Shown: positions 1-51,049 of the stretch, piece by piece
How the letters are laid out: the number at the start of each line of letters is the position of its first letter
Position numbering within the stretch: position 1 is the first letter of the stretch
Origin: a virus
DNA: 51,049 nucleotides
Strand: one strand, 5' to 3'
IMG/VR virus record: IMGVR_UViG_3300025162_000065
Span: 1-51,049 of that record
Made by a program: the position numbers and the translations under genes
The notes under the pieces: model-generated
Seen by the model: the letters and a program-made list of their open reading frames with translations, nothing else
Databases searched by the model: none
Told to the model about the DNA's origin: nothing

Positions 1-336
1 ATAACCAAATCCAAATCTAAAATTATTAAATCCATAACCTGTTGTCCAATAAGGATCCCAGAAAGGATCATACATATATGGGCTATAGAATGTTTTAATC
101 CTATATGAATAACTTATTTCATAATCATCAAGATAAGTTAATGTGGTGTCATTATCTTCTATTTGCATAATAACGGCAGTACTTTTTGGATCTGTTTTTT
201 TATGTTTTAGAATGATCATATTATCTCCAGGTGTATAATAAATATCATCTGAATAAGCACCAGTAAAAGTAGCACAAGATGCTAATACTAATACTAATAC
301 TGAAATTGTAAGTAGTAAAATTTTTAGATATTTCAT
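1..336 (-). CDS. Putative lipoprotein, partial (runs off window)
   Basis: The reading frame starts at an ATG at 334-336 and stays open to the window edge, so the C-terminus is missing. The N-terminus is a lipoprotein signal peptide: MKYLK, a hydrophobic run with a short LVLVLA repeat encoded by tandem taatac triplets, then a lipobox ending ASC. The mature part is rich in Tyr, Phe and Gly. It is likely an envelope-anchored protein; function unknown. Confidence 0.7.
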   Translation of the reverse strand, partial: MKYLKILLLTISVLVLVLASCATFTGAYSDDIYYTPGDNMIILKHKKTDPKSTAVIMQIEDNDTTLTYLDDYEISYSYRIKTFYSPYMYDPFWDPYWTTGYGFNNFRFGFGY

Positions 337-346
337 AATAAAGAAA

Positions 347-562
347 TTATTTTTTCTTTGGTGTTGTTGGTTTTATTGGAGTCCAATGATAATTTGGTTC
401 ACTATTATTGTAACCTTTCCAGTAATAAAATGTGTAGTTAAAGTATATTGGCTCATTATAGTAAAAGAATGTCTCACTTGGTTCATTGTATCTTTCTACA
501 TCACGATAAGTTGCACATGATAATAATAATATTATAGTAATAAACAAAATTATTTGCTTCAT
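347..562 (-). CDS. Small lipoprotein
   Basis: 71 residues. The first 16 form a lipoprotein signal (MKQIILF, hydrophobic core, lipobox LLLSC with the lipid-bearing Cys at residue 16). The mature 55 residues are Tyr/Asn/Pro rich and end in KKK. It lies just upstream of another lipoprotein on the same strand, so the two may be co-expressed. No recognised family; an envelope role is inferred from the signal only. Confidence 0.65.
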   Translation of the reverse strand: MKQIILFITIILLLSCATYRDVERYNEPSETFFYYNEPIYFNYTFYYWKGYNNSEPNYHWTPIKPTTPKKK

Positions 563-580
563 ATTAGTATATATTAATAT

Positions 581-949
581 TTAATAATCAGATTTATCTT
601 CTAAATTTCTCAATTTCATACATCGTTCATATTTAATAACATCAACCTCATCAAAGGAATTTCGCATATCTGGATATCTATTTAAATTCCACCATTCCGA
701 GCCGTCATATTCTCCCCTGTCTAACCAAATACCATCTTCGCAATATATTATACCAAATAATTCTTGTCCACCATAACCATTACTATATTCACGATCTAAA
801 AATTTTAATAATTCTTCATATTCGGCTCTAGTGTGTAATGGCTTTAATTTAAATTCATCTTCATCACTACCGAATGAAATATCAGCAGCTATTACGTTGT
901 AGCTATTAGTTACATTCAAAAATTCATCTTTTGCGTTTATCATTCCCAT
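581..949 (-). CDS. Hypothetical acidic protein
   Basis: 122 residues, acidic, Tyr/Trp-containing, with no signal peptide or membrane segment. The start could be the ATG at 949 or an ATG two codons downstream (MINAKDEF). It is followed by the lipoprotein pair on the same strand. I do not recognise a domain. Confidence 0.6.
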   Translation of the reverse strand: MGMINAKDEFLNVTNSYNVIAADISFGSDEDEFKLKPLHTRAEYEELLKFLDREYSNGYGGQELFGIIYCEDGIWLDRGEYDGSEWWNLNRYPDMRNSFDEVDVIKYERCMKLRNLEDKSDY

Positions 950-983
950 ATTAAATTATAGATTATTTTTTTATTTTGTTGTA

Positions 984-1021
984 AAAAATGGCAAAATATG
1001 ACTTTTTATATTTTATATATA
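984..1021 (+). promoter_or_regulatory. Shared operator-like block plus TATATATA promoter
   Basis: A 22-base block (984-1005; core TGGCAAAATATGACTTT) is followed by TTTTATATATA, with the box at 1014-1021. The same 22 bases occur at 32755-32776, and a diverged version lies on the minus strand at 42639-42660. Each precedes a small RHH-like gene followed by a mobile nuclease. The TATATATA box also occurs alone upstream of many other genes, so the block is probably the regulator site and the box the promoter. Confidence 0.6.
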
Positions 1022-1043
1022 GAATAAAGAAAGTATATGTTAT

Positions 1044-1202
1044 ATGAAAATGAAAGAAGGAATAGATTGGATTTTAATGAATTTTCGTTGTCCAAAAGAA
1101 TTACATGATTATTTGAAAATAAAATCAACTGATAATTATTTATCAATGACAGATTATTTGATACAACTTATATTAAAGGATAAAAATAAAGAAATGAAAT
1201 GA
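1044..1202 (+). CDS. Small ribbon-helix-helix-like protein
   Basis: 52 residues. The pattern of a short strand (FRCPKELHDYLK), then a turn, then SMTDYLIQLIL matches the Arc/CopG strand-helix-helix size and layout, so it is likely a DNA-binding dimer. Its TGA overlaps the ATG of the downstream nuclease by four bases (ATGA), implying translational coupling. The upstream 22-base block shared with two other such cassettes is its plausible operator. RHH assignment is by pattern only. Confidence 0.55.
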   Translation: MKMKEGIDWILMNFRCPKELHDYLKIKSTDNYLSMTDYLIQLILKDKNKEMK

Positions 1203-2170
1203 TAATTGATAAAATTGCTGAAATGACTTGGACTTCTAATACTAAAAAATATTATATGGATAAAGGTTACGTTTTTACTAAAATGTATGATAAATTTGAA
1301 GTTGGAATAGAAGATTTAAATTTTAATAGTAATTTAAAAGTCAATGTCGAATGTGATATTTGTAATAAGATTAAGAAGTTATCTTATAGAAAATATATTA
1401 AGAATATAAGAACAGATGGTTATTATTCTTGCTCTCAGAAATGTTCTCATAATAAAAGTAAAAACACTAAATTGAAAAGATATGCTGATGAAAATTATAA
1501 TAACCATAATAAGTTTAAAGAAACTATAATGGAAAGATTTGGAGTTGAAAATCCATCTCAAAATAATATTATAAAAAGTAAAAAAAAGGAAACTTGTTTA
1601 AAAAATTTTGGTGTAGAATATCCAAGTCAATCAAAAGAGATTCAAGAAATAACTAAAAAGACTTGCTTAGAAAAATACGGATATGAATATCCGTGGTTAA
1701 ATAATATAATTAAAGAAAAAGTAAATAAAACTATGATGATTAGATATGGTGTTAAATGTGCTACAAAGAATAAAAGTATAATGAATAAAATAATTAAAAC
1801 TCAAATTGATAGATATGGAGAAATGTGGATAAATCATGTTCCAAGATATAATCCAAATTCTATTATTTATTTAGACTTTATTTCAGAGAAATTAGGCTTA
1901 CCTATTGAACATGCATTAAATGGTGGTGAGAAAAAATTAATAAAATATTGGATAGATGGATATATATCAGAATATAATATCTGTATAGAATGGGATGAAA
2001 AAGAACATAGAGATAATATAGAATATGATAGAGAAAGAGAACAATATTTAATAGATAATAAAGATTGTAAATTTGTTAGAATAGATGAAGAAGAGTTTTT
2101 GGAAAACGTAGAAAGTGGAGTTTTAAATTCTGTTTGTAAAATAGAAGAATTAATTAATAAATTAAAGTAG
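1199..2170 (+). CDS. Mobile endonuclease: zinc/NUMOD-like repeats with VSR-like nuclease tail
   Basis: 323 residues. N-terminal zinc-binding segment with CDIC about residue 52 and CSQKC about residue 80. A middle set of repeats of the type RFGVENPSQ / NFGVEYPSQ / KYGYEYPW (about residues 105-200) resembles the DNA-contacting repeats of phage homing endonucleases. The C-terminus (about 240-310) has ICIEWDEKEH, later D..R..YL, then FVRI, the EDxHD/VSR-type nuclease pattern. The N-terminal half resembles the HNH endonucleases at 32971 and 41573, but this copy carries a different catalytic module. The stop codon lies inside the first tRNA gene on the other strand. Confidence 0.75.
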   Translation: MIIDKIAEMTWTSNTKKYYMDKGYVFTKMYDKFEVGIEDLNFNSNLKVNVECDICNKIKKLSYRKYIKNIRTDGYYSCSQKCSHNKSKNTKLKRYADENYNNHNKFKETIMERFGVENPSQNNIIKSKKKETCLKNFGVEYPSQSKEIQEITKKTCLEKYGYEYPWLNNIIKEKVNKTMMIRYGVKCATKNKSIMNKIIKTQIDRYGEMWINHVPRYNPNSIIYLDFISEKLGLPIEHALNGGEKKLIKYWIDGYISEYNICIEWDEKEHRDNIEYDREREQYLIDNKDCKFVRIDEEEFLENVESGVLNSVCKIEELINKLK

Positions 2171-2240
2171 GCTCGGTGGGAATCGAACCCACACAGCACT
2201 GATTAAGAGTCAGTTTCAATACCAATTATGATACGAACCC
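2168..2240 (-). tRNA. tRNA-Lys (CTT)
   Basis: Cloverleaf on the minus strand: acceptor GGGTTCG/CGAGCCT, anticodon stem ACTGA/TCAGT, loop CTCTTAA giving anticodon CTT, and T-loop TTCGATT. The discriminator is A and the 3' CCA is not encoded. The 3' end overlaps the stop codon of the plus-strand endonuclease gene. Confidence 0.85.
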
Positions 2241-2246
2241 AATTTT

Positions 2247-2321
2247 GTGACCCCGATGGGACTTGAACCCATAATTTTCTCATTAAAAGTGAGAAGCCTT
2301 ACCAATTTGGCCACGGAGTCA
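2247..2321 (-). tRNA. tRNA-Lys (TTT)
   Basis: Acceptor TGACTCC/GGGGTCA (one G-U), anticodon stem TCTCA/TGAGA with loop CTTTTAA (anticodon TTT), T-loop TTCAAGT. CCA is not encoded. It lies directly beside the Lys(CTT) gene, so both Lys codons are covered. Confidence 0.85.
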
Positions 2322-2325
2322 TCGG

Positions 2326-2394
2326 CAAGGAAGGCTGGGTTTGTCCAACATCACTCAGTTTGTCACCGAGCATTTTTCATTAAACTACTTCCTT
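2326..2394 (-). other. tRNA-like cloverleaf with non-canonical loops
   Basis: Four arms in tRNA order: perfect acceptor AAGGAAG/CTTCCTT, linker TA, D-stem GTTT/AAAT, anticodon-position stem CTCGG/CTGAG, and T-position stem GTTGG/CCAGC. The anticodon loop TGACAAA lacks U33, and the T-position loop ACAAAC lacks TTC. Length is 68-69 bases. It is either a decayed tRNA or a deliberate tRNA mimic. It sits between clear tRNAs. Confidence 0.4.
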
Positions 2395-2405
2395 ATTACG
2401 GCTTT

Positions 2406-2560
2406 TTGCCGTGATTATACCTGATAAATAAATGTTTTTCCGAAGATTCAAAGTCTCTGTCTAAGCTTTTCTGGCAATAAGGCGTGTTATTTACAACACT
2501 ACATTCATTTATTTGCGGAAATTCAGTATTCGAAACTGACTCAATTTGAGCTACACGCTT
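2406..2560 (-). other. Two possible degenerate tRNA-like structures
   Basis: 2480-2560: acceptor AAGCGTG/CACGCCT (one mismatch), TAGCTC D-arm start, perfect stem TCAGT/ACTGA around loop TTCGAAT (anticodon position CGA), short ATTT/AAAT arm, and no TTC loop. 2406-2477: acceptor TTGCC/GGCAA, loop CTTTGAA (TTG at the anticodon position), shortened D region. A hairpin ACGGC/GCCGT lies just outside, near 2398-2412. No protein gene is convincing here. Confidence 0.3.
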
Positions 2561-2600
2561 TCCAGGCGGTACTGACAACCTTATCAGTTAATTTTCCATG

Positions 2601-2689
2601 GCGGGAAATTTGGAATCGAACTAATGTATAGTTCTTGCTGTGATTATTCTTTTCAGAATAGTTCTCAACCGACTTGAGATTGTTTCCCG
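2601..2689 (-). tRNA. Atypical class II-sized tRNA, anticodon unclear
   Basis: Acceptor CGGGAAA/TTTCCCG is perfect, the D-arm is TCTC/GAGA, and the T-loop TTCGATT is canonical but its stem has two mismatches. The anticodon arm TATTC/GAATA leaves only six loop bases (TGAAAA), so the anticodon (GAA or TGA) cannot be fixed. Length of about 88 with a long variable region suggests Ser/Leu/Tyr class or a decayed gene. Confidence 0.4.
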
Positions 2690-2695
2690 TTTTTG

Positions 2696-2776
2696 TGTGG
2701 ATTGGCGGAATCGAACCGCCGTCCTTTCCTATCTCGGTGCTTCAAACCGATGCTAAACCGTCTCAGCTAAATCCAC
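2696..2776 (-). tRNA. tRNA with GAA anticodon and extended variable loop
   Basis: Acceptor GTGGATT/AATCCAC, T8-A9, D-stem beginning GCT, anticodon stem TCGGT/ACCGA with loop TTGAAGC (GAA, Phe codons), T-arm GGCGG/CCGCC with TTCGATT, discriminator A. The variable region is about 13 bases, which is unusual for a Phe tRNA. A standard Phe tRNA follows, so this one may be charged differently. Confidence 0.7.
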
Positions 2777-2783
2777 ATATTTG

Positions 2784-2858
2784 TGGAACGGGGTGGACTC
2801 GAACCACCATCCCTGGATTTTCAGTCCAGTGCGAACTGACCGTCTGCGCTACCGTTCC
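2784..2858 (-). tRNA. tRNA-Phe (GAA)
   Basis: Canonical class I tRNA: acceptor GGAACGG/CCGTTCC, anticodon stem CTGGA/TCCAG with loop CTGAAAA, five-base variable loop, T-loop TTCGAGT, discriminator A. Confidence 0.9.
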
Positions 2859-2867
2859 ATAATTTTT

Positions 2868-2942
2868 GGGCGAATAATCGGATTTGAACCGACCCTAAAA
2901 GAACCACAATCTATCGTGCTAACCACTAACACTATATCCGCC
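2868..2942 (-). tRNA. tRNA-His (GTG), copy 1
   Basis: Acceptor GGCGGAT/ATTCGCC, loop TTGTGGT (anticodon GTG), T-arm GTCGG with loop TTCAAAT, discriminator C as expected for His. The anticodon stem has one T-T mismatch. First of three His tRNAs in the cluster. Confidence 0.8.
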
Positions 2943-2952
2943 ATATTTTTGG

Positions 2953-3026
2953 GGTGTTAGGTCGGTTTCGATCCGACTACCTCTTGCTTCACAGGCAAGC
3001 ACTCTCCCTATTGAGCTACAAACACC
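2953..3026 (-). tRNA. tRNA-His (GTG), copy 2
   Basis: Anticodon stem CTTGC/GCAAG with loop CTGTGAA. Acceptor GTGTTTG/CTAACAC with one mismatch, discriminator C and a G encoded at the -1 position, the His identity pair. The T-loop is ATCGAAA instead of TTCGAAA. Confidence 0.85.
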
Positions 3027-3029
3027 ATA

Positions 3030-3839
3030 TTACCAATTCATTTTTCTACCTTTTTTCCATCCTTTTGATAGATAATCATTTAATTCATCTTTATTTATTC
3101 TTATACACTTTTTATCAGTTTCTAAAATAATCCAACATGTGCCAAATTGAGAATTTTTTTCACCTTTTTGTGTTATTGAATTTTTATTACCTATTTTTTT
3201 TTTAGTATCTTCTGAATGATTTTTACCTGTCCAATAACACATTAAATCTCCATTTTTATATCTCTCATCTTCCTTATCAATTAAATAAATTTTATCATTT
3301 TTATCTTTTACTAAAATTAAACCTTTGTTTATTGCTATTAATTCACCATTTTTTATTCTATTATCATTAATATTTACTTTATAGATATTGCCATCTTTAT
3401 CTCTATAATTGGCTTTATTTTTAATATGACTTACAAACTCATTATTATTTATATATTTTTCATCGTTCTTATCTACTTTTATCACCTTACCATCAAGTCC
3501 TCTTATCATTATTTTATTTTGAAAATAATGACGATAAATATCTAAATTGCTATTGATATGATACCAACTTTTACCACCTATTGTTAAATTATAATACTTT
3601 TTAGAATTAACAATTTCTTCGTTAACAAGTTCTTTTTCTTTTTCTAACATTTCTATTTCATTTTCACAGTAGTATAAAATTATTTTGTTGAAATTCTCTA
3701 TTCCATGTTTTTTTATAGCATTTTTTAAATATTTTCCAGAGCCCATATAATTATCATCTATATTTTCTGTCACATGACAACCAATATATTTTTTACCATT
3801 TATATTGTTTGTTATTTCATAAATTATATATTTTTTCAT
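3030..3839 (-). CDS. GIY-YIG homing endonuclease (Seg-like)
   Basis: 269 residues. The N-terminal GIY-YIG domain (about 1-95) shows KKYIIYEI then KKYIGCH, a conserved Arg/Lys-rich helix and EKELV with the catalytic Glu, ending in YYNLTIGG. The rest is repeated short strands (e.g. VDKNDEKYINN, LIDKEDERYKNGDLM), a likely DNA-binding region, with a NUMOD3-like segment (HSEDTKKKIG) near residue 210. It splits the tRNA cluster and has its own TATATATA promoter, typical of a mobile phage gene. It follows a His tRNA by three bases. Confidence 0.85.
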   Translation of the reverse strand: MKKYIIYEITNNINGKKYIGCHVTENIDDNYMGSGKYLKNAIKKHGIENFNKIILYYCENEIEMLEKEKELVNEEIVNSKKYYNLTIGGKSWYHINSNLDIYRHYFQNKIMIRGLDGKVIKVDKNDEKYINNNEFVSHIKNKANYRDKDGNIYKVNINDNRIKNGELIAINKGLILVKDKNDKIYLIDKEDERYKNGDLMCYWTGKNHSEDTKKKIGNKNSITQKGEKNSQFGTCWIILETDKKCIRINKDELNDYLSKGWKKGRKMNW

Positions 3840-3860
3840 CGTCTTTTTTTACTTATTATA

Positions 3861-3872
3861 GTATATATAAAA
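3861..3872 (-). promoter_or_regulatory. TTTTATATATA promoter of the GIY-YIG gene
   Basis: Minus-strand TTTTATATATAC, 21 bases before the ATG at 3839. Same box as at other isolated genes in this window. Confidence 0.5.
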
Positions 3873-3899
3873 TAAAAAGTTCGATATAAGTTCGATGCG

Positions 3900-3972
3900 G
3901 GTGTTGCAGGGAGTCGAACCCTATATAACTGAGTCACAATCAGTCGCATTTTTCCATTTATGCTAACAACAC
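3900..3972 (-). tRNA. tRNA-His (GTG), copy 3
   Basis: Acceptor GTGTTGT/GCAACAC, anticodon stem ACTGA/TCAGT with loop TTGTGAC (GTG), T-loop TTCGACT, discriminator C. Third His tRNA; its stems differ from the other two, so it is not a recent duplicate. Confidence 0.8.
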
Positions 3973-3974
3973 AG

Positions 3975-4060
3975 CGGAGGTTGTGGGGTTCGAACCCACG
4001 CAGCTTTTACACCCTATCAGTTTAGCAAACTGACCTCTTCACCAATTTGAGTAAACCTCC
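3975..4060 (-). tRNA. tRNA-Ser (GCT)
   Basis: Class II tRNA: acceptor GGAGGTT/AACCTCC, anticodon stem TCAGT/ACTGA with loop TTGCTAA (GCT), long variable region, T-loop TTCGAAC, discriminator G as in Ser tRNAs. Confidence 0.85.
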
Positions 4061-4073
4061 ATTTTATTTTTTG

Positions 4074-4160
4074 CGGAAGATAGAGATTACGATTCCCATA
4101 CCTCACAGAGTACCTACTGTTTTCGAAACAGTGCTTGGAACCAATCCAAGTTTATCTTCC
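4074..4160 (-). tRNA. tRNA-Ser (CGA)
   Basis: Class II tRNA: acceptor GGAAGAT/ATCTTCC, anticodon stem ACTGT/ACAGT with loop TTCGAAA (CGA), variable arm TACT/GGTA, discriminator G. The T-loop ATCGTAA departs from TTCGANN. Confidence 0.75.
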
Positions 4161-4330
4161 ATAAAAAATAGTGTTCTTTTCTGTAAGTATCCTTTCGGTC
4201 TCGACTACACCACCTACTGTGGGGTCTAAGCGAACTACTATTATAAGTCAGAATACAATTTGTGAATTTGAATCACTATAACAAGTTTCAAGTTTGTTTT
4301 TTTAACCTTTGTTTTTGCTGTTCGTATTCT
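4161..4330 (-). other. tRNA-like remnants between Ser tRNAs
   Basis: 4250-4330 has a perfect acceptor-type pair AGAATAC/GTATTCT, a loop CTTGAAA (TGA at the anticodon position) flanked by a near-paired ACAAA/CTTGT stem, and a GTGA/TCAC stem with loop TTCAAAT. Spacing is not canonical, so it looks like a decayed tRNA-Ser(TGA). 4161-4249 has outer pairing AATAGT/ACTATT and a CCAC/GTGG hairpin but no tRNA I can fold with confidence. No convincing ORF. Confidence 0.3.
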
Positions 4331-4333
4331 TTG

Positions 4334-4425
4334 CGGAAGCGGTGGGGCTCGAACCCACACATCACGTCTTAGGTGACCTAATAGTTTTCAAGACTATCCT
4401 CTTAAACCAATTTGAGTACGCTTCC
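4334..4425 (-). tRNA. tRNA-Ser (TGA), copy 1
   Basis: Class II: acceptor GGAAGCG/CGCTTCC, anticodon stem ATAGT/ACTAT with loop CTTGAAA (TGA), variable arm GTCAC/GTGAT, T-loop TTCGAGC, discriminator G. Confidence 0.88.
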
Positions 4426-4437
4426 AAATGAACCTTG

Positions 4438-4522
4438 CGGAAGTGACAAGAATCGAACTTGCACATCAAACAAATGACTTCACGGGTTTCAAAGCCGCTA
4501 ACCTCTCACAATGGGCACTTCC
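4438..4522 (-). tRNA. tRNA-Ser (TGA), copy 2
   Basis: Class II: acceptor GGAAGTG/CACTTCC, loop TTTGAAA (TGA) on a stem with a C-C mismatch next to the loop, variable arm TCA/TGA, T-arm GCAAG/CTTGT with TTCGATT, discriminator G. Second carrier of the same anticodon. Confidence 0.75.
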
Positions 4523-4528
4523 TTTTTG

Positions 4529-4610
4529 CACACTTGTAGGGACTCGAACCCTCAACTACGCTTACGCATTATCGGGTTGGAACCGACTAGTCACGCCAAT
4601 GAGCAGATGC
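4529..4610 (-). tRNA. Atypical tRNA with CCA anticodon
   Basis: Anticodon stem GTCGG/CCGAT with loop TTCCAAC (CCA, the Trp codon). The T-loop TTCGAGT is canonical. The acceptor pairing is imperfect and the variable region is about 16 bases, unlike a normal Trp tRNA. A regular Trp tRNA lies next to it. Possibly decayed or class II-like. Confidence 0.55.
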
Positions 4611-4627
4611 ATTTTTTATTCTTTTTG

Positions 4628-4699
4628 CAGGTATACTAGGATTCGAACCCAGATCAAAGCGTTTGGAGTGCCTTATGCTAACCGTTGCACCATATACCT
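4628..4699 (-). tRNA. tRNA-Trp (CCA)
   Basis: Acceptor AGGTATA/TATACCT, loop CTCCAAA (CCA) with one A-C pair at the stem top, five-base variable loop, T-loop TTCGAAT, discriminator G as in bacterial Trp tRNAs. Confidence 0.82.
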
Positions 4700-4705
4700 A
4701 TAATG

Positions 4706-4790
4706 TGCGCTCGGTGGGACTCGAACCCACGTACACTTTTGGATCCCACTTTAAAAGAGTGGTGCCTAGTTCCAACTCGGCCACGAACGC
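4706..4790 (-). tRNA. Class II-like tRNA with TTT anticodon
   Basis: Acceptor GCGTTCG/CGAGCGC, D-arm GCCGAG...GGC of the Leu/Ser kind, anticodon stem CCACT/AGTGG with loop CTTTTAA (TTT, Lys codons), 15-base variable region, T-arm GTGGG/CCCAC, discriminator A. The body looks Leu-like while the anticodon is Lys; a class I tRNA-Lys(TTT) also exists at 2247. Confidence 0.7.
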
Positions 4791-4855
4791 TACACATCAA
4801 TAAATCTTGTTGATTTATCGTTTTTCTTTATTATCCAATATGTCAATGAACTTTG

Positions 4856-4929
4856 TGAGGACTGTCGGATTCGAACCGACCTACTTCAGATCTTCAATCT
4901 GACGCTTGAACCTACTCAGCTATGACCCC
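4856..4929 (-). tRNA. tRNA-Phe (GAA), further copy
   Basis: D-arm TAGCTGAGTAGG, anticodon stem TCAGA/TCTGA with loop TTGAAGA (GAA), T-arm GTCGG/CCGAC with TTCGAAT, discriminator A. The acceptor GGGGTCA/AGTCCTC has two mismatches. First tRNA of the cluster in transcription order. Confidence 0.78.
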
Positions 4930-4940
4930 ATATAAACAAA

Positions 4941-4973
4941 AAAAATCCGAACTTTTTAATGGTTCGGATTTTT
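4941..4973. terminator. Bidirectional intrinsic terminator
   Basis: Perfect inverted repeat AAAAATCCGAAC / GTTCGGATTTTT around a nine-base loop, with A and T runs on the two sides. It separates the tRNA cluster from the minus-strand genes starting at 5649. Confidence 0.8.
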
Positions 4974-5322
4974 CTGTTTAACTTAAACTTAGTAATTTTT
5001 CTTTACTTTCGAGTAAGGCATAGTTCCGAACCTTGGCTTTGTGACCAAAATTTAAAGGATTTACTATGTTTACTGAATTGTGTCATGATTTCTAAATTTT
5101 TATATTGTTATTTATTATTATATACTCTTTTTTTACTTTGTTTAATTTTTTATTATATATAACAGAAAAAATGTCATTTTTTTCTATTTTTGTTTTCAGT
5201 TGTGCAATCATATTTCCTATTGCTATACACTAGGCTCCTTCACGAAGGCTTCTACTGATTAACACAACAAAGATAAGGATGTTTTTTGAATAAAAAAATT
5301 ATTTTGAACTTTTTTTTATAAA
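4974..5322. other. Non-coding gap with possible tRNA-like folds
   Basis: No convincing gene. Minus-strand 5199-5268 has a seven-base acceptor-type pair GTTGTGT/GCACAAC enclosing 56 bases, including a CCTT/AAGG hairpin, but no canonical anticodon or TTC loop. 5012-5074 has a TTCGGAA loop on a CAAGG/CTATG stem (one mismatch) inside an AGTAA/TTACT pair. These may be further decayed tRNAs, or a leader of the tRNA transcript. Confidence 0.3.
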
Positions 5323-5649
5323 TTATTCAGTTTCGTACATACTTAGATTAAGATCAGAAGGAGTTAGAATTAAGCGATCACCTTCATAATTCTGATATAC
5401 AGTTATTTGAGTGCGAATAATTCTTCCTTCCCATAAATTATACTTTTTATAGTGATAACCACTATTTCCGTTGTCAATGTACATTTTTAGTCCTCTGTAC
5501 ATAAAATATCCATAGACTTTTGAGTATTTTCCAGTGTACATCTTATAAATATACACATCTGCTGTGACTGTTTCTGTGTAACCATCTTTTGGTTGACCAG
5601 CACAACTAAATAGTCCAAATAATAGGAACAGATAAATAATTTTTTTCAT
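5323..5649 (-). CDS. Small lipoprotein
   Basis: 108 residues. Signal MKKIIYLFLLFGLFSC with lipobox LFSC at Cys16, then a Tyr-rich mature part with beta character (TVTADVYIYKM, LWEGRIIRTQITVY). Its ATG overlaps the stop of the gene upstream (ATGA at 5646-5649). Likely an envelope lipoprotein of unknown role. Confidence 0.7.
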   Translation of the reverse strand: MKKIIYLFLLFGLFSCAGQPKDGYTETVTADVYIYKMYTGKYSKVYGYFMYRGLKMYIDNGNSGYHYKKYNLWEGRIIRTQITVYQNYEGDRLILTPSDLNLSMYETE

Positions 5650-5840
5650 GGTTCTTTTTCTGGTTCTGTTGGTTCATTTAACATAGCGTCCATGATTGCG
5701 ACAGAATTGTTTATAGTATTTCTCATTATTCCAGCAAAGTCAGCCCAATCTTCAAGATATCCAGATTTCCATTCTGTTTTAGTAGATTCTAATAAAGACT
5801 TTTTCAAATTTTGCAGTATCGCCTTTTCTAAAGATGTCAT
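5646..5840 (-). CDS. Hypothetical small protein
   Basis: 64 residues, predicted largely helical, acidic C-terminus rich in Pro/Glu (PTEPEKEP). No signal peptide. Coupled by a four-base overlap to the lipoprotein gene downstream. Unrecognised. Confidence 0.6.
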   Translation of the reverse strand: MTSLEKAILQNLKKSLLESTKTEWKSGYLEDWADFAGIMRNTINNSVAIMDAMLNEPTEPEKEP

Positions 5841-5846
5841 ATTATT

Positions 5847-6242
5847 TTAATTTAATTCGTATAATCCTAATTCATGAACACCAGATTCATCTTCAGTTAT
5901 AACATCGTGTTCCATAAGAAAAATTTTAACTTCTTTTTCATTTTCAGTGTAAGTGAATCCGAAATATTTTCCTTCTGATGTTGAAATTACTTCAAGATCA
6001 GATAAGTTTTCTTTTTTTATTTTGTTGGCTTTCTTGTAAAATTTATTTAGATATTTTAAATCAATGTCCTCAATTTCAAGCCAATCTTGATCTGGTTCTA
6101 CTTTTTTTAGTCTGTTCTTTAACGCTATTTTATCTTCTTCATCAAGACAATCATTTAGTGTAAAGTTTTTACCATAACTTTTCAATTCTTCAAATTTTGC
6201 TAGAATTTTAGCTTTTTTAGTGTCGTAATCGTATTGTTCCAT
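5847..6242 (-). CDS. Hypothetical acidic protein
   Basis: 131 residues: Lys/Glu-rich helical N-terminal 80 residues, then a beta-like segment (KYFGFTYTENEKEVKIFLMEHDVI). Part of a minus-strand run of small genes separated by 6-16 bases, probably one operon. No family recognised. Confidence 0.65.
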   Translation of the reverse strand: MEQYDYDTKKAKILAKFEELKSYGKNFTLNDCLDEEDKIALKNRLKKVEPDQDWLEIEDIDLKYLNKFYKKANKIKKENLSDLEVISTSEGKYFGFTYTENEKEVKIFLMEHDVITEDESGVHELGLYELN

Positions 6243-6249
6243 ATTTTTA

Positions 6250-6648
6250 TTATACAGTTTTAATTTTTACTTTTGTTGCGACAAAATAAACTTCTTCAGT
6301 AGAAGTACTTTCAACAACATAACCAGTCACTTCAACATCAAAATCTTCTTCATCTGAATCTTCTGTTTTTTGAATGCCATATGCTGTATAGACACATTTT
6401 GTTAAACCATCAGGTGATATAACACCTTCACTTTGAACTTCTCCACCATTTTGATCCCAAAGTTCATCACCAATTTCTTTTTCAATAAAATCTAGGAAAC
6501 TTAACCAAATATCAGATGGTTCATCAGAAAAATCTGGAATTAAAAAATATGGATGTCCATCTTGAAAAAACTTTTCATGTTGTTCTTTCTCATTCTTAAT
6601 GATAGTTAATCCAGTGAGATTTGGTGTGTAAGTAAATTTTTTATTCAT
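6250..6648 (-). CDS. Hypothetical acidic protein
   Basis: 132 residues, strongly acidic, no signal or membrane segment. The C-terminal half alternates strands (VEVTGYVVEST, EVYFVATKVKIKTV). Lies 7 bases from the next gene in the same operon-like run. Unrecognised. Confidence 0.65.
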   Translation of the reverse strand: MNKKFTYTPNLTGLTIIKNEKEQHEKFFQDGHPYFLIPDFSDEPSDIWLSFLDFIEKEIGDELWDQNGGEVQSEGVISPDGLTKCVYTAYGIQKTEDSDEEDFDVEVTGYVVESTSTEEVYFVATKVKIKTV

Positions 6649-6664
6649 AATTTTTTTTTTGGTT

Positions 6665-6901
6665 TTAATTTAACATATTATCAATATCCATTTCGTCAAT
6701 AATTTCAACAGAATCAAATTCATTTCTCAATGATTCTACAATTTCATCAAGATCCATATTTGACCATAGTGTTCCTAGATCAAAAACAACTCCATCAATT
6801 GTTTCTGTTGTCCATTCATAATCTCTTTGTAGTTTTACAATAGAACTATCTGCTCTATCTTGAATAAGCAGGTAATAAACATCTTCAGTATTAAATTCCA
6901 T
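6665..6901 (-). CDS. Hypothetical acidic protein
   Basis: 78 residues, very acidic. Its ATG overlaps the TAA of the gene upstream by one base (TAATG at 6899-6903), which supports both starts. No recognised domain. Confidence 0.65.
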   Translation of the reverse strand: MEFNTEDVYYLLIQDRADSSIVKLQRDYEWTTETIDGVVFDLGTLWSNMDLDEIVESLRNEFDSVEIIDEMDIDNMLN

Positions 6902-7056
6902 TATTCTTCTGTTTTAAATGAGTTGTCCCAAATTTCTTGATCTGATTTATTTTCTGGTCTATCAATATCACCCATTTCAATGATATTCAAGTCTTCCAGC
7001 CTACGAAGTGCAAGTCTAAATCCAGATGCCACAGCATAATTTAGTGCTTTAGCCAT
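6901..7056 (-). CDS. Small protein, start uncertain
   Basis: 51 residues from the ATG at 7056: MAKALNYAVASGF, a helix with RLALRRLEDL, then an acidic tail. The same frame stays open upstream to about 7119 with coding-like residues (KHIIHSTNKKTGRFPK) but has no ATG. Either a non-ATG start is used or a small frameshift separates it from the ATG at 7091. Confidence 0.55.
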   Translation of the reverse strand: MAKALNYAVASGFRLALRRLEDLNIIEMGDIDRPENKSDQEIWDNSFKTEE

Positions 7057-7108
7057 TTTTGGAAATCTTCCAGTTTTTTTGTTGGTACTATGAATGATAT
7101 GTTTCCCA

Positions 7109-7645
7109 TTATACTGATTTCATACCAAGTTCAAGAATGTAATTGTAGAAATTTTTGAGTTTGAAATATACAAAATCCCAAACTTCTTTGACTATGTTTC
7201 TTAACATCCAGTTAGTCATACTTATAGGCCACATAAGAAACCATCTTGCCACATTACCGCTAAGTTCACCTTTAAAATTTCTTGTTTCTCCTTCTTGTGT
7301 GTCTCCATAATAATCTCTGCCTGAGATTATAGCACCCATTTTATCATTAACTGGCAAATCTTTTATTCTTTTTTTCAATTTTCTACCTTCAACAAATGTT
7401 CGAATGACTGATAGAAAAAATCCAATGGCTAAATAAACAGAAATGTTTAATACTGTTAAAAAACCTAAAATTGGTTTTATATCTCCCCAAAAATGATATA
7501 AAACTCCAATAACAATCAATGTGAGTGTTGCGATGAAACCATTTTCTTCTGATTCTGCCACAAAACACATGATTAAGAAAACTACTGCTGAAATCCAAAA
7601 AAGAATTGAACTTCCAAAAAGTGTAAGAGTGAGTAAACTGCCCAT
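7109..7645 (-). CDS. Multi-pass membrane protein
   Basis: 178 residues. Hydrophobic segments at about 3-27 (LLTLTLF...AVVFLIMCFV), 37-53 (IATLTLIVIGVLYHFW) and 59-82 (ILGFLTVLNISVYLAIGFFL), then a charged cytoplasmic or periplasmic stretch with ISGRDYYGD and an aromatic C-terminal region (VARWFLMWPISMTNWM). The lead gene of a minus-strand run. Inner-membrane location inferred; function unknown. Confidence 0.7.
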   Translation of the reverse strand: MGSLLTLTLFGSSILFWISAVVFLIMCFVAESEENGFIATLTLIVIGVLYHFWGDIKPILGFLTVLNISVYLAIGFFLSVIRTFVEGRKLKKRIKDLPVNDKMGAIISGRDYYGDTQEGETRNFKGELSGNVARWFLMWPISMTNWMLRNIVKEVWDFVYFKLKNFYNYILELGMKSV

Positions 7646-7725
7646 TTGTGTAATTGTTTAATTATTAATATTATTTTTATATAGAAACACAAATATACAA
7701 AAAATTTTAATAAAAAAAAATTAAA

Positions 7726-7731
7726 TATATA
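7726..7731 (+). promoter_or_regulatory. TATATA promoter with very short leader
   Basis: TTAAATATATAG directly upstream of the plus-strand gene at 7736; only four bases separate the box from the ATG, implying a near-leaderless mRNA. Confidence 0.45.
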
Positions 7732-7735
7732 GTGT

Positions 7736-8266
7736 ATGGAATTTATTACAGTTTTCGAAAATTTTATAAATGAGTATAGAAATAAGGATGTCTATTCATT
7801 AGTAAGACCATTATTTAAAAATACACCAGAATATGTATTCAAAGAATTATATTACCCTCATAATGGATATTTTAAAAATTATTTTATTGAATTAATTAAT
7901 AATGATCAATTAGATGATATAGAAGATGATCTTTCTTATTTTATTGATTTAAAATGGAAAAAAAAGTTAGTGGAAGTTAATATTAATGACTTTTGTGAAC
8001 ACACCAGGGAACTTATGATAAAAAGAGGAATGGGTGAAATTCCATATGATGTACCTAAAGATGAAATGAGAACTAAATTACAAAAGGATATAGCTATAAA
8101 AGACTATGGAAAAAATGAGCCTGTTATTATGACTGAAATGGAAGATGGTTATCAATTATATGAAGGTTGGCACAGAGCAATGGCTATTCTATCTTTAGGA
8201 TCTGATGGAACCACAAATTATGATAATTGGAAAAAAGTTAAATTAAATGCTTGGATTGGACGCTAA
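7736..8266 (+). CDS. ParB/sulfiredoxin-like fold protein
   Basis: 176 residues. The C-terminal part has PVIMTEMEDGYQLYEGWHR (about 135-153), the G-x-x-L-x-E-G-x-H-R pattern of ParB/Srx-type nuclease folds. The N-terminal 90 residues are unique and acidic. A lone plus-strand gene between minus-strand runs, with its own promoter box. Phage ParB-like proteins act as nucleases or nucleotide-binding regulators; no specific role can be assigned. Confidence 0.55.
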   Translation: MEFITVFENFINEYRNKDVYSLVRPLFKNTPEYVFKELYYPHNGYFKNYFIELINNDQLDDIEDDLSYFIDLKWKKKLVEVNINDFCEHTRELMIKRGMGEIPYDVPKDEMRTKLQKDIAIKDYGKNEPVIMTEMEDGYQLYEGWHRAMAILSLGSDGTTNYDNWKKVKLNAWIGR

Positions 8267-8281
8267 ACTTATCCTTGCTTT

Positions 8282-8791
8282 TCACCAAGTATCGTTTGGT
8301 TTCCATTGCACTGCCCCGTATCCGGGGTCTTTCCGTCCCGTTGCGTCTTTTTCTGCTAAAGATGGGAACATTTTATAGAAAATTCCCCAAGTTCTTTTTG
8401 ATCTTGCTTTTTTAGGATATCTTACTTTTGCCATTGGATGTTGATGCTCACCATTACCACTACCAACTTTCACTCCTTTATTATCTCTTGTTTCTTCTGC
8501 ATTATTCCTTGCAGTTTTAGCTCTTACAGATTCATTTATCTTAATCCTTTCTTCAAGACAAATTTGATAGTATTCATCGTCAGTTAATTCTAATTCAACT
8601 GCCAACTTCTTGATTTCAATATATGCTTTATATCTATCAGCACCAAATCCTGTGGTGTGGCAAGAATAGGATTTAATCATTTTGTCCAATCTGGCAACCA
8701 TACTATCTTTAACAGTATACCAACAGTCATGTTTGTGAACTATTGCTCTTAATTTACCTAACTTTTTTTCAGATTTCTTATCAGTTTTCAT
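8282..8791 (-). CDS. Conserved-looking hypothetical protein
   Basis: 169 residues, basic. N-terminal Lys-rich helix, a central helical region with TDDEYYQICLEERIK, and a basic C-terminus (VRYPKKARSKRTWGIFYKMF) ending in WKPNDTW. Base use is less AT-rich than its neighbours (8282-8345). Convergent with the gene at 7736. No family recognised. Confidence 0.6.
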   Translation of the reverse strand: MKTDKKSEKKLGKLRAIVHKHDCWYTVKDSMVARLDKMIKSYSCHTTGFGADRYKAYIEIKKLAVELELTDDEYYQICLEERIKINESVRAKTARNNAEETRDNKGVKVGSGNGEHQHPMAKVRYPKKARSKRTWGIFYKMFPSLAEKDATGRKDPGYGAVQWKPNDTW

Positions 8792-8853
8792 GAATTTGAA
8801 TTTTAATATTTATACAAAAATAGAAATAATTTTTTAGATAACCAAATTATTTC

Positions 8854-9306
8854 TTATTTATTCATTAAATAGTTTACAACTGTTTTCCAATCTGGAAATT
8901 TATAAGAGCCAAATTCAATCCATTCGCCTTCAAATTCTGATTGTTTATCTGTATTTCTATCATCTATAAGATATTCACCTTTTAGAAGTGATTTGTCTCC
9001 ACACATTATCGTTCTTTTAAGAACATCTAATCCTAAATGATCCCAAACCCATTGTGCTTTCTCTGTGAAGCAATTTACATTCATAAAAGATGGACGTGTT
9101 AAAATCCAAACATCATATTTTTCTTCAAGTTTTCTAAAACCTTCAATAGCACCTGGGATTTCTTCTAATTTAAGAAAAAACCCCCATTGTGATTGAGGAT
9201 ATTTCTGTGTTGGATTTTCTGTAAGTGCTTTTAGTGATGCTTTAAAAAAATTACACATGACACCATCAAGATCCACATAAACTAATTCTTTTGTTTTGTT
9301 TTTCAT
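8854..9306 (-). CDS. 5'(3')-deoxyribonucleotidase-like HAD phosphatase
   Basis: About 150 residues from the ATG at 9306; a longer in-frame start at 9348 would overlap the upstream gene. HAD motifs: VYVDLDGVMC (nucleophile and acid Asp), WILTRP (motif II Thr), a Lys after CGDKSLLK, and YLIDDR (motif IV). These match the small phage/bacterial NT5C family, which removes phosphate from deoxynucleoside monophosphates and tunes dNTP pools. A mobile GIY-YIG gene lies two bases upstream. Confidence 0.8.
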   Translation of the reverse strand: MKNKTKELVYVDLDGVMCNFFKASLKALTENPTQKYPQSQWGFFLKLEEIPGAIEGFRKLEEKYDVWILTRPSFMNVNCFTEKAQWVWDHLGLDVLKRTIMCGDKSLLKGEYLIDDRNTDKQSEFEGEWIEFGSYKFPDWKTVVNYLMNK

Positions 9307-9307
9307 A

Positions 9308-9958
9308 TTATTTATTTTTACAGTTATCAAAATGCCATCTTTTAGCACTTGTACTATCTATTAATTTTTCACAATGAGGACATTTTAATATGTCTCTTTT
9401 TTTATATTTTAATTTTTTTACACCTTTTAATTTTTTTGATATGTTTGGATTTTTATATCCTTTTATACCTTTATTCCAAGTTGGCATACCTTTCCTTTTT
9501 TCACACGGTCCTGTTTTTAATGCGCCAGGTAGCCATCCATCATTTAAAAAAGTTTGAAGATTTTCATTTTCAACTCTTTTATTTTTACCATCTTTATTGA
9601 TCCATCTTAAACTAATACCTGTCATATTTTTACTGTATTTATTTCTTTCGGCTAAATCAGGTCTTTTTCTACCAGTTGTTGTGGCACCACCTTCACCACC
9701 AAATGTCATATTAACTAATGTTCCATTTTTCATATCTCTTCTACCGTAAAAAGAAATTAATTCTATTTCTTTTTCGCATGCTTCTTTCCATAAAATATTA
9801 TCTAAAACAATTTCATATTCGTAATTGTGTAGATTCACATAGTCTTTCCAAAATTTACTTCTTTTATCTTTAGATTTTGCTCTTTTTTCTGTTTTTCCAA
9901 TTCCAACGTAAAAAACTTCACCATTATCAATTCTTTTATGTATATAAACTATTGCCAT
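9308..9958 (-). CDS. GIY-YIG homing endonuclease with zinc-finger tail
   Basis: 216 residues. GIY-YIG module at 1-90 (IVYIHKR, FYVGIGK, RSKFWKDY, catalytic-type EIELI, ending VNMTFGGEGG). The middle has MPTWNKGIKGYKNP, a NUMOD3-like DNA-binding turn. The C-terminus is a C2HC-type finger (CPHCEKLIDS...RWHFDNC). Own promoter box 4 bases from the ATG. It sits against the nucleotidase gene, the usual placement of T4-type seg genes. Confidence 0.85.
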   Translation of the reverse strand: MAIVYIHKRIDNGEVFYVGIGKTEKRAKSKDKRSKFWKDYVNLHNYEYEIVLDNILWKEACEKEIELISFYGRRDMKNGTLVNMTFGGEGGATTTGRKRPDLAERNKYSKNMTGISLRWINKDGKNKRVENENLQTFLNDGWLPGALKTGPCEKRKGMPTWNKGIKGYKNPNISKKLKGVKKLKYKKRDILKCPHCEKLIDSTSAKRWHFDNCKNK

Positions 9959-9962
9959 AATC

Positions 9963-9970
9963 TATATATA
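9963..9970 (-). promoter_or_regulatory. TATATATA promoter of the GIY-YIG gene
   Basis: Minus-strand TTTTATATATAGATT then ATG: four bases between box and start codon. Confidence 0.5.
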
Positions 9971-10023
9971 AAATCTCATAGTACCAAAAACGAAGATAAT
10001 ATAAATATTTGAAATAAAAAAAA

Positions 10024-10464
10024 TTAATAGTTACTTAATTCTCTATCAGTGTCACGTTTTATGTCTCTTTCTTTAATACTATCAGATTTGTCGTGTAATT
10101 TTTTACCTTTTGCAATGAATATTGTAACCTTACAAAAGCCTTGTTTATTAATAAACAGATTTAATGGCACAATTGTAAGACCTTTTTCTTTTATTTTTGC
10201 CTGAATTTTTTTTAATTCTCTTTTAGTGAGTAATAATTTTCTTGGTCGTTTAGGCTCATGATTAAATTGATTACCAAATTTATATTCTTGAATATATGCA
10301 TTTGTTAGAAACAATTCTTTACCAATAAAAGTACAAAAACTATCAATTATTGATGCTTTTCCTTCTCTTATTGACTTTATTTCAGTTCCAACTAATACAA
10401 TACCACAAGTATATTCATCAAGTAAAAAATACTCATAATTTGCCTTTTTATTCTTTATTATCAT
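10024..10464 (-). CDS. smpB: SmpB-like tmRNA-binding protein
   Basis: 146 residues, the normal SmpB length. Conserved features: NKKANYEYFLLDEYTCGIVL near the N-terminus, GTEIKSIREGKASIIDSF, FLTNAYIQEY, the NHEPKRPRKLLL core and GLTIVPLNLF, KGKKLHDK near the C-terminus. SmpB binds tmRNA and brings it to stalled ribosomes. No tmRNA was found here, so the protein would act with host tmRNA or on the phage's unusual tRNA-like RNAs. It overlaps the gene upstream by 17 bases. Confidence 0.92.
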   Translation of the reverse strand: MIIKNKKANYEYFLLDEYTCGIVLVGTEIKSIREGKASIIDSFCTFIGKELFLTNAYIQEYKFGNQFNHEPKRPRKLLLTKRELKKIQAKIKEKGLTIVPLNLFINKQGFCKVTIFIAKGKKLHDKSDSIKERDIKRDTDRELSNY

Positions 10465-10753
10465 TGTTTATCTTTTTAAGTTTTTCTTTTCGTTCTTCTT
10501 TTATTGTTCTAATTACACACATTGTTGCAGAATTTCTTCCATGATGGTGATAATAATCTATATCTCTTGTTGGAAACGAATTTTTTACTTTCATTTTCCA
10601 ATATGATGGATAATCTATAGATGCACTACACATCAAATCATTCATATATGAAGAAAATTCAATAAAATATGCCTTACTAATAGTAGTATCTACTGTTGGA
10701 CATCTTTTTACTGTGCCATAATCTCCAAATATCTCTTGTAACTTAGTAATCAT
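10448..10753 (-). CDS. Hypothetical protein upstream of SmpB
   Basis: 101 residues with an aromatic-rich middle (PSYWKMKVKNSF, DIDYYHHHGRN) and a Lys-rich tail. It overlaps SmpB by 17 bases and the glycosyltransferase gene by four (ATGA), so the three probably form an operon. No domain recognised. Confidence 0.65.
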   Translation of the reverse strand: MITKLQEIFGDYGTVKRCPTVDTTISKAYFIEFSSYMNDLMCSASIDYPSYWKMKVKNSFPTRDIDYYHHHGRNSATMCVIRTIKEERKEKLKKINNDNKE

Positions 10754-11709
10754 AATAAAATTCTACCTTTATTTGGAAATACATAATTCTTTTCTATTTC
10801 CATAAAAACGTGTTCAACTGTAGGATGACACTTATATAAATTTGGATCTGGATCAACATCTTGCCCTATTGTTTCTATCCTTTCTAAACAAAATGCAACT
10901 GGAGGCATAGTTCTATGATTTCCATTGTATCTTATATTATATTTCATATCAGACGCACAGAGTAATTTGCACTCTCCTGAGATATAAGAGTATTTGTATT
11001 CTTGAGTACCATTTCTATATGGAGACCTTAATCTGTGATCAATTGAACTCCCCAATTGAATTATATATGTATCAGTTGTGCCAGCTAAATGTAAAATACC
11101 AGAATCCATAGTTATGACCATTGATGATTTATTCAAAACATGCCAAGTCTGATGAATATTTATTTTATTTACTAAGTTTAATCCACATTTAATATTTAAA
11201 TCATATACAGGTTTTTGTATGTGATATGTACCTATTTCACTTGAATCTTTTCCAATTACTACAACAGGAACACCTAAAACATTTAATTTATTTACTAATT
11301 CTTGCCATCTTTCTTTTTCCCAACTTCTTGATGGCCAAGTTTTTGATGGATGAATAACTATATAATTTTCTGGCAAATTTTCAATTGGCTTATATGTATC
11401 AGGATAAAATTCAATGTTCATTTCTTCTGGAAGTAATTGAAATCCTGAACTTATTGCATGAAGTTGCCTTATGTCTGTTCTTGTGTGTATAAATGTACCA
11501 ACAGCAAAAGAATGTATTATTTGTTCATCTTCATTAACATCATAGTTGTCTGATAATGTTATGAATGGATAATTTTTTAATAAATCTGGTTGATAAGTAA
11601 ACACATGAATATTTTGGTTATATACTTCACTAAGCTTTTTTATAGCAGGAATAGAGCATAATGTATCACCTACGCTATTTGAACCTACTACAACTAATAT
11701 TTTGCTCAT
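10750..11709 (-). CDS. Glycosyltransferase family 9-like (ADP-heptose transferase type)
   Basis: 319 residues, GT-B fold. N-terminus ILVVVGSNSVGDTLCSIPA matches the GT9 G-x-x-G-D opening. The C-terminal domain has IVIHPSKTWPSRSWEKERW, VPVVVIGKDSS, and MVITMDSGILHLAGTTDTY with the donor-binding D-S-x-x-x-H pattern. In bacteria these add heptose to lipopolysaccharide core. In a phage it could modify host envelope glycans or phage DNA/virion sugars; the substrate is unknown. Confidence 0.8.
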   Translation of the reverse strand: MSKILVVVGSNSVGDTLCSIPAIKKLSEVYNQNIHVFTYQPDLLKNYPFITLSDNYDVNEDEQIIHSFAVGTFIHTRTDIRQLHAISSGFQLLPEEMNIEFYPDTYKPIENLPENYIVIHPSKTWPSRSWEKERWQELVNKLNVLGVPVVVIGKDSSEIGTYHIQKPVYDLNIKCGLNLVNKINIHQTWHVLNKSSMVITMDSGILHLAGTTDTYIIQLGSSIDHRLRSPYRNGTQEYKYSYISGECKLLCASDMKYNIRYNGNHRTMPPVAFCLERIETIGQDVDPDPNLYKCHPTVEHVFMEIEKNYVFPNKGRILL

Positions 11710-11829
11710 ATCTAAACTTTTTTTGTTATTGCTTATATAGATATTTAGAGTAAAAGATTATGAAGATTGTGATTTTTTTTATTCGATATAATTAGATAAA
11801 TTTATAATGAATTTAAATTAAAATTAATT

Positions 11830-12798
11830 ATGACAATATTTGGAAATAAAGAAATAGTTACGAACAAAAAAACTAAAATTAAAAAAGAAAGAGTGGCAAA
11901 AGAACCTAAATTGAAATTAGAAAAATCTGCATCTGCAACAGCCTCTGGAAAGAATGGAAAAGATTATCAAGAGTTAATATGGAAATTATTTACAACTACT
12001 ACATTATTATTTGATCTTACTGGATTAAGAATTGAGAATTTGATAGATATTGATTCTAAAGATCCTACTGTTGAGTTTAATATGATAAGACATAAGTTAG
12101 ATGATAAATTTCATTTGAATAATAAATTTAATTTTATATCTAGATTTACATCATCATTTAGGGGTGATATACTTTTATTACTTGATGAGTTAAATAAAAT
12201 AATTTTAGATTTAAAAAATTATTCAGGAATACAGAGTAAGATGAAATTCCCAACTTTTATGATGTCTCAAAAAAATAATTTTATGAAAGGTATAGATTCT
12301 AATAATAATTATTTATTATCTAAATTAGATAATGAATTTTATCATGAAGATTTAGTGAAATTTAGAAATATATGTTTTGAAAAAGATAACAATAAATATC
12401 AGGAATTAGTTACTAAATATAGCGGTGATGAAAATATTAAAATATGCACAATATCATCAGAAAAATTAATAGAACTTGTATATTTTATGGAAATTGGATA
12501 TGCCTGGCATTATTTAGAAGGTGTTAAAAGAAAAAAAAGATTTATTTCAAAATCAAAAAATACTTTGGAATATATTGAATTTGATCTGGAAAAATATTTA
12601 ACAAAAAAAGAGATAGATGTAATTTTTAGAATTGATAAAAAAACACAATATGCTTATATTGAGTTTTTTGAAGGTGATCGTTGTGTTTATATTTCATCTC
12701 AAAGAGCAGCAAAAGAAAATTTTATAGGTAATTGCTCTTTTTTAAATAGAAATTATTGTGAAATATTAAATACTGCCAATTTGGAAGATTATATTTGA
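11830..12798 (+). CDS. Hypothetical protein, 322 residues
   Basis: Starts a plus-strand run leading to the methyltransferase and primase. N-terminal 50 residues are Lys/Ala/Ser-rich and probably disordered; the rest is mixed helix and strand with many aromatic and acidic residues. No signal peptide, membrane segment or motif that I recognise. Context suggests a DNA-metabolism accessory, but that is inference only. Confidence 0.7.
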   Translation: MTIFGNKEIVTNKKTKIKKERVAKEPKLKLEKSASATASGKNGKDYQELIWKLFTTTTLLFDLTGLRIENLIDIDSKDPTVEFNMIRHKLDDKFHLNNKFNFISRFTSSFRGDILLLLDELNKIILDLKNYSGIQSKMKFPTFMMSQKNNFMKGIDSNNNYLLSKLDNEFYHEDLVKFRNICFEKDNNKYQELVTKYSGDENIKICTISSEKLIELVYFMEIGYAWHYLEGVKRKKRFISKSKNTLEYIEFDLEKYLTKKEIDVIFRIDKKTQYAYIEFFEGDRCVYISSQRAAKENFIGNCSFLNRNYCEILNTANLEDYI

Positions 12799-12850
12799 TT
12801 AAACAAATATCTAATTTTTAGATAAAAATATAAAAATAATGTTTAAATGA

Positions 12851-13723
12851 ATGCTTGATTTTAATAAGATTTATAACATGGATGTCTTAGAAGGCTTAAG
12901 ACAACTTCCTGATAATTGTATTGATGCTGGAGTGACTAGTCCACCATACAACAAATTAGGATTGATGAAAGGTAAAAAACAAAAAGGTGGAGACTGGGAT
13001 GGATATATAACATATGACACATTTGATGATAATATGCCAGAACCAGAATATCAAAAATGGCAAATTGATATTCTTAATGAAATTCAAAGAGTTCTAAAGC
13101 CATCTGGTTCATTTTTCTATAATCATAAGAACAGAAGATATGACAAAACTGAATACTCACCTTACGAGTGGGTCAGTAAGAGTAATTTAAATCTATATCA
13201 AACTATTGTATGGGATCGTAAAGCAGATGTGAATAATTCTTTATATTTCTTTCAACCTGTATATGAACTGGTATATTGGTTAAGTAAAGATAACAAAAAA
13301 GCACCTACTTTTTATAAAAGACAACTTGTGGAACAGAAAAGTATTTGGACAATATCACCAAAAGTAAATATTCCACATCCAGCACCTTTTCCAGAAGAAT
13401 TGGTTGAACATTGCATATTAGCAACAACAAAAGAAGGTGATGTTGTTCTTGATCCATTTATGGGAGTTGGAACTACAGCTCTCGTTGCCAAGAGATTAAA
13501 TAGGCTATACCTAGGATTTGATATTTCAGATGAGTATGTTAAAATTGCAGAAACTAATGTGGAAGTTGATAAAATTAGAAAGAAAAATGAAGTAAATCCT
13601 AAAGATGAAACTGAAGTTGTAAAAAAACCTAAAAAAGAGAAAATTATAATTAATACTGAAGTAAAAACTGAAGTAAAAGAAGAAATAAAAGAAATTCCAA
13701 CAGAAGATGATTTTTGGAAATAA
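12851..13723 (+). CDS. Site-specific DNA methyltransferase (beta class)
   Basis: 290 residues. Catalytic motif TSPPYN at residues 29-34 comes before the SAM-binding motif DPFMGVGTTALVAKR at about 201-215, the beta-type order, followed by YLGFDIS. Enzymes of this layout methylate adenine N6 or cytosine N4. The last 55 residues are a Lys/Glu-rich tail beyond the usual fold. Three bases separate it from the primase gene, so the two are co-expressed. It may protect phage DNA from restriction. Confidence 0.9.
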   Translation: MLDFNKIYNMDVLEGLRQLPDNCIDAGVTSPPYNKLGLMKGKKQKGGDWDGYITYDTFDDNMPEPEYQKWQIDILNEIQRVLKPSGSFFYNHKNRRYDKTEYSPYEWVSKSNLNLYQTIVWDRKADVNNSLYFFQPVYELVYWLSKDNKKAPTFYKRQLVEQKSIWTISPKVNIPHPAPFPEELVEHCILATTKEGDVVLDPFMGVGTTALVAKRLNRLYLGFDISDEYVKIAETNVEVDKIRKKNEVNPKDETEVVKKPKKEKIIINTEVKTEVKEEIKEIPTEDDFWK

Positions 13724-13726
13724 AAA

Positions 13727-14923
13727 ATGACTGAAGAATTAGATAAAGATTATATTAGATCAAAAATTCAAGAAATTTTAGATCATACTCACTCAGAATC
13801 ACAAAAAAGGATTATTAAACCTTATCCTGAGAGATTAAATTTCGCTTGCCCAATTTGTGGTGATTCATCCAAGGTTGCATCAAAAAAACGTGGTAATTTG
13901 TATCTTAAAAATATGCAATTTATCTGTTTTAATGAAAGTGGATGCAATAGATCATTTTTAAAGTTATTAAGTACGTTTAATATCCAAATTGATTTACAGA
14001 AGAAATTAGACATATATAATTATGTTGATACTCATATCAAATGGGATAAGAAAGAAGATAATTTTGTTATTCAAAAACTTGATAGACTTATAGATATAGA
14101 CTTTCTTACAGAATATCTTAATACTCATCCTGAAACTCAATTTTCAAATTTTTCTCCAATTAAACAAAAATCTGCGGCTTATCAATATTTAAAGTATGAA
14201 AGACTTATAGACAATTTTGAAAATTTGTATGAAGCAGATTTCTCAATTACACCAAAATGGAAAGAAAAGGTAATTGTGATGCTGAATAAGTCTGGTAAGA
14301 AAGTATTAGGACTACAGATTCGTAATTTGAAGCCTGGTGAAAAAAGATTGTTTAAGATTTTCAATTTTGAGAAATTACACAATATGTTACATCCAGATGA
14401 TCTATTGGATGAAATTGAAGCTGTATCTTACAATAAGATATCTAACTTTTATAATATATTAAATGTAAATTGGGATAAACCAGTTACAATATTTGAGGGA
14501 TATTTGGATAGTATATTTTTTCCTAATTCTATTGGTGCTATTGGTCTTAATTCAATAGATGAAATGGGATTTTTGATGAGTGATGATTTAGATTTACAAT
14601 TCTTTTTTGATCAGGATCGTGTTGGTGTTAGAAAAGCATCAACAATGTTGGAAAAAGGTCATAAAGTGTTTTTGTGGCAAAAATTGGTTGAAAGATTGAT
14701 AAGTAATAAGACAGACAAGTATCAGGCTAAGAATTATATGTTAAAGGTTAAGGATTTAAATAAATTGGTTCAGGAGATGAAAAATCCAGATCCTTATACT
14801 AAGTTAAAGTTAGATAATTATTTTTCAAATGATCAATTTGATAAATTGTATTTAGATTTTAATTTATATCCTAATAACCAAAAGGATTTTTATCAGAATA
14901 ACAAAAATTATAAAAAGAAATAA
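13727..14923 (+). CDS. DNA primase (zinc finger plus Toprim)
   Basis: 398 residues. N-terminal zinc-binding Cys at 41, 44, 67 and 73 (CPICGDSS ... CFNESGC). The Toprim core is visible: TIFEGYLDS with Glu257 and FFFDQDRVG with Asp295/Asp297. Between them lies a segment with KVLGLQIRNLKPGEKR. It makes RNA primers for lagging-strand synthesis, as T4 gp61 does. The helicase partner is not in this window. Upstream neighbour is the methyltransferase; two bases separate it from the next small gene. Confidence 0.9.
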   Translation: MTEELDKDYIRSKIQEILDHTHSESQKRIIKPYPERLNFACPICGDSSKVASKKRGNLYLKNMQFICFNESGCNRSFLKLLSTFNIQIDLQKKLDIYNYVDTHIKWDKKEDNFVIQKLDRLIDIDFLTEYLNTHPETQFSNFSPIKQKSAAYQYLKYERLIDNFENLYEADFSITPKWKEKVIVMLNKSGKKVLGLQIRNLKPGEKRLFKIFNFEKLHNMLHPDDLLDEIEAVSYNKISNFYNILNVNWDKPVTIFEGYLDSIFFPNSIGAIGLNSIDEMGFLMSDDLDLQFFFDQDRVGVRKASTMLEKGHKVFLWQKLVERLISNKTDKYQAKNYMLKVKDLNKLVQEMKNPDPYTKLKLDNYFSNDQFDKLYLDFNLYPNNQKDFYQNNKNYKKK

Positions 14924-14924
14924 T

Positions 14925-15113
14925 ATGGCAACATTTGGTAGTGACTGGAGTTATTCTATAACAGGAGTAAATGATTATGAATATGATTCTTATGAAATTC
15001 CTAATCATCCTTTATCAGATGAAGAAGTTTTAGAGAGAATGAATATAGAAGTTATTGAAAAATTTCTTAGGAAAAAGAAACTAGAAAGATTAGAAAAATG
15101 TCAAACCCGATAA
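14925..15113 (+). CDS. Hypothetical small protein
   Basis: 62 residues: Tyr/Asp-rich first half, then an acidic and basic helix (LRKKKLERLEK). Starts two bases after the primase stop and overlaps the next gene by 16 bases, so it belongs to the same transcript. Unrecognised. Confidence 0.6.
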   Translation: MATFGSDWSYSITGVNDYEYDSYEIPNHPLSDEEVLERMNIEVIEKFLRKKKLERLEKCQTR

Positions 15114-15352
15114 TTTCAACTACATATACTACAAGAGTGCCATGTTGTGAAATATGTGGTGATTGTTTTGCTGATTATTATAATAATTTGGATCCTACTA
15201 TTCTTTCATTAATAGGTGATAATAATACTTGGCATGTTCTTTGTGCTAAGCATAAAAATGAGTATGATATAAAACTTAATGTGAGATTAAGGAAAGAAAA
15301 ACTGAATAGGATAAATAATATATATCAGTATGAAAGTACGACCATTTTATGA
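15098..15352 (+). CDS. Small zinc-ribbon-like protein
   Basis: 84 residues with CCEICGDC at about 16-23 and WHVLCAKH at about 47-54, enough Cys/His to bind one zinc ion. The C-terminal helix is basic. Overlaps both neighbours (16 and 23 bases). Possible nucleic-acid binding role by analogy; no family named. Confidence 0.6.
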   Translation: MSNPIISTTYTTRVPCCEICGDCFADYYNNLDPTILSLIGDNNTWHVLCAKHKNEYDIKLNVRLRKEKLNRINNIYQYESTTIL

Positions 15353-15620
15353 ATTAGCTTGGAAAAATTCTAAAGATAGAGAAAATTATGAAAAACAAGG
15401 CAATTTTGATTATGTTACTCCATTTAATATCTGGGGAGTTGATCAAATTACAGGAAAATCAGTAGAAATTCCTAAAAATTCAGAAATTCATATTATAAAG
15501 GTAGAAACCAAAGAAAGAAATCCAAATTTTTATATTTTAACAATTGAATTTAATAAAAACACAATGAAAACACAATTAGAAGAAAAACAGTTGTTGAGTT
15601 TGGGTTTTACTAAACTTTAA
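15330..15620 (+). CDS. Hypothetical protein
   Basis: 96 residues, mixed alpha/beta, with no motif recognised. Last gene of the methyltransferase-primase run; it converges with the MazG-like gene on the other strand and overlaps it by 11 bases. Confidence 0.6.
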   Translation: MKVRPFYELAWKNSKDRENYEKQGNFDYVTPFNIWGVDQITGKSVEIPKNSEIHIIKVETKERNPNFYILTIEFNKNTMKTQLEEKQLLSLGFTKL

Positions 15621-15897
15621 TATGCTGATAAGTTCCATCATCTAATTTACCCCATTTCCTACTTTTGAGTATTTCTAGTTTAATTCTACTCGCATCTTCA
15701 ATGTTTTCATATGTGAAACCAGCTTTGTAAGCAGCTGCAAATAAAGCTAATAAACAATCAGAATATTCAAACAAGTCACCTGGATCAGATAAGATTTCAT
15801 CTGCTTCTATTTTTAATTTATTTATATGATCTGAACTTGTTGCATCATGAAATACTTCAGTTGAAAATTCACCCATTTCTCTAAATATTTTATTCAT
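15610..15897 (-). CDS. MazG-like / dATP-dGTP pyrophosphohydrolase-type protein
   Basis: 95 residues, helical, with KIEADEILSDPGDLFEYSDCLLALFAAA carrying the E..E and E..D pattern of MazG-type metal binding, and the family-typical ending SRKWGKLDDGTYQHI. Such enzymes hydrolyse dNTPs or alarmones. It is the last gene of the minus-strand polymerase operon, which fits a role in nucleotide pool control during replication. Confidence 0.65.
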   Translation of the reverse strand: MNKIFREMGEFSTEVFHDATSSDHINKLKIEADEILSDPGDLFEYSDCLLALFAAAYKAGFTYENIEDASRIKLEILKSRKWGKLDDGTYQHIKV

Positions 15898-16102
15898 CTA
15901 TATACTCTATTGTTTTAATTACATTTATTTCCATTTCTTCATACCAATCATTAAGAGATTCATAATCATCATCATCAAATTTTGCATTCCAATTTTCTTT
16001 GATCCATTTGTGCATAGATTCCTCACTATCAAATATTCCTCTCGTCTCCCATTCATATGCACCTGCACTTTGTAAAACGAACTTTTCTTTTCCTTTTCTC
16101 AT
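15890..16102 (-). CDS. Hypothetical small acidic protein
   Basis: 70 residues, rich in Trp, Glu and Asp (MHKWIKENWNAKFDDDDYE). Overlaps the MazG-like gene by eight bases and the gene upstream by four. Unrecognised. Confidence 0.6.
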   Translation of the reverse strand: MRKGKEKFVLQSAGAYEWETRGIFDSEESMHKWIKENWNAKFDDDDYESLNDWYEEMEINVIKTIEYIDE

Positions 16103-16335
16103 AAAGATTCTTTTATTTTATTTAATTTGAATTTTCTCTCCCTTTTAATATCTCTTAATATATACTTAATATCTTCTTTATAATTTTCTAATCCTAATAC
16201 TTTTAAGTCAGAATCATCACATATTCTTACAATTGATAAATAATCTCCAACACTTTTTAATGAAATTATCAAATTAGATCCATCTACAAATATGAAAGGA
16301 TATTTTTTAGCTCTATTAAATTGTTCAGTTGTCAT
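16099..16335 (-). CDS. Hypothetical small protein
   Basis: 78 residues with a beta-like first half (PFIFVDGSNLIISLK) and a Lys/Arg-rich C-terminal helix. Overlaps the polymerase C-terminal gene and the next gene by four bases each (ATGA), so all are translated from one message. No family recognised. Confidence 0.6.
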   Translation of the reverse strand: MTTEQFNRAKKYPFIFVDGSNLIISLKSVGDYLSIVRICDDSDLKVLGLENYKEDIKYILRDIKRERKFKLNKIKESL

Positions 16336-17303
16336 AATGAAAATATTGAATTTAATACAGACAATCTTTTATTAATAGTTGGTAAACCAATTGGTTCCAA
16401 GAATCTATTAACAATTTGTAGTACTGTTAAGTCAAATTGCTCATCATAGTCAATTTTAACACCTTCTTTTTCACAAATTTCATAAGGGTGCATTGATCTC
16501 ATATAAGCAAAGACATTATTTTTAGGATGGTTACAATAATAATATTTAATTCTACCACCTCTGATGTTATCATACTTTGTTTTATACTCTGAATTCTTAT
16601 TTAATAAATAATTGTGTAATGCTGCGGCTTTAACACCAAAGTGAGCACCTTTAACTGTTACAACGTCAGTCACATCATCTATAACTTTTGTTGTGTAGTT
16701 AGAGCAACTTGTTGTCATAGAAATTTCTTCAATATCTGCCATCATAAACTGTTTTTTAAGATCCTTAACAAGTAATAATATTTTTCTAATGTTTAAGTTA
16801 TCAGGATTTGCAAATATATACTTTAAGAATTCATAAATATTTTCTCTAACAAATGGTGGAGTAGATGATTTAACAATCTCAACACCTTTTGGATAGAAGT
16901 AACTCAAGTTTTCATAGAAAATACCATCTTCATAAACCACATTGTTAATATAGTTCTTTTTCTGTATATGTAATGCAGAACGATTAATTGTTTCAAGTTC
17001 AAAGTCATGAATATTCTTAACACCAAATTTAGCGGCATATTCATCAAGATATTGTGTGAATAATTTTTTAACTATTACTCTATCAAGGTGTAAGATAAAA
17101 TCTAATGTATCACCTTTATAGCCAGCCGATTGTGCCATAGGTGTAAAAGAAATATAAAGAGAGTTATGAACTAATATATTATTGCCAATAAATGTATGTG
17201 TTTCGTCATCTACTTCAATATCATAAACATATTCATCTTCAAATTCTCCTATCATTTCACATGATTCTATTTCATCAAAATAGTATTCAATTTCATTTAT
17301 CAT
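16332..17303 (-). CDS. DNA polymerase B C-terminal part fused to C-terminal half of a split intein
   Basis: 323 residues. Residues 1-47 are an intein C-half: YDIEVDDETHTFIGN (block F) and LVHN (block G, His-Asn), followed by Ser48 as +1 residue. After splicing the join reads YGDTD-SLYISF, polymerase motif C. The rest is the T4 gp43-like palm and thumb: KKNYINNVVY and KSSTPPFVRE, and a C-terminal RLSVLNSIFSL resembling the gp43 clamp-binding tail. The start overlaps the endonuclease gene by 11 bases. Works only after trans-splicing with the product of 18519-19409. Confidence 0.9.
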   Translation of the reverse strand: MINEIEYYFDEIESCEMIGEFEDEYVYDIEVDDETHTFIGNNILVHNSLYISFTPMAQSAGYKGDTLDFILHLDRVIVKKLFTQYLDEYAAKFGVKNIHDFELETINRSALHIQKKNYINNVVYEDGIFYENLSYFYPKGVEIVKSSTPPFVRENIYEFLKYIFANPDNLNIRKILLLVKDLKKQFMMADIEEISMTTSCSNYTTKVIDDVTDVVTVKGAHFGVKAAALHNYLLNKNSEYKTKYDNIRGGRIKYYYCNHPKNNVFAYMRSMHPYEICEKEGVKIDYDEQFDLTVLQIVNRFLEPIGLPTINKRLSVLNSIFSL

Positions 17304-18495
17304 TTTTTAATTCTTTAATTTTTGTTAAAATATCTTGAATTGACATTCCTTTAGTTTCCCAAATAACAATGGTGTCAATATTAAAATCTTTTTTTAAGAG
17401 TTCTATTCTTTCTTTATCATCATCCCAAATTTGTTGTGCAGTTTTTTTATCTCCTTTAAATGAAAATGGAATATCATCTGCTTTATATATTTTAGGATTT
17501 CCGTGCCAAACATTACCGTAGTATTCTATACAAATTTTTATATCTTCTATATAATAATCTAAAAAAACATATCTACCATTTGATAACATTTTACCAAATT
17601 CAAATCCGTCCTTTTTATAATAATATGTTTTATACTTTTTACCTAAAATTAAATCTAATCTATCAAAAACTTCACCTGAAATTTTTGACGGTAAATAAAT
17701 ATTATTATGTATTTTATTTATATACAATTCTTCACCTTTTTCTTTGCCATATTTATTAATAAAATGATCTAATGTCACTTTCTTACTTTTACATAATGCT
17801 ATCCAATATTCTAATCCATATTTATTTATAACATATTCTTTTGATTTTGTTTCTTTCTGTTTATTGATATATTCGTCCCATATTTTGACTCCGTCTTCTT
17901 CACCATGCTTATCAATTAAATTTGATAATGTTATGGATCTACTTTTATTGTAATCATTAAAATTATCTATTGTCCAATTATGAGTTTTATTTTTATATTC
18001 AAAACTATTAGTGTATGACTGTTTAGAGACATAAGAATCCCATTTTTCTAATCCATCATTTTCTCCATATTTTTTAATAAAATTATCTTTTGTTACTCTA
18101 TAATTTTCATCTTTATATTTTTTGCCTATTTCTTTTGGTATATCAAATGCATATTCTGTAATATCATTCATTTTATTAAATACTCGTGATTTATTCATTT
18201 CTTGATATTCTGGAAATTCTTTTGTTAAACAATCTTCACATACACTTAAATAATAATCTTTATCATATATTGTTTTTGTTGATAAATAAGATTTTTTTAA
18301 TGGTACTAAATTATATTCATGGTTAACACTAAATGTTGAATCATAATAATATATTGGGCCATCACAATATTTACATCTTTTATGATTTTTAAAATTGTCT
18401 TTTAAAATTTTATCATAACTTTCTTTGGTTTTATTTTTAATAAACCAAGACACCCAAGTTTTATTGTATTGAGAATTATTTTTCCTTTTTGTCAT
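17293..18495 (-). CDS. Free-standing EDxHD/VSR-like homing endonuclease between intein halves
   Basis: 400 residues. N-terminal zinc motif CKYCDGP ... CEDC (about 38-98). The middle has repeated units of the type FIKKYGENDGLEKWDSYV / LIDKHGEEDGVKIWDEYI / FINKYGKEKGEELYINK (about 138-265), which are DNA-binding repeats. The C-terminus has KICIEYYGNVWHGNP, then W.DD..R..LL and TIVIWE, the EDxHD nuclease core related to VSR. Known fractured phage genes have this enzyme family sitting between split-intein halves. It starts 23 bases after the upstream polymerase gene. Confidence 0.88.
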   Translation of the reverse strand: MTKRKNNSQYNKTWVSWFIKNKTKESYDKILKDNFKNHKRCKYCDGPIYYYDSTFSVNHEYNLVPLKKSYLSTKTIYDKDYYLSVCEDCLTKEFPEYQEMNKSRVFNKMNDITEYAFDIPKEIGKKYKDENYRVTKDNFIKKYGENDGLEKWDSYVSKQSYTNSFEYKNKTHNWTIDNFNDYNKSRSITLSNLIDKHGEEDGVKIWDEYINKQKETKSKEYVINKYGLEYWIALCKSKKVTLDHFINKYGKEKGEELYINKIHNNIYLPSKISGEVFDRLDLILGKKYKTYYYKKDGFEFGKMLSNGRYVFLDYYIEDIKICIEYYGNVWHGNPKIYKADDIPFSFKGDKKTAQQIWDDDKERIELLKKDFNIDTIVIWETKGMSIQDILTKIKELKNDK

Positions 18496-18518
18496 ATGGT
18501 GATACTTTTATCTCTATT

Positions 18519-19409
18519 TCATTTTTTTCTAATAGATAATATTTTATCTGTTTTTAAAATTTCGGATGGTTTGAGTTCTAATTTTTTATCGTCTCTAAAT
18601 ACTATCATAGAGTGATCATTTGTAACTATAATTTCTTCACCTGATTTAGTTTTGAGTTTCCATTTTGATTTAGATACTTTATGTCTTATAATCCTTTTAA
18701 CAGTTGCATAATAAAGTTTTTTATTTTCATCCCAATTTAAAACTTTTTCTTCGCAATTAACAGATTCGTGACCTTTTAATGTTATACCAGCAGAACCAGT
18801 ATCTATATTTTTTTCATATAAATGTTCTATTGTAAAATCTCCATTATTTGTATTTATAATAGTATTAAAAACCACAGAATCTGTGTCACCATATATAATT
18901 ATTGGATTTTCCTTATCAATTGGCTGAACATTAGAAAAGTCATGAATATCTCTACGATATAAAATATTATAACCATCAAGTTCTTGTTTATCTTCTTTTA
19001 GATCATATTTCATTATATTTAATTTCGTTATTAGTTCTTCAAATGAAGGATGTGGATAATGAATACTTTGACCTTCTCTATTTAGAAGAAAATATTTACC
19101 ATCTTTTTCAGCAATATATTCAATACCAAGTTTTTGATGTGCTTTAACATCTAAATGCCATTGTGTGTAGAAGTATTTTTCAATTTTCTTTAACATATAC
19201 TGGATTACATCACGACCCATTGCTGTAATAGCATTTGCGATGTGTGAATTTGATAATACGAATTTTGGATGGGCAAACGCACCATATGTGCCATTAATAA
19301 CAAGTTTTAGAGCAAGTTGCATTGCTTTTGCTCTATCGTAATCTGCTTGTGTCTCATCTATTTTCTTTTTTAACTCTAATATTTTTTCTCTCTTCTCTGC
19401 AGCAGTCAT
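18519..19409 (-). CDS. DNA polymerase B middle part (motif B to motif C) fused to N-terminal half of a split intein
   Basis: 296 residues. Residues 1-177 are polymerase: QLALKLVINGTYGAF is motif B (K...N..YG) and IIYGDTD begins motif C. The intein N-half starts at Ser178 (18878) with SVVFNTIINTNNGDFTIEHL and has block B VTNDHSMIV (T263..H266). It ends at residue 296 with a normal stop. A stop codon lies immediately before the ATG, and the exonuclease domain and motif A are absent from this gene and the window, so the N-terminal polymerase subunit must be encoded elsewhere. Confidence 0.9.
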   Translation of the reverse strand: MTAAEKREKILELKKKIDETQADYDRAKAMQLALKLVINGTYGAFAHPKFVLSNSHIANAITAMGRDVIQYMLKKIEKYFYTQWHLDVKAHQKLGIEYIAEKDGKYFLLNREGQSIHYPHPSFEELITKLNIMKYDLKEDKQELDGYNILYRRDIHDFSNVQPIDKENPIIIYGDTDSVVFNTIINTNNGDFTIEHLYEKNIDTGSAGITLKGHESVNCEEKVLNWDENKKLYYATVKRIIRHKVSKSKWKLKTKSGEEIIVTNDHSMIVFRDDKKLELKPSEILKTDKILSIRKK

Positions 19410-19490
19410 CTATAAAATTTCTTTTCTTTTTATAGATTTTTATTTAGAATAGGTTTAAATAAAAAAGAATTTTTTTTAATATATATGATT

Positions 19491-19850
19491 ATGAAATATA
19501 TTAAAACATTTGAGGCTAAAAGTTTTAAAAAAGTGAACGATATTGTAAATAGAAATAATTTCGTTGATTATATTATGAAAGTTTATGGTTCAGATGGTAC
19601 TTGGGGTGAATTTTTTGATCGTAAATTAAATCAAAGCACTGTTGAAAAATATGTAGATAATTTTATTAAAAAAAGAGGCAAAGATTTTGATGGTGATTCT
19701 TTCGATAGAGAATTATATAGAGACTTTTTGTTCGTTAAATTGGGTATGTATGATATTAATGAAGTTGAACTTAACGTTAAAAGTTTTTTTACTGCATCTG
19801 AACTAAAAGATGCAAATGCGCTACATAAAGCGAATAAATATAATTTATGA
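19491..19850 (+). CDS. Array protein with shared terminal motifs
   Basis: 119 residues from the ATG at 19491, chosen because it gives MKYIKTFEAK, the N-terminal motif repeated in about 20 proteins here, and because it lies four bases after a TATATATG box. The C-terminus NKYNL is the matching terminal motif, although no gene overlaps it downstream on this strand. The middle is acidic/basic mixed with no recognised domain. It may be a virion-targeted protein if the N-terminus is a capsid-targeting peptide. Confidence 0.7.
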   Translation: MKYIKTFEAKSFKKVNDIVNRNNFVDYIMKVYGSDGTWGEFFDRKLNQSTVEKYVDNFIKKRGKDFDGDSFDRELYRDFLFVKLGMYDINEVELNVKSFFTASELKDANALHKANKYNL

Positions 19851-20690
19851 TTTTTTCTTTTTGTATTTGCTATATAGAAATATACCAAATGGTAATAACA
19901 ATGTAGATAATAAATATTGCCAATTATTACCTAGAAATTTAGTTATTTTTTGAAAAATTGTATCGTTTGAATATACATAAATAATTCCATCATAAACTTG
20001 ATAACTTTTAATTTTATCACCATACATAACATCAACAACAAGTGATAATTTATCATTTCCTTTCTTTAATGGTGTCACATCCCAAGTCCATCTTGTATAA
20101 TCACCAATTTCTAAAAATTGTTCAGCATTTGTCTTAGGTGTAACTATAAAATTGATACCATTTGAAGGATCTATTAATCTAGCCCTCATAACTGGCGCTA
20201 TTCTAACAGAGTCTGTGTGTAAATTACTTTCTGTGAATGTTTTTACATCTTTTATAATTGTTTTAATGTCAACACCTTTAGAAATTGTCATATTTACTTC
20301 ATTTATAACTCCAATTATCATAGTATCTTGAACAACATAATTAATATCACCTTTATCAAAACTTGATTGATCTGAACTTATTAGAGTCATGCGTAATGCT
20401 CTATTACCAGCAATATTATGTAAATTTCTAACAGTTGTGCCATCTGTATTAGCAATTTTATCTCTTTCAACTCTATATCTTTCAATTTTATCTCTTTCTA
20501 CATTATAATTTTGATCTGGCTCAGTCATTTTATATATTTTTCTTGTTGCTTCAGGTTTTGGCTCAGGTTTAGGTTCTGGTTTTGGTGATTCAATAGAATC
20601 TGATTTTTTTACTGAAGCTTTATTTGTTGATTTACTGGTGCAACAAGAGTACGCTAAAATGACTAAGATGATAATTAATATTTTTTTCAT
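19845..20690 (-). CDS. Candidate unimolecular spanin: lipoprotein with C-terminal membrane anchor
   Basis: 281 residues. N-terminal lipoprotein signal with lipobox AYSC (Cys16), a PKPEPKPEPKPEA linker, about 200 residues of predicted periplasmic alpha/beta domain (with RWTWDVTPLKKGNDKL near 205-220), and a C-terminal hydrophobic helix at about 256-273 followed by YSKYKKKKS. Outer-membrane lipid anchor plus inner-membrane helix is the layout of phage u-spanins, which fuse the two membranes at lysis. It is longer than the known ones, so a different envelope role is possible. Confidence 0.55.
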   Translation of the reverse strand: MKKILIIILVILAYSCCTSKSTNKASVKKSDSIESPKPEPKPEPKPEATRKIYKMTEPDQNYNVERDKIERYRVERDKIANTDGTTVRNLHNIAGNRALRMTLISSDQSSFDKGDINYVVQDTMIIGVINEVNMTISKGVDIKTIIKDVKTFTESNLHTDSVRIAPVMRARLIDPSNGINFIVTPKTNAEQFLEIGDYTRWTWDVTPLKKGNDKLSLVVDVMYGDKIKSYQVYDGIIYVYSNDTIFQKITKFLGNNWQYLLSTLLLPFGIFLYSKYKKKKS

Positions 20691-20691
20691 G

Positions 20692-20964
20692 TTATATGTT
20701 ATATTTTTTATTTGTTAAAATTTGTTTTAATTCTTCTCTATTATTAGACCAATATCTAATATCATGTTTATAAAATATCTCATGTATTACTCTATTATCT
20801 GGTAGTCTTAATTTAACACTATAAAATTCAAATGTCAAATTGTATATTTCTCCAATAATTAGAATATTATTGTATTTTTTAGTTTTTAAATTTATTATAA
20901 CATAATCACCAATTTTTGGCTCACCATCATTTACACTTTCAAATAATTTGAATTTTGTTATCAT
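20692..20964 (-). CDS. Array protein, GDYV/SH3-like family
   Basis: 90 residues. N-terminus MITKFKLFE and C-terminus NKKYNI match the shared terminal motifs. The body has KIGDYVIINLKTKK and ELKQIL, like the three tandem proteins at 30012, 30335 and 30670: a small SH3-like barrel followed by a helix. The stop is followed after one base by the next gene. Own promoter box. Function unknown. Confidence 0.65.
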   Translation of the reverse strand: MITKFKLFESVNDGEPKIGDYVIINLKTKKYNNILIIGEIYNLTFEFYSVKLRLPDNRVIHEIFYKHDIRYWSNNREELKQILTNKKYNI

Positions 20965-20968
20965 ACAT

Positions 20969-20975
20969 TATATAT
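20969..20975 (-). promoter_or_regulatory. TATATA promoter, short leader
   Basis: Minus-strand TTTATATATAATGT then ATG (20964). About four bases lie between box and start codon. Confidence 0.45.
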
Positions 20976-21017
20976 AAAATTCAAATTTTGAGAATTTAAA
21001 AATAATATATACAACAT

Positions 21018-21683
21018 ATGGAAAATTCAGGCATTATTAAGCAAGCAAAGTCAGATATATTTAAGGTGATGCATCCTATCATCACTTTTTATATAAATAA
21101 AGGTGCTAAACCAGCATCACTTAGAAAATATTACAAGAATAATAAGAGATTTTCTGATCTTTTAAGTGACATAAATAACAAAGGTATTAATCTTGTTAAA
21201 GATGAAAAAGAATATGAGAAATTAGTAAGAGAAATTTTAAGTGATATTTTAAATGATTTTATTGCTAAGGATAAAGATAAAGAATATAAAACTAAACAAG
21301 ATTCAAAGATGAAACATATTAAAGAGTTTAATTCCTATAATGAGAGTTTTATGGGTATCACACAATTTTTAGTTGGTGCATATTTAATTTATAAATTTTT
21401 AATGTCTCTATTAAAAAATCAAGTTGATAAATTAAAGAACGAAAGAGATAGAAAATCAATAGAAAATTTATTAATAGGATTAAAAGCTATGGTAGCAAAC
21501 GATAAAAAAGTTACAGTTGTAGAATTTGCTGATAGATTTTTTATGAAATTACCTGGACTTGATGTTAGATTATTAAAAAATGAAAAGCAAATACTTATTT
21601 TTAGTTCAGACTATAATAATGAGGTTAGAATTTCATTAAATGATGATGAATATTCCAATATTTTGAAAATAATTAATAAATGA
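21018..21683 (+). CDS. Fusion of a unique N-terminal domain to an array-type protein
   Basis: 221 residues. Residues 1-97 are a helical domain (KQAKSDIFKVMHPIITFY, PASLRKYYKNNKRF). Residue 98 onward begins MKHIKEFNSYNES, the motif that normally opens array proteins, then a hydrophobic helix (FLVGAYLIYKFLMSLL) and an end, RLLKNEKQILIF...ILKIINK, shared with the next gene. Either two genes fused or an internal start at 21309 makes a second product. Preceded by ATATATAC near 21007. Confidence 0.7.
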   Translation: MENSGIIKQAKSDIFKVMHPIITFYINKGAKPASLRKYYKNNKRFSDLLSDINNKGINLVKDEKEYEKLVREILSDILNDFIAKDKDKEYKTKQDSKMKHIKEFNSYNESFMGITQFLVGAYLIYKFLMSLLKNQVDKLKNERDRKSIENLLIGLKAMVANDKKVTVVEFADRFFMKLPGLDVRLLKNEKQILIFSSDYNNEVRISLNDDEYSNILKIINK

Positions 21684-22051
21684 TGAAGCATATTAAAGAA
21701 TTCCACAGTTTTGCAGAATTTGCTACATATTTTTGTTCTGGCCTTGCTATATGGGGATTTATTGATACTTTTTTAAGATTGAAGATAAAAAGTATTATGA
21801 AAAAAAGTGATGAGAACACTAAAAATATTATTGATCACTTTTTATATGGACTACATAATTCAAAAAATATAGAATTTTATGAAAAAGAAGGTGGTATTTA
21901 TACCACAGTTAATATTGAAGGTACTGATTTTGGTGTAGAATTATTAAAAAATGAAAAAAAATTAATTATAGATAGTGAAGATATTCTTGATTTACATATT
22001 CAATTAGATGATAATGAATATGCTAATTTCTTAAAAATAATAAAAAGATAA
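21683..22051 (+). CDS. Array protein, paralogue of preceding gene
   Basis: 122 residues from the second of two adjacent ATGs, giving MKHIKEFHSF. It has a hydrophobic segment at about 11-30 (FATYFCSGLAIWGFIDTFL) and an end ELLKNEKKLII...NEYANFLKIIKR clearly related to the previous protein, a tandem duplication. Stop and start overlap (TGATG). Possibly membrane-associated; role unknown. Confidence 0.65.
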   Translation: MKHIKEFHSFAEFATYFCSGLAIWGFIDTFLRLKIKSIMKKSDENTKNIIDHFLYGLHNSKNIEFYEKEGGIYTTVNIEGTDFGVELLKNEKKLIIDSEDILDLHIQLDDNEYANFLKIIKR

Positions 22052-22584
22052 TGAATGAGATATTAAATATTACAAAATTTACAGAATGGACACCATTAAA
22101 AGAATTTCAAATTCCTAATGTTAAGTTAGATGAATTTTTTTATAATATTAAATTGGCAGGACCAAAATATACTAAAATACTTGTAGAATATTACAAAAGT
22201 TACGAACAATATATTGATTTAACTGATAAAAAGAAACATCAATATAAAATTAATGATTTATCAGGTGATATTCTTGGCACAGAAAGAGTTGTATTCAAAT
22301 CATTTATTTTTGATAAAGAAGATATTGAAAATATTAGAGAAAATTTAGTAACATATGCATTATCAGAATTTTATCATGATATTCCTGATTCATTAAATAT
22401 ATTTGGAATAATGGTGAAGCCGTTAACTTATATTAATAAAGATGCTGTTAAGTTTACGTTTCAACAGACTATAACTTTTGATACAACATTGAATGTTATT
22501 TCAACATTAGGTGAGATGACATATGAAAATGAATATAATGGATATTATATTTGGTCAGATAAAAAGAATAAGTTGACAACATAA
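22051..22584 (+). CDS. Hypothetical protein
   Basis: 177 residues. Lacks the MKxLKxFE opening of its neighbours. Mixed alpha/beta with no motif recognised. It starts in the TAATG overlap with the gene upstream and ends in TAATG overlap with the next, so it is in the same operon. Confidence 0.65.
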   Translation: MNEILNITKFTEWTPLKEFQIPNVKLDEFFYNIKLAGPKYTKILVEYYKSYEQYIDLTDKKKHQYKINDLSGDILGTERVVFKSFIFDKEDIENIRENLVTYALSEFYHDIPDSLNIFGIMVKPLTYINKDAVKFTFQQTITFDTTLNVISTLGEMTYENEYNGYYIWSDKKNKLTT

Positions 22585-22868
22585 TGGGTGTTATAAAAAC
22601 GAAAAAGCAATTTGAGTTGATGAAATCTGAGATGATTAAAAAGATCGATGATTTTATGAAAAATTTTAATGATTTTAGTCGTTCAATATCACCAGATGAC
22701 TGGAGATCAGTGGGAAAATATCATTCTGAGTTAAAAAAATTTAAAGAAGATATTCCATATTATAATCCAATAACAAAGAAAGATTTAGAACAAGAATGGG
22801 TTAGATATGAAGTTATGACTGAAGAAGAAAAAGAAATTTATAAAACATCAAAAAAAATGAACATATGA
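22584..22868 (+). CDS. Array member with C-terminal KKMNI
   Basis: 94 residues, helical, with acidic/basic pairs. Ends SKKMNI, the shared C-terminal motif, whose codons overlap the next start (ATATGA). The N-terminus MGVIKTKKQFELMK is a weak version of the shared opening. No domain recognised. Confidence 0.65.
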   Translation: MGVIKTKKQFELMKSEMIKKIDDFMKNFNDFSRSISPDDWRSVGKYHSELKKFKEDIPYYNPITKKDLEQEWVRYEVMTEEEKEIYKTSKKMNI

Positions 22869-23143
22869 AATTAAAGAAATTTGAAAAATATATAGTTGAC
22901 CTAGAAGGAGGTGATGATATTTCTTTGGAATATGCTAAATTGATTATATCAACGTTTATAGACAATTCAAATAAAGAATCATTAGAATCTGTATATGCTG
23001 ATATTATTAAAGGTGATGATTTAGAAGAGACACAAGAAGCTATGATACAAGAAAGTATAACTTTTTTACTTAAAAATTGGTATATAGCCTCCAAAAGTAT
23101 TAGAAAAGTTGTAGAAATAGATAAAGATAAATTTAATATATGA
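22865..23143 (+). CDS. Array protein
   Basis: 92 residues, opening MKLKKFEKYIVD and ending KDKFNI. The middle is an acidic helical segment (KLIISTFIDN, ESLESVYADIIKGDDLEE). Four-base overlaps on both sides. Function unknown. Confidence 0.68.
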   Translation: MKLKKFEKYIVDLEGGDDISLEYAKLIISTFIDNSNKESLESVYADIIKGDDLEETQEAMIQESITFLLKNWYIASKSIRKVVEIDKDKFNI

Positions 23144-23607
23144 AACATTTAAGAGAATATAACAATTGGGTTAGTGATGTTACAGATAATATTACTGTTA
23201 ATTATGGAGATGAAAAACCAAAATTATCTGATATTGTTATTGATGTAATAAAATTTATTGAAGATAATTATGATAAAATTGATGGAGATATAAATAGTAC
23301 CAGAGAATCACAAGTAGGTTTTGAAGATGGTCTGGAATTAAAAGATATAAGCATTGGAATTGAAAAAACGGAAAATCGTAAAATTCCATATTTACATTTT
23401 ATGTATAATGATAGTAGAGATATGTCTAGGGGATATAGACTTGATATCACAAATTATGATTATGATTATTTAAAAGATTATTTTTATAAAATTTTTATAG
23501 TATTTAGAAAAAAGCAACAGGACAAAGAAAAAGAAAGATATAAGAACGAATTACAGAAAATTGAAGATAAAAAAATTAAAGATTTATCAAAAAAAATGAA
23601 TATATGA
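23140..23607 (+). CDS. Array protein
   Basis: 155 residues, opening MKHLREYNNW and ending SKKMNI. A mixed middle domain with IGIEKTENRKIPYLHFMYND and a long charged C-terminal helix (KKQQDKEKERYKNELQK). Four-base overlaps with both neighbours. Unrecognised. Confidence 0.68.
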   Translation: MKHLREYNNWVSDVTDNITVNYGDEKPKLSDIVIDVIKFIEDNYDKIDGDINSTRESQVGFEDGLELKDISIGIEKTENRKIPYLHFMYNDSRDMSRGYRLDITNYDYDYLKDYFYKIFIVFRKKQQDKEKERYKNELQKIEDKKIKDLSKKMNI

Positions 23608-24227
23608 AACACTTAAACGAATGGTCTTTTAATAATTTAGTTAAACCATATTATCCACCGAAAGATACTGATGTATCAAATGATTATTCTGGTGTAATAG
23701 TAGATAAAAAAATATCAGATAAAATAGGTATTATTTATGTGAAAATTGAGAATTATGGAGTAGAAGAATTTGAAGTTAGTTTAGATAAGTACAATAAGTA
23801 TAAAATTGGACAAACTATTGACGTTTCAATTGAGGAAAGTTTAGATACTAATAAATCTAAAATTTATTTAGCTGGAGGCTGGGGAAAATTTAGAAGTATT
23901 GTCATGAATGATACTGACGCTGAATGGCTTAATCCAGAAACTATGACTGATAGAACAAATTGGTTTGACTTGGAAGTTGAAGCTGTTAGAAATTCTGATG
24001 GTATGATTGCTTGGTTCGAAAAAGGTAATCCATCTGGATTTGGAATGACATATGAAATGGGTATAGCATATGGACTTGATATTCCTTACTTATTAATTTG
24101 TGAAGATTTAGATATGCTAAAATACAAATTTGGAATGCAATCATTGGGCGCAGAAAAAACTTTTACTAGTTGGGATGATGCTTTAGAATATATAAATGAA
24201 ACAAATTGGTTAAATATAAAAAAATAA
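23604..24227 (+). CDS. Nucleoside 2-deoxyribosyltransferase-like protein with array N-terminus
   Basis: 207 residues. Opens MKHLNEWSFN (shared motif). Residues about 30-80 form a small beta domain (GVIVDKKISDKIGIIYVKI). Residues 90-200 match the deoxyribosyltransferase/SLOG-related fold: IYLAGGWGKFRS, NSDGMIAWFEKGNPSGFGMTYEMGIAYGLDIPYLLI, where the Glu of YEMG is the expected nucleophile. Such enzymes cleave or exchange the N-glycosidic bond of nucleosides or nucleotides. Ends without the KKFNI motif. Confidence 0.72.
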   Translation: MKHLNEWSFNNLVKPYYPPKDTDVSNDYSGVIVDKKISDKIGIIYVKIENYGVEEFEVSLDKYNKYKIGQTIDVSIEESLDTNKSKIYLAGGWGKFRSIVMNDTDAEWLNPETMTDRTNWFDLEVEAVRNSDGMIAWFEKGNPSGFGMTYEMGIAYGLDIPYLLICEDLDMLKYKFGMQSLGAEKTFTSWDDALEYINETNWLNIKK

Positions 24228-24237
24228 ACAAAGGTAA

Positions 24238-24492
24238 ATGATAGAAAAAGATATACAAATAAAGGAGTTATATGATTTGAAACATATGAACGATAATATT
24301 GAGAGTGGCTTTGATTATGAAGAAGGTTTGCTTAGAACATCTTTTTCTAATGTCATGTTTAAAAATAAGATGACAAATGATTTTCTAAATAAAATAAAAT
24401 CTCTTTTAATATATACAATAGAATCAAATTTAGTTGCAAGAAACTGGTTTAATTATACAGTACATAAATACTATAATAAACATAATAATTGA
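24238..24492 (+). CDS. Hypothetical small protein
   Basis: 84 residues, helical, without the shared opening or ending. Its TGA precedes the next gene's ATG with a one-base overlap. No domain recognised. Confidence 0.55.
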   Translation: MIEKDIQIKELYDLKHMNDNIESGFDYEEGLLRTSFSNVMFKNKMTNDFLNKIKSLLIYTIESNLVARNWFNYTVHKYYNKHNN

Positions 24493-24950
24493 TGAAAATT
24501 AAAAGATATAATGAGATTTATACTTCAACTAGCACTATTTCTAATGTTGATGATTATTTTGATAAAAGTTTATCATCTAAGAAAGAGTCTGATGAGGATA
24601 TGAAAGAATTGATAGATGAAATTAAAAATAATTTTAATTCAGAAAGATTTCATGCAGACCCTCTTAATAAATATTGGGAATATAATATTCCAATAGAAGA
24701 AGAAATTTTAAATGGCACTGGTAGTTACACAAAAAATATTTCTATAAAACTTCGTTTTGATAAAAGTTTAAGTGTTAATTATTTTAATATTGATACATCA
24801 TTAGTTTCTGATAAATATTTGAATGAATTGGAAAGGATTTTTAAAGATGCAGAAAAGGAAAAACTTATTGCTAAAAATTTATCAAATTTTGATAAAGTAT
24901 TACCATCTCGTATAAAAATGCGTAGTGATGTAAAAAAATTAAACTTATAA
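24492..24950 (+). CDS. Array protein
   Basis: 152 residues starting at the ATG at 24492, which gives MKIKRYNEIY. Ends VKKLNL. The middle is acidic with a beta segment (NISIKLRFDKSLSVNYFNI). One-base overlap with the next gene (TAATG). Function unknown. Confidence 0.65.
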   Translation: MKIKRYNEIYTSTSTISNVDDYFDKSLSSKKESDEDMKELIDEIKNNFNSERFHADPLNKYWEYNIPIEEEILNGTGSYTKNISIKLRFDKSLSVNYFNIDTSLVSDKYLNELERIFKDAEKEKLIAKNLSNFDKVLPSRIKMRSDVKKLNL

Positions 24951-25225
24951 TGAAAATAAAATTATTTGAAAATTTTGATAAAATAGATTTAGATATAACT
25001 TATGAACTTTGGACTTTAGATAAAAATGGTGATGAAGTTTCAACTCAGTTAAATGCAGATGGTGAATATAACCCAAATGATTTAACTGAAATTGTTGAAC
25101 TTTTTGAGAAACATGAGACTTATGATTTAAATTTATCTATAAGAAAAATAACCAAGGAATATATTACACCTGAGATTATTGAAAGAGTAAAAATGGAAAT
25201 AGAAACAAAAAAATATAATGTATAA
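24950..25225 (+). CDS. Array protein
   Basis: 91 residues, opening MKIKLFENFD and ending TKKYNV. The middle resembles a small alpha/beta domain (ITYELWTLDKNGDEVSTQL). The ending motif is kept although the stop is followed by a separate start rather than an ATGA overlap, so the peptide itself seems conserved. Confidence 0.65.
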   Translation: MKIKLFENFDKIDLDITYELWTLDKNGDEVSTQLNADGEYNPNDLTEIVELFEKHETYDLNLSIRKITKEYITPEIIERVKMEIETKKYNV

Positions 25226-25226
25226 T

Positions 25227-26216
25227 ATGAGAAAACTTATTACAAATTATGAGAGATTTATAAATGAAAATATTGAAGCACCAGATGATGTATTAGAAAT
25301 ATTAGATTTATTGAAAGATACATCAATAGAAGATATAGTTAAATTGAGAGATTCATTAGGTGATCTAATTGAAAACAGTGAAAGTTTAAAAGAAGGATTT
25401 TTAGGTGATATTATTGATAAATTGAGAATGAAATTTCAAAAAACTATTGATGATAGAATATGGAAATATCTTATTAACAGGAAAAAGAAATTTTATATGG
25501 GCTTGATTAATAATTTGAATCTTTTTGATCTAACATCTCTTGATGATGTATTTAAAAACCATCCAGGCTTTGAACTTGAAACTTTATATTTAGCTGGTGG
25601 TATGGATAAGGCTCCAGATGTTGGTGCTGGATGGAGAATTATAGTTGAAAATGAATTTGAAAAATATCCAGGAAAAAGCACTGGTTTGCCAGAAATTAGC
25701 TTAAAAGAATTTGGTGAGGTTGAACCAAAAAGAGTTGTTGAAGGTGAATATTTAGATTTATTTATAGAACATCCAGAAGAAGCTATGAAATTATATGATA
25801 GACCAATGATTCTTAATCCAGGCAGAAAAGAAGTTGATAGAACCAAAGATGTTGATTTTGAAAAAGGAATAAGAACATATAAAACTTTTGATCAAGAAAC
25901 TGAACCAGAAGAATATGAACCAACAATGTCAAATATTAGAAAAACCATGACAAATAGTATTGAGGTCGGAGATGAGCATTTGGTTAGATTAACTGATGCT
26001 ATATTTTTAGGATTGAACACAGCGGCGGCTGCAGGTACTTATGGTGAATTACAAACTCAAAGTTTTATGAATAAACCTATATTTGTTTGGATGACAGATA
26101 AGAATTGGAAATTTTCTGATTTTTCTATGTGGACATTCCCACATTTTTCTAAATTGGCAAGAAATGAAGAAGAAATGAAAGTGTTAGTCAACACTATTAT
26201 TAATTATACTAAATAA
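25227..26216 (+). CDS. Nucleoside 2-deoxyribosyltransferase-like protein
   Basis: 329 residues from the ATG at 25227 (MRKLITNYERFINE, matching the shared opening better than the ATG at 25218). N-terminal 100 residues are helical. Residues 120-320 have TLYLAGGMDKAPDVGAGWR, MILNPGRKEVDR, LVRLTDAIFLGLNTAA, GTYGELQTQSFMNKPIFVWM, the pattern of the deoxyribosyltransferase-like fold with Glu in YGELQ as the likely catalytic residue. Second such protein in this array. May process nucleotides or NAD-like signals. Confidence 0.7.
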   Translation: MRKLITNYERFINENIEAPDDVLEILDLLKDTSIEDIVKLRDSLGDLIENSESLKEGFLGDIIDKLRMKFQKTIDDRIWKYLINRKKKFYMGLINNLNLFDLTSLDDVFKNHPGFELETLYLAGGMDKAPDVGAGWRIIVENEFEKYPGKSTGLPEISLKEFGEVEPKRVVEGEYLDLFIEHPEEAMKLYDRPMILNPGRKEVDRTKDVDFEKGIRTYKTFDQETEPEEYEPTMSNIRKTMTNSIEVGDEHLVRLTDAIFLGLNTAAAAGTYGELQTQSFMNKPIFVWMTDKNWKFSDFSMWTFPHFSKLARNEEEMKVLVNTIINYTK

Positions 26217-26465
26217 TTTTACTTTTCTTTCTTTTTTAATATCTTTATACTTAAAAATCACATCACCAGGTGTGATTTTTTTATCGTAATACACTCTTAC
26301 TTTTTTGTCATTAATTTTAACTTCACCTACATAATTTTCTGAAACATTATCAATAACCAACATTTCTGCATCATATAGGAAATCTATATTGTTTATATTT
26401 TTGGGATTTATATAAATAAAATCAAAATTATATTTTTCAAATAGTGTTTTAAGATAGTTCATCAT
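26184..26465 (-). CDS. Hypothetical protein
   Basis: 93 residues opening MMNYLKTLFEKYNF, similar to the shared array opening, with a beta segment VGEVKINDKKVRVYYDKKITPGDVIF (SH3-like). Converges with and overlaps the plus-strand gene by 33 bases. Last gene of the IF-3 operon. Unrecognised. Confidence 0.6.
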   Translation of the reverse strand: MMNYLKTLFEKYNFDFIYINPKNINNIDFLYDAEMLVIDNVSENYVGEVKINDKKVRVYYDKKITPGDVIFKYKDIKKERKVKLFSIINNSVD

Positions 26466-26694
26466 TTGAAATTTTAATGATTTTTTCTTTCCTTTCCTCT
26501 TTTATGTCAAAGAGTTCATATTTATCAGAAACAAAGAGAGTCTCATCAATTTTTTCACCTTTATCATTTACTAAATCAAATCCACGATAACTGCTACCAT
26601 AAACTGTGAATATTTCACCTGCTTTATATGTTCTGGAGAACATTTCTATATCTTTTGTTAGTTTTACTTTACTACCAATTTTGATCTGTTTCAT
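26449..26694 (-). CDS. Small KOW/SH3-like protein
   Basis: 81 residues with MKQIKIGSKVKLTKDIEMF...TYKAGEIFTVYG...FDLVNDKG, the G-x-x-V-x-L and A-G-x-x-F-x-V strands of a small SH3/KOW barrel, and a basic helix at the end. Overlaps the neighbours on both sides and lies in the IF-3 operon, so a ribosome- or nucleic-acid-related role is possible. Confidence 0.6.
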   Translation of the reverse strand: MKQIKIGSKVKLTKDIEMFSRTYKAGEIFTVYGSSYRGFDLVNDKGEKIDETLFVSDKYELFDIKEERKEKIIKISNDELS

Positions 26695-26779
26695 TGTTCA
26701 TAGTTTCTTGTTCACCATTATCAAATGGTGTGTCTTCTTCAAATGATTCTTGCTCACCGTTATCAAAAAATTCTATCAT
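26672..26779 (-). CDS. Tiny acidic peptide with duplicated motif
   Basis: 35 residues. The heptad FDNGEQE(S/T) occurs twice. Its ATG overlaps the IF-3 stop (ATGA) and its stop overlaps the next gene by 23 bases, which supports translation. Too short for any family call. Confidence 0.45.
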   Translation of the reverse strand: MIEFFDNGEQESFEEDTPFDNGEQETMNNETDQNW

Positions 26780-27303
26780 TTTTTAACTGGTTTAATCATC
26801 ATTGACATTCTTTTACCTTCTAATTTTGGCAAATATTCAGGTATGCCTAACCCTTTTAATTCTTCAGAGAATCTTAATAAGATAATTTCTCCATGTTCTT
26901 TATATGTAATTTCACGTCCCTTAAAGAAAACTGAAACTAGAACTTTATCATTATTTACTAAGAAACTTTTAGCATGATTTAATTTGAAATTGAAGTCATG
27001 ATCATCAGTATTTGGCGTCATTCTAATTTCTTTAACTTCAACTTGATTTTGCTTTTGTTTTTTCTGCTGTTCTTTTTCCTTTTTCTTTTTATCGTAAAGA
27101 AATTTTCCATAATCAATTACTTTACAAATACTTACATCATTTGCAGTTGAGATTTCTACTAAATCTAATTCCATTTCTCTAGCAATTCTTAATGCAGTTC
27201 GGATTTCATAAACACCTGGTTCGATGTTATCACCTACGAGTCTCACGTTAGGTACTCTAATTAAATTGTTGATTCGGTTTTGCGCTTCGTCTTTTTTCTT
27301 CAT
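26776..27303 (-). CDS. infC: Translation initiation factor IF-3
   Basis: 175 residues, full length. N-domain (about 8-82): NNLIRVPNVRLVGDN, ALRIAREMELDLVEIS, CKVIDYGKFLYD. Lys/Gln-rich linker (about 80-97). C-domain (about 98-172): KEIRMTPNTDDHDF, VSVFFKGREITYKEHGE, MSMMIKPVKK. All IF-3 hallmarks are present and both domains are intact. IF-3 binds the 30S subunit and controls start-site choice, including against leaderless messages. It is probably derived from a Bacteroidota-type host gene. ATG start. Confidence 0.95.
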   Translation of the reverse strand: MKKKDEAQNRINNLIRVPNVRLVGDNIEPGVYEIRTALRIAREMELDLVEISTANDVSICKVIDYGKFLYDKKKKEKEQQKKQKQNQVEVKEIRMTPNTDDHDFNFKLNHAKSFLVNNDKVLVSVFFKGREITYKEHGEIILLRFSEELKGLGIPEYLPKLEGKRMSMMIKPVKK

Positions 27304-27377
27304 ATTTTTAAATGTAAGTTATATATTAAAATACATATGGTTTGTTTATCTATTTCCAAAAATAAATCTTTGTTTTT

Positions 27378-27385
27378 TATATATA
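27378..27385 (+). promoter_or_regulatory. TATATATA promoter, five-base leader
   Basis: TTTTTTATATATAGCTTT then ATG at 27391. This fixes the start at MKYLKTFE rather than at upstream in-frame codons. Confidence 0.5.
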
Positions 27386-27390
27386 GCTTT

Positions 27391-27846
27391 ATGAAATATT
27401 TGAAGACTTTTGAAAAATATGAATATACTGGTTATGAAGGTATGTTATTTATTAATATTCCATCAACTAATTATTTTAAAAGTGACATAAAGTTTCAAAT
27501 TATTTTTGTTGATACAATCATACCAGATACAGTAAAAATAAAAGGTCAAGATACGATTCAATTTAACCAATCTAATGGTGAGGAATGTTATGTATATATG
27601 ACTACTTGGGATCAATACTATAATGAGGATGATTTTAAAAGAATTAAATTTATGACAACAGAACAATTTTATAAAGAATATAAGCCTTCATATATAAGAA
27701 TATTAGATGATTTGTTAGATGAAATTGATAAAATAGACAATAAACAAAAGGGTAGTAGGCGTTCTGAAAAATTAAATAAATTAGTAGAAAGATTAACAAT
27801 ACCAGAAGTTGATCATATAATAAATTCAAGAAAATTCAATATATGA
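27391..27846 (+). CDS. Array protein
   Basis: 151 residues, opening MKYLKTFEKYEYTGYEG and ending NSRKFNI. An in-frame extension to 27280 exists, but the promoter box at 27378 lies inside it. The middle has a beta-rich domain (IQFNQSNGEECYVYMTTWDQYY). Four-base overlap with the next gene. Function unknown. Confidence 0.68.
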   Translation: MKYLKTFEKYEYTGYEGMLFINIPSTNYFKSDIKFQIIFVDTIIPDTVKIKGQDTIQFNQSNGEECYVYMTTWDQYYNEDDFKRIKFMTTEQFYKEYKPSYIRILDDLLDEIDKIDNKQKGSRRSEKLNKLVERLTIPEVDHIINSRKFNI

Positions 27847-28784
27847 TAAAAAGATTTGAAAATTTTATGTCAGATACTCAAATTAAGAATAAGTTTATAA
27901 CTTGTATTTATTCTAATCTACACGGAACACAATTTGGTGGAAGAAATGATAGAGAAGAACATTATAAATATAGTCTATTGTCATTATTAAAGATGACTGA
28001 TGCTGATTTTGTGTGTTATACATCAAGTTTAGAATATGAAAATCTATGTGATTTTTTTTATAAGAAAAATAATGTTAATGAGAATCAATTAAAGATCAAA
28101 ATATTTGATTTAGAGAATAATGATTTCAAAGATTTGATAAATAAATATAAAGATATAAATGATATAAAAAAATCACAAAGATGCTTTGAAATACAATATA
28201 TGAAGTTCATCTGGCCTACTTTAGAAGATATGACATATGATTATTATTTCTGGATTGATGCTGGATTAAGTTTTGATGGTTTAATTCCAAAAAAACATCT
28301 AAATACTGATAATAATAATTCAATTGGCTTTAATTCACCATTATTTAACAATAATTTCTTAAAAAACTTAATAAAAAGGTGTGATGATAAATGTATAGTT
28401 ATAACTAAGGAAAATTCTAAGTTTTTCTATGCAAATACAGTAGATCCTAAACACTATAAAAGTTATGATTCATCAAGGCATGTTGTTGCTGGTTTATTTG
28501 GTGGAAAAAGAGAAATAATGAATGAAATTATTAAAATATTTAGGCAATATATAGATAAGATAACAAATGAAGATAAGACTTTATATTATGAAGAAGCAAT
28601 TATGTCATTAATGAATTATAATAGCCCTGAATTATTTGTTAGTTTGGATTTTGACACTTGGTATCATGAAGATACTGTTTCATATCTAAATAGAATTAAA
28701 CAACATAGTAAATTTGATAATAATTTACTTGATCAGTTAAAAAATAGTAAGAGTTTTCATCAAATAATAGAAGAATTACAATGA
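27843..28784 (+). CDS. HtrL/YibB-type glycosyltransferase-like protein
   Basis: 313 residues, opening MIKRFENFM. Features: FITCIYSNLHGTQFGGRNDR, YKYSLLSLLKMTDADFVCYTS, QYMKFIWPTLEDM, YYFWIDAGLSFDG (the D.G metal-site type motif), HVVAGLFGGKREIM, and EEAIMSLMNY. The set matches the HtrL/YibB-like family, thought to adopt a GT-A glycosyltransferase fold. The substrate is unknown. Embedded in the array with four-base overlaps. Confidence 0.68.
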   Translation: MIKRFENFMSDTQIKNKFITCIYSNLHGTQFGGRNDREEHYKYSLLSLLKMTDADFVCYTSSLEYENLCDFFYKKNNVNENQLKIKIFDLENNDFKDLINKYKDINDIKKSQRCFEIQYMKFIWPTLEDMTYDYYFWIDAGLSFDGLIPKKHLNTDNNNSIGFNSPLFNNNFLKNLIKRCDDKCIVITKENSKFFYANTVDPKHYKSYDSSRHVVAGLFGGKREIMNEIIKIFRQYIDKITNEDKTLYYEEAIMSLMNYNSPELFVSLDFDTWYHEDTVSYLNRIKQHSKFDNNLLDQLKNSKSFHQIIEELQ

Positions 28785-29032
28785 TAAAAACATTTGAAAG
28801 TTGGTTAAGAAAAGATCCTCCAAAATTTAAAAAGGGAGATGTTGTATATGCTATTAATATAGATGGAACAAGTCTTAAAAAAGACACACCTTATATTGTG
28901 GATATTGTAGGGACCGAGAATCTTGGCGACCGATATTTGATTACTATTACATCAGGAATTATACCTAGACCATATAATGATAGCAGATTTATATCAAAAT
29001 TAGAATATGATTCAAATAAATTCAACATATGA
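28781..29032 (+). CDS. Array protein, SH3-like
   Basis: 83 residues, opening MIKTFESWLRKD and ending DSNKFNI. The middle FKKGDVVYAINIDGTSLKKDTPYIV is a small SH3-like barrel (K-G-D-x-V). Overlaps both neighbours by four bases. Confidence 0.65.
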   Translation: MIKTFESWLRKDPPKFKKGDVVYAINIDGTSLKKDTPYIVDIVGTENLGDRYLITITSGIIPRPYNDSRFISKLEYDSNKFNI

Positions 29033-30015
29033 AATATATTAAAACATACGAGTATAGACAATTAGCTGACAAAATATATTTTAATACTGATAAATTAAAT
29101 CAGAATGATAGAAATATTATATATGATAGAATAACTCAAGGTGATAATACAACTAAAATAATATCAGATATGTATTTTAGACATAAAGATGATTGGAATA
29201 TAAAAGATGTTATAAAAAATTTAAAAGATATTCATAACCAGTTACTTAATTATAATAAAAATGTCATTCCAATTAAAGATTTTGATATGTTAAACAAAGA
29301 TGATAATGATTATTATTATAGTTTTATTAATAGAGGAAAAATTTTAGATAGACTTAAAGAATTACCATCTGTTGCAATTCGTAACATGAAAGAAGATATT
29401 AGAAAGCCTAGAGATAGTAAAGAACTTGATGATTATAGACATAGTATTGAATATTTTTCAGCACAATATTCTCAATTGTATAATCGTGATGAAAAATTTA
29501 GAAAAAAAATACATGACAAAATGTTTAAGTCTAATATAACATTAGAAGATTTATTAAGATTTGCACATCAGAAAGAAAATTTATTGGGTGGCGTTGAATA
29601 TAGTAAAGATGATGTTATTAAGATGGTAGATGATTCTTATGTAGATATGACTATTATTTATGATGAAAATGATGTTCTTGTAGTAAAAGTTGAGTCCGCA
29701 GAAGCAATAAAAAATATAGGCTGTAATTCATTTTGGTGCTTTACTTATGGACAGGATAATTATAGAAGTTGGAGTAATTTTTGTTATCATGGAATGGTGT
29801 ATGTTATTATAAATTTCAAATTACCTTCAGATGATCCAGAATTTATGTATATACTTATTAAACCATTAGAAAAACAAAGTTTTTATAAAAAAGAAGAAAA
29901 TGATTATAAAATTCCATTGTTTAATATGGCTAATGAAAATTATTTTGACCCATATCCAATTTTAACTGATTTGGTTGGTAAAAAGAATATTAAAAAAATA
30001 TTTACTTTTGAATGA
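29029..30015 (+). CDS. Array protein with WCFTYG motif
   Basis: 328 residues, opening MKYIKTYEYR. The N-terminal 200 residues are helical. The C-terminal third has VVKVESAEAIKNIGCNSFWC, FTYGQDNYRSW, HGMVYVIINFKLP, a strand-rich segment with two close Cys that looks like a conserved enzymatic or binding module of large phages; I cannot name it. Ends IFTFE, without the KKFNI motif. Confidence 0.62.
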   Translation: MKYIKTYEYRQLADKIYFNTDKLNQNDRNIIYDRITQGDNTTKIISDMYFRHKDDWNIKDVIKNLKDIHNQLLNYNKNVIPIKDFDMLNKDDNDYYYSFINRGKILDRLKELPSVAIRNMKEDIRKPRDSKELDDYRHSIEYFSAQYSQLYNRDEKFRKKIHDKMFKSNITLEDLLRFAHQKENLLGGVEYSKDDVIKMVDDSYVDMTIIYDENDVLVVKVESAEAIKNIGCNSFWCFTYGQDNYRSWSNFCYHGMVYVIINFKLPSDDPEFMYILIKPLEKQSFYKKEENDYKIPLFNMANENYFDPYPILTDLVGKKNIKKIFTFE

Positions 30016-30338
30016 AGTATATAAAAACATACGAAAATTTAGAAATTGAACCAAAAGTTGGAGATTATGTCATATGTGATGATTCTAGAGCCAAAGATCA
30101 TATTATATTGAGAGATTTTATAAATAACAATATAGGTAGATTAAATCATATTGATAAAGAAGATCCTATGCCATATGATATAGAGTATAAAAATATACCA
30201 TATGAGTTATCAAGTTTTTATTTCGGATTTAATGGTAGAAAGAATAATAGAATAATGAATAGAACAGAAATAATATATTTTTCTAAAAGTAAAGAAGATG
30301 TAGAACAATATCTACAAAATAAAAAATTCAATTTATGA
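30012..30338 (+). CDS. Array protein, GDYV family (tandem copy 1)
   Basis: 108 residues: MKYIKTYENLEIEPKVGDYV opening, then FINNNIG, YDIEYKNIPYEL, KEDVEQYL, ending NKKFNL. Aligns over its length with the next two proteins. A small SH3-like domain followed by a helix is predicted. Four-base overlaps both sides. Confidence 0.68.
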   Translation: MKYIKTYENLEIEPKVGDYVICDDSRAKDHIILRDFINNNIGRLNHIDKEDPMPYDIEYKNIPYELSSFYFGFNGRKNNRIMNRTEIIYFSKSKEDVEQYLQNKKFNL

Positions 30339-30673
30339 GATATCTAAAATATTTTGAATCTTTATATAAACCAAAAGTTGGGGATTATGTTGTTGCTGAT
30401 AAACTATATTTAGCGGGTCATTTTAAAAATTTTGAAGATTTTGTTGAAAATAATGTTGGTATAGTAACATATATTAGTAAAGATCCAATATTCTACCAAA
30501 TTGAATATTATGATGTACCACAAGATTTAAAAAGTAAATTTTCATATAATGGAAATGAATATAAAACTAATATTTATGATATAGATGATTCAAGGAAAAA
30601 AATAAGATTAGCAACACCAGAAGAAATAGAAGAATTTGAAGCAAAAAGAAGAATGAATAAATTTAATCTATGA
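30335..30673 (+). CDS. Array protein, GDYV family (tandem copy 2)
   Basis: 112 residues: MRYLKYFESLYKPKVGDYVV, FVENNVGIV, YQIEYYDVPQDL, TPEEIEEF, ending MNKFNL. Paralogue of its two neighbours; identity is low except at the two ends and the GDYV, NN(V/I)G and YxIEYxxxPxxL positions. Confidence 0.68.
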   Translation: MRYLKYFESLYKPKVGDYVVADKLYLAGHFKNFEDFVENNVGIVTYISKDPIFYQIEYYDVPQDLKSKFSYNGNEYKTNIYDIDDSRKKIRLATPEEIEEFEAKRRMNKFNL

Positions 30674-31017
30674 AATATTTAAAAACATACGAAAATTTTG
30701 ATTTTGAATTAGCTGTAGGTGATTATGTTCTTGTAAATTATGATGAAGATGATATGGAACAAGAACTTAAAGATTATCTAAAAAACAATATTGCACAAGT
30801 TAGATATGGTAACAATTTAGATGATGAATGGATAACTGTAAATTATAAAGATACACCAAGTGATTATTTAATAAAACATTATTTTACAAATAGAGATAAT
30901 TATGAAATAAAATATAATTTGTATCCAAGAGTTATTAATCAATATTATATAGTTGCAGCTTCAAAAGATAAAGAAAACTTAAAACAAATAGTATTAAATA
31001 GAAAATATAACTTATGA
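30670..31017 (+). CDS. Array protein, GDYV family (tandem copy 3)
   Basis: 115 residues: MKYLKTYENFDFELAVGDYVL, YLKNNIAQV, ITVNYKDTPSDYL, ASKDKENLKQIV, ending NRKYNL. Third tandem copy. Related also to the minus-strand protein at 20692. Confidence 0.68.
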   Translation: MKYLKTYENFDFELAVGDYVLVNYDEDDMEQELKDYLKNNIAQVRYGNNLDDEWITVNYKDTPSDYLIKHYFTNRDNYEIKYNLYPRVINQYYIVAASKDKENLKQIVLNRKYNL

Positions 31018-31280
31018 AAATAAAAAAATTTAACGAAAAATTAGAACCACTAGATTCAATATTTAAAATATTTGCTAGTGTAGAAGAAAATATACCACCA
31101 TTGGAGTATTCTGGTAGTTATAAAACTTATAATAAAGCATATAAAGAAATTTTAGATTGGATAGATAATGGATTACGTGATAAGAAAGTTTATGATGCAT
31201 ATATTGTAAAAGTAACAAAAGAAATACTTAATAATGACGACATTAAAGCAAGAATAGATTCAAAAAAATATAACATATGA
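31014..31280 (+). CDS. Array protein
   Basis: 88 residues, opening MKIKKFNEKLEP and ending DSKKYNI; helical middle (YKTYNKAYKEILDWIDNG, VKVTKEILNNDDI). Four-base overlaps. Similar in size and layout to the protein at 24950. Confidence 0.66.
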   Translation: MKIKKFNEKLEPLDSIFKIFASVEENIPPLEYSGSYKTYNKAYKEILDWIDNGLRDKKVYDAYIVKVTKEILNNDDIKARIDSKKYNI

Positions 31281-32026
31281 TAAAAAAATTTGACAATTTT
31301 AGAAAAAAAAATACTGAAATTCTCAATTTGAGAATTGATAATTCAATACAAATATATCCTTCAGTTAGACATTTTTCTTCTTATGATTCAGCAATTTCTA
31401 TGCTAGAACACGGATTTTTAATGAGTAGAAATGAATTAAAAAATCATATAGATAAATTAGATGAAGATTTAGTTAAACACAAAGGATTGAATTCAGATGA
31501 TGCTTGGTGGAATGAAAGAGCAGAATTGGATCTTAATAATTTTGGTACAGAAGATTTGATATTTTGTACAGCAGATTGGTACAACAATTCTAAATATGAA
31601 ACTGGACACGGACCTTGTATGATTTATTTTAAACCATCTATTTTTGAAGATTTTAGAGTAACGTTAACATTAAAAGATAGTTTAGAAGAAAATATTAGAA
31701 TTTATAATTCTAAAGAAATATCAAAAATTTATTCTGCTATAATAAAAGAAAGCAATGAGTATATAAAAGAATCTGAATACATATTAAACAACATAGATCA
31801 TAAGAATCCTGAAAAAATTCATAATACTAGTAGAGGTAGAATGTTTATTGAATCTAGATTTTACGATAGATATGCTGAGATTCAAATACATACAAATAAA
31901 TTACCAATTAAATATATACAGGAAATAAGATTTACTGACAATTATTTACATGAAAAGAAAACTGATAAAAAGAATAAAGATAAGTTAATTTCAATGTGTC
32001 AGGATAAAAAAATTAAAATAAACTAA
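31277..32026 (+). CDS. ADP-ribosyltransferase-like protein (DarT-like layout)
   Basis: 249 residues, opening MIKKFDNFR. Residues 29-55 VRHFSSYDSAISMLEHGFLMSRNE, then LIFCTADWYNNS and GPCMIYFKPSIF, and near the C-terminus YAEIQIHTNKLPIKYIQEIRF (about 208-228). The order His/Arg entry, G-hairpin, Y-F strand and late Glu followed by a V/I-P-x-x-x-I strand resembles DarT-type ADP-ribosyltransferases. Similarity is by eye. Ends KKIKIN, a loose form of the shared ending. Last gene of the plus-strand array. Confidence 0.5.
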   Translation: MIKKFDNFRKKNTEILNLRIDNSIQIYPSVRHFSSYDSAISMLEHGFLMSRNELKNHIDKLDEDLVKHKGLNSDDAWWNERAELDLNNFGTEDLIFCTADWYNNSKYETGHGPCMIYFKPSIFEDFRVTLTLKDSLEENIRIYNSKEISKIYSAIIKESNEYIKESEYILNNIDHKNPEKIHNTSRGRMFIESRFYDRYAEIQIHTNKLPIKYIQEIRFTDNYLHEKKTDKKNKDKLISMCQDKKIKIN

Positions 32027-32543
32027 TAATTGCTTTAATCCCATTATCATTTATTTCTCTTGTGCCAATTCCAGCAAATTTTTCAGTTAATTTAGGTGTT
32101 TCCTCATACACTTCAAATCTATCTGATTCGTAATCATAATAATACCACTGATTATCATTTTGTTCAAATAAATATATTGGTTTTTTAAGATCAACTGCAA
32201 CTTGTACCGCCCAGCCTGTTCCACCCATTACCGTATTTTCTGTTTGCATCTTACCTATTGCGAAAATTGTATCAGAACTTTTAACTTGATAATAATCCCT
32301 ACTGATTAGATTTTTAATATATGTAGAAATGTTATAGATATTTCTATTTAATTTTTTGTTGGCTATTTCTATGTGTTTAAAGCCTTCTTTTAGTTGATTT
32401 GGTGATAAAATAACAACATTTGATGACTTAGTATTATGACCATCAAAAGAGTAATCTATGACCTTAAAATTATGTTTTAAGGTTTCGGTTGAAAATATGT
32501 AGTCTGAACCAGATGCGCCTCCACTAAAGCAAGTATAATTCAT
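32013..32543 (-). CDS. SLOG-superfamily nucleotide-binding protein
   Basis: 176 residues. CFSGGASGSDYIFS at 5-18 is the glycine-rich nucleotide loop. DTIFAIGKMQ and MGGTGWAVQVAVDLKKPIYLF follow (about 90-130), then KFAGIGTREIN near the end. This is the Rossmann-like SLOG/DprA-related layout. Members bind or sense nucleotides and some act in signalling or conflict systems. It is preceded by a small RHH gene with an ATGA overlap. Confidence 0.75.
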   Translation of the reverse strand: MNYTCFSGGASGSDYIFSTETLKHNFKVIDYSFDGHNTKSSNVVILSPNQLKEGFKHIEIANKKLNRNIYNISTYIKNLISRDYYQVKSSDTIFAIGKMQTENTVMGGTGWAVQVAVDLKKPIYLFEQNDNQWYYYDYESDRFEVYEETPKLTEKFAGIGTREINDNGIKAIISLF

Positions 32544-32701
32544 TTCTGTTGATCTTTTTTTATTAGGTATTCAACATATTGTGATTTCGTCATATCCTTA
32601 TCTTTAAGATATTCAGTTAATATATCATCTATCTGTGTATTGATAGATAATGATATATTTTCTTTTTTGTTTTTTACTTTTGGTCTGCCTATTTTTCTCA
32701 T
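32540..32701 (-). CDS. Ribbon-helix-helix-like protein
   Basis: 53 residues: basic arm MRKIGRPKVKNKKE, strand ISLSINTQI, helix DDILTEYLKDKD, then MTKSQYVEYLIKK, the CopG/Arc layout. TGA overlaps the ATG of the SLOG-like gene. Divergent from the RHH gene at 32811, so both may bind the shared 32702-32810 region. Confidence 0.6.
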   Translation of the reverse strand: MRKIGRPKVKNKKENISLSINTQIDDILTEYLKDKDMTKSQYVEYLIKKDQQK

Positions 32702-32754
32702 AATTCTTATATAAAAATAAACTAAAAAAGTTCAGAAAAATTGAATAAAAACTC

Positions 32755-32792
32755 AAAAATGGCAAAATATGACTTTATTTTATTTATATATA
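32755..32792 (+). promoter_or_regulatory. Second copy of operator-like block plus TATATATA box
   Basis: The 22 bases at 32755-32776 are identical to 984-1005, followed by TTTATATATA (box 32785-32792) and AATAAAAAG before the ATG at 32811. Confidence 0.6.
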
Positions 32793-32810
32793 CTAATAAA
32801 AAGAAAATAA

Positions 32811-32987
32811 ATGAAAAAGAAAATAACAAAAAGTAAAGTGGTTTTTTCCTTTGAACCTGAAATTATTCAATTTTTAAGTGAAAATTTTGAAAATAAATCA
32901 AGATATGTTGAATATCTTATTTATAAAGATATGAAAGATAATAATTTAATAAAAAATGATATAATCTTCTATGATAATTACAGATAA
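32811..32987 (+). CDS. Ribbon-helix-helix-like protein
   Basis: 58 residues: basic arm MKKKITKSK, strand VVFSFEPEI, helix IQFLSENF, then KSRYVEYLIYKDM. Overlaps the following endonuclease gene by 17 bases. Same position as the RHH genes at 1044 and 42434, directly before a zinc/NUMOD-type nuclease. Confidence 0.55.
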   Translation: MKKKITKSKVVFSFEPEIIQFLSENFENKSRYVEYLIYKDMKDNNLIKNDIIFYDNYR

Positions 32988-33744
32988 AAACGAATTATTG
33001 AAATTATGTGAAGGCTCTCATAAGAAAATTTTGGTTGAATGTGATGTTTGTCATAAACAGAGTTATAAACCATATCGTCAATATTTAATTTCTTGTAAAA
33101 ATGGAAATTTTTATTGCTGTTCACCTACTTGTGCGCAAGTAAAAAACAGAAAGACTACTTTTGAAAAATATGGGCTTGAAAATGTTTTTCAGTCAAATGA
33201 AATTAAAGATAAAATAGTAGAAACAAATAACGAAAAATATGGAGTTGATTACCCAAGTCAATCAGAGGAAATACGAAAGAAAATAGTTCAGTCAAATATA
33301 AATAATTTTGGTGTAGATAATCCAGGCAAATGTGAAAAATTTAAAGATCAAATAAAGAAGACTTGTTTTGAAAGATATGGTGTTGATAGTTTTAATAAAT
33401 CAGAAATTTGTAAAAATATTTTAATACAAAAGGGATTAAAAGTTCCAGATGAATTTAAATCGGAGTTTGAGATATATCAATATGAGGTTAGAAAATTAAC
33501 CAGATCAAAAAAGAAAAAAGTTTTTGAAGAATGGAGTGGTTACGATTATTATGATAATGAATATATAAAAAATAATTATATATTTAGTCATATTAGTCCT
33601 TTGTATCCTACAATAGATCATAAAACATCAATATTTTTTGGATTTAATAATAAAATTCCAATAGAAGAAATTGCAGATATAAACAATTTGTGTGTGACAA
33701 AAAGAACTATAAACTCTTCAAAAGGTATAAAATGTGAGAATTAA
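32971..33744 (+). CDS. HNH homing endonuclease with zinc and repeat modules
   Basis: 257 residues. Zinc segment CDVCHKQ ... CCSPTC (about 23-54), repeats KYGLENVFQSNEIKDKI / KYGVDYPSQSEEIRKKI / NFGVDNPGKCEKF, then DYYDNEYIKNNY and the HNH-type core YPTIDHKTSIFFGF ... INNLCVTKRTINSSK. Close in design to the protein at 41573 and, in its front half, to that at 1199. Mobile element protein. Confidence 0.82.
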   Translation: MIITDKNELLKLCEGSHKKILVECDVCHKQSYKPYRQYLISCKNGNFYCCSPTCAQVKNRKTTFEKYGLENVFQSNEIKDKIVETNNEKYGVDYPSQSEEIRKKIVQSNINNFGVDNPGKCEKFKDQIKKTCFERYGVDSFNKSEICKNILIQKGLKVPDEFKSEFEIYQYEVRKLTRSKKKKVFEEWSGYDYYDNEYIKNNYIFSHISPLYPTIDHKTSIFFGFNNKIPIEEIADINNLCVTKRTINSSKGIKCEN

Positions 33745-33763
33745 AAAACAAATATTATATTCT

Positions 33764-33771
33764 TATATATA
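33764..33771 (+). promoter_or_regulatory. TATATATA promoter of the Dam gene
   Basis: TTCTTATATATAATG, 30 bases before the ATG at 33802; a long-leader example of the box. Confidence 0.45.
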
Positions 33772-33801
33772 ATGAATATAAATAAAAAATAATAAAAATT
33801 T

Positions 33802-34689
33802 ATGAACCCAATTAGATATTCTGGTGGAAAAACAAAAGCAATAAAGTTAATTACACCATATATAAAAACAGATAAATTAGTATCACCTTTTTTTGGTGGA
33901 GGTTCTATTGAAATAGAAATGGCAAATAGAGGTGTAGAAGTTATTGGTTATGATATTTTTGATGTGTTAGTTAATTATTGGCAACATCAATTGAATTATC
34001 CAGAAAAAATATATAATATATTAAAAGATATTGAGCCTTCACCTGAAAAATATATTGAAATTAAAAGTTTGCTTAAAAAATGGGACAAAGTACAAACAGG
34101 GATTTTTTCAAAATTAAAAACAGATTATTATAATGAAGAACCAATTCATATTGATGATGATTTAGGTGCTGCATATTTCTGGTATAATTTTAATTTATCA
34201 TATGGACCAATGTTTTTAGGTTGGTCTTCAAAATCTTATATGGACCCAAATAAATATAAAAGGATGATTGAACATAATAGAGACTGGAAATTACAAAAAC
34301 TTTCAGTAAATTTAGGATCTTTTGATCAAACTATACCCAATCATTCTAATGATTTTTTATATTTAGACCCACCATATTATTTAGAGAGTAGAAAAACTGA
34401 CACTGATAATAAAATGAATAGGGGATTATATCCTAATCCAAATTTTGATGTTCATCATAGTGGTTTTGATCATGAACTATTAAGAGATTTGTTGCATAAT
34501 CATAAAGGAAAATTTGTTTTAAGTTACAATAATTGTGAAACAATTAGAGATTGGTACAAAGATTTTGATTTATATTATCCTGAATGGTACTATTCAATGG
34601 ATAGTGGAGAAAAGAAAATTGGAAAAATAAGAAGTGAAAGAGGAACAAAAGTAAAAGAAAGTCATGAAATATTGATTGTTAAGAGATAA
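33802..34689 (+). CDS. dam: DNA adenine methyltransferase (Dam/D12 family)
   Basis: 295 residues. NPIRYSGGKTKAIK at the N-terminus, SAM motif SPFFGGGSIE (28-37), and catalytic DPPY at 189-192, the alpha-class order seen in Dam and T4 Dam. The C-terminal SHEILIVKR is also typical. It probably methylates adenine, perhaps in GATC. Downstream is an inverted repeat that itself contains two GATC sites, then a convergent gene that may encode a nuclease. Confidence 0.9.
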   Translation: MNPIRYSGGKTKAIKLITPYIKTDKLVSPFFGGGSIEIEMANRGVEVIGYDIFDVLVNYWQHQLNYPEKIYNILKDIEPSPEKYIEIKSLLKKWDKVQTGIFSKLKTDYYNEEPIHIDDDLGAAYFWYNFNLSYGPMFLGWSSKSYMDPNKYKRMIEHNRDWKLQKLSVNLGSFDQTIPNHSNDFLYLDPPYYLESRKTDTDNKMNRGLYPNPNFDVHHSGFDHELLRDLLHNHKGKFVLSYNNCETIRDWYKDFDLYYPEWYYSMDSGEKKIGKIRSERGTKVKESHEILIVKR

Positions 34690-34692
34690 AAA

Positions 34693-34742
34693 TTATGGTG
34701 ATCAAAAGATAAAAGGTTCTTCCAGTCTGATGATCACCATAA
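34693..34742. terminator. Inverted repeat between convergent genes (GATC-bearing)
   Basis: Perfect 12-base arms TTATGGTGATCA / TGATCACCATAA around a 26-base loop, followed by TTTTTTATTTT. It probably ends transcription from the Dam gene and possibly from the convergent gene. Each arm carries a GATC. Confidence 0.6.
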
Positions 34743-34747
34743 GTTTT

Positions 34748-35374
34748 TTATTTTGCTTTATGCTCAGCTAAATAGATGGTCCATTTATCATCAATTGTTT
34801 TTGGCCATTTTTCGTTTCTTTCTTGATAATTCATTTCAGGATATTCGCCAATAATATATTTATAATCATCTAAACACATTTTTTCCATTTCTTTGAAAGT
34901 TGAAATATCTTTTTCTTCTGTTGAAAAAATACCGTCAATTTTCATTTTTATGGTTAATGCGATTTTCATATAAACTTCAACTTTTACATTTTCGTTTAAC
35001 CAATCTTCAATTTTTTGACAAACTCCAAAGGTTCTTAAACTTGGTTTTGCGGATTTGGCAGATGCGTAACCATTTATTGTTGCCCTAATGCCACCTTTAC
35101 ACATAGAACCACCAATCTTAGAAATCTTAGTTGTACCATTAGGCTCGGTAAGAACTATAAAATAAACTCTGCCTGATGAATTAGAAAATACTTTGTTTTT
35201 GTCAATTTCGTATTTCCAACTCCATTTTGTTCTTAAATTCTTTTGATTGCCATCTAATAGAAATGCTGATGCAACCTTAATTGAATTTTGTTTAATCCTT
35301 TCTACAATAGAAAGAGCATCTACCATTTCCAATGTTTGGTCGGCTAATGCTGTACTTTCTTTTAAATTATCCAT
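34748..35374 (-). CDS. Possible GIY-YIG-fold nuclease, unassigned
   Basis: 208 residues. The middle has RVYFIVLTEPNG ... ISKIGGSMCKGGIRATINGY ... PSLRTFG ... VEVYMKI, which could be a diverged GIY-YIG core (VYF, IGGS, R in the following helix). N-terminal 60 residues are helical. The flanks do not resemble homing endonucleases. Convergent with dam, so a restriction-like or processing nuclease is conceivable. Low certainty. Confidence 0.4.
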   Translation of the reverse strand: MDNLKESTALADQTLEMVDALSIVERIKQNSIKVASAFLLDGNQKNLRTKWSWKYEIDKNKVFSNSSGRVYFIVLTEPNGTTKISKIGGSMCKGGIRATINGYASAKSAKPSLRTFGVCQKIEDWLNENVKVEVYMKIALTIKMKIDGIFSTEEKDISTFKEMEKMCLDDYKYIIGEYPEMNYQERNEKWPKTIDDKWTIYLAEHKAK

Positions 35375-35477
35375 TTTTATTTATTTTTTATTTGTTGAAA
35401 CATTTCAACAAGTACAAAGATACTAAAAATATTCCAATATAACAAATTAAAACAAAAAAATTTAGTTTTATATTTTT

Positions 35478-35485
35478 TATATATA
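35478..35485 (+). promoter_or_regulatory. TATATATA promoter of the amidoligase-like gene
   Basis: TTTTTTATATATAG. The next ATG is at 35508, 22 bases on; an in-frame TTG lies just one base after the box and is less likely. Confidence 0.5.
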
Positions 35486-35507
35486 GTTGAAAATATTGTC
35501 TCAACGA

Positions 35508-36917
35508 ATGAAAATATATTCAAATGAATACATTACTGATTTTGATAAATTAAAAAATGCTATAATAGGATTTGAGTTTGAATTCTACACAGAACGTTCA
35601 TACTATAAATTGTTAGAACTATTAAATAACACTTTAGCGCCAATTAAAGTACATGGTTATAGAAAGTATCACTCAAGTTTTACACCAGATGAAAATAATT
35701 TTAAGATAGAGCCTGACCTTTCAGGAGGACCTGAATTGGTTGAACTTATAACTGGACCACTTCCTTATGTAAATGCTAAAATTATATTATTAAAGATACT
35801 AAAAGTCTTAGATAAGTATGCAAGAACTGATGAGAAGTGTTCTATACACGTAAATATATCATTTAAAGATAATGGTGATGGTAAAGTACTTGATAATCTA
35901 AATCAATTGAAATTAATTTTGGAGGTTGATGAGAATGTTATTTATAATTTTTTTCCAGAGAGAAAAAATAATATTTATGCTAAATCAGTTAAAACATTGG
36001 TTCCTTTTAAGGGATTTGACTTCAGTACAAATGCAATTGATATACTACAAACAAATATACAACTACCTGATACAAAATATTATGGAATTAATTTTCAAAC
36101 AGTTGGAAAAGGCAGATTAGAATGGAGATATATTGGTGGAGACAATTATCATAAGAAAAGTGCAGAAATTCTTTCTTTGATGGATTATTTTATTGCTTCT
36201 ACATGGAATTGTTTAGCACAGAGATTAAACGAGGCTGATTTGAAGCAATTACAAGAGTATTTATTTTCAAATATCAATATTTTTAAGACATTTTCTAATT
36301 ATGAAGATTTTATTTCTGAGTTTCCAACTATTGATGTTCAGGTTGATAAGATGAGTGAATATGGAATAATAAAAGGTTACTATGATACATTTTATAATGA
36401 AATATATGATATAGTAAGAAATACATATAATCTTAAAGATTGTATTATAAATTATGATACAGAAACGAATAGAATTGAAATGGTTAAAGCCACTTTTAAG
36501 ACTATTTTTGATTTGGATATTGTTGATTTTATAGAATGTACGATGAACAGTGGTAGATATAATTCTTGTAAATTTATTAGTTCTGAGTTAGTTAATGGAA
36601 CAATTCATGGTGGTGAAATTATGGATAGTACAATATTAAATTCTAAAATAGAAAATGCAAAAATAGATAGAGAGTCTGAAATTGAAGACTGCTATTTATA
36701 TCAGAGTTTTATTGATGGGTCTGTTAAAGGTAATTCAGTATTAAGAATGTGTAAACTTGGACCTAATTCTGTATTAGAAGATTCAGTTAGAATTGTGACA
36801 GATACAAATAATTATTTCCATACTGCTCCTGTACAATCAACTAAGGGTGGACCAGTTGGAGATATTAAGGATCTGAAATCAATAAAAATTCCAGATACTA
36901 AGGGTAAAAAATGGTAA
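35508..36917 (+). CDS. Amidoligase-like protein with beta-helix tail
   Basis: 469 residues from the ATG at 35508. IIGFEFEFYTE (about 19-29), FKIEPDLSGGPELVELITGP (about 66-85), CSIHVNISF (about 112-120) and RLEWRYIGGDNY (about 205-216) match the glutamine-synthetase-fold amidoligase superfamily: E.E metal ligands, E.......E.., H.N, and late R/E. Such enzymes join a carboxylate to an amine using ATP. Residues about 350-445 (FISSELVNGTIHGGEIM, STILNSKIENAKI) repeat at five-to-six residues like a left-handed beta-helix. Substrate unknown; protein or peptide tagging is possible. Confidence 0.7.
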   Translation: MKIYSNEYITDFDKLKNAIIGFEFEFYTERSYYKLLELLNNTLAPIKVHGYRKYHSSFTPDENNFKIEPDLSGGPELVELITGPLPYVNAKIILLKILKVLDKYARTDEKCSIHVNISFKDNGDGKVLDNLNQLKLILEVDENVIYNFFPERKNNIYAKSVKTLVPFKGFDFSTNAIDILQTNIQLPDTKYYGINFQTVGKGRLEWRYIGGDNYHKKSAEILSLMDYFIASTWNCLAQRLNEADLKQLQEYLFSNINIFKTFSNYEDFISEFPTIDVQVDKMSEYGIIKGYYDTFYNEIYDIVRNTYNLKDCIINYDTETNRIEMVKATFKTIFDLDIVDFIECTMNSGRYNSCKFISSELVNGTIHGGEIMDSTILNSKIENAKIDRESEIEDCYLYQSFIDGSVKGNSVLRMCKLGPNSVLEDSVRIVTDTNNYFHTAPVQSTKGGPVGDIKDLKSIKIPDTKGKKW

Positions 36918-36921
36918 AATT

Positions 36922-37236
36922 ATGAAAATACAAAGATTTACTGAAGCTGTAGGTGATGATTTTACATATAAAGGAAAAATTATAATAAATTTTGATATAC
37001 TTAAATCAAAAATTGAAAGTTATTCTACAATATTCAGTGATAAAGAAGTTAAAAAACTTGGAATTGATGGAATATTACAAAAATTTATATTTGTAAGTTT
37101 AGATCCTTCATTTCTTCCTGATAATTTTAATAGTTTTAAAGAGTTTGAAAAAACTATTGATTATGATCTTTATGATAAAGATGGAAGCCTTATTGGTAAA
37201 GATGCTTTTGATACATCAAATAAATTTAATATATGA
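36922..37236 (+). CDS. Array-type protein
   Basis: 104 residues opening MKIQRFTEAVGDD and ending TSNKFNI; alpha/beta middle (KIIINFDILKSKIESY). Begins four bases after the amidoligase-like gene and overlaps the next by four bases. A member of the shared-termini set outside the main array. Confidence 0.66.
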   Translation: MKIQRFTEAVGDDFTYKGKIIINFDILKSKIESYSTIFSDKEVKKLGIDGILQKFIFVSLDPSFLPDNFNSFKEFEKTIDYDLYDKDGSLIGKDAFDTSNKFNI

Positions 37237-37691
37237 TAACAAGATTTCAAGATGCAACCAAAGATAAGTTATTCTATGTGCCAACAGCAGGTGGACCAGA
37301 AGGTAAGATTCCTATGGCTGCTACTAATGCTGGTGGTGATAATAAATCGAAATCATATAAGAATGATAATAATAAAATACAATCTTTTAAAGAGTTTTTT
37401 GGAGAATATAGAAAAGGTTCAGACAAATTTGGCAAAATTGTCAGTTTGATCATGGAATTTCTGAGATTACCAGAGTTTAAGAATAAATTAGAGGAAAATG
37501 ATGGTTTGAAATTTGAATTAGCTGATTTTGAAAAGAGATCAAATATAAAAATAGATAAAATAAAACAATTGCTAAATACAGACCATAACTTATATAGTTT
37601 TGATATAGTTATAGATGACAAATATATCACATTTTCCAATATAAAAAAGACATACAAGGACAGATACGTATCTGGTCGTAAAGAAAGGTAA
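37233..37691 (+). CDS. Array-type protein with second internal motif
   Basis: 152 residues opening MITRFQDATKDK. Residues about 5-45 are Gly/Ala/Asn/Lys-rich (TAGGPEGKIPMAATNAGG), then IQSFKEFFGEYRKG, a second copy of the opening-like motif, precedes a folded domain. Ends GRKER without the KKFNI motif. Could be a processed protein, the first 50 residues being removed. Confidence 0.6.
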   Translation: MITRFQDATKDKLFYVPTAGGPEGKIPMAATNAGGDNKSKSYKNDNNKIQSFKEFFGEYRKGSDKFGKIVSLIMEFLRLPEFKNKLEENDGLKFELADFEKRSNIKIDKIKQLLNTDHNLYSFDIVIDDKYITFSNIKKTYKDRYVSGRKER

Positions 37692-37738
37692 CTTTTTGTA
37701 TATTTTTAATATAATATAAAGGAAAATTAAAATAAGTT

Positions 37739-39121
37739 ATGAAGAAAAATTGGTTTTTTATACTAGTGCTTTCACTTGCAGCACTATCTCTTGCTGGTAC
37801 AGCAGCTTACTTTTCAATATTTGGGTTATCAAAACTTTTTTATGCTGCTGGATTAGGTATTACTATTCTTGCTGCTTCATTAGAGTTTGCTAAACTTGTC
37901 ACAGTATCATATGTTTATAGATTTTGGAAATCAATCAAGAAGGGTTTACGTGGTTTTTACATATTTGCTGTAGTGTTTATTATGTTATTAACATCCATTG
38001 GTATTTATGGATTTTTAACTGGTGCATACCAACAATCTGCTAATAAATTAGAGATGAGAGATTCACAAATAAAAATAGCAGAAAATAAAAAAACATTATT
38101 CATTGCACAATTAGATAGAGTAAATAAGTCTATTGAAAGTTCAAATGAGAGAATAAATACATTATCTGGATTAAGAACACAACAAGAGAAGAGATTAGAC
38201 AACCTTTATGAACAAAAGTATATAACTGTTGCTAAGAGGGCAGAAACTCAAATAACAGGCTCCGATGATCAAATAAAGCTATTAAATCAAGATATAACAG
38301 ATAAAATGAAGCAAACAACTTCAATTAATGATTCAATTTCATTTTATGATCAAAAAATACTTGATTTGAAGTCCTCTGATGTATCAAATGAAATTGGACC
38401 GTATAAATTTGTAGCTGATTTGACTGGTGCATCAATGAATAAAGTTGTAAATATTGTTGCATTACTTATCGTATTGGTTTTTGATCCACTAGCAATTGCA
38501 TTATTGATTGGTGTTAATCAATTAACTATGACAATAATTGCAGAAGTAAAAAAAGAAGATGAAGAAAATGAGCCTGATGTTGAGCATGATATTGAACCTA
38601 TTGCTGAGCCTATTGTTGAGCATGCTAATGAAGATAAAAATAAACCAGAGTACAATGATGTATCAGATATCTCAAGTGATAATATCGACAATAGTTATGA
38701 TATATGTGAGAATACGATTCCTGTTGAATCAAAGTTGGATTCCTTAGAATTTAGTGATCCTGACTCATTACAAATTGGAATGATTGTGGATCATCAAAGA
38801 TTTGGTAGAGGTGAAATTGTTGATATGCAAAAATCTCTATCTGGAAATAGCGCAACTGTACTTTTTGAATCTTTTGGTGAAAAACAACTTTTTCTTAAGT
38901 ATGCAAAATTGAAAGTAGTTGAGGTTGATATGTTTAATTGGAATAATCTTGAAGTAGAACCTAAAGAAGTAGTTAAATTTAATCCAATTGTATATACAGA
39001 ACCAAAAGTAGAAAAAGATGATGAAATTGTTCAAATCACACATCATAAAGGACACAACGCAACACATCACACAACTGTTAATACTGCGTTAAGATCGGAA
39101 AATGGTACATTTTTACATTGA
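37739..39121 (+). CDS. Membrane protein with coiled coil and PcrA-tail-like domain
   Basis: 460 residues. Hydrophobic segments at about 5-27, 31-52, 66-90 and 232-256. A coiled coil (about 100-215, IAENKKTLFIAQLDRVNKS) lies between segments 3 and 4. After an acidic linker with repeated EP(I)VEH, residues about 342-397 read IGMIVDHQRFGRGEIVDM ... ATVLFESFGEKQLFLKYAKLKVVE, very like the Tudor-type C-terminal domain of PcrA/UvrD that binds RNA polymerase. The tail is His-rich. It may tether transcription to the membrane. Promoter-like ATATAATATAAAG is upstream. Confidence 0.65.
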   Translation: MKKNWFFILVLSLAALSLAGTAAYFSIFGLSKLFYAAGLGITILAASLEFAKLVTVSYVYRFWKSIKKGLRGFYIFAVVFIMLLTSIGIYGFLTGAYQQSANKLEMRDSQIKIAENKKTLFIAQLDRVNKSIESSNERINTLSGLRTQQEKRLDNLYEQKYITVAKRAETQITGSDDQIKLLNQDITDKMKQTTSINDSISFYDQKILDLKSSDVSNEIGPYKFVADLTGASMNKVVNIVALLIVLVFDPLAIALLIGVNQLTMTIIAEVKKEDEENEPDVEHDIEPIAEPIVEHANEDKNKPEYNDVSDISSDNIDNSYDICENTIPVESKLDSLEFSDPDSLQIGMIVDHQRFGRGEIVDMQKSLSGNSATVLFESFGEKQLFLKYAKLKVVEVDMFNWNNLEVEPKEVVKFNPIVYTEPKVEKDDEIVQITHHKGHNATHHTTVNTALRSENGTFLH

Positions 39122-39874
39122 TTATCTATCCATTATAAACCAAGCAGATTGAGATTCACCTCTTACTCTTTCGATAACTTCTGTCATCTTTTCTTTACCT
39201 TGTGCAATTATGTCTGCTGAATTATATTGAAAGTTTCCTGGCATATTGAATGTAAGTCTTCCAAGTGCCATTCCCATTCTCATTTGAGCTAAACCAATAA
39301 GGTATTGTTTGAAATAAACATGATCAAATAATTCTTCTTCTTCAATTTTAACATATACTTCTAACATAAGGTCTGTATGAACTGGTGCTAAGAATTGTAA
39401 TCTTTTATTTAATGGATTATAATTAAATCTGGTGGTATTTGCTGTCATTTTATTTAATTGATCAGCAAAATTGCTAATAACTGATCTATAAACACCTAAT
39501 TCACCTGCTGTGGATACAAATGATGTTAAAAATGGCTGATTAGTTACTCCCATGTTTATTGATAAGTTTGGTGCTTGAATACCTAATCTAAAAAGTGTTG
39601 GATTATCTATTCTGACTATTCTAACTATATCTTCAATTTCTTGTGGTAAAATTAAATACTGGCTTCTGTGGTATTGTTCTGTTACTAAAAAACTTTTTTC
39701 TAAATAATAGAATGTTTTTATTTTTGAAAATTGGTAATTTTTATAGAACCAATCTAATGCTTCTTCTCTAATAAGACGATATATTTCTAAGTCTGGTAAT
39801 ATTTTATCAAAAAGTCCAGTCATTGTTAAATCTGCTTGAACTATATCTACTAATTGATCAATTGTCATTGACAT
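39122..39874 (-). CDS. Possible virion structural (head-tail connector-type) protein
   Basis: 250 residues, mostly helical with beta segments. IDQLVDIVQADLTMTGLFDKILPD, LYLIL-type strand QYLILPQEIEDIVRIVRID, and the C-terminal YLIGLAQMRMGMALGRLTFNMPG ... IIAQGKEKMTEVIERV look like conserved packing regions of neck or completion proteins of large myoviruses. The assignment is from overall look, not a diagnostic motif. Starts 20 bases after the upstream array-type gene; tail-to-tail with the membrane protein gene. Confidence 0.4.
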   Translation of the reverse strand: MSMTIDQLVDIVQADLTMTGLFDKILPDLEIYRLIREEALDWFYKNYQFSKIKTFYYLEKSFLVTEQYHRSQYLILPQEIEDIVRIVRIDNPTLFRLGIQAPNLSINMGVTNQPFLTSFVSTAGELGVYRSVISNFADQLNKMTANTTRFNYNPLNKRLQFLAPVHTDLMLEVYVKIEEEELFDHVYFKQYLIGLAQMRMGMALGRLTFNMPGNFQYNSADIIAQGKEKMTEVIERVRGESQSAWFIMDR

Positions 39875-39895
39875 AATTTTATAATTATTTTTATT

Positions 39896-40207
39896 TTATA
39901 TATTAAATTTTTCACTATGAAACATAGGTTCTATGATGTTAATTAGTTCTTCAAGATTATCAGATTGCCTAACTAGATGTTTTTTTAAAAATTTATTACT
40001 TATTTTAATAGTATCACTATTTAATTTTCTAAATCCTTCTTTATCAATTTTATATAATCTGGATAAATTATACCTATATCTAACATCATTTAAAAATTCA
40101 ATAACTTCACATATGATTAAAAACATATTTCCCTTTTCATCTATTATTTTTAATAATAGGTATTTTTTTAATTCACTATTATTTTCAAATGTTTTTAAGT
40201 ATTTCAT
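39896..40207 (-). CDS. Array-type protein
   Basis: 103 residues opening MKYLKTFENNSELK and ending SEKFNI. The ending is kept although the next gene starts about 20 bases on, supporting peptide-level conservation. The middle has an alpha/beta fold (KYLLLKIIDEKGNMFLIICEV). Overlaps the upstream gene by four bases. Confidence 0.66.
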   Translation of the reverse strand: MKYLKTFENNSELKKYLLLKIIDEKGNMFLIICEVIEFLNDVRYRYNLSRLYKIDKEGFRKLNSDTIKISNKFLKKHLVRQSDNLEELINIIEPMFHSEKFNI

Positions 40208-40572
40208 ACATTAAATTTTCTTGTTGTTAATAAAGTATCAATATCTAATAGTTTTGTAGAAGATTCTAATAAAATGACATTATGATATTTGGTTATTCTT
40301 CTTGAACCTGTTAACTTATGAAATAAAACAGATGCGCCAAATTTCATATCCGCAGTTTCTTCTAAATATTCTTCATACCAATTAATACAAGATTCTAAAT
40401 CATTATCACCATCAAATAATCTTACATATTTTGGTTTTATATCCTTTTCTAGCATTTCTCCAAAGAGAGTATAATTTTTTTCTGGATGAAAGTTAATATT
40501 TCTATATTGATTTAATTCTTCTTCTGATTTATAATCAGATAGGTTTAATTCTTTGACTTTTTTAATTTTCAT
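40204..40572 (-). CDS. Array-type protein
   Basis: 122 residues opening MKIKKVKELNLSDYKSEEEL and ending TTRKFNV. Paralogue of the protein upstream (MKIKKVNELNLSE, then a similar D/E-rich middle with CI..YE/R and LLE). Overlaps neighbours by 4 and 11 bases. Confidence 0.65.
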   Translation of the reverse strand: MKIKKVKELNLSDYKSEEELNQYRNINFHPEKNYTLFGEMLEKDIKPKYVRLFDGDNDLESCINWYEEYLEETADMKFGASVLFHKLTGSRRITKYHNVILLESSTKLLDIDTLLTTRKFNV

Positions 40573-40882
40573 ATATTGGATTTTTTTTTGTCATTACTAA
40601 ATTTAAATCATCAAGTAGTTTACTTGTTTTTGTTTCTTCAACTAATAATAATTTACAACCATCATCTGGCCAATTCGGAAATTGTTGTATATGTCTTTTA
40701 ACTCTATCTATACAGTCTTTTGCTGTATCTTCAATCATTATTTCTCTAAATTGAGGAAAGCCATCTTTTAATTCTTCTTCATATACGTAGAAAAGAGTTT
40801 TTGATTTGTTGAATTTATCATTACGGAACCATTCTAATTGAGGTTCAGATAAGTTTAATTCGTTGACTTTTTTAATTTTCAT
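40562..40882 (-). CDS. Array-type protein
   Basis: 106 residues opening MKIKKVNELNLSEPQLEWF. Ends TKKNPIYEN, a variant ending. Related to the previous entry: DCIDRVKRHIQQF versus SCINWYEEYLEE and LLLVEETK versus VILLESSTK. First gene of this three-gene minus-strand group, behind a TTAATATATAG box. Confidence 0.62.
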   Translation of the reverse strand: MKIKKVNELNLSEPQLEWFRNDKFNKSKTLFYVYEEELKDGFPQFREIMIEDTAKDCIDRVKRHIQQFPNWPDDGCKLLLVEETKTSKLLDDLNLVMTKKNPIYEN

Positions 40883-40916
40883 ATTACTATATATTAAAAA
40901 AAGTATTTTAAAAATT

Positions 40917-40924
40917 TATATATA
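40917..40924 (+). promoter_or_regulatory. TATATATA promoter, short leader
   Basis: AAAATTTATATATAACCTTG then ATG at 40931: six bases between box and start. Confidence 0.5.
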
Positions 40925-40930
40925 ACCTTG

Positions 40931-41590
40931 ATGAAAATTTTAACACTTAAAGAATTCTCTATTAATGAGAACATATCGCTTATTGACCATGATGGTATTC
41001 TACTAATTGTGGATGTTCAATCAAATTTTAAAAAATATTTCCCAACAGATCCAAATAGCTATGTTAAAAAATTAGATAAATATTGTGAAGAATTTCCAGA
41101 AGATGGAGATTTAAAAGGTGTTTATCAAATTTGGGATTCTAATCAAGGCTCTAAACCAACTTATAAATTTAAAAATCAGAGAGATTTAATAGAAAAAAAG
41201 TATGGAGTAAAGAAATTCTATTCTAAATATAAAGGCGGATTTAATGAATGGATATATTATATTTTTGATGATAAAACTATGGAACAATTCTCTGCTCATA
41301 ATAACAAATTTAAAGAAGGTGATGCTTTTAAAATTAAAGATAAAAATGAATTCCTAATTTATATAGGCAACAATCATAAGTGGTTTTATGTTAATGAGGA
41401 ATTGGTTGATCTATTTAAAAAATTTAGAGGAAAAAAGATTATTATTTGTGGTGGCGCCGACCAAGAATGTATTTTAGACATTTACACTGCATTGAAGTCT
41501 TTTAATGTAACACCAGTATATAATCATCAGTATATGTATAGTGCGGAAACAGGTAATTATTTAAAAAAGAAATTATCTAAGAAAAGTTAA
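40931..41590 (+). CDS. Isochorismatase-like hydrolase
   Basis: 219 residues from the ATG at 40931 (a TTG one codon earlier is unlikely). Opening MKILTLKEFSINEN is array-like. ILLIVDVQSNF (about 26-36) carries the catalytic Asp, and KKIIICGGADQECILDIYTALKSFNV (about 168-193) carries the expected Cys in the G-x-x-x-E/D-x-C pattern. This is the isochorismatase/nicotinamidase fold. The middle Lys and cis-peptide are not obvious. Possible role in NAD or nucleotide-derived signal hydrolysis. Confidence 0.68.
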   Translation: MKILTLKEFSINENISLIDHDGILLIVDVQSNFKKYFPTDPNSYVKKLDKYCEEFPEDGDLKGVYQIWDSNQGSKPTYKFKNQRDLIEKKYGVKKFYSKYKGGFNEWIYYIFDDKTMEQFSAHNNKFKEGDAFKIKDKNEFLIYIGNNHKWFYVNEELVDLFKKFRGKKIIICGGADQECILDIYTALKSFNVTPVYNHQYMYSAETGNYLKKKLSKKS

Positions 41591-42433
41591 ATTTGTTTTT
41601 ATATATTTTTTAGAATTTATACATCTTTTTGTAAAACAAAGATTTTCTATTTTTGCTATTTCTTCTGCTTCTATATTATTTTTAAAACCTTCAAATATTG
41701 ATATTTTGTGATCTATTGTTGGATAATTTCCGTGACTACCAGGCAAATTAAAATTATCTTTGATATATTCATTATCATAATAATCAGAACCATTCCAAAA
41801 ATTTAATAATTCTGTTTTGTTTTTCTTAGTTAATCTATAAACTTTATTTTTATATAATTCAAATTCATCTGTTGTAATATTAAATCCATTTTTTATAAAA
41901 TATTCTTTTTTTATTTCTTTCATTTTATCTGACATCATTGGATTAGATGTTCCATAATTCATTATACTTGTTTTTTCAGATTTTTCATAAAAATCTTTAG
42001 ATAGTACATAATATTCCACACCATGTCTTTCTAACATAGTAATTTTTCTTTTTTCTTTAAATTCTTTAAATTGCGATGGATTTTCACAATCATATTTTTC
42101 TAAACAAGTTTCTTTTACTTTTTCTAAATTGGAAAAATGCTCAACCCCATATTTTATCATACTTGTTTTATTCGCTTTTAACCTGCTACATTTTTCACAA
42201 CAGCAATAATATCCTTGTCTATTAAAATTTTTTAAGTAAAATCTATATATTAAATCTTTTTCATGTCCGCAGACATCACATTTTACTTTTACAATAGAGT
42301 GACTACCATTATTTAAGTGTTCAATTGGAATTATTAATTTATTTCCTCTCTTTAAGTTATTATAACCTAAAGATGAAAAATGCTTCATATTTGCTGAATT
42401 GAGTGTTATTTCAACTTTTTCTGTCAGTATCAT
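41573..42433 (-). CDS. HNH homing endonuclease with zinc and repeat modules
   Basis: 286 residues. CDVCGHEK ... CCCEKC zinc segment (about 52-83), repeats KYGVEHFSN / KYDCENPSQF / RHGVEYYVL / NYGTSNPMM, then DYYDNEYIKDNF and YPTIDHKISIFEGF ... IENLCFTKRCINSKK, the HNH-type core. Nearest relative in the window is the protein at 32971. The ATG follows the stop of the RHH gene with no gap. Converges with the isochorismatase-like gene. Confidence 0.82.
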   Translation of the reverse strand: MILTEKVEITLNSANMKHFSSLGYNNLKRGNKLIIPIEHLNNGSHSIVKVKCDVCGHEKDLIYRFYLKNFNRQGYYCCCEKCSRLKANKTSMIKYGVEHFSNLEKVKETCLEKYDCENPSQFKEFKEKRKITMLERHGVEYYVLSKDFYEKSEKTSIMNYGTSNPMMSDKMKEIKKEYFIKNGFNITTDEFELYKNKVYRLTKKNKTELLNFWNGSDYYDNEYIKDNFNLPGSHGNYPTIDHKISIFEGFKNNIEAEEIAKIENLCFTKRCINSKKYIKTNLTFLR

Positions 42434-42607
42434 TTAATTTTCTTTAATTATTTGGCTTGATGGACGAGTAGGTTTTAAATTAGAGTTGGTATTTTTCATA
42501 TATTCATCAATAATAATTTCTGTTAGTTTATTAATTTGATAGCCTTTTTCTTTACAATATTTTTTGAAATTTTCGTGAATTTTAGGATCTATGTGTAGTG
42601 TTTTCAT
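42434..42607 (-). CDS. Small ribbon-helix-helix-like protein
   Basis: 57 residues: MKTLHIDPKIHENFKKYCKEKGYQI then NKLTEIIIDEYMK, an Arc/CopG-like strand-helix-helix, with a basic tail. Stop and next start are adjacent (TAAATG). Third RHH gene directly before a zinc/repeat nuclease. Confidence 0.58.
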   Translation of the reverse strand: MKTLHIDPKIHENFKKYCKEKGYQINKLTEIIIDEYMKNTNSNLKPTRPSSQIIKEN

Positions 42608-42622
42608 ATTTTCTTTTTATTG

Positions 42623-42660
42623 TATATATAAATTAAATAAAGTCATAAATAGTCATTTTT
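42623..42660 (-). promoter_or_regulatory. Third copy of operator-like block plus TATATATA box
   Basis: Minus strand AAAAATGACTATTTATGACTTT is a diverged version of the block at 984 and 32755, then TTTATATATAC and AATAAAAAGAAAAT before the ATG at 42607. TGRC and TATGACTTT positions are kept in all three. Confidence 0.55.
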
Positions 42661-42783
42661 GATATTATTTGATATTTTTTTGATATTTTTTTGATTTATT
42701 TTTTAATATATAATACAAGTCAACAAAGTGTGACTAAAAAATTAGATTCGTAAATTAATATATAATAAAAATAAAAATACTAT

Positions 42784-43488
42784 ATGATAAGTTCTATTTT
42801 CCTTTTTGATGTTTTACAATTATTCCAAGACTATGGAATTATTGGAACAATATTAATTTTAGCTATTCTTGTGTCATATATGGTAATTAAGAATTTAACT
42901 AAGACAAATACTGCACAACAAGAAAAAATAAATGAATTATATTCTAAATTAGATGGATTTATAAATAAATTTTCAAGTGAGGAAAAACATGAATTAGTTG
43001 GAAAATTTGATAATTATGCCGTAAATGCCAACAAAATACAAATACAATTGTATCATTTGTTACAGAATTATGGTGCAGAAAGAGTATCAATTTATGAATT
43101 TCATAATGGTGGTAAAAATTTAGCAGGTATTGAATTTAAAAAATGTTCTAATACCTATGAAGCAGTATCATTAGAAACTAAACCAGTGATAAAAGAAATG
43201 CAAAACTTACCATTAAGTGTTAATCCTTTATGGAGTAGGACTTTAGTTACAAGATGTGATATTATAATTCCTTCAGTTGAAAAATTAGAGGATACATTTT
43301 TAAAAGGCTATTTAGAAACTCAATCAATAAAGACTTATTATTCCTCTATACTACAAGATTATGATAATACACCAATTGGCTTTATAACTTTAGAGTATTA
43401 TCATAAGTCAAAAGAACTTACAGTTGAGCAATTAGAAGAATTTAATGAAATTGCTATAAAAATATCAGTGTTAATAAATATTAAATAA
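42784..43488 (+). CDS. Membrane-anchored GAF-like protein
   Basis: 234 residues. One N-terminal membrane segment (about 15-35, IIGTILILAILVSYMVI), a coiled coil, then a GAF-type sensor domain: LQNYGAERVSIYEFHNGG, NPLWSRTLV, PIGFITLEYYHK. The domain would face the cytoplasm. GAF domains bind small ligands or partners. The next gene is a diverged tandem copy, joined by TAATG. Confidence 0.6.
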   Translation: MISSIFLFDVLQLFQDYGIIGTILILAILVSYMVIKNLTKTNTAQQEKINELYSKLDGFINKFSSEEKHELVGKFDNYAVNANKIQIQLYHLLQNYGAERVSIYEFHNGGKNLAGIEFKKCSNTYEAVSLETKPVIKEMQNLPLSVNPLWSRTLVTRCDIIIPSVEKLEDTFLKGYLETQSIKTYYSSILQDYDNTPIGFITLEYYHKSKELTVEQLEEFNEIAIKISVLINIK

Positions 43489-44114
43489 TGCCAATACATG
43501 TATTTATAGACTTGTTTATTTCCCTTATAATATTAGGCTTAGTATTTATTGTTTATCTAAAACAAAAAGAGTATAAGAAAGGTTCTGATACATTAATCAA
43601 GGTTTTGTCTGAAAATATAAACTTTTTTACTCAATTATATAAAAAACAAGAAGTTGTAAACTTAAAAAAATCAATTGATTTATATTCTCAGTTTCAAATA
43701 ATATTGAAAATATCTAAATGTGAGTTTGTTAGTTTTTTTAAATATGATTATTCTAATAGATACATATTGCTACATTTTATATTATCAATAAATAGTAATG
43801 GTAAAATAATTCAAACAAGTTTATTAGATAATGTTCCAATTACAGCTAATTTAGATATCTTAAATATATTAAAGTCAGATGATAATGACCTATATCTTCT
43901 ATCACCTAATGAAATTGAAGGTAAAAACGATAGTTTATATAAGAATCTAAAAGAGAGAGAAATAAATACAATTTATTATCAAAATATATTTAGGGATAAA
44001 GAAAACCCACTAGGCTTTATTTCATTATCATATAAGGATGAAAGTTATGATTTACCTCAAGAAGATAAGATTGAAATTTTAAGAATTATAGAGAAAATGA
44101 AATCCCTTATTTAA
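43488..44114 (+). CDS. Membrane-anchored GAF-like protein, tandem paralogue
   Basis: 208 residues. N-terminal membrane segment (IDLFISLIILGLVFIVYL), helix, then a domain matching the previous protein: SKCEFVSFFKYDYSNRYI, SLYKNLKEREINTIYYQNIF, NPLGFISLSYKDE. The ligand-facing strand is diverged, suggesting a different specificity or a pseudo-partner for heterodimer formation. Confidence 0.6.
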   Translation: MPIHVFIDLFISLIILGLVFIVYLKQKEYKKGSDTLIKVLSENINFFTQLYKKQEVVNLKKSIDLYSQFQIILKISKCEFVSFFKYDYSNRYILLHFILSINSNGKIIQTSLLDNVPITANLDILNILKSDDNDLYLLSPNEIEGKNDSLYKNLKEREINTIYYQNIFRDKENPLGFISLSYKDESYDLPQEDKIEILRIIEKMKSLI

Positions 44115-44230
44115 GCCACAACTGCCAACATACACATAATAGGAATCAAACTTACATCTTTAGTAATAAGATATGTAATAGCGATTGCAACATACATAAT
44201 AATACAAGTAATTCTTAACATTTTTTTCAT
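44111..44230 (-). CDS. Tiny membrane protein
   Basis: 39 residues, MKKMLRITCIIMYVAIAITYLI, then a short turn and a second hydrophobic run (LIPIMCMLAVVA). One or two membrane passes. Overlaps the GAF-like gene tail by four bases on the opposite strand. Small phage membrane proteins of this kind act in superinfection control or lysis timing, but nothing here proves it. Confidence 0.5.
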   Translation of the reverse strand: MKKMLRITCIIMYVAIAITYLITKDVSLIPIMCMLAVVA

Positions 44231-44308
44231 AATTGTTGTTTTTAATTGTGATGCAAAGATAGTAATATTTTTTTAAACTACCAAATATTAATCATATATA
44301 AATAATAT

Positions 44309-46048
44309 ATGATAATAAAATCCATTTCACTTAAGAATTTCAAATCATTTGGAAATAATAAGCAAACAGTAACTTTTAATACAACTACTGGCTGTTTAAT
44401 ATTATTAACTGGCAAAAATGGAAATGGTAAATCTTCTTTTCAACAATCTATAGACTTTTCTTCATTTGGTATTGTTAGAGGTAAAAATGGTAAAAGAGTA
44501 CCACAGTCGATTCTACCCAATAGAATTAATAAAAATCTTGAAACTGAAATAGAATTTATTAATAATTCATCAGACACAATTAGAATTCAGAGAAATTTAG
44601 AGCCAACAAGTCTTAAAGTTTTTATTAACGATACAGACAAGACAAGAGAAATTAAAAATTATAAAAAGGAAGAAAAAGATGGTATAATTGGATTTGATTT
44701 TGAGACATATAAGAGTTTTATTTCTATGTCAGTATCAGATTTTGCAAATTTTATTGATCTTACACCAGAAGAAAAAAGAAATATCATCAATAAATTATTT
44801 AATTTACAAGATTTAGATAACTATCTTTCATTAAGTAATGGATTAATAAAACAACACATTGAAGAAAAACAGAAATATGAAATAATTATTGAAACTAATA
44901 ATCAAACAATAAATACTCTTAATCAGAATATAATAATTATTAAAAGAACTGGCGCAATAGATACTAAAAAAGAATTAGAAAAATTAGAAACAGAAAAAGA
45001 ATCAAAAAGAGAACCATATGTAAAATGTAAAAAAGATATTACTGAATTTGATACAAAATTAGTAAATATGGAGAATCAACGTCAAGATATGGAGAATAGA
45101 AGAAATAATCTTCTTAATGATATTCTTGAAATAAAAGTTGAACTTAGAAGTATTGAAGATAAATTAAAAGTCTATGAATCAGGAATTTGTCCAGTGTGTA
45201 GTTCAGATTTAACTGATGAAACTCATCTACATGATTTGAGTGATATTAATTCGAAATATTTAGAATATGGAGAAAAAGTTAAAAATATGGAGAATTCAAA
45301 AAATGATTTAACATTAAAATTAACACAAATTTCAAATCAAAAAAATTCTATATCAAATCAAAAATATGACGCTAATGTTAAACTCAACAAGGTAGTTTCA
45401 GAGTTGAAATCTATAACTAAAAAGATGTCAGAATTAAAAGAAGTTAAGACTGAAGTATCTGTTGATGAACTTACTAAGAATATTGATGATCTTAGACAAA
45501 AAAATATTGAGAATTCTAATAAAATTTCTGAGTTAGAATCTAAAATTAACATTTATGAGGAATTAAAAGATGTATTTTCTAATAAAGGTGTTAGAAAGAG
45601 TATTATTAAGAATATTGTTAAGCCAATTAATGTTTATTTGAAGGATATATTAGATGAATTGAAATCTCCTTATAATATTAAGATAAATGAAGAATTTAAT
45701 GTTAATATCTATGAAAGATTGACAAACGAAATTCATCCTGAAAGTTTGTCTATGGGTGAGTCTAAGAAAATAAATATTGCTATTGCTCTTTCTTATTTGA
45801 AATTGATTTTGAAGTTTAGAAAATTGAATATTTTGTTTTTGGATGAGGTGTTTTCAAGCATGGAGCCTGAGAATGTTGAATATGCATTAAAAGTTCTTAA
45901 AAATTTCACAAAAGAGTTTAATTTGAATATTATTATTTTAGATCCAAAGGTATATTTTACTGACACCTCAAGTTTTGGGTTTAGTTACTTTGATAGAATC
46001 ATAAAGATTGATAAAAAAATGACGTTTTCTGTAATAGAAGAATCATAA
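44309..46048 (+). CDS. 46: Rad50/SbcC-like recombination ATPase (T4 gp46-like)
   Basis: 579 residues. Walker A LLTGKNGNGKSS (G35-S42), long coiled coil (about 180-420) with the zinc-hook CPVC at 294-297, ABC signature LSMGESKKINIAIALSY, Walker B LFLDEVFSSMEP. T4 gp46 (about 560 residues) is the best size match. With gp47 it resects DNA ends for recombination-dependent replication. The gp47 gene is not in this window. Confidence 0.93.
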   Translation: MIIKSISLKNFKSFGNNKQTVTFNTTTGCLILLTGKNGNGKSSFQQSIDFSSFGIVRGKNGKRVPQSILPNRINKNLETEIEFINNSSDTIRIQRNLEPTSLKVFINDTDKTREIKNYKKEEKDGIIGFDFETYKSFISMSVSDFANFIDLTPEEKRNIINKLFNLQDLDNYLSLSNGLIKQHIEEKQKYEIIIETNNQTINTLNQNIIIIKRTGAIDTKKELEKLETEKESKREPYVKCKKDITEFDTKLVNMENQRQDMENRRNNLLNDILEIKVELRSIEDKLKVYESGICPVCSSDLTDETHLHDLSDINSKYLEYGEKVKNMENSKNDLTLKLTQISNQKNSISNQKYDANVKLNKVVSELKSITKKMSELKEVKTEVSVDELTKNIDDLRQKNIENSNKISELESKINIYEELKDVFSNKGVRKSIIKNIVKPINVYLKDILDELKSPYNIKINEEFNVNIYERLTNEIHPESLSMGESKKINIAIALSYLKLILKFRKLNILFLDEVFSSMEPENVEYALKVLKNFTKEFNLNIIILDPKVYFTDTSSFGFSYFDRIIKIDKKMTFSVIEES

Positions 46049-46066
46049 AAATTTATTGTAAATTTT

Positions 46067-46074
46067 TATATATA
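46067..46074 (+). promoter_or_regulatory. TATATATA promoter
   Basis: AATTTTTATATATACAATAAA, 19 bases before the ATG at 46094. Confidence 0.45.
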
Positions 46075-46093
46075 CAATAAAAAAATACAATAA

Positions 46094-46573
46094 ATGGATT
46101 CTAATAATTCTAATACAAAATATAATAATTGGTTTTTTTATGCATTAGCAATTTCAATAGTTATTGGATTTTTTGTGGTATTGTCTTTATTGATAATGAC
46201 TAAAGGCGCAGAATCCACTGTTAATATTGTAATTGGAGCATTAGTTGGAGCATTTTTAACAGTTGTTGGATATTTCTTTGGTACTAATAAATCAAGTGAA
46301 GCTAAAACTGAAATGATTTATAATTCAACACCGATAAGAAGTGCAAATCCAAACTTACCAAATCCTAATCTACCTAATCCTAATCTACCTGATCCAAATT
46401 TGCCAAATCCTAATCTGCCTGATCCAAATTTACCAGATCCTAATCTACCAAATCCTAATCTACCAAATCCTAATCTTCCAGATCCAAATTTATTTAATCT
46501 CTCAACAACAACAACAACATTAATAATAATTGATATTGATAATATTCAACCAACAAATTTAGGTGAGAATTAA
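46094..46573 (+). CDS. Two-pass membrane protein with NPNLP repeats (holin-like size)
   Basis: 159 residues. Two hydrophobic segments: about 13-36 (FYALAISIVIGFFVVLSLLIM) and about 45-66 (VNIVIGALVGAFLTVVGYFFG), separated by a short loop, then ten tandem pentapeptides NPNLP/DPNLP (residues 85-134) and a Thr-rich tail. The short hairpin with a soluble tail resembles some holins, but the repeat tail is unusual. Its end meets the HNH gene on the other strand. Confidence 0.6.
   Translation: MDSNNSNTKYNNWFFYALAISIVIGFFVVLSLLIMTKGAESTVNIVIGALVGAFLTVVGYFFGTNKSSEAKTEMIYNSTPIRSANPNLPNPNLPNPNLPDPNLPNPNLPDPNLPDPNLPNPNLPNPNLPDPNLFNLSTTTTTLIIIDIDNIQPTNLGEN
46346..46495 (+). repeat. 15-base tandem repeat coding NPNLP
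   Basis: Ten 15-base units AAT/GAT-CCN-AAY-YTN-CCN. Third codon positions vary, so the array is older than a recent slippage and the peptide is selected. Confidence 0.85.
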
Positions 46574-46842
46574 GCTTGTTTTTTAACCCATTTTAGAAAA
46601 TTTCTAACTTTTTTAGAAGTTAGAAGTTTTTTCATATCATTATAATATTTACCCAGTTCTTTTTCTGTATGAAAGTGGTGAATAGCATAGTGACAATCAT
46701 CACACAAATCTACACCATGACTTTTCATATATTCTTTTTTGTACATTTTTACAAAAAGTTTATTTTTATGAAGAGTTTTTGGTATATAGTGGTGAAAAGT
46801 TAATTCTTTTTCCCTTCCACAAAGTCCGCATTTAGCTATCAT
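46570..46842 (-). CDS. Small HNH nuclease
   Basis: 90 residues: CGLCGREKELTFHHYIPK then a spacer and LCDDCHYAIHHFHTEKEL, the two CxxC pairs plus HH...H/N layout of compact HNH (His-Me) nucleases. Overlaps the ATPase gene by 11 bases, so they are translated together. In terminase neighbourhoods such HNH proteins assist packaging; here the partner is only a terminase-like ATPase. Confidence 0.78.
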   Translation of the reverse strand: MIAKCGLCGREKELTFHHYIPKTLHKNKLFVKMYKKEYMKSHGVDLCDDCHYAIHHFHTEKELGKYYNDMKKLLTSKKVRNFLKWVKKQA

Positions 46843-47515
46843 TGTCTTCTGATAATAATTTTAATTGTTTTAATTTTTTTCTTCTTTTGAATATAACATC
46901 ATCATAATCTACTAATTCGTCTGGTTTGGTTGCGATATATTCAAGTATTTCTTGTGTAATAATGATTTTGTCTCTATCATCTATCTGATTAGGAAATGGA
47001 TATGGATAATCATTATCACTTGGCATAATATTTATATAGAAATCATTACGGTCTAATTTTTTAACTAGTTTCAAATCAATCTTGTAAGATGTGAAAATAC
47101 ATTTACAATTATTATGCTCTAATATGTATAATATTAAGTTATTAAAAAGAGAAAAATCTTTGATAAGATAATTATCAAAGATAATTAATGATGGATTTAA
47201 ATGTCTAAGATAATAATCATATTCTTTTATAGAACAAAATGTTAGATAATTATTATTAAATAATGTTATTTCACCAGGCTTAGATTTTCTTACTGACTTA
47301 GGTATATCTTTTAAAACTTTATCTTGATATATTTTTATATGATTTTTTTGATCACAAAAAAATAAAATATCTGAACTTTTTGTAATTGCAGCAAAATCTT
47401 GAATTATGTGAGACAGCAAATAGCTTTTACCTGTTTGGCGACCCCAAAAGATAAAAGCTTTACCATATTTTACTATGTTATTAAATGCTTGTTGTTGATT
47501 TCTCTTTAATATCAT
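46832..47515 (-). CDS. Terminase-like ATPase domain protein
   Basis: 227 residues. Walker A region FIFWGRQTGKSYLLS (about 18-32), the arginine/Q-containing variant found in large terminases; SLIIFDNY (about 108-115) as an acidic Walker B-like strand, and CIFTSYKI as coupling segment. There is no RNase H nuclease domain and it is half the size of gp17. It may be an ATPase remnant or a DNA translocase partner of the HNH protein. Confidence 0.6.
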   Translation of the reverse strand: MILKRNQQQAFNNIVKYGKAFIFWGRQTGKSYLLSHIIQDFAAITKSSDILFFCDQKNHIKIYQDKVLKDIPKSVRKSKPGEITLFNNNYLTFCSIKEYDYYLRHLNPSLIIFDNYLIKDFSLFNNLILYILEHNNCKCIFTSYKIDLKLVKKLDRNDFYINIMPSDNDYPYPFPNQIDDRDKIIITQEILEYIATKPDELVDYDDVIFKRRKKLKQLKLLSEDNDS

Positions 47516-47629
47516 TTATTTTATTTTATACAAATATAATTATAATGTTTTATAAAAAAAACTTGATTTTTTTAAATACTAAATCTGTAAAATAAATCAA
47601 AAATATAACAATTAGGACCTATTCCAATT

Positions 47630-47637
47630 TATATATA
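47630..47637 (+). promoter_or_regulatory. TATATATA promoter
   Basis: CCAATTTATATATAGAATAAAAAGAAATTT then ATG at 47654: 16 bases with the AATAAAAAG element shared by several mobile endonuclease genes. Confidence 0.5.
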
Positions 47638-47653
47638 GAATAAAAAGAAATTT

Positions 47654-48628
47654 ATGAAAAAAGGAATAATATATGGATTAAGATGTCCATTATCAGGGGA
47701 AATCAGATATGTTGGTCAAACAATTAAAAAAATAAATCGTAGATTGTCTGAGCATAGATGTGATAAACGGTTTAACACACATAAAGTTAATTGGATAAAT
47801 AAATTAGATAAATTAAATATTTTGGATAATTTAACAATAGAGTTATTGGAAGAGTGTGAAGAAGTCTTTCTTAATGAAAAAGAACAATATTGGATAGAAA
47901 AACTTAAACAAAATGGCTGCAAATTAGTTAATTTGACAAATGGAGGTGATGGTGTTGGTTCAGGAAAAATTTGTAGTGAGGAAACAAAAAAGAAAATATC
48001 AGAATCTAATAAAGGCAAAAAATTATCAGAGAAATCTAAAAAAAGAATATCAGAAAAACATAAAGGTATGATATTATCTGATGATCATAAAAAGTCAATA
48101 TCAATAGGATTAAAAAATGCATATTTACATATAGAAAAACCTAAAATTACAGAAAAACAAAGATTAAAAATAAGTAATGGATTAAAAAAATATTTTTTAG
48201 AAAATCCTAAACCAAAAAAGGAAAAAATAAAAAAGGAAAGAGAAGTTAGAACTTATACAGTAGAAGAAAAATTAGAAAAAAGTAAAAAAGTATCTGGAAT
48301 AAATAACCCATTTTTTGGTAAAAAACATACTGAAGAAACAAAAAAGATAATTGGCGAAAAAAATAGAATTCATATGATTGGTGAAAAAAACCAATTTTAT
48401 GGGAAAAAGCATACTAATGACACAAAAGAAAAAATTGCTAATAAATTAAAAGGAAATCCAAAAAAATTATATTATATTTATGATGAAGATTCATTTATAA
48501 TGTGTGATACATCTATAAATTTGTTACCATTTTTTAAATCAAATAGAACAGATAATATATCAAGATTTTGTGATAAAAATAAAAAATATAAAGGTTATTA
48601 CATAAAATCAAATATTAAACCCTTGTAA
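47654..48628 (+). CDS. GIY-YIG homing endonuclease with NUMOD3 repeats
   Basis: 324 residues. GIY-YIG domain at 1-95 (IIYGLRCPLSGEIRYVGQT, EHRCDKR, LNEKEQYWIEKL with the catalytic Glu, LVNLTNGGDG). Repeated NUMOD3 motifs at about 107-140 and 210-260 (SEETKKKISESNKGKKLS, NPFFGKKHTEETKK, NQFYGKKHTNDTKEK). A C-terminal wHTH-like part (DTSINLLPFFKSNRTDN). Its tail overlaps the convergent gene by 14 bases. Confidence 0.9.
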   Translation: MKKGIIYGLRCPLSGEIRYVGQTIKKINRRLSEHRCDKRFNTHKVNWINKLDKLNILDNLTIELLEECEEVFLNEKEQYWIEKLKQNGCKLVNLTNGGDGVGSGKICSEETKKKISESNKGKKLSEKSKKRISEKHKGMILSDDHKKSISIGLKNAYLHIEKPKITEKQRLKISNGLKKYFLENPKPKKEKIKKEREVRTYTVEEKLEKSKKVSGINNPFFGKKHTEETKKIIGEKNRIHMIGEKNQFYGKKHTNDTKEKIANKLKGNPKKLYYIYDEDSFIMCDTSINLLPFFKSNRTDNISRFCDKNKKYKGYYIKSNIKPL

Positions 48629-49106
48629 ATTTTTTATCTTTTATAGATTTTGTTGTTATACCATAACACTCTGGACCAAAGCCATTTACGAGACTGGATG
48701 GAGTTGTGAGGGCTCGGCCACAACGACCGCAGATGCCTCTGTGATAGATTGCGATTTCTTCATGTAATTTATTTTCCAATAAAAGTTTGAAGAAAAATGT
48801 GAAGGCTTTGTAAGATAAGGCATCTTCACCAATTTTAGAATTTTTGGTTAAAGTAAAAGTTAATTTACCACCATTGTCAAAAATTGTACCCATATAAGTA
48901 TATGCACTTTCATTGTCCATTCCTGTAAGAACTGAAACAAAGAAAGGTGAAGTTAAATCATCCTTTTTTGCTCTTTTGATTTTGTAGGTAAACCAACGGC
49001 TTGTACGTTTGCTTTCTAATGTCATAATGGCTTTACCGCCAACGATGAACTTTTTGATGTCTTCTACATTTTCAAATTTGTAAACACTTTCTTTATTCAG
49101 TTCCAT
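48615..49106 (-). CDS. Zinc-ribbon protein (DUF6011-like)
   Basis: 163 residues. C-terminal HRGICGRCGRALTTPSSLVNGFGPEC (about 124-150) is the compact zinc motif of the DUF6011 type. The N-terminal 110 residues are beta-rich (FTYKIKRAKKDD, TFTLTKNSKI). GC content is slightly higher than its neighbours near 48690-48740. Probably nucleic-acid binding; function unknown. Confidence 0.75.
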   Translation of the reverse strand: MELNKESVYKFENVEDIKKFIVGGKAIMTLESKRTSRWFTYKIKRAKKDDLTSPFFVSVLTGMDNESAYTYMGTIFDNGGKLTFTLTKNSKIGEDALSYKAFTFFFKLLLENKLHEEIAIYHRGICGRCGRALTTPSSLVNGFGPECYGITTKSIKDKKFTRV

Positions 49107-49154
49107 ATCTATTATTATTAGACTACAAAGATACGGATAATTATTTAATTAAAC

Positions 49155-49187
49155 AAAAAATCCTTGATTTATTTCAAGGATTTTTTT
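49155..49187 (-). terminator. Intrinsic terminator
   Basis: AAAAAATCCTTG / CAAGGATTTTTT arms around an eight-base loop, directly after the stop of the minus-strand gene at 49188 with T-runs on both strands. Confidence 0.8.
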
Positions 49188-49955
49188 TTAGTTATTTAAT
49201 TTCTCGAATCTCCATTTGAAAAAATAATAATCATTGTTTTCAACGTGATATGTTTCTCCTTGAACTTTTATAATAACATATGGTTTATTGTCTGCTGACA
49301 TATTATATCCAAGAACTTCGAGAACTTGATCTGATTTCATTTCGTAAAGTTTACCCATATTATCTTTTACTGTATTTTCTGGTTTTAAGTTTTTATAAAA
49401 ACCTTTACTTGGAATAAACCATTTTTCTAATTTTTTGTAGAAGAAATTACCTAATTTAAGTCTGTATTCTGGATTGAATCTATATTGATATTCTGGTTCA
49501 AAAAATAATTCTGATTCAAATTTTGGTCTAGCCATTGCATTAAAATTTTTAAATGCTCCAAAATATTCTTTTTCGTCGTATTCAAAAGATAAAAATACAT
49601 CTAATTTTAAGTTATTATTTTCAAACATTCTTAAAATTTTAATATTTTTGAATAAGTTTATGTCTTCTAAGAACGGATTTGGATCTCTATAAATTAAATC
49701 ACTTTGAGTACGAATACCTTTCATTATTGAATTTAAGTTAGCAACTAAGCCAGATTGTCTTGCATAAAAGTCACAATATGGGCTATCTTGGTATCCATTA
49801 TAAGACATACGCGGATCTTGAGCGAAAGCGTACTGTCCACCACCACCAGAAGTGCCAAGTGGCTCAATACCAAATTGATACTGTAAAAATTCTGAGCCCT
49901 CGAAGATTTTTATTTCGTTTAAAAATGAATATCTACTAAATTTTAATACTTTCAT
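49188..49955 (-). CDS. Hypothetical, possible virion protein
   Basis: 255 residues opening MKVLKFSRYSFLNE, an array-like N-terminus with a Glu at 14. A Gly-rich segment (PLGTSGGGGQYAF) at about 30-43, then beta-rich, aromatic sequence (LDVFLSFEYDEKEYFGAF, PEYQYRFNPEYRLKLGNFF) and an SH3-like end (VIIKVQGETYHV). Overlaps the upstream endonuclease gene by four bases and ends at a terminator. May be a packaged or structural protein. Confidence 0.5.
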   Translation of the reverse strand: MKVLKFSRYSFLNEIKIFEGSEFLQYQFGIEPLGTSGGGGQYAFAQDPRMSYNGYQDSPYCDFYARQSGLVANLNSIMKGIRTQSDLIYRDPNPFLEDINLFKNIKILRMFENNNLKLDVFLSFEYDEKEYFGAFKNFNAMARPKFESELFFEPEYQYRFNPEYRLKLGNFFYKKLEKWFIPSKGFYKNLKPENTVKDNMGKLYEMKSDQVLEVLGYNMSADNKPYVIIKVQGETYHVENNDYYFFKWRFEKLNN

Positions 49956-50836
49956 TTGAATATATCATTTAATTTTTCTTCAATAATATTAATTTCCTTA
50001 TAATTAATTCTATGTAATATTATATTGTTTTGTTTGCAGTATATATTCTTTATTTCATCTCGTTTTTTAATAGTAATTAAATCTGTCCACATTTTATGTT
50101 GTATAAAATGTTGCTTACCATCAAATTCTATACACATATTATATTCAGGTAAATAAAAATCAAATGGTAATGGTAATATATTTCTACAATCAGTAAATCT
50201 TTTTTCTCTTTTAAATTTAATATTTTTATTTTTTAATATTTTTGAAATTTCTTTTTCTCCTTTTGACTCATTACAAATTGGACATCCAATACCTCTTAAA
50301 TGGTATGAAGCCGATTGCTCAAAAGTTCCATGTTTCTTACATATGATTTTCATTTTTTTAGTAACATTTTCATATTCTATTAATGAATAATTATATTTAT
50401 TGCCATGAATTTCTTTTGATTTTTCTATAAAGTCATCATTTGAATCACATTTATTTTTTGCAAAACATTTATTACAACCTTTACCATTTAAATGAGAATT
50501 TGGTATTTGTTCAAATATTCCATGAACAGGACAAATTATTTTAATTTTTTTATGTGATCCTTTATATTCAACTAATGAATAATCATATTTGTCGCCGTGA
50601 ATATTTCTTGATTTTTTTACAAAATCATTCACATTACTTAAGAATTTATCTGTTACACATTTGATACATTTGTGTCTTAGATGAGAATTTGGTGTTTGTT
50701 CAATTACTCCATGTTCTGGACAAATTATTTTAATTTTTGTTTCGTTATTTTTATATTCAACTAACGAATAATCATATTTATCACCATGAATATCTCTTGC
50801 CTTTTTTATAAATTCTTCGATTGTTGTTTTTCTCAT
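49952..50836 (-). CDS. Mobile endonuclease: triple zinc repeats with VSR-like nuclease
   Basis: 294 residues. Three tandem repeats of about 60 residues, each with (K/R)xIHGxKYDYSLVEY, IKIICPxHG and a C-terminal GC..C (residues about 5-65, 68-130, 132-190): DUF723-type DNA-binding zinc modules. Then FDFYLPEYNMCIEFDGKQHF (about 225-245), D...K..YC and ILHRI, the EDxHK/VSR-like nuclease core. It overlaps the next gene by four bases and has its own promoter box. Confidence 0.85.
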   Translation of the reverse strand: MRKTTIEEFIKKARDIHGDKYDYSLVEYKNNETKIKIICPEHGVIEQTPNSHLRHKCIKCVTDKFLSNVNDFVKKSRNIHGDKYDYSLVEYKGSHKKIKIICPVHGIFEQIPNSHLNGKGCNKCFAKNKCDSNDDFIEKSKEIHGNKYNYSLIEYENVTKKMKIICKKHGTFEQSASYHLRGIGCPICNESKGEKEISKILKNKNIKFKREKRFTDCRNILPLPFDFYLPEYNMCIEFDGKQHFIQHKMWTDLITIKKRDEIKNIYCKQNNIILHRINYKEINIIEEKLNDIFK

Positions 50837-50841
50837 ATATG

Positions 50842-50849
50842 TATATATA
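50842..50849 (-). promoter_or_regulatory. TATATATA promoter, short leader
   Basis: Minus-strand GATTTTATATATACATAT then ATG at 50836; five bases between box and start. Confidence 0.5.
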
Positions 50850-50898
50850 AAATCTTGAAAGTTAAAAATAATCTTTCAGTTTTCTAATTTATATTTTT

Positions 50899-50935
50899 TA
50901 TATATACCTCAGGGAATTAAGAATTTTTATATATA
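50899..50935 (+). promoter_or_regulatory. Two tandem TATATATA boxes
   Basis: TTTTTTATATATAC (box 50899-50906) and TTTTTATATATAA (box 50928-50935) precede the partial gene at 50953. Doubling suggests strong or two-phase expression. Confidence 0.5.
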
Positions 50936-50952
50936 AAACAAAAAAAGCAAAC

Positions 50953-51049
50953 ATGGCAGAAGAATTAGATAACTCACAAGAAATTAAGAAAAAACCTATT
51001 TCAAAAAAGAGAGAATCAACTGAACAATATCAATATGTTCCTGGTGAAA
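50953..51049 (+). CDS. Partial gene, acidic/basic N-terminus
   Basis: Starts MAEELDNSQEIKKKPISKKR and stays open to the window edge (32 residues). The charged, low-complexity N-terminus after a doubled promoter fits an abundant late protein, but the product cannot be identified from this fragment. Confidence 0.55.
   Translation, partial: MAEELDNSQEIKKKPISKKRESTEQYQYVPGE

What the first reader, a model, noticed from the sequence alone, without database searches (positions are those of the whole stretch)
16332..19409. DNA polymerase split by a trans-splicing intein with a free-standing homing endonuclease between the halves
The upstream gene ends its polymerase part exactly at YGDTD and continues with an intein N-half beginning at Ser178 (block B VTNDHS). 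A complete EDxHD/VSR-like endonuclease gene follows. The downstream gene opens with an intein C-half ending LVHN and then SLYISF. Joining the exteins restores YGDTD-SLYISF, polymerase motif C, so the catalytic Asp residues are assembled only after protein trans-splicing. This is the fractured-gene arrangement known from environmental phage sequences, here in motif C of a gp43-like polymerase.
Basis: partly seen in the sequence, partly recalled or inferred. Interest (0 to 1): 0.9.

Follow-up and report, generated by a model that had tools for sequence, protein, structure and literature searches.

The report
Phage polymerase split by mobile intein
In this phage the gene for the second half of its DNA polymerase is cut in two inside the active-site motif by a self-splicing protein element that carries its own DNA-cutting gene, so the enzyme should work only after the two proteins splice together; the arrangement is already known from a few other large phages, but the relatives found here record how such elements spread and split.

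Summary
Gene 1 (18519-19409) is 177 aa of family-B polymerase ending YGDTD plus a 119-aa intein N-half. Gene 2 (17293-18495) is a free-standing VSR-like homing endonuclease. Gene 3 (16332-17303) is a 47-aa intein C-half ending LVHN plus 276 aa of polymerase starting SLYISF. The main omission is that gene 1 begins at motif B: the exonuclease/motif A part (gp43A) is not in the window and in relatives is a separate, often distant gene, so the polymerase is a three-gene product. Both motif C aspartates sit in the N-extein, so splicing completes the motif but does not bring the two Asp together. The kind is known (Tenacibaculum phage PTm1, Pseudomonas phages MIJ3/PA5oct, the Aes123 PolB1 split intein). 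New here is the comparison: of 99 loci, 76 are empty, 3 carry cis mini-inteins and 20 split inteins (13 with this endonuclease type, 3 with another, 4 with none). The intein state changes at least 18 times on the polymerase tree, and the window's cassette shows a recent-transfer signature against its nearest relative. Splicing activity is inferred. Verdict: new member of a known kind.

The parts
18879..19409 (-). N-extein: first 177 aa of gp43B (motif B KLVINGTYG, motif C ending YGDTD)
   Evidence: Pfam DNA_pol_B 2.9e-12; collinear with first 177 aa of the uninterrupted 453-aa gp43B of L012/L017
18522..18878 (-). Intein N-half (119 aa): Ser1, block B TNDH (TxxH)
   Evidence: Pfam Intein_splicing 1.6e-9 for the gene; 9hth Aes123 PolB1 2.1e-9; Ser1, Thr86 and His89 invariant in A3
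17293..18495 (-). Free-standing homing endonuclease (400 aa); repeated helical units about 111-237, VSR-like nuclease domain about residues 268-400 (window about 17296-17694)
   Evidence: Predicted model pLDDT 83.5; VSR 1cw0 Foldseek prob 1.00, VIA-align Z 9.8, I-Bth0305I 3r3p Z 8.2; homologous to the VSR endonuclease gene of PTm1
17163..17303 (-). Intein C-half (47 aa): block F VYDIEVDDETHTFI, block G NNILVHN; start overlaps the endonuclease end by 11 nt
   Evidence: Pfam Intein_splicing 7e-5, profile 116-155 of 155; PolB16 intein 8cpo 4.7e-6
16332..17162 (-). C-extein: last 276 aa of gp43B, starts SLYISF
   Evidence: phrog_262 DNA polymerase 9.8e-30, profile 581-851 of 856; 86-89% identical to the uninterrupted alleles L012, L013, L017

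Best explanation
A jumbo-phage family-B DNA polymerase (T4 gp43 type) that in this lineage is normally made from two unlinked genes, gp43A (exonuclease + motif A) and gp43B (motifs B and C to the end), has had gp43B interrupted in motif C (YGDTD^S) by a class 1 split intein. The N-half and C-half are translated from separate ORFs; they associate, Ser1 and the +1 Ser of the C-extein act as nucleophiles, the final Asn cyclises, and the exteins are joined to restore YGDTDSLYISF; spliced gp43B then assembles non-covalently with gp43A. The VSR-like endonuclease gene between the halves is predicted to cut intein-free gp43B alleles at or near the insertion site in co-infected cells, so that repair copies the whole IntN-endonuclease-IntC cassette. 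Shown by sequence: parts, junction, empty alleles, recent-transfer signature, repeated gain/loss. Inferred: splicing chemistry, cleavage activity, assembly with gp43A.
For: Intein and polymerase profile hits on both genes. Splice residues conserved: Ser1, TxxH, LVHN|S. Empty alleles with the exact uninterrupted junction in L012, L013, L014, L017, L018, L195-L197; gp43B is one 453-456 aa ORF in L012, L014 and L017. gp43A found separate and distant from gp43B in relatives: G011 about 96 kb, G024 about 86 kb, G029 about 151 kb. Homologous cis mini-intein L040 folds as a Hint domain, best PDB match Aes123 PolB1 split intein, E 2.2e-15. Endonuclease matches VSR and I-Bth0305I folds. Transfer signature: window versus L008 fourfold-site differences 11/43 N-extein, 8/124 cassette, 20/81 C-extein (Fisher 0.0016 and 0.0003); none of three other pairs shows it; DNA identity jumps from 77% to 98% at the insertion site. 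Extein tree: at least 18 changes between empty and occupied, 12 for this endonuclease-bearing state, forced by well-supported branches. Intein more similar than extein in 268 of 276 pairs.
Against: No splicing or cleavage was measured. The window record is a fragment and gp43A is not in it. The IntC Pfam match alone is below Pfam's cut-off. Higher intein than extein conservation could in part reflect constraint, though the synonymous-site result against L008 is not explained that way. The Foldseek E-value for the nuclease is modest (7.9e-3) and VIA-align gives similar Z to some other nuclease-like folds. Some empty calls rest on partial tblastn hits.
Confidence: 0.92

Rival explanations
1. The intein halves no longer splice; the pieces of polymerase assemble non-covalently, as the gp43A/gp43B pieces of Aeromonas phage 25 do, or the gene is dead.
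For: Non-covalent reassembly of split gp43 is documented for phage 25 (Petrov et al. 2010, as reviewed in PMC2988022). Splicing was not tested here.
Against: Ser1, TxxH, His-Asn and +1 Ser are kept and the halves have no internal stops. A break inside motif C with 119 and 47 extra residues at the catalytic loop would be hard to accommodate (inference). No intact copy in the records of PTm1, Lak-C1 and LR756500.
Confidence: 0.05
2. A self-splicing RNA intron removes the endonuclease ORF, joining IntN to IntC in the message so that the intein works in cis.
For: Group I introns with endonucleases are common in phage polymerase genes (general knowledge).
Against: Only 23 nt lie between the IntN stop and the endonuclease start, and the endonuclease and IntC ORFs overlap by 11 nt; no Rfam match even at E 1 in 15900-19600; IntN ends with its own stop and IntC begins with its own ATG in nearly all split loci; four split loci have no endonuclease at all.
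Confidence: 0.02
3. A cis intein with nested endonuclease that looks split only because of sequencing or assembly errors.
For: Metagenomic contig.
Against: The same three-ORF layout with separate starts occurs in 13 non-redundant loci with this endonuclease type, PTm1 included; all three frames between the halves hold stops.
Confidence: 0.01

Closest known systems
Tenacibaculum phage PTm1/PTm5 PolB (PTm1 ORF236-241, AP019524; PTm5 AP019525)
   Same: gp43A piece, motif-B piece with IntN, VSR endonuclease, IntC with C-terminal piece; record calls it intein-containing split DNA polymerase precursor; same family of endonuclease and intein
   Different: Extein only about 28% identical; gp43A sits in the same gene cluster rather than far away; endonuclease shorter (261 versus 400 aa)
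Pseudomonas phages MIJ3 and PA5oct PolB split intein
   Same: Split intein at YGDTD^S with a separate endonuclease gene between the halves (MIJ3: PMC6892783; PA5oct)
   Different: Endonuclease is described as HNH or Hef-like, not VSR-like; polymerase N-part is not separately split in PA5oct (one 803-aa gene)
Aes123 PolB1 and CP21 PolB1 split inteins (T4-like Aeromonas and Campylobacter phages)
   Same: Natural split inteins in phage PolB; Aes123 shown to trans-splice (PMC11923092); its structure 9hth is the best PDB match for IntN and for the homologous cis intein
   Different: Window IntN has one Cys (those are cysteine-less, PMC12707363); sequence identity is low
Fractured genes of Dassa et al. 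2009 (gp41, NrdJ and others)
   Same: Split intein halves flanking a free-standing EDxHD/VSR-type endonuclease
   Different: Host gene here is PolB; the original paper was not held, so the comparison rests on citations and general knowledge
Split gp43A/gp43B of Aeromonas phages 25 and 44RR
   Same: gp43 made from two genes; in phage 25 the two co-purify as an active enzyme (PMC2988022)
   Different: No intein at that break; here a second break, inside gp43B, is added

Membership tests
Class 1 split intein | Separate ORFs with IntN (blocks A, B) fused to N-extein and IntC (blocks F, G) fused to C-extein | tested here: met
Class 1 split intein | Nucleophile at position 1, TxxH in block B, terminal Asn after His, Ser/Thr/Cys at +1 | tested here: met
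   Ser1, T86-N-D-H89, LVHN|S
Class 1 split intein | Trans-splicing activity | not testable with these tools
   needs expression; a relative (Aes123 PolB1) is active according to PMC11923092
Class 1 split intein | Hint (horseshoe) fold | tested here: met
   homologous cis version L040 modelled, best match 9hth E 2.2e-15; the window halves themselves were not folded together
Fractured gene (split intein with endonuclease gene between halves) | Independent endonuclease ORF lying exactly between IntN and IntC ORFs | tested here: met
Fractured gene (split intein with endonuclease gene between halves) | Homologous uninterrupted host genes at the same site | tested here: met
   76 empty loci of 99; eight read at DNA level
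EDxHD/VSR-like homing endonuclease | VSR-like catalytic fold | tested here: met
   1cw0 prob 1.00, E 7.9e-3; Z 9.8 VSR, Z 8.2 I-Bth0305I
EDxHD/VSR-like homing endonuclease | Family catalytic residues in place | tested here: inconclusive
   D313, E324, H331 and D360 are invariant across 13 homologues, but they were not superposed on the I-Bth0305I active site
EDxHD/VSR-like homing endonuclease | Cleaves the intein-free allele | not testable with these tools
   indirect only: transfer signature
T4 gp43-type family B polymerase | Exonuclease domain and motifs A, B, C | tested here: inconclusive
   motifs B and C present; exonuclease and motif A absent from this fragment but on a separate gp43A gene in relatives

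The most novel reading that the evidence does not exclude
The IntN-endonuclease-IntC cassette is one mobile element with an exchangeable endonuclease slot: it homes as a unit between diverged jumbo phages, converts between contiguous and split form when an endonuclease enters or leaves, and makes the phage's only replicative family-B polymerase depend on three separately translated genes at two distant loci. Sister inteins that differ in state (L035 split with endonuclease versus L038 contiguous; L010 versus L011 with different endonuclease families) would be natural snapshots of split-intein birth and endonuclease exchange.
Probability: 0.6. Interest if true: 0.65.

Novelty: new member of a known kind. 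Interest (0 to 1): 0.5.

Why it matters
How contiguous inteins become split, and whether split inteins are still mobile, is an open question with few natural intermediates. This site gives empty, contiguous, split with endonuclease A, split with endonuclease B and split-without-endonuclease states of one intein family at one codon, including close sister pairs, plus a synonymous-site signature of recent transfer. That makes the order of events testable and supplies new natural Ser-type split inteins for protein ligation. It also implies a replicative polymerase that needs one splicing and one non-covalent assembly step.

Tried and rejected
RNA intron: no Rfam match at E 1 in the region and no room. 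Readthrough or frameshift joining the halves: stops in all frames between them, and the IntN/IntC frame relation differs among relatives. Intact second polymerase: none in the 51-kb window; none in the PTm1, Lak-C1 and LR756500 records; none seen in the 344- and 348-kb relatives G002/G003, which however also show no gp43A and so are probably fragments. Endonuclease by Pfam: no hit; identified by predicted structure instead. Intein tree: only 4 of 21 branches well supported, so I use only its supported sister pairs, not its deep order. PTm1 has a very long branch in the extein tree and its place there is not used. Dassa et al. 2009 is not held, so its definition comes from citations and general knowledge. 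EDxHD residue identity with I-Bth0305I was not verified by superposition.

Full report
WHAT IS THERE. The window is a 51,049-base virus record, treated as a fragment. On the minus strand, three consecutive ORFs read: gene 1, 18519-19409 (296 aa); gene 2, 17293-18495 (400 aa); gene 3, 16332-17303 (323 aa). Gene 1 holds 177 aa of family B polymerase from just before motif B (KLVINGTYG) to motif C (IIIYGDTD), then 119 aa of intein N-half. Gene 3 holds 47 aa of intein C-half ending NNILVHN, then 276 aa of polymerase starting SLYISF. Profile support: DNA_pol_B 2.9e-12, Intein_splicing 1.6e-9 (gene 1) and 7e-5 (gene 3; covers profile 116-155 of 155, under Pfam's cut-off); PHROG polymerase 9.8e-30 on gene 3; the solved Aes123 PolB1 split intein on gene 1, 2.1e-9 (named), and PolB16 intein on gene 3, 4.7e-6.

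A THIRD PIECE IS MISSING. Gene 1 has no exonuclease domain and no motif A, and nothing else in the window matches that part. In intein-free relatives gp43B is one ORF of 453-456 aa with the same start, MTAAEKRE.. in L012 and L017 and MTPDEKRQ.. in L014, so gene 1 starts where gp43B naturally starts. gp43A (exonuclease, motif A FDFSSLYPTTMREF) is a separate gene: about 96 kb from gp43B in G011, which carries the split intein; about 86 kb away on the other strand in G024 and about 151 kb away in G029, both intein-free. In the records of PTm1, Lak-C1 and LR756500 one gp43A and one interrupted gp43B are the only family-B polymerase pieces over threshold. Split gp43A/gp43B enzymes are known to be active (phage 25, PMC2988022).

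THE JUNCTION. Eight empty alleles read at DNA level (L012, L013, L014, L017, L018, L195-L197) encode ...YGDTD|SLY[IV]SF... with nothing between. Splicing residues are kept: Ser1, TNDH, LVHN and +1 Ser across the homologues aligned. A homologous contiguous intein (L040) was modelled with the window halves in the alignment; its best PDB match is the Aes123 PolB1 split intein (E 2.2e-15, TM to target 0.83).

THE ENDONUCLEASE. Gene 2 has no Pfam match. The model (pLDDT 83.5) shows repeated helical units and a C-terminal nuclease domain; best matches are VSR (Foldseek prob 1.00, E 7.9e-3; VIA-align Z 9.8) and the EDxHD homing endonuclease I-Bth0305I (Z 8.2). D313, E324, H331 and D360 are invariant in 13 homologues. 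PTm1's gene at the same place is annotated VSR endonuclease.

HOW IT MOVES. Between the window and its nearest relative L008, fourfold-degenerate sites differ at 11/43 in the N-extein and 20/81 in the C-extein but 8/124 in the cassette (Fisher 0.0016 and 0.0003); pairs with L010, L011 and L023 show no such difference. DNA identity rises from 77% to 98% at the insertion site. The cassette is therefore more recently shared by these two phages than the gene around it. Across 99 non-redundant loci: 76 empty, 13 split with this endonuclease family, 3 split with another endonuclease family, 4 split with none, 3 contiguous. On a 100-row extein tree the empty/occupied label changes at least 18 times and the endonuclease-A split state 12 times, forced by well-supported branches. 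The intein is more similar than the extein in 268 of 276 pairs. Two supported sister pairs in the intein tree differ in state: L010/L011 (different endonuclease families, 99/97) and L035/L038 (split with endonuclease versus contiguous, 100/97); in L038 the linker ...KVLTIHEYV-TYEIEEID... is continuous where L035 has a stop, the endonuclease, then MTYEIEEID....

WHAT IS KNOWN. The same arrangement is described for Pseudomonas phage MIJ3 (PMC6892783) and visible in PA5oct at the identical YGDTD|S site, deposited for Tenacibaculum phage PTm1, and phage PolB split inteins Aes123 and CP21 are studied for protein ligation (PMC11923092, PMC12707363). The finding is thus a new member of a known kind. 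The comparative series, the recent-transfer signature and the three-gene polymerase are the parts I did not find described in the papers searched, which cover open-licence PubMed Central only.

SHOWN AND INFERRED. Shown: parts, coordinates, exact junction, empty alleles, state diversity, transfer signature. Inferred: that the halves splice, that the endonuclease cuts the empty allele, and that spliced gp43B assembles with gp43A in this phage.

Noticed in passing
window 19485-19850, 20692-20964, 22865-23143, 28781-29032, 30012-30338, 30335-30673, 30670-31017, 31014-31280, 36922-37236, 39896-40207: Many small, otherwise different ORFs begin with a motif like MKYLKTFE and end in K(K)YNL/KFNI; similar ends occur in relatives L010 and L011. 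Both ends look conserved while the middle varies; purpose unknown, no chance estimate made.
   Followed up: partly
L218:4900-5800: A related split intein without endonuclease sits two codons upstream, YGD^TDS instead of YGDTD^S, with +1 Thr: a second insertion register inside motif C.
   Followed up: partly
L030:8274-8960, L031:4097-4650, L033:8277-8829: Split intein halves with only 76-210 nt between the ORFs and no endonuclease: possible end state after endonuclease loss.
   Followed up: partly
L029:9893-10984, L032:10004-11071, L041:9877-10935: The C-terminal polymerase piece in this clade has an insert of roughly 70-80 aa shortly after motif C.
   Followed up: no
window 1199-2170, 3030-3839, 9308-9958, 32971-33744, 41573-42433, 47654-48628, 49952-50836: Some six or seven further endonuclease-like genes (DUF7487, GIY-YIG/NUMOD3, DUF723 types) in 51 kb (9308-9958 by eye only, no profile hit); the 49952 type resembles the alternative endonuclease found between the intein halves in L010/L024.
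   Followed up: partly
window 2167-4929: Cluster of 12 tRNA genes including repeated Lys, Phe and His tRNAs, with a GIY-YIG-like endonuclease gene inside.
   Followed up: no
L010:4580-5965, L012:5837-7435, L015:4186-5787, L024:6164-7750, L025:6310-7962: Other large endonuclease-like ORFs lie just upstream of gp43B in many relatives, intein-bearing and intein-free.
   Followed up: no
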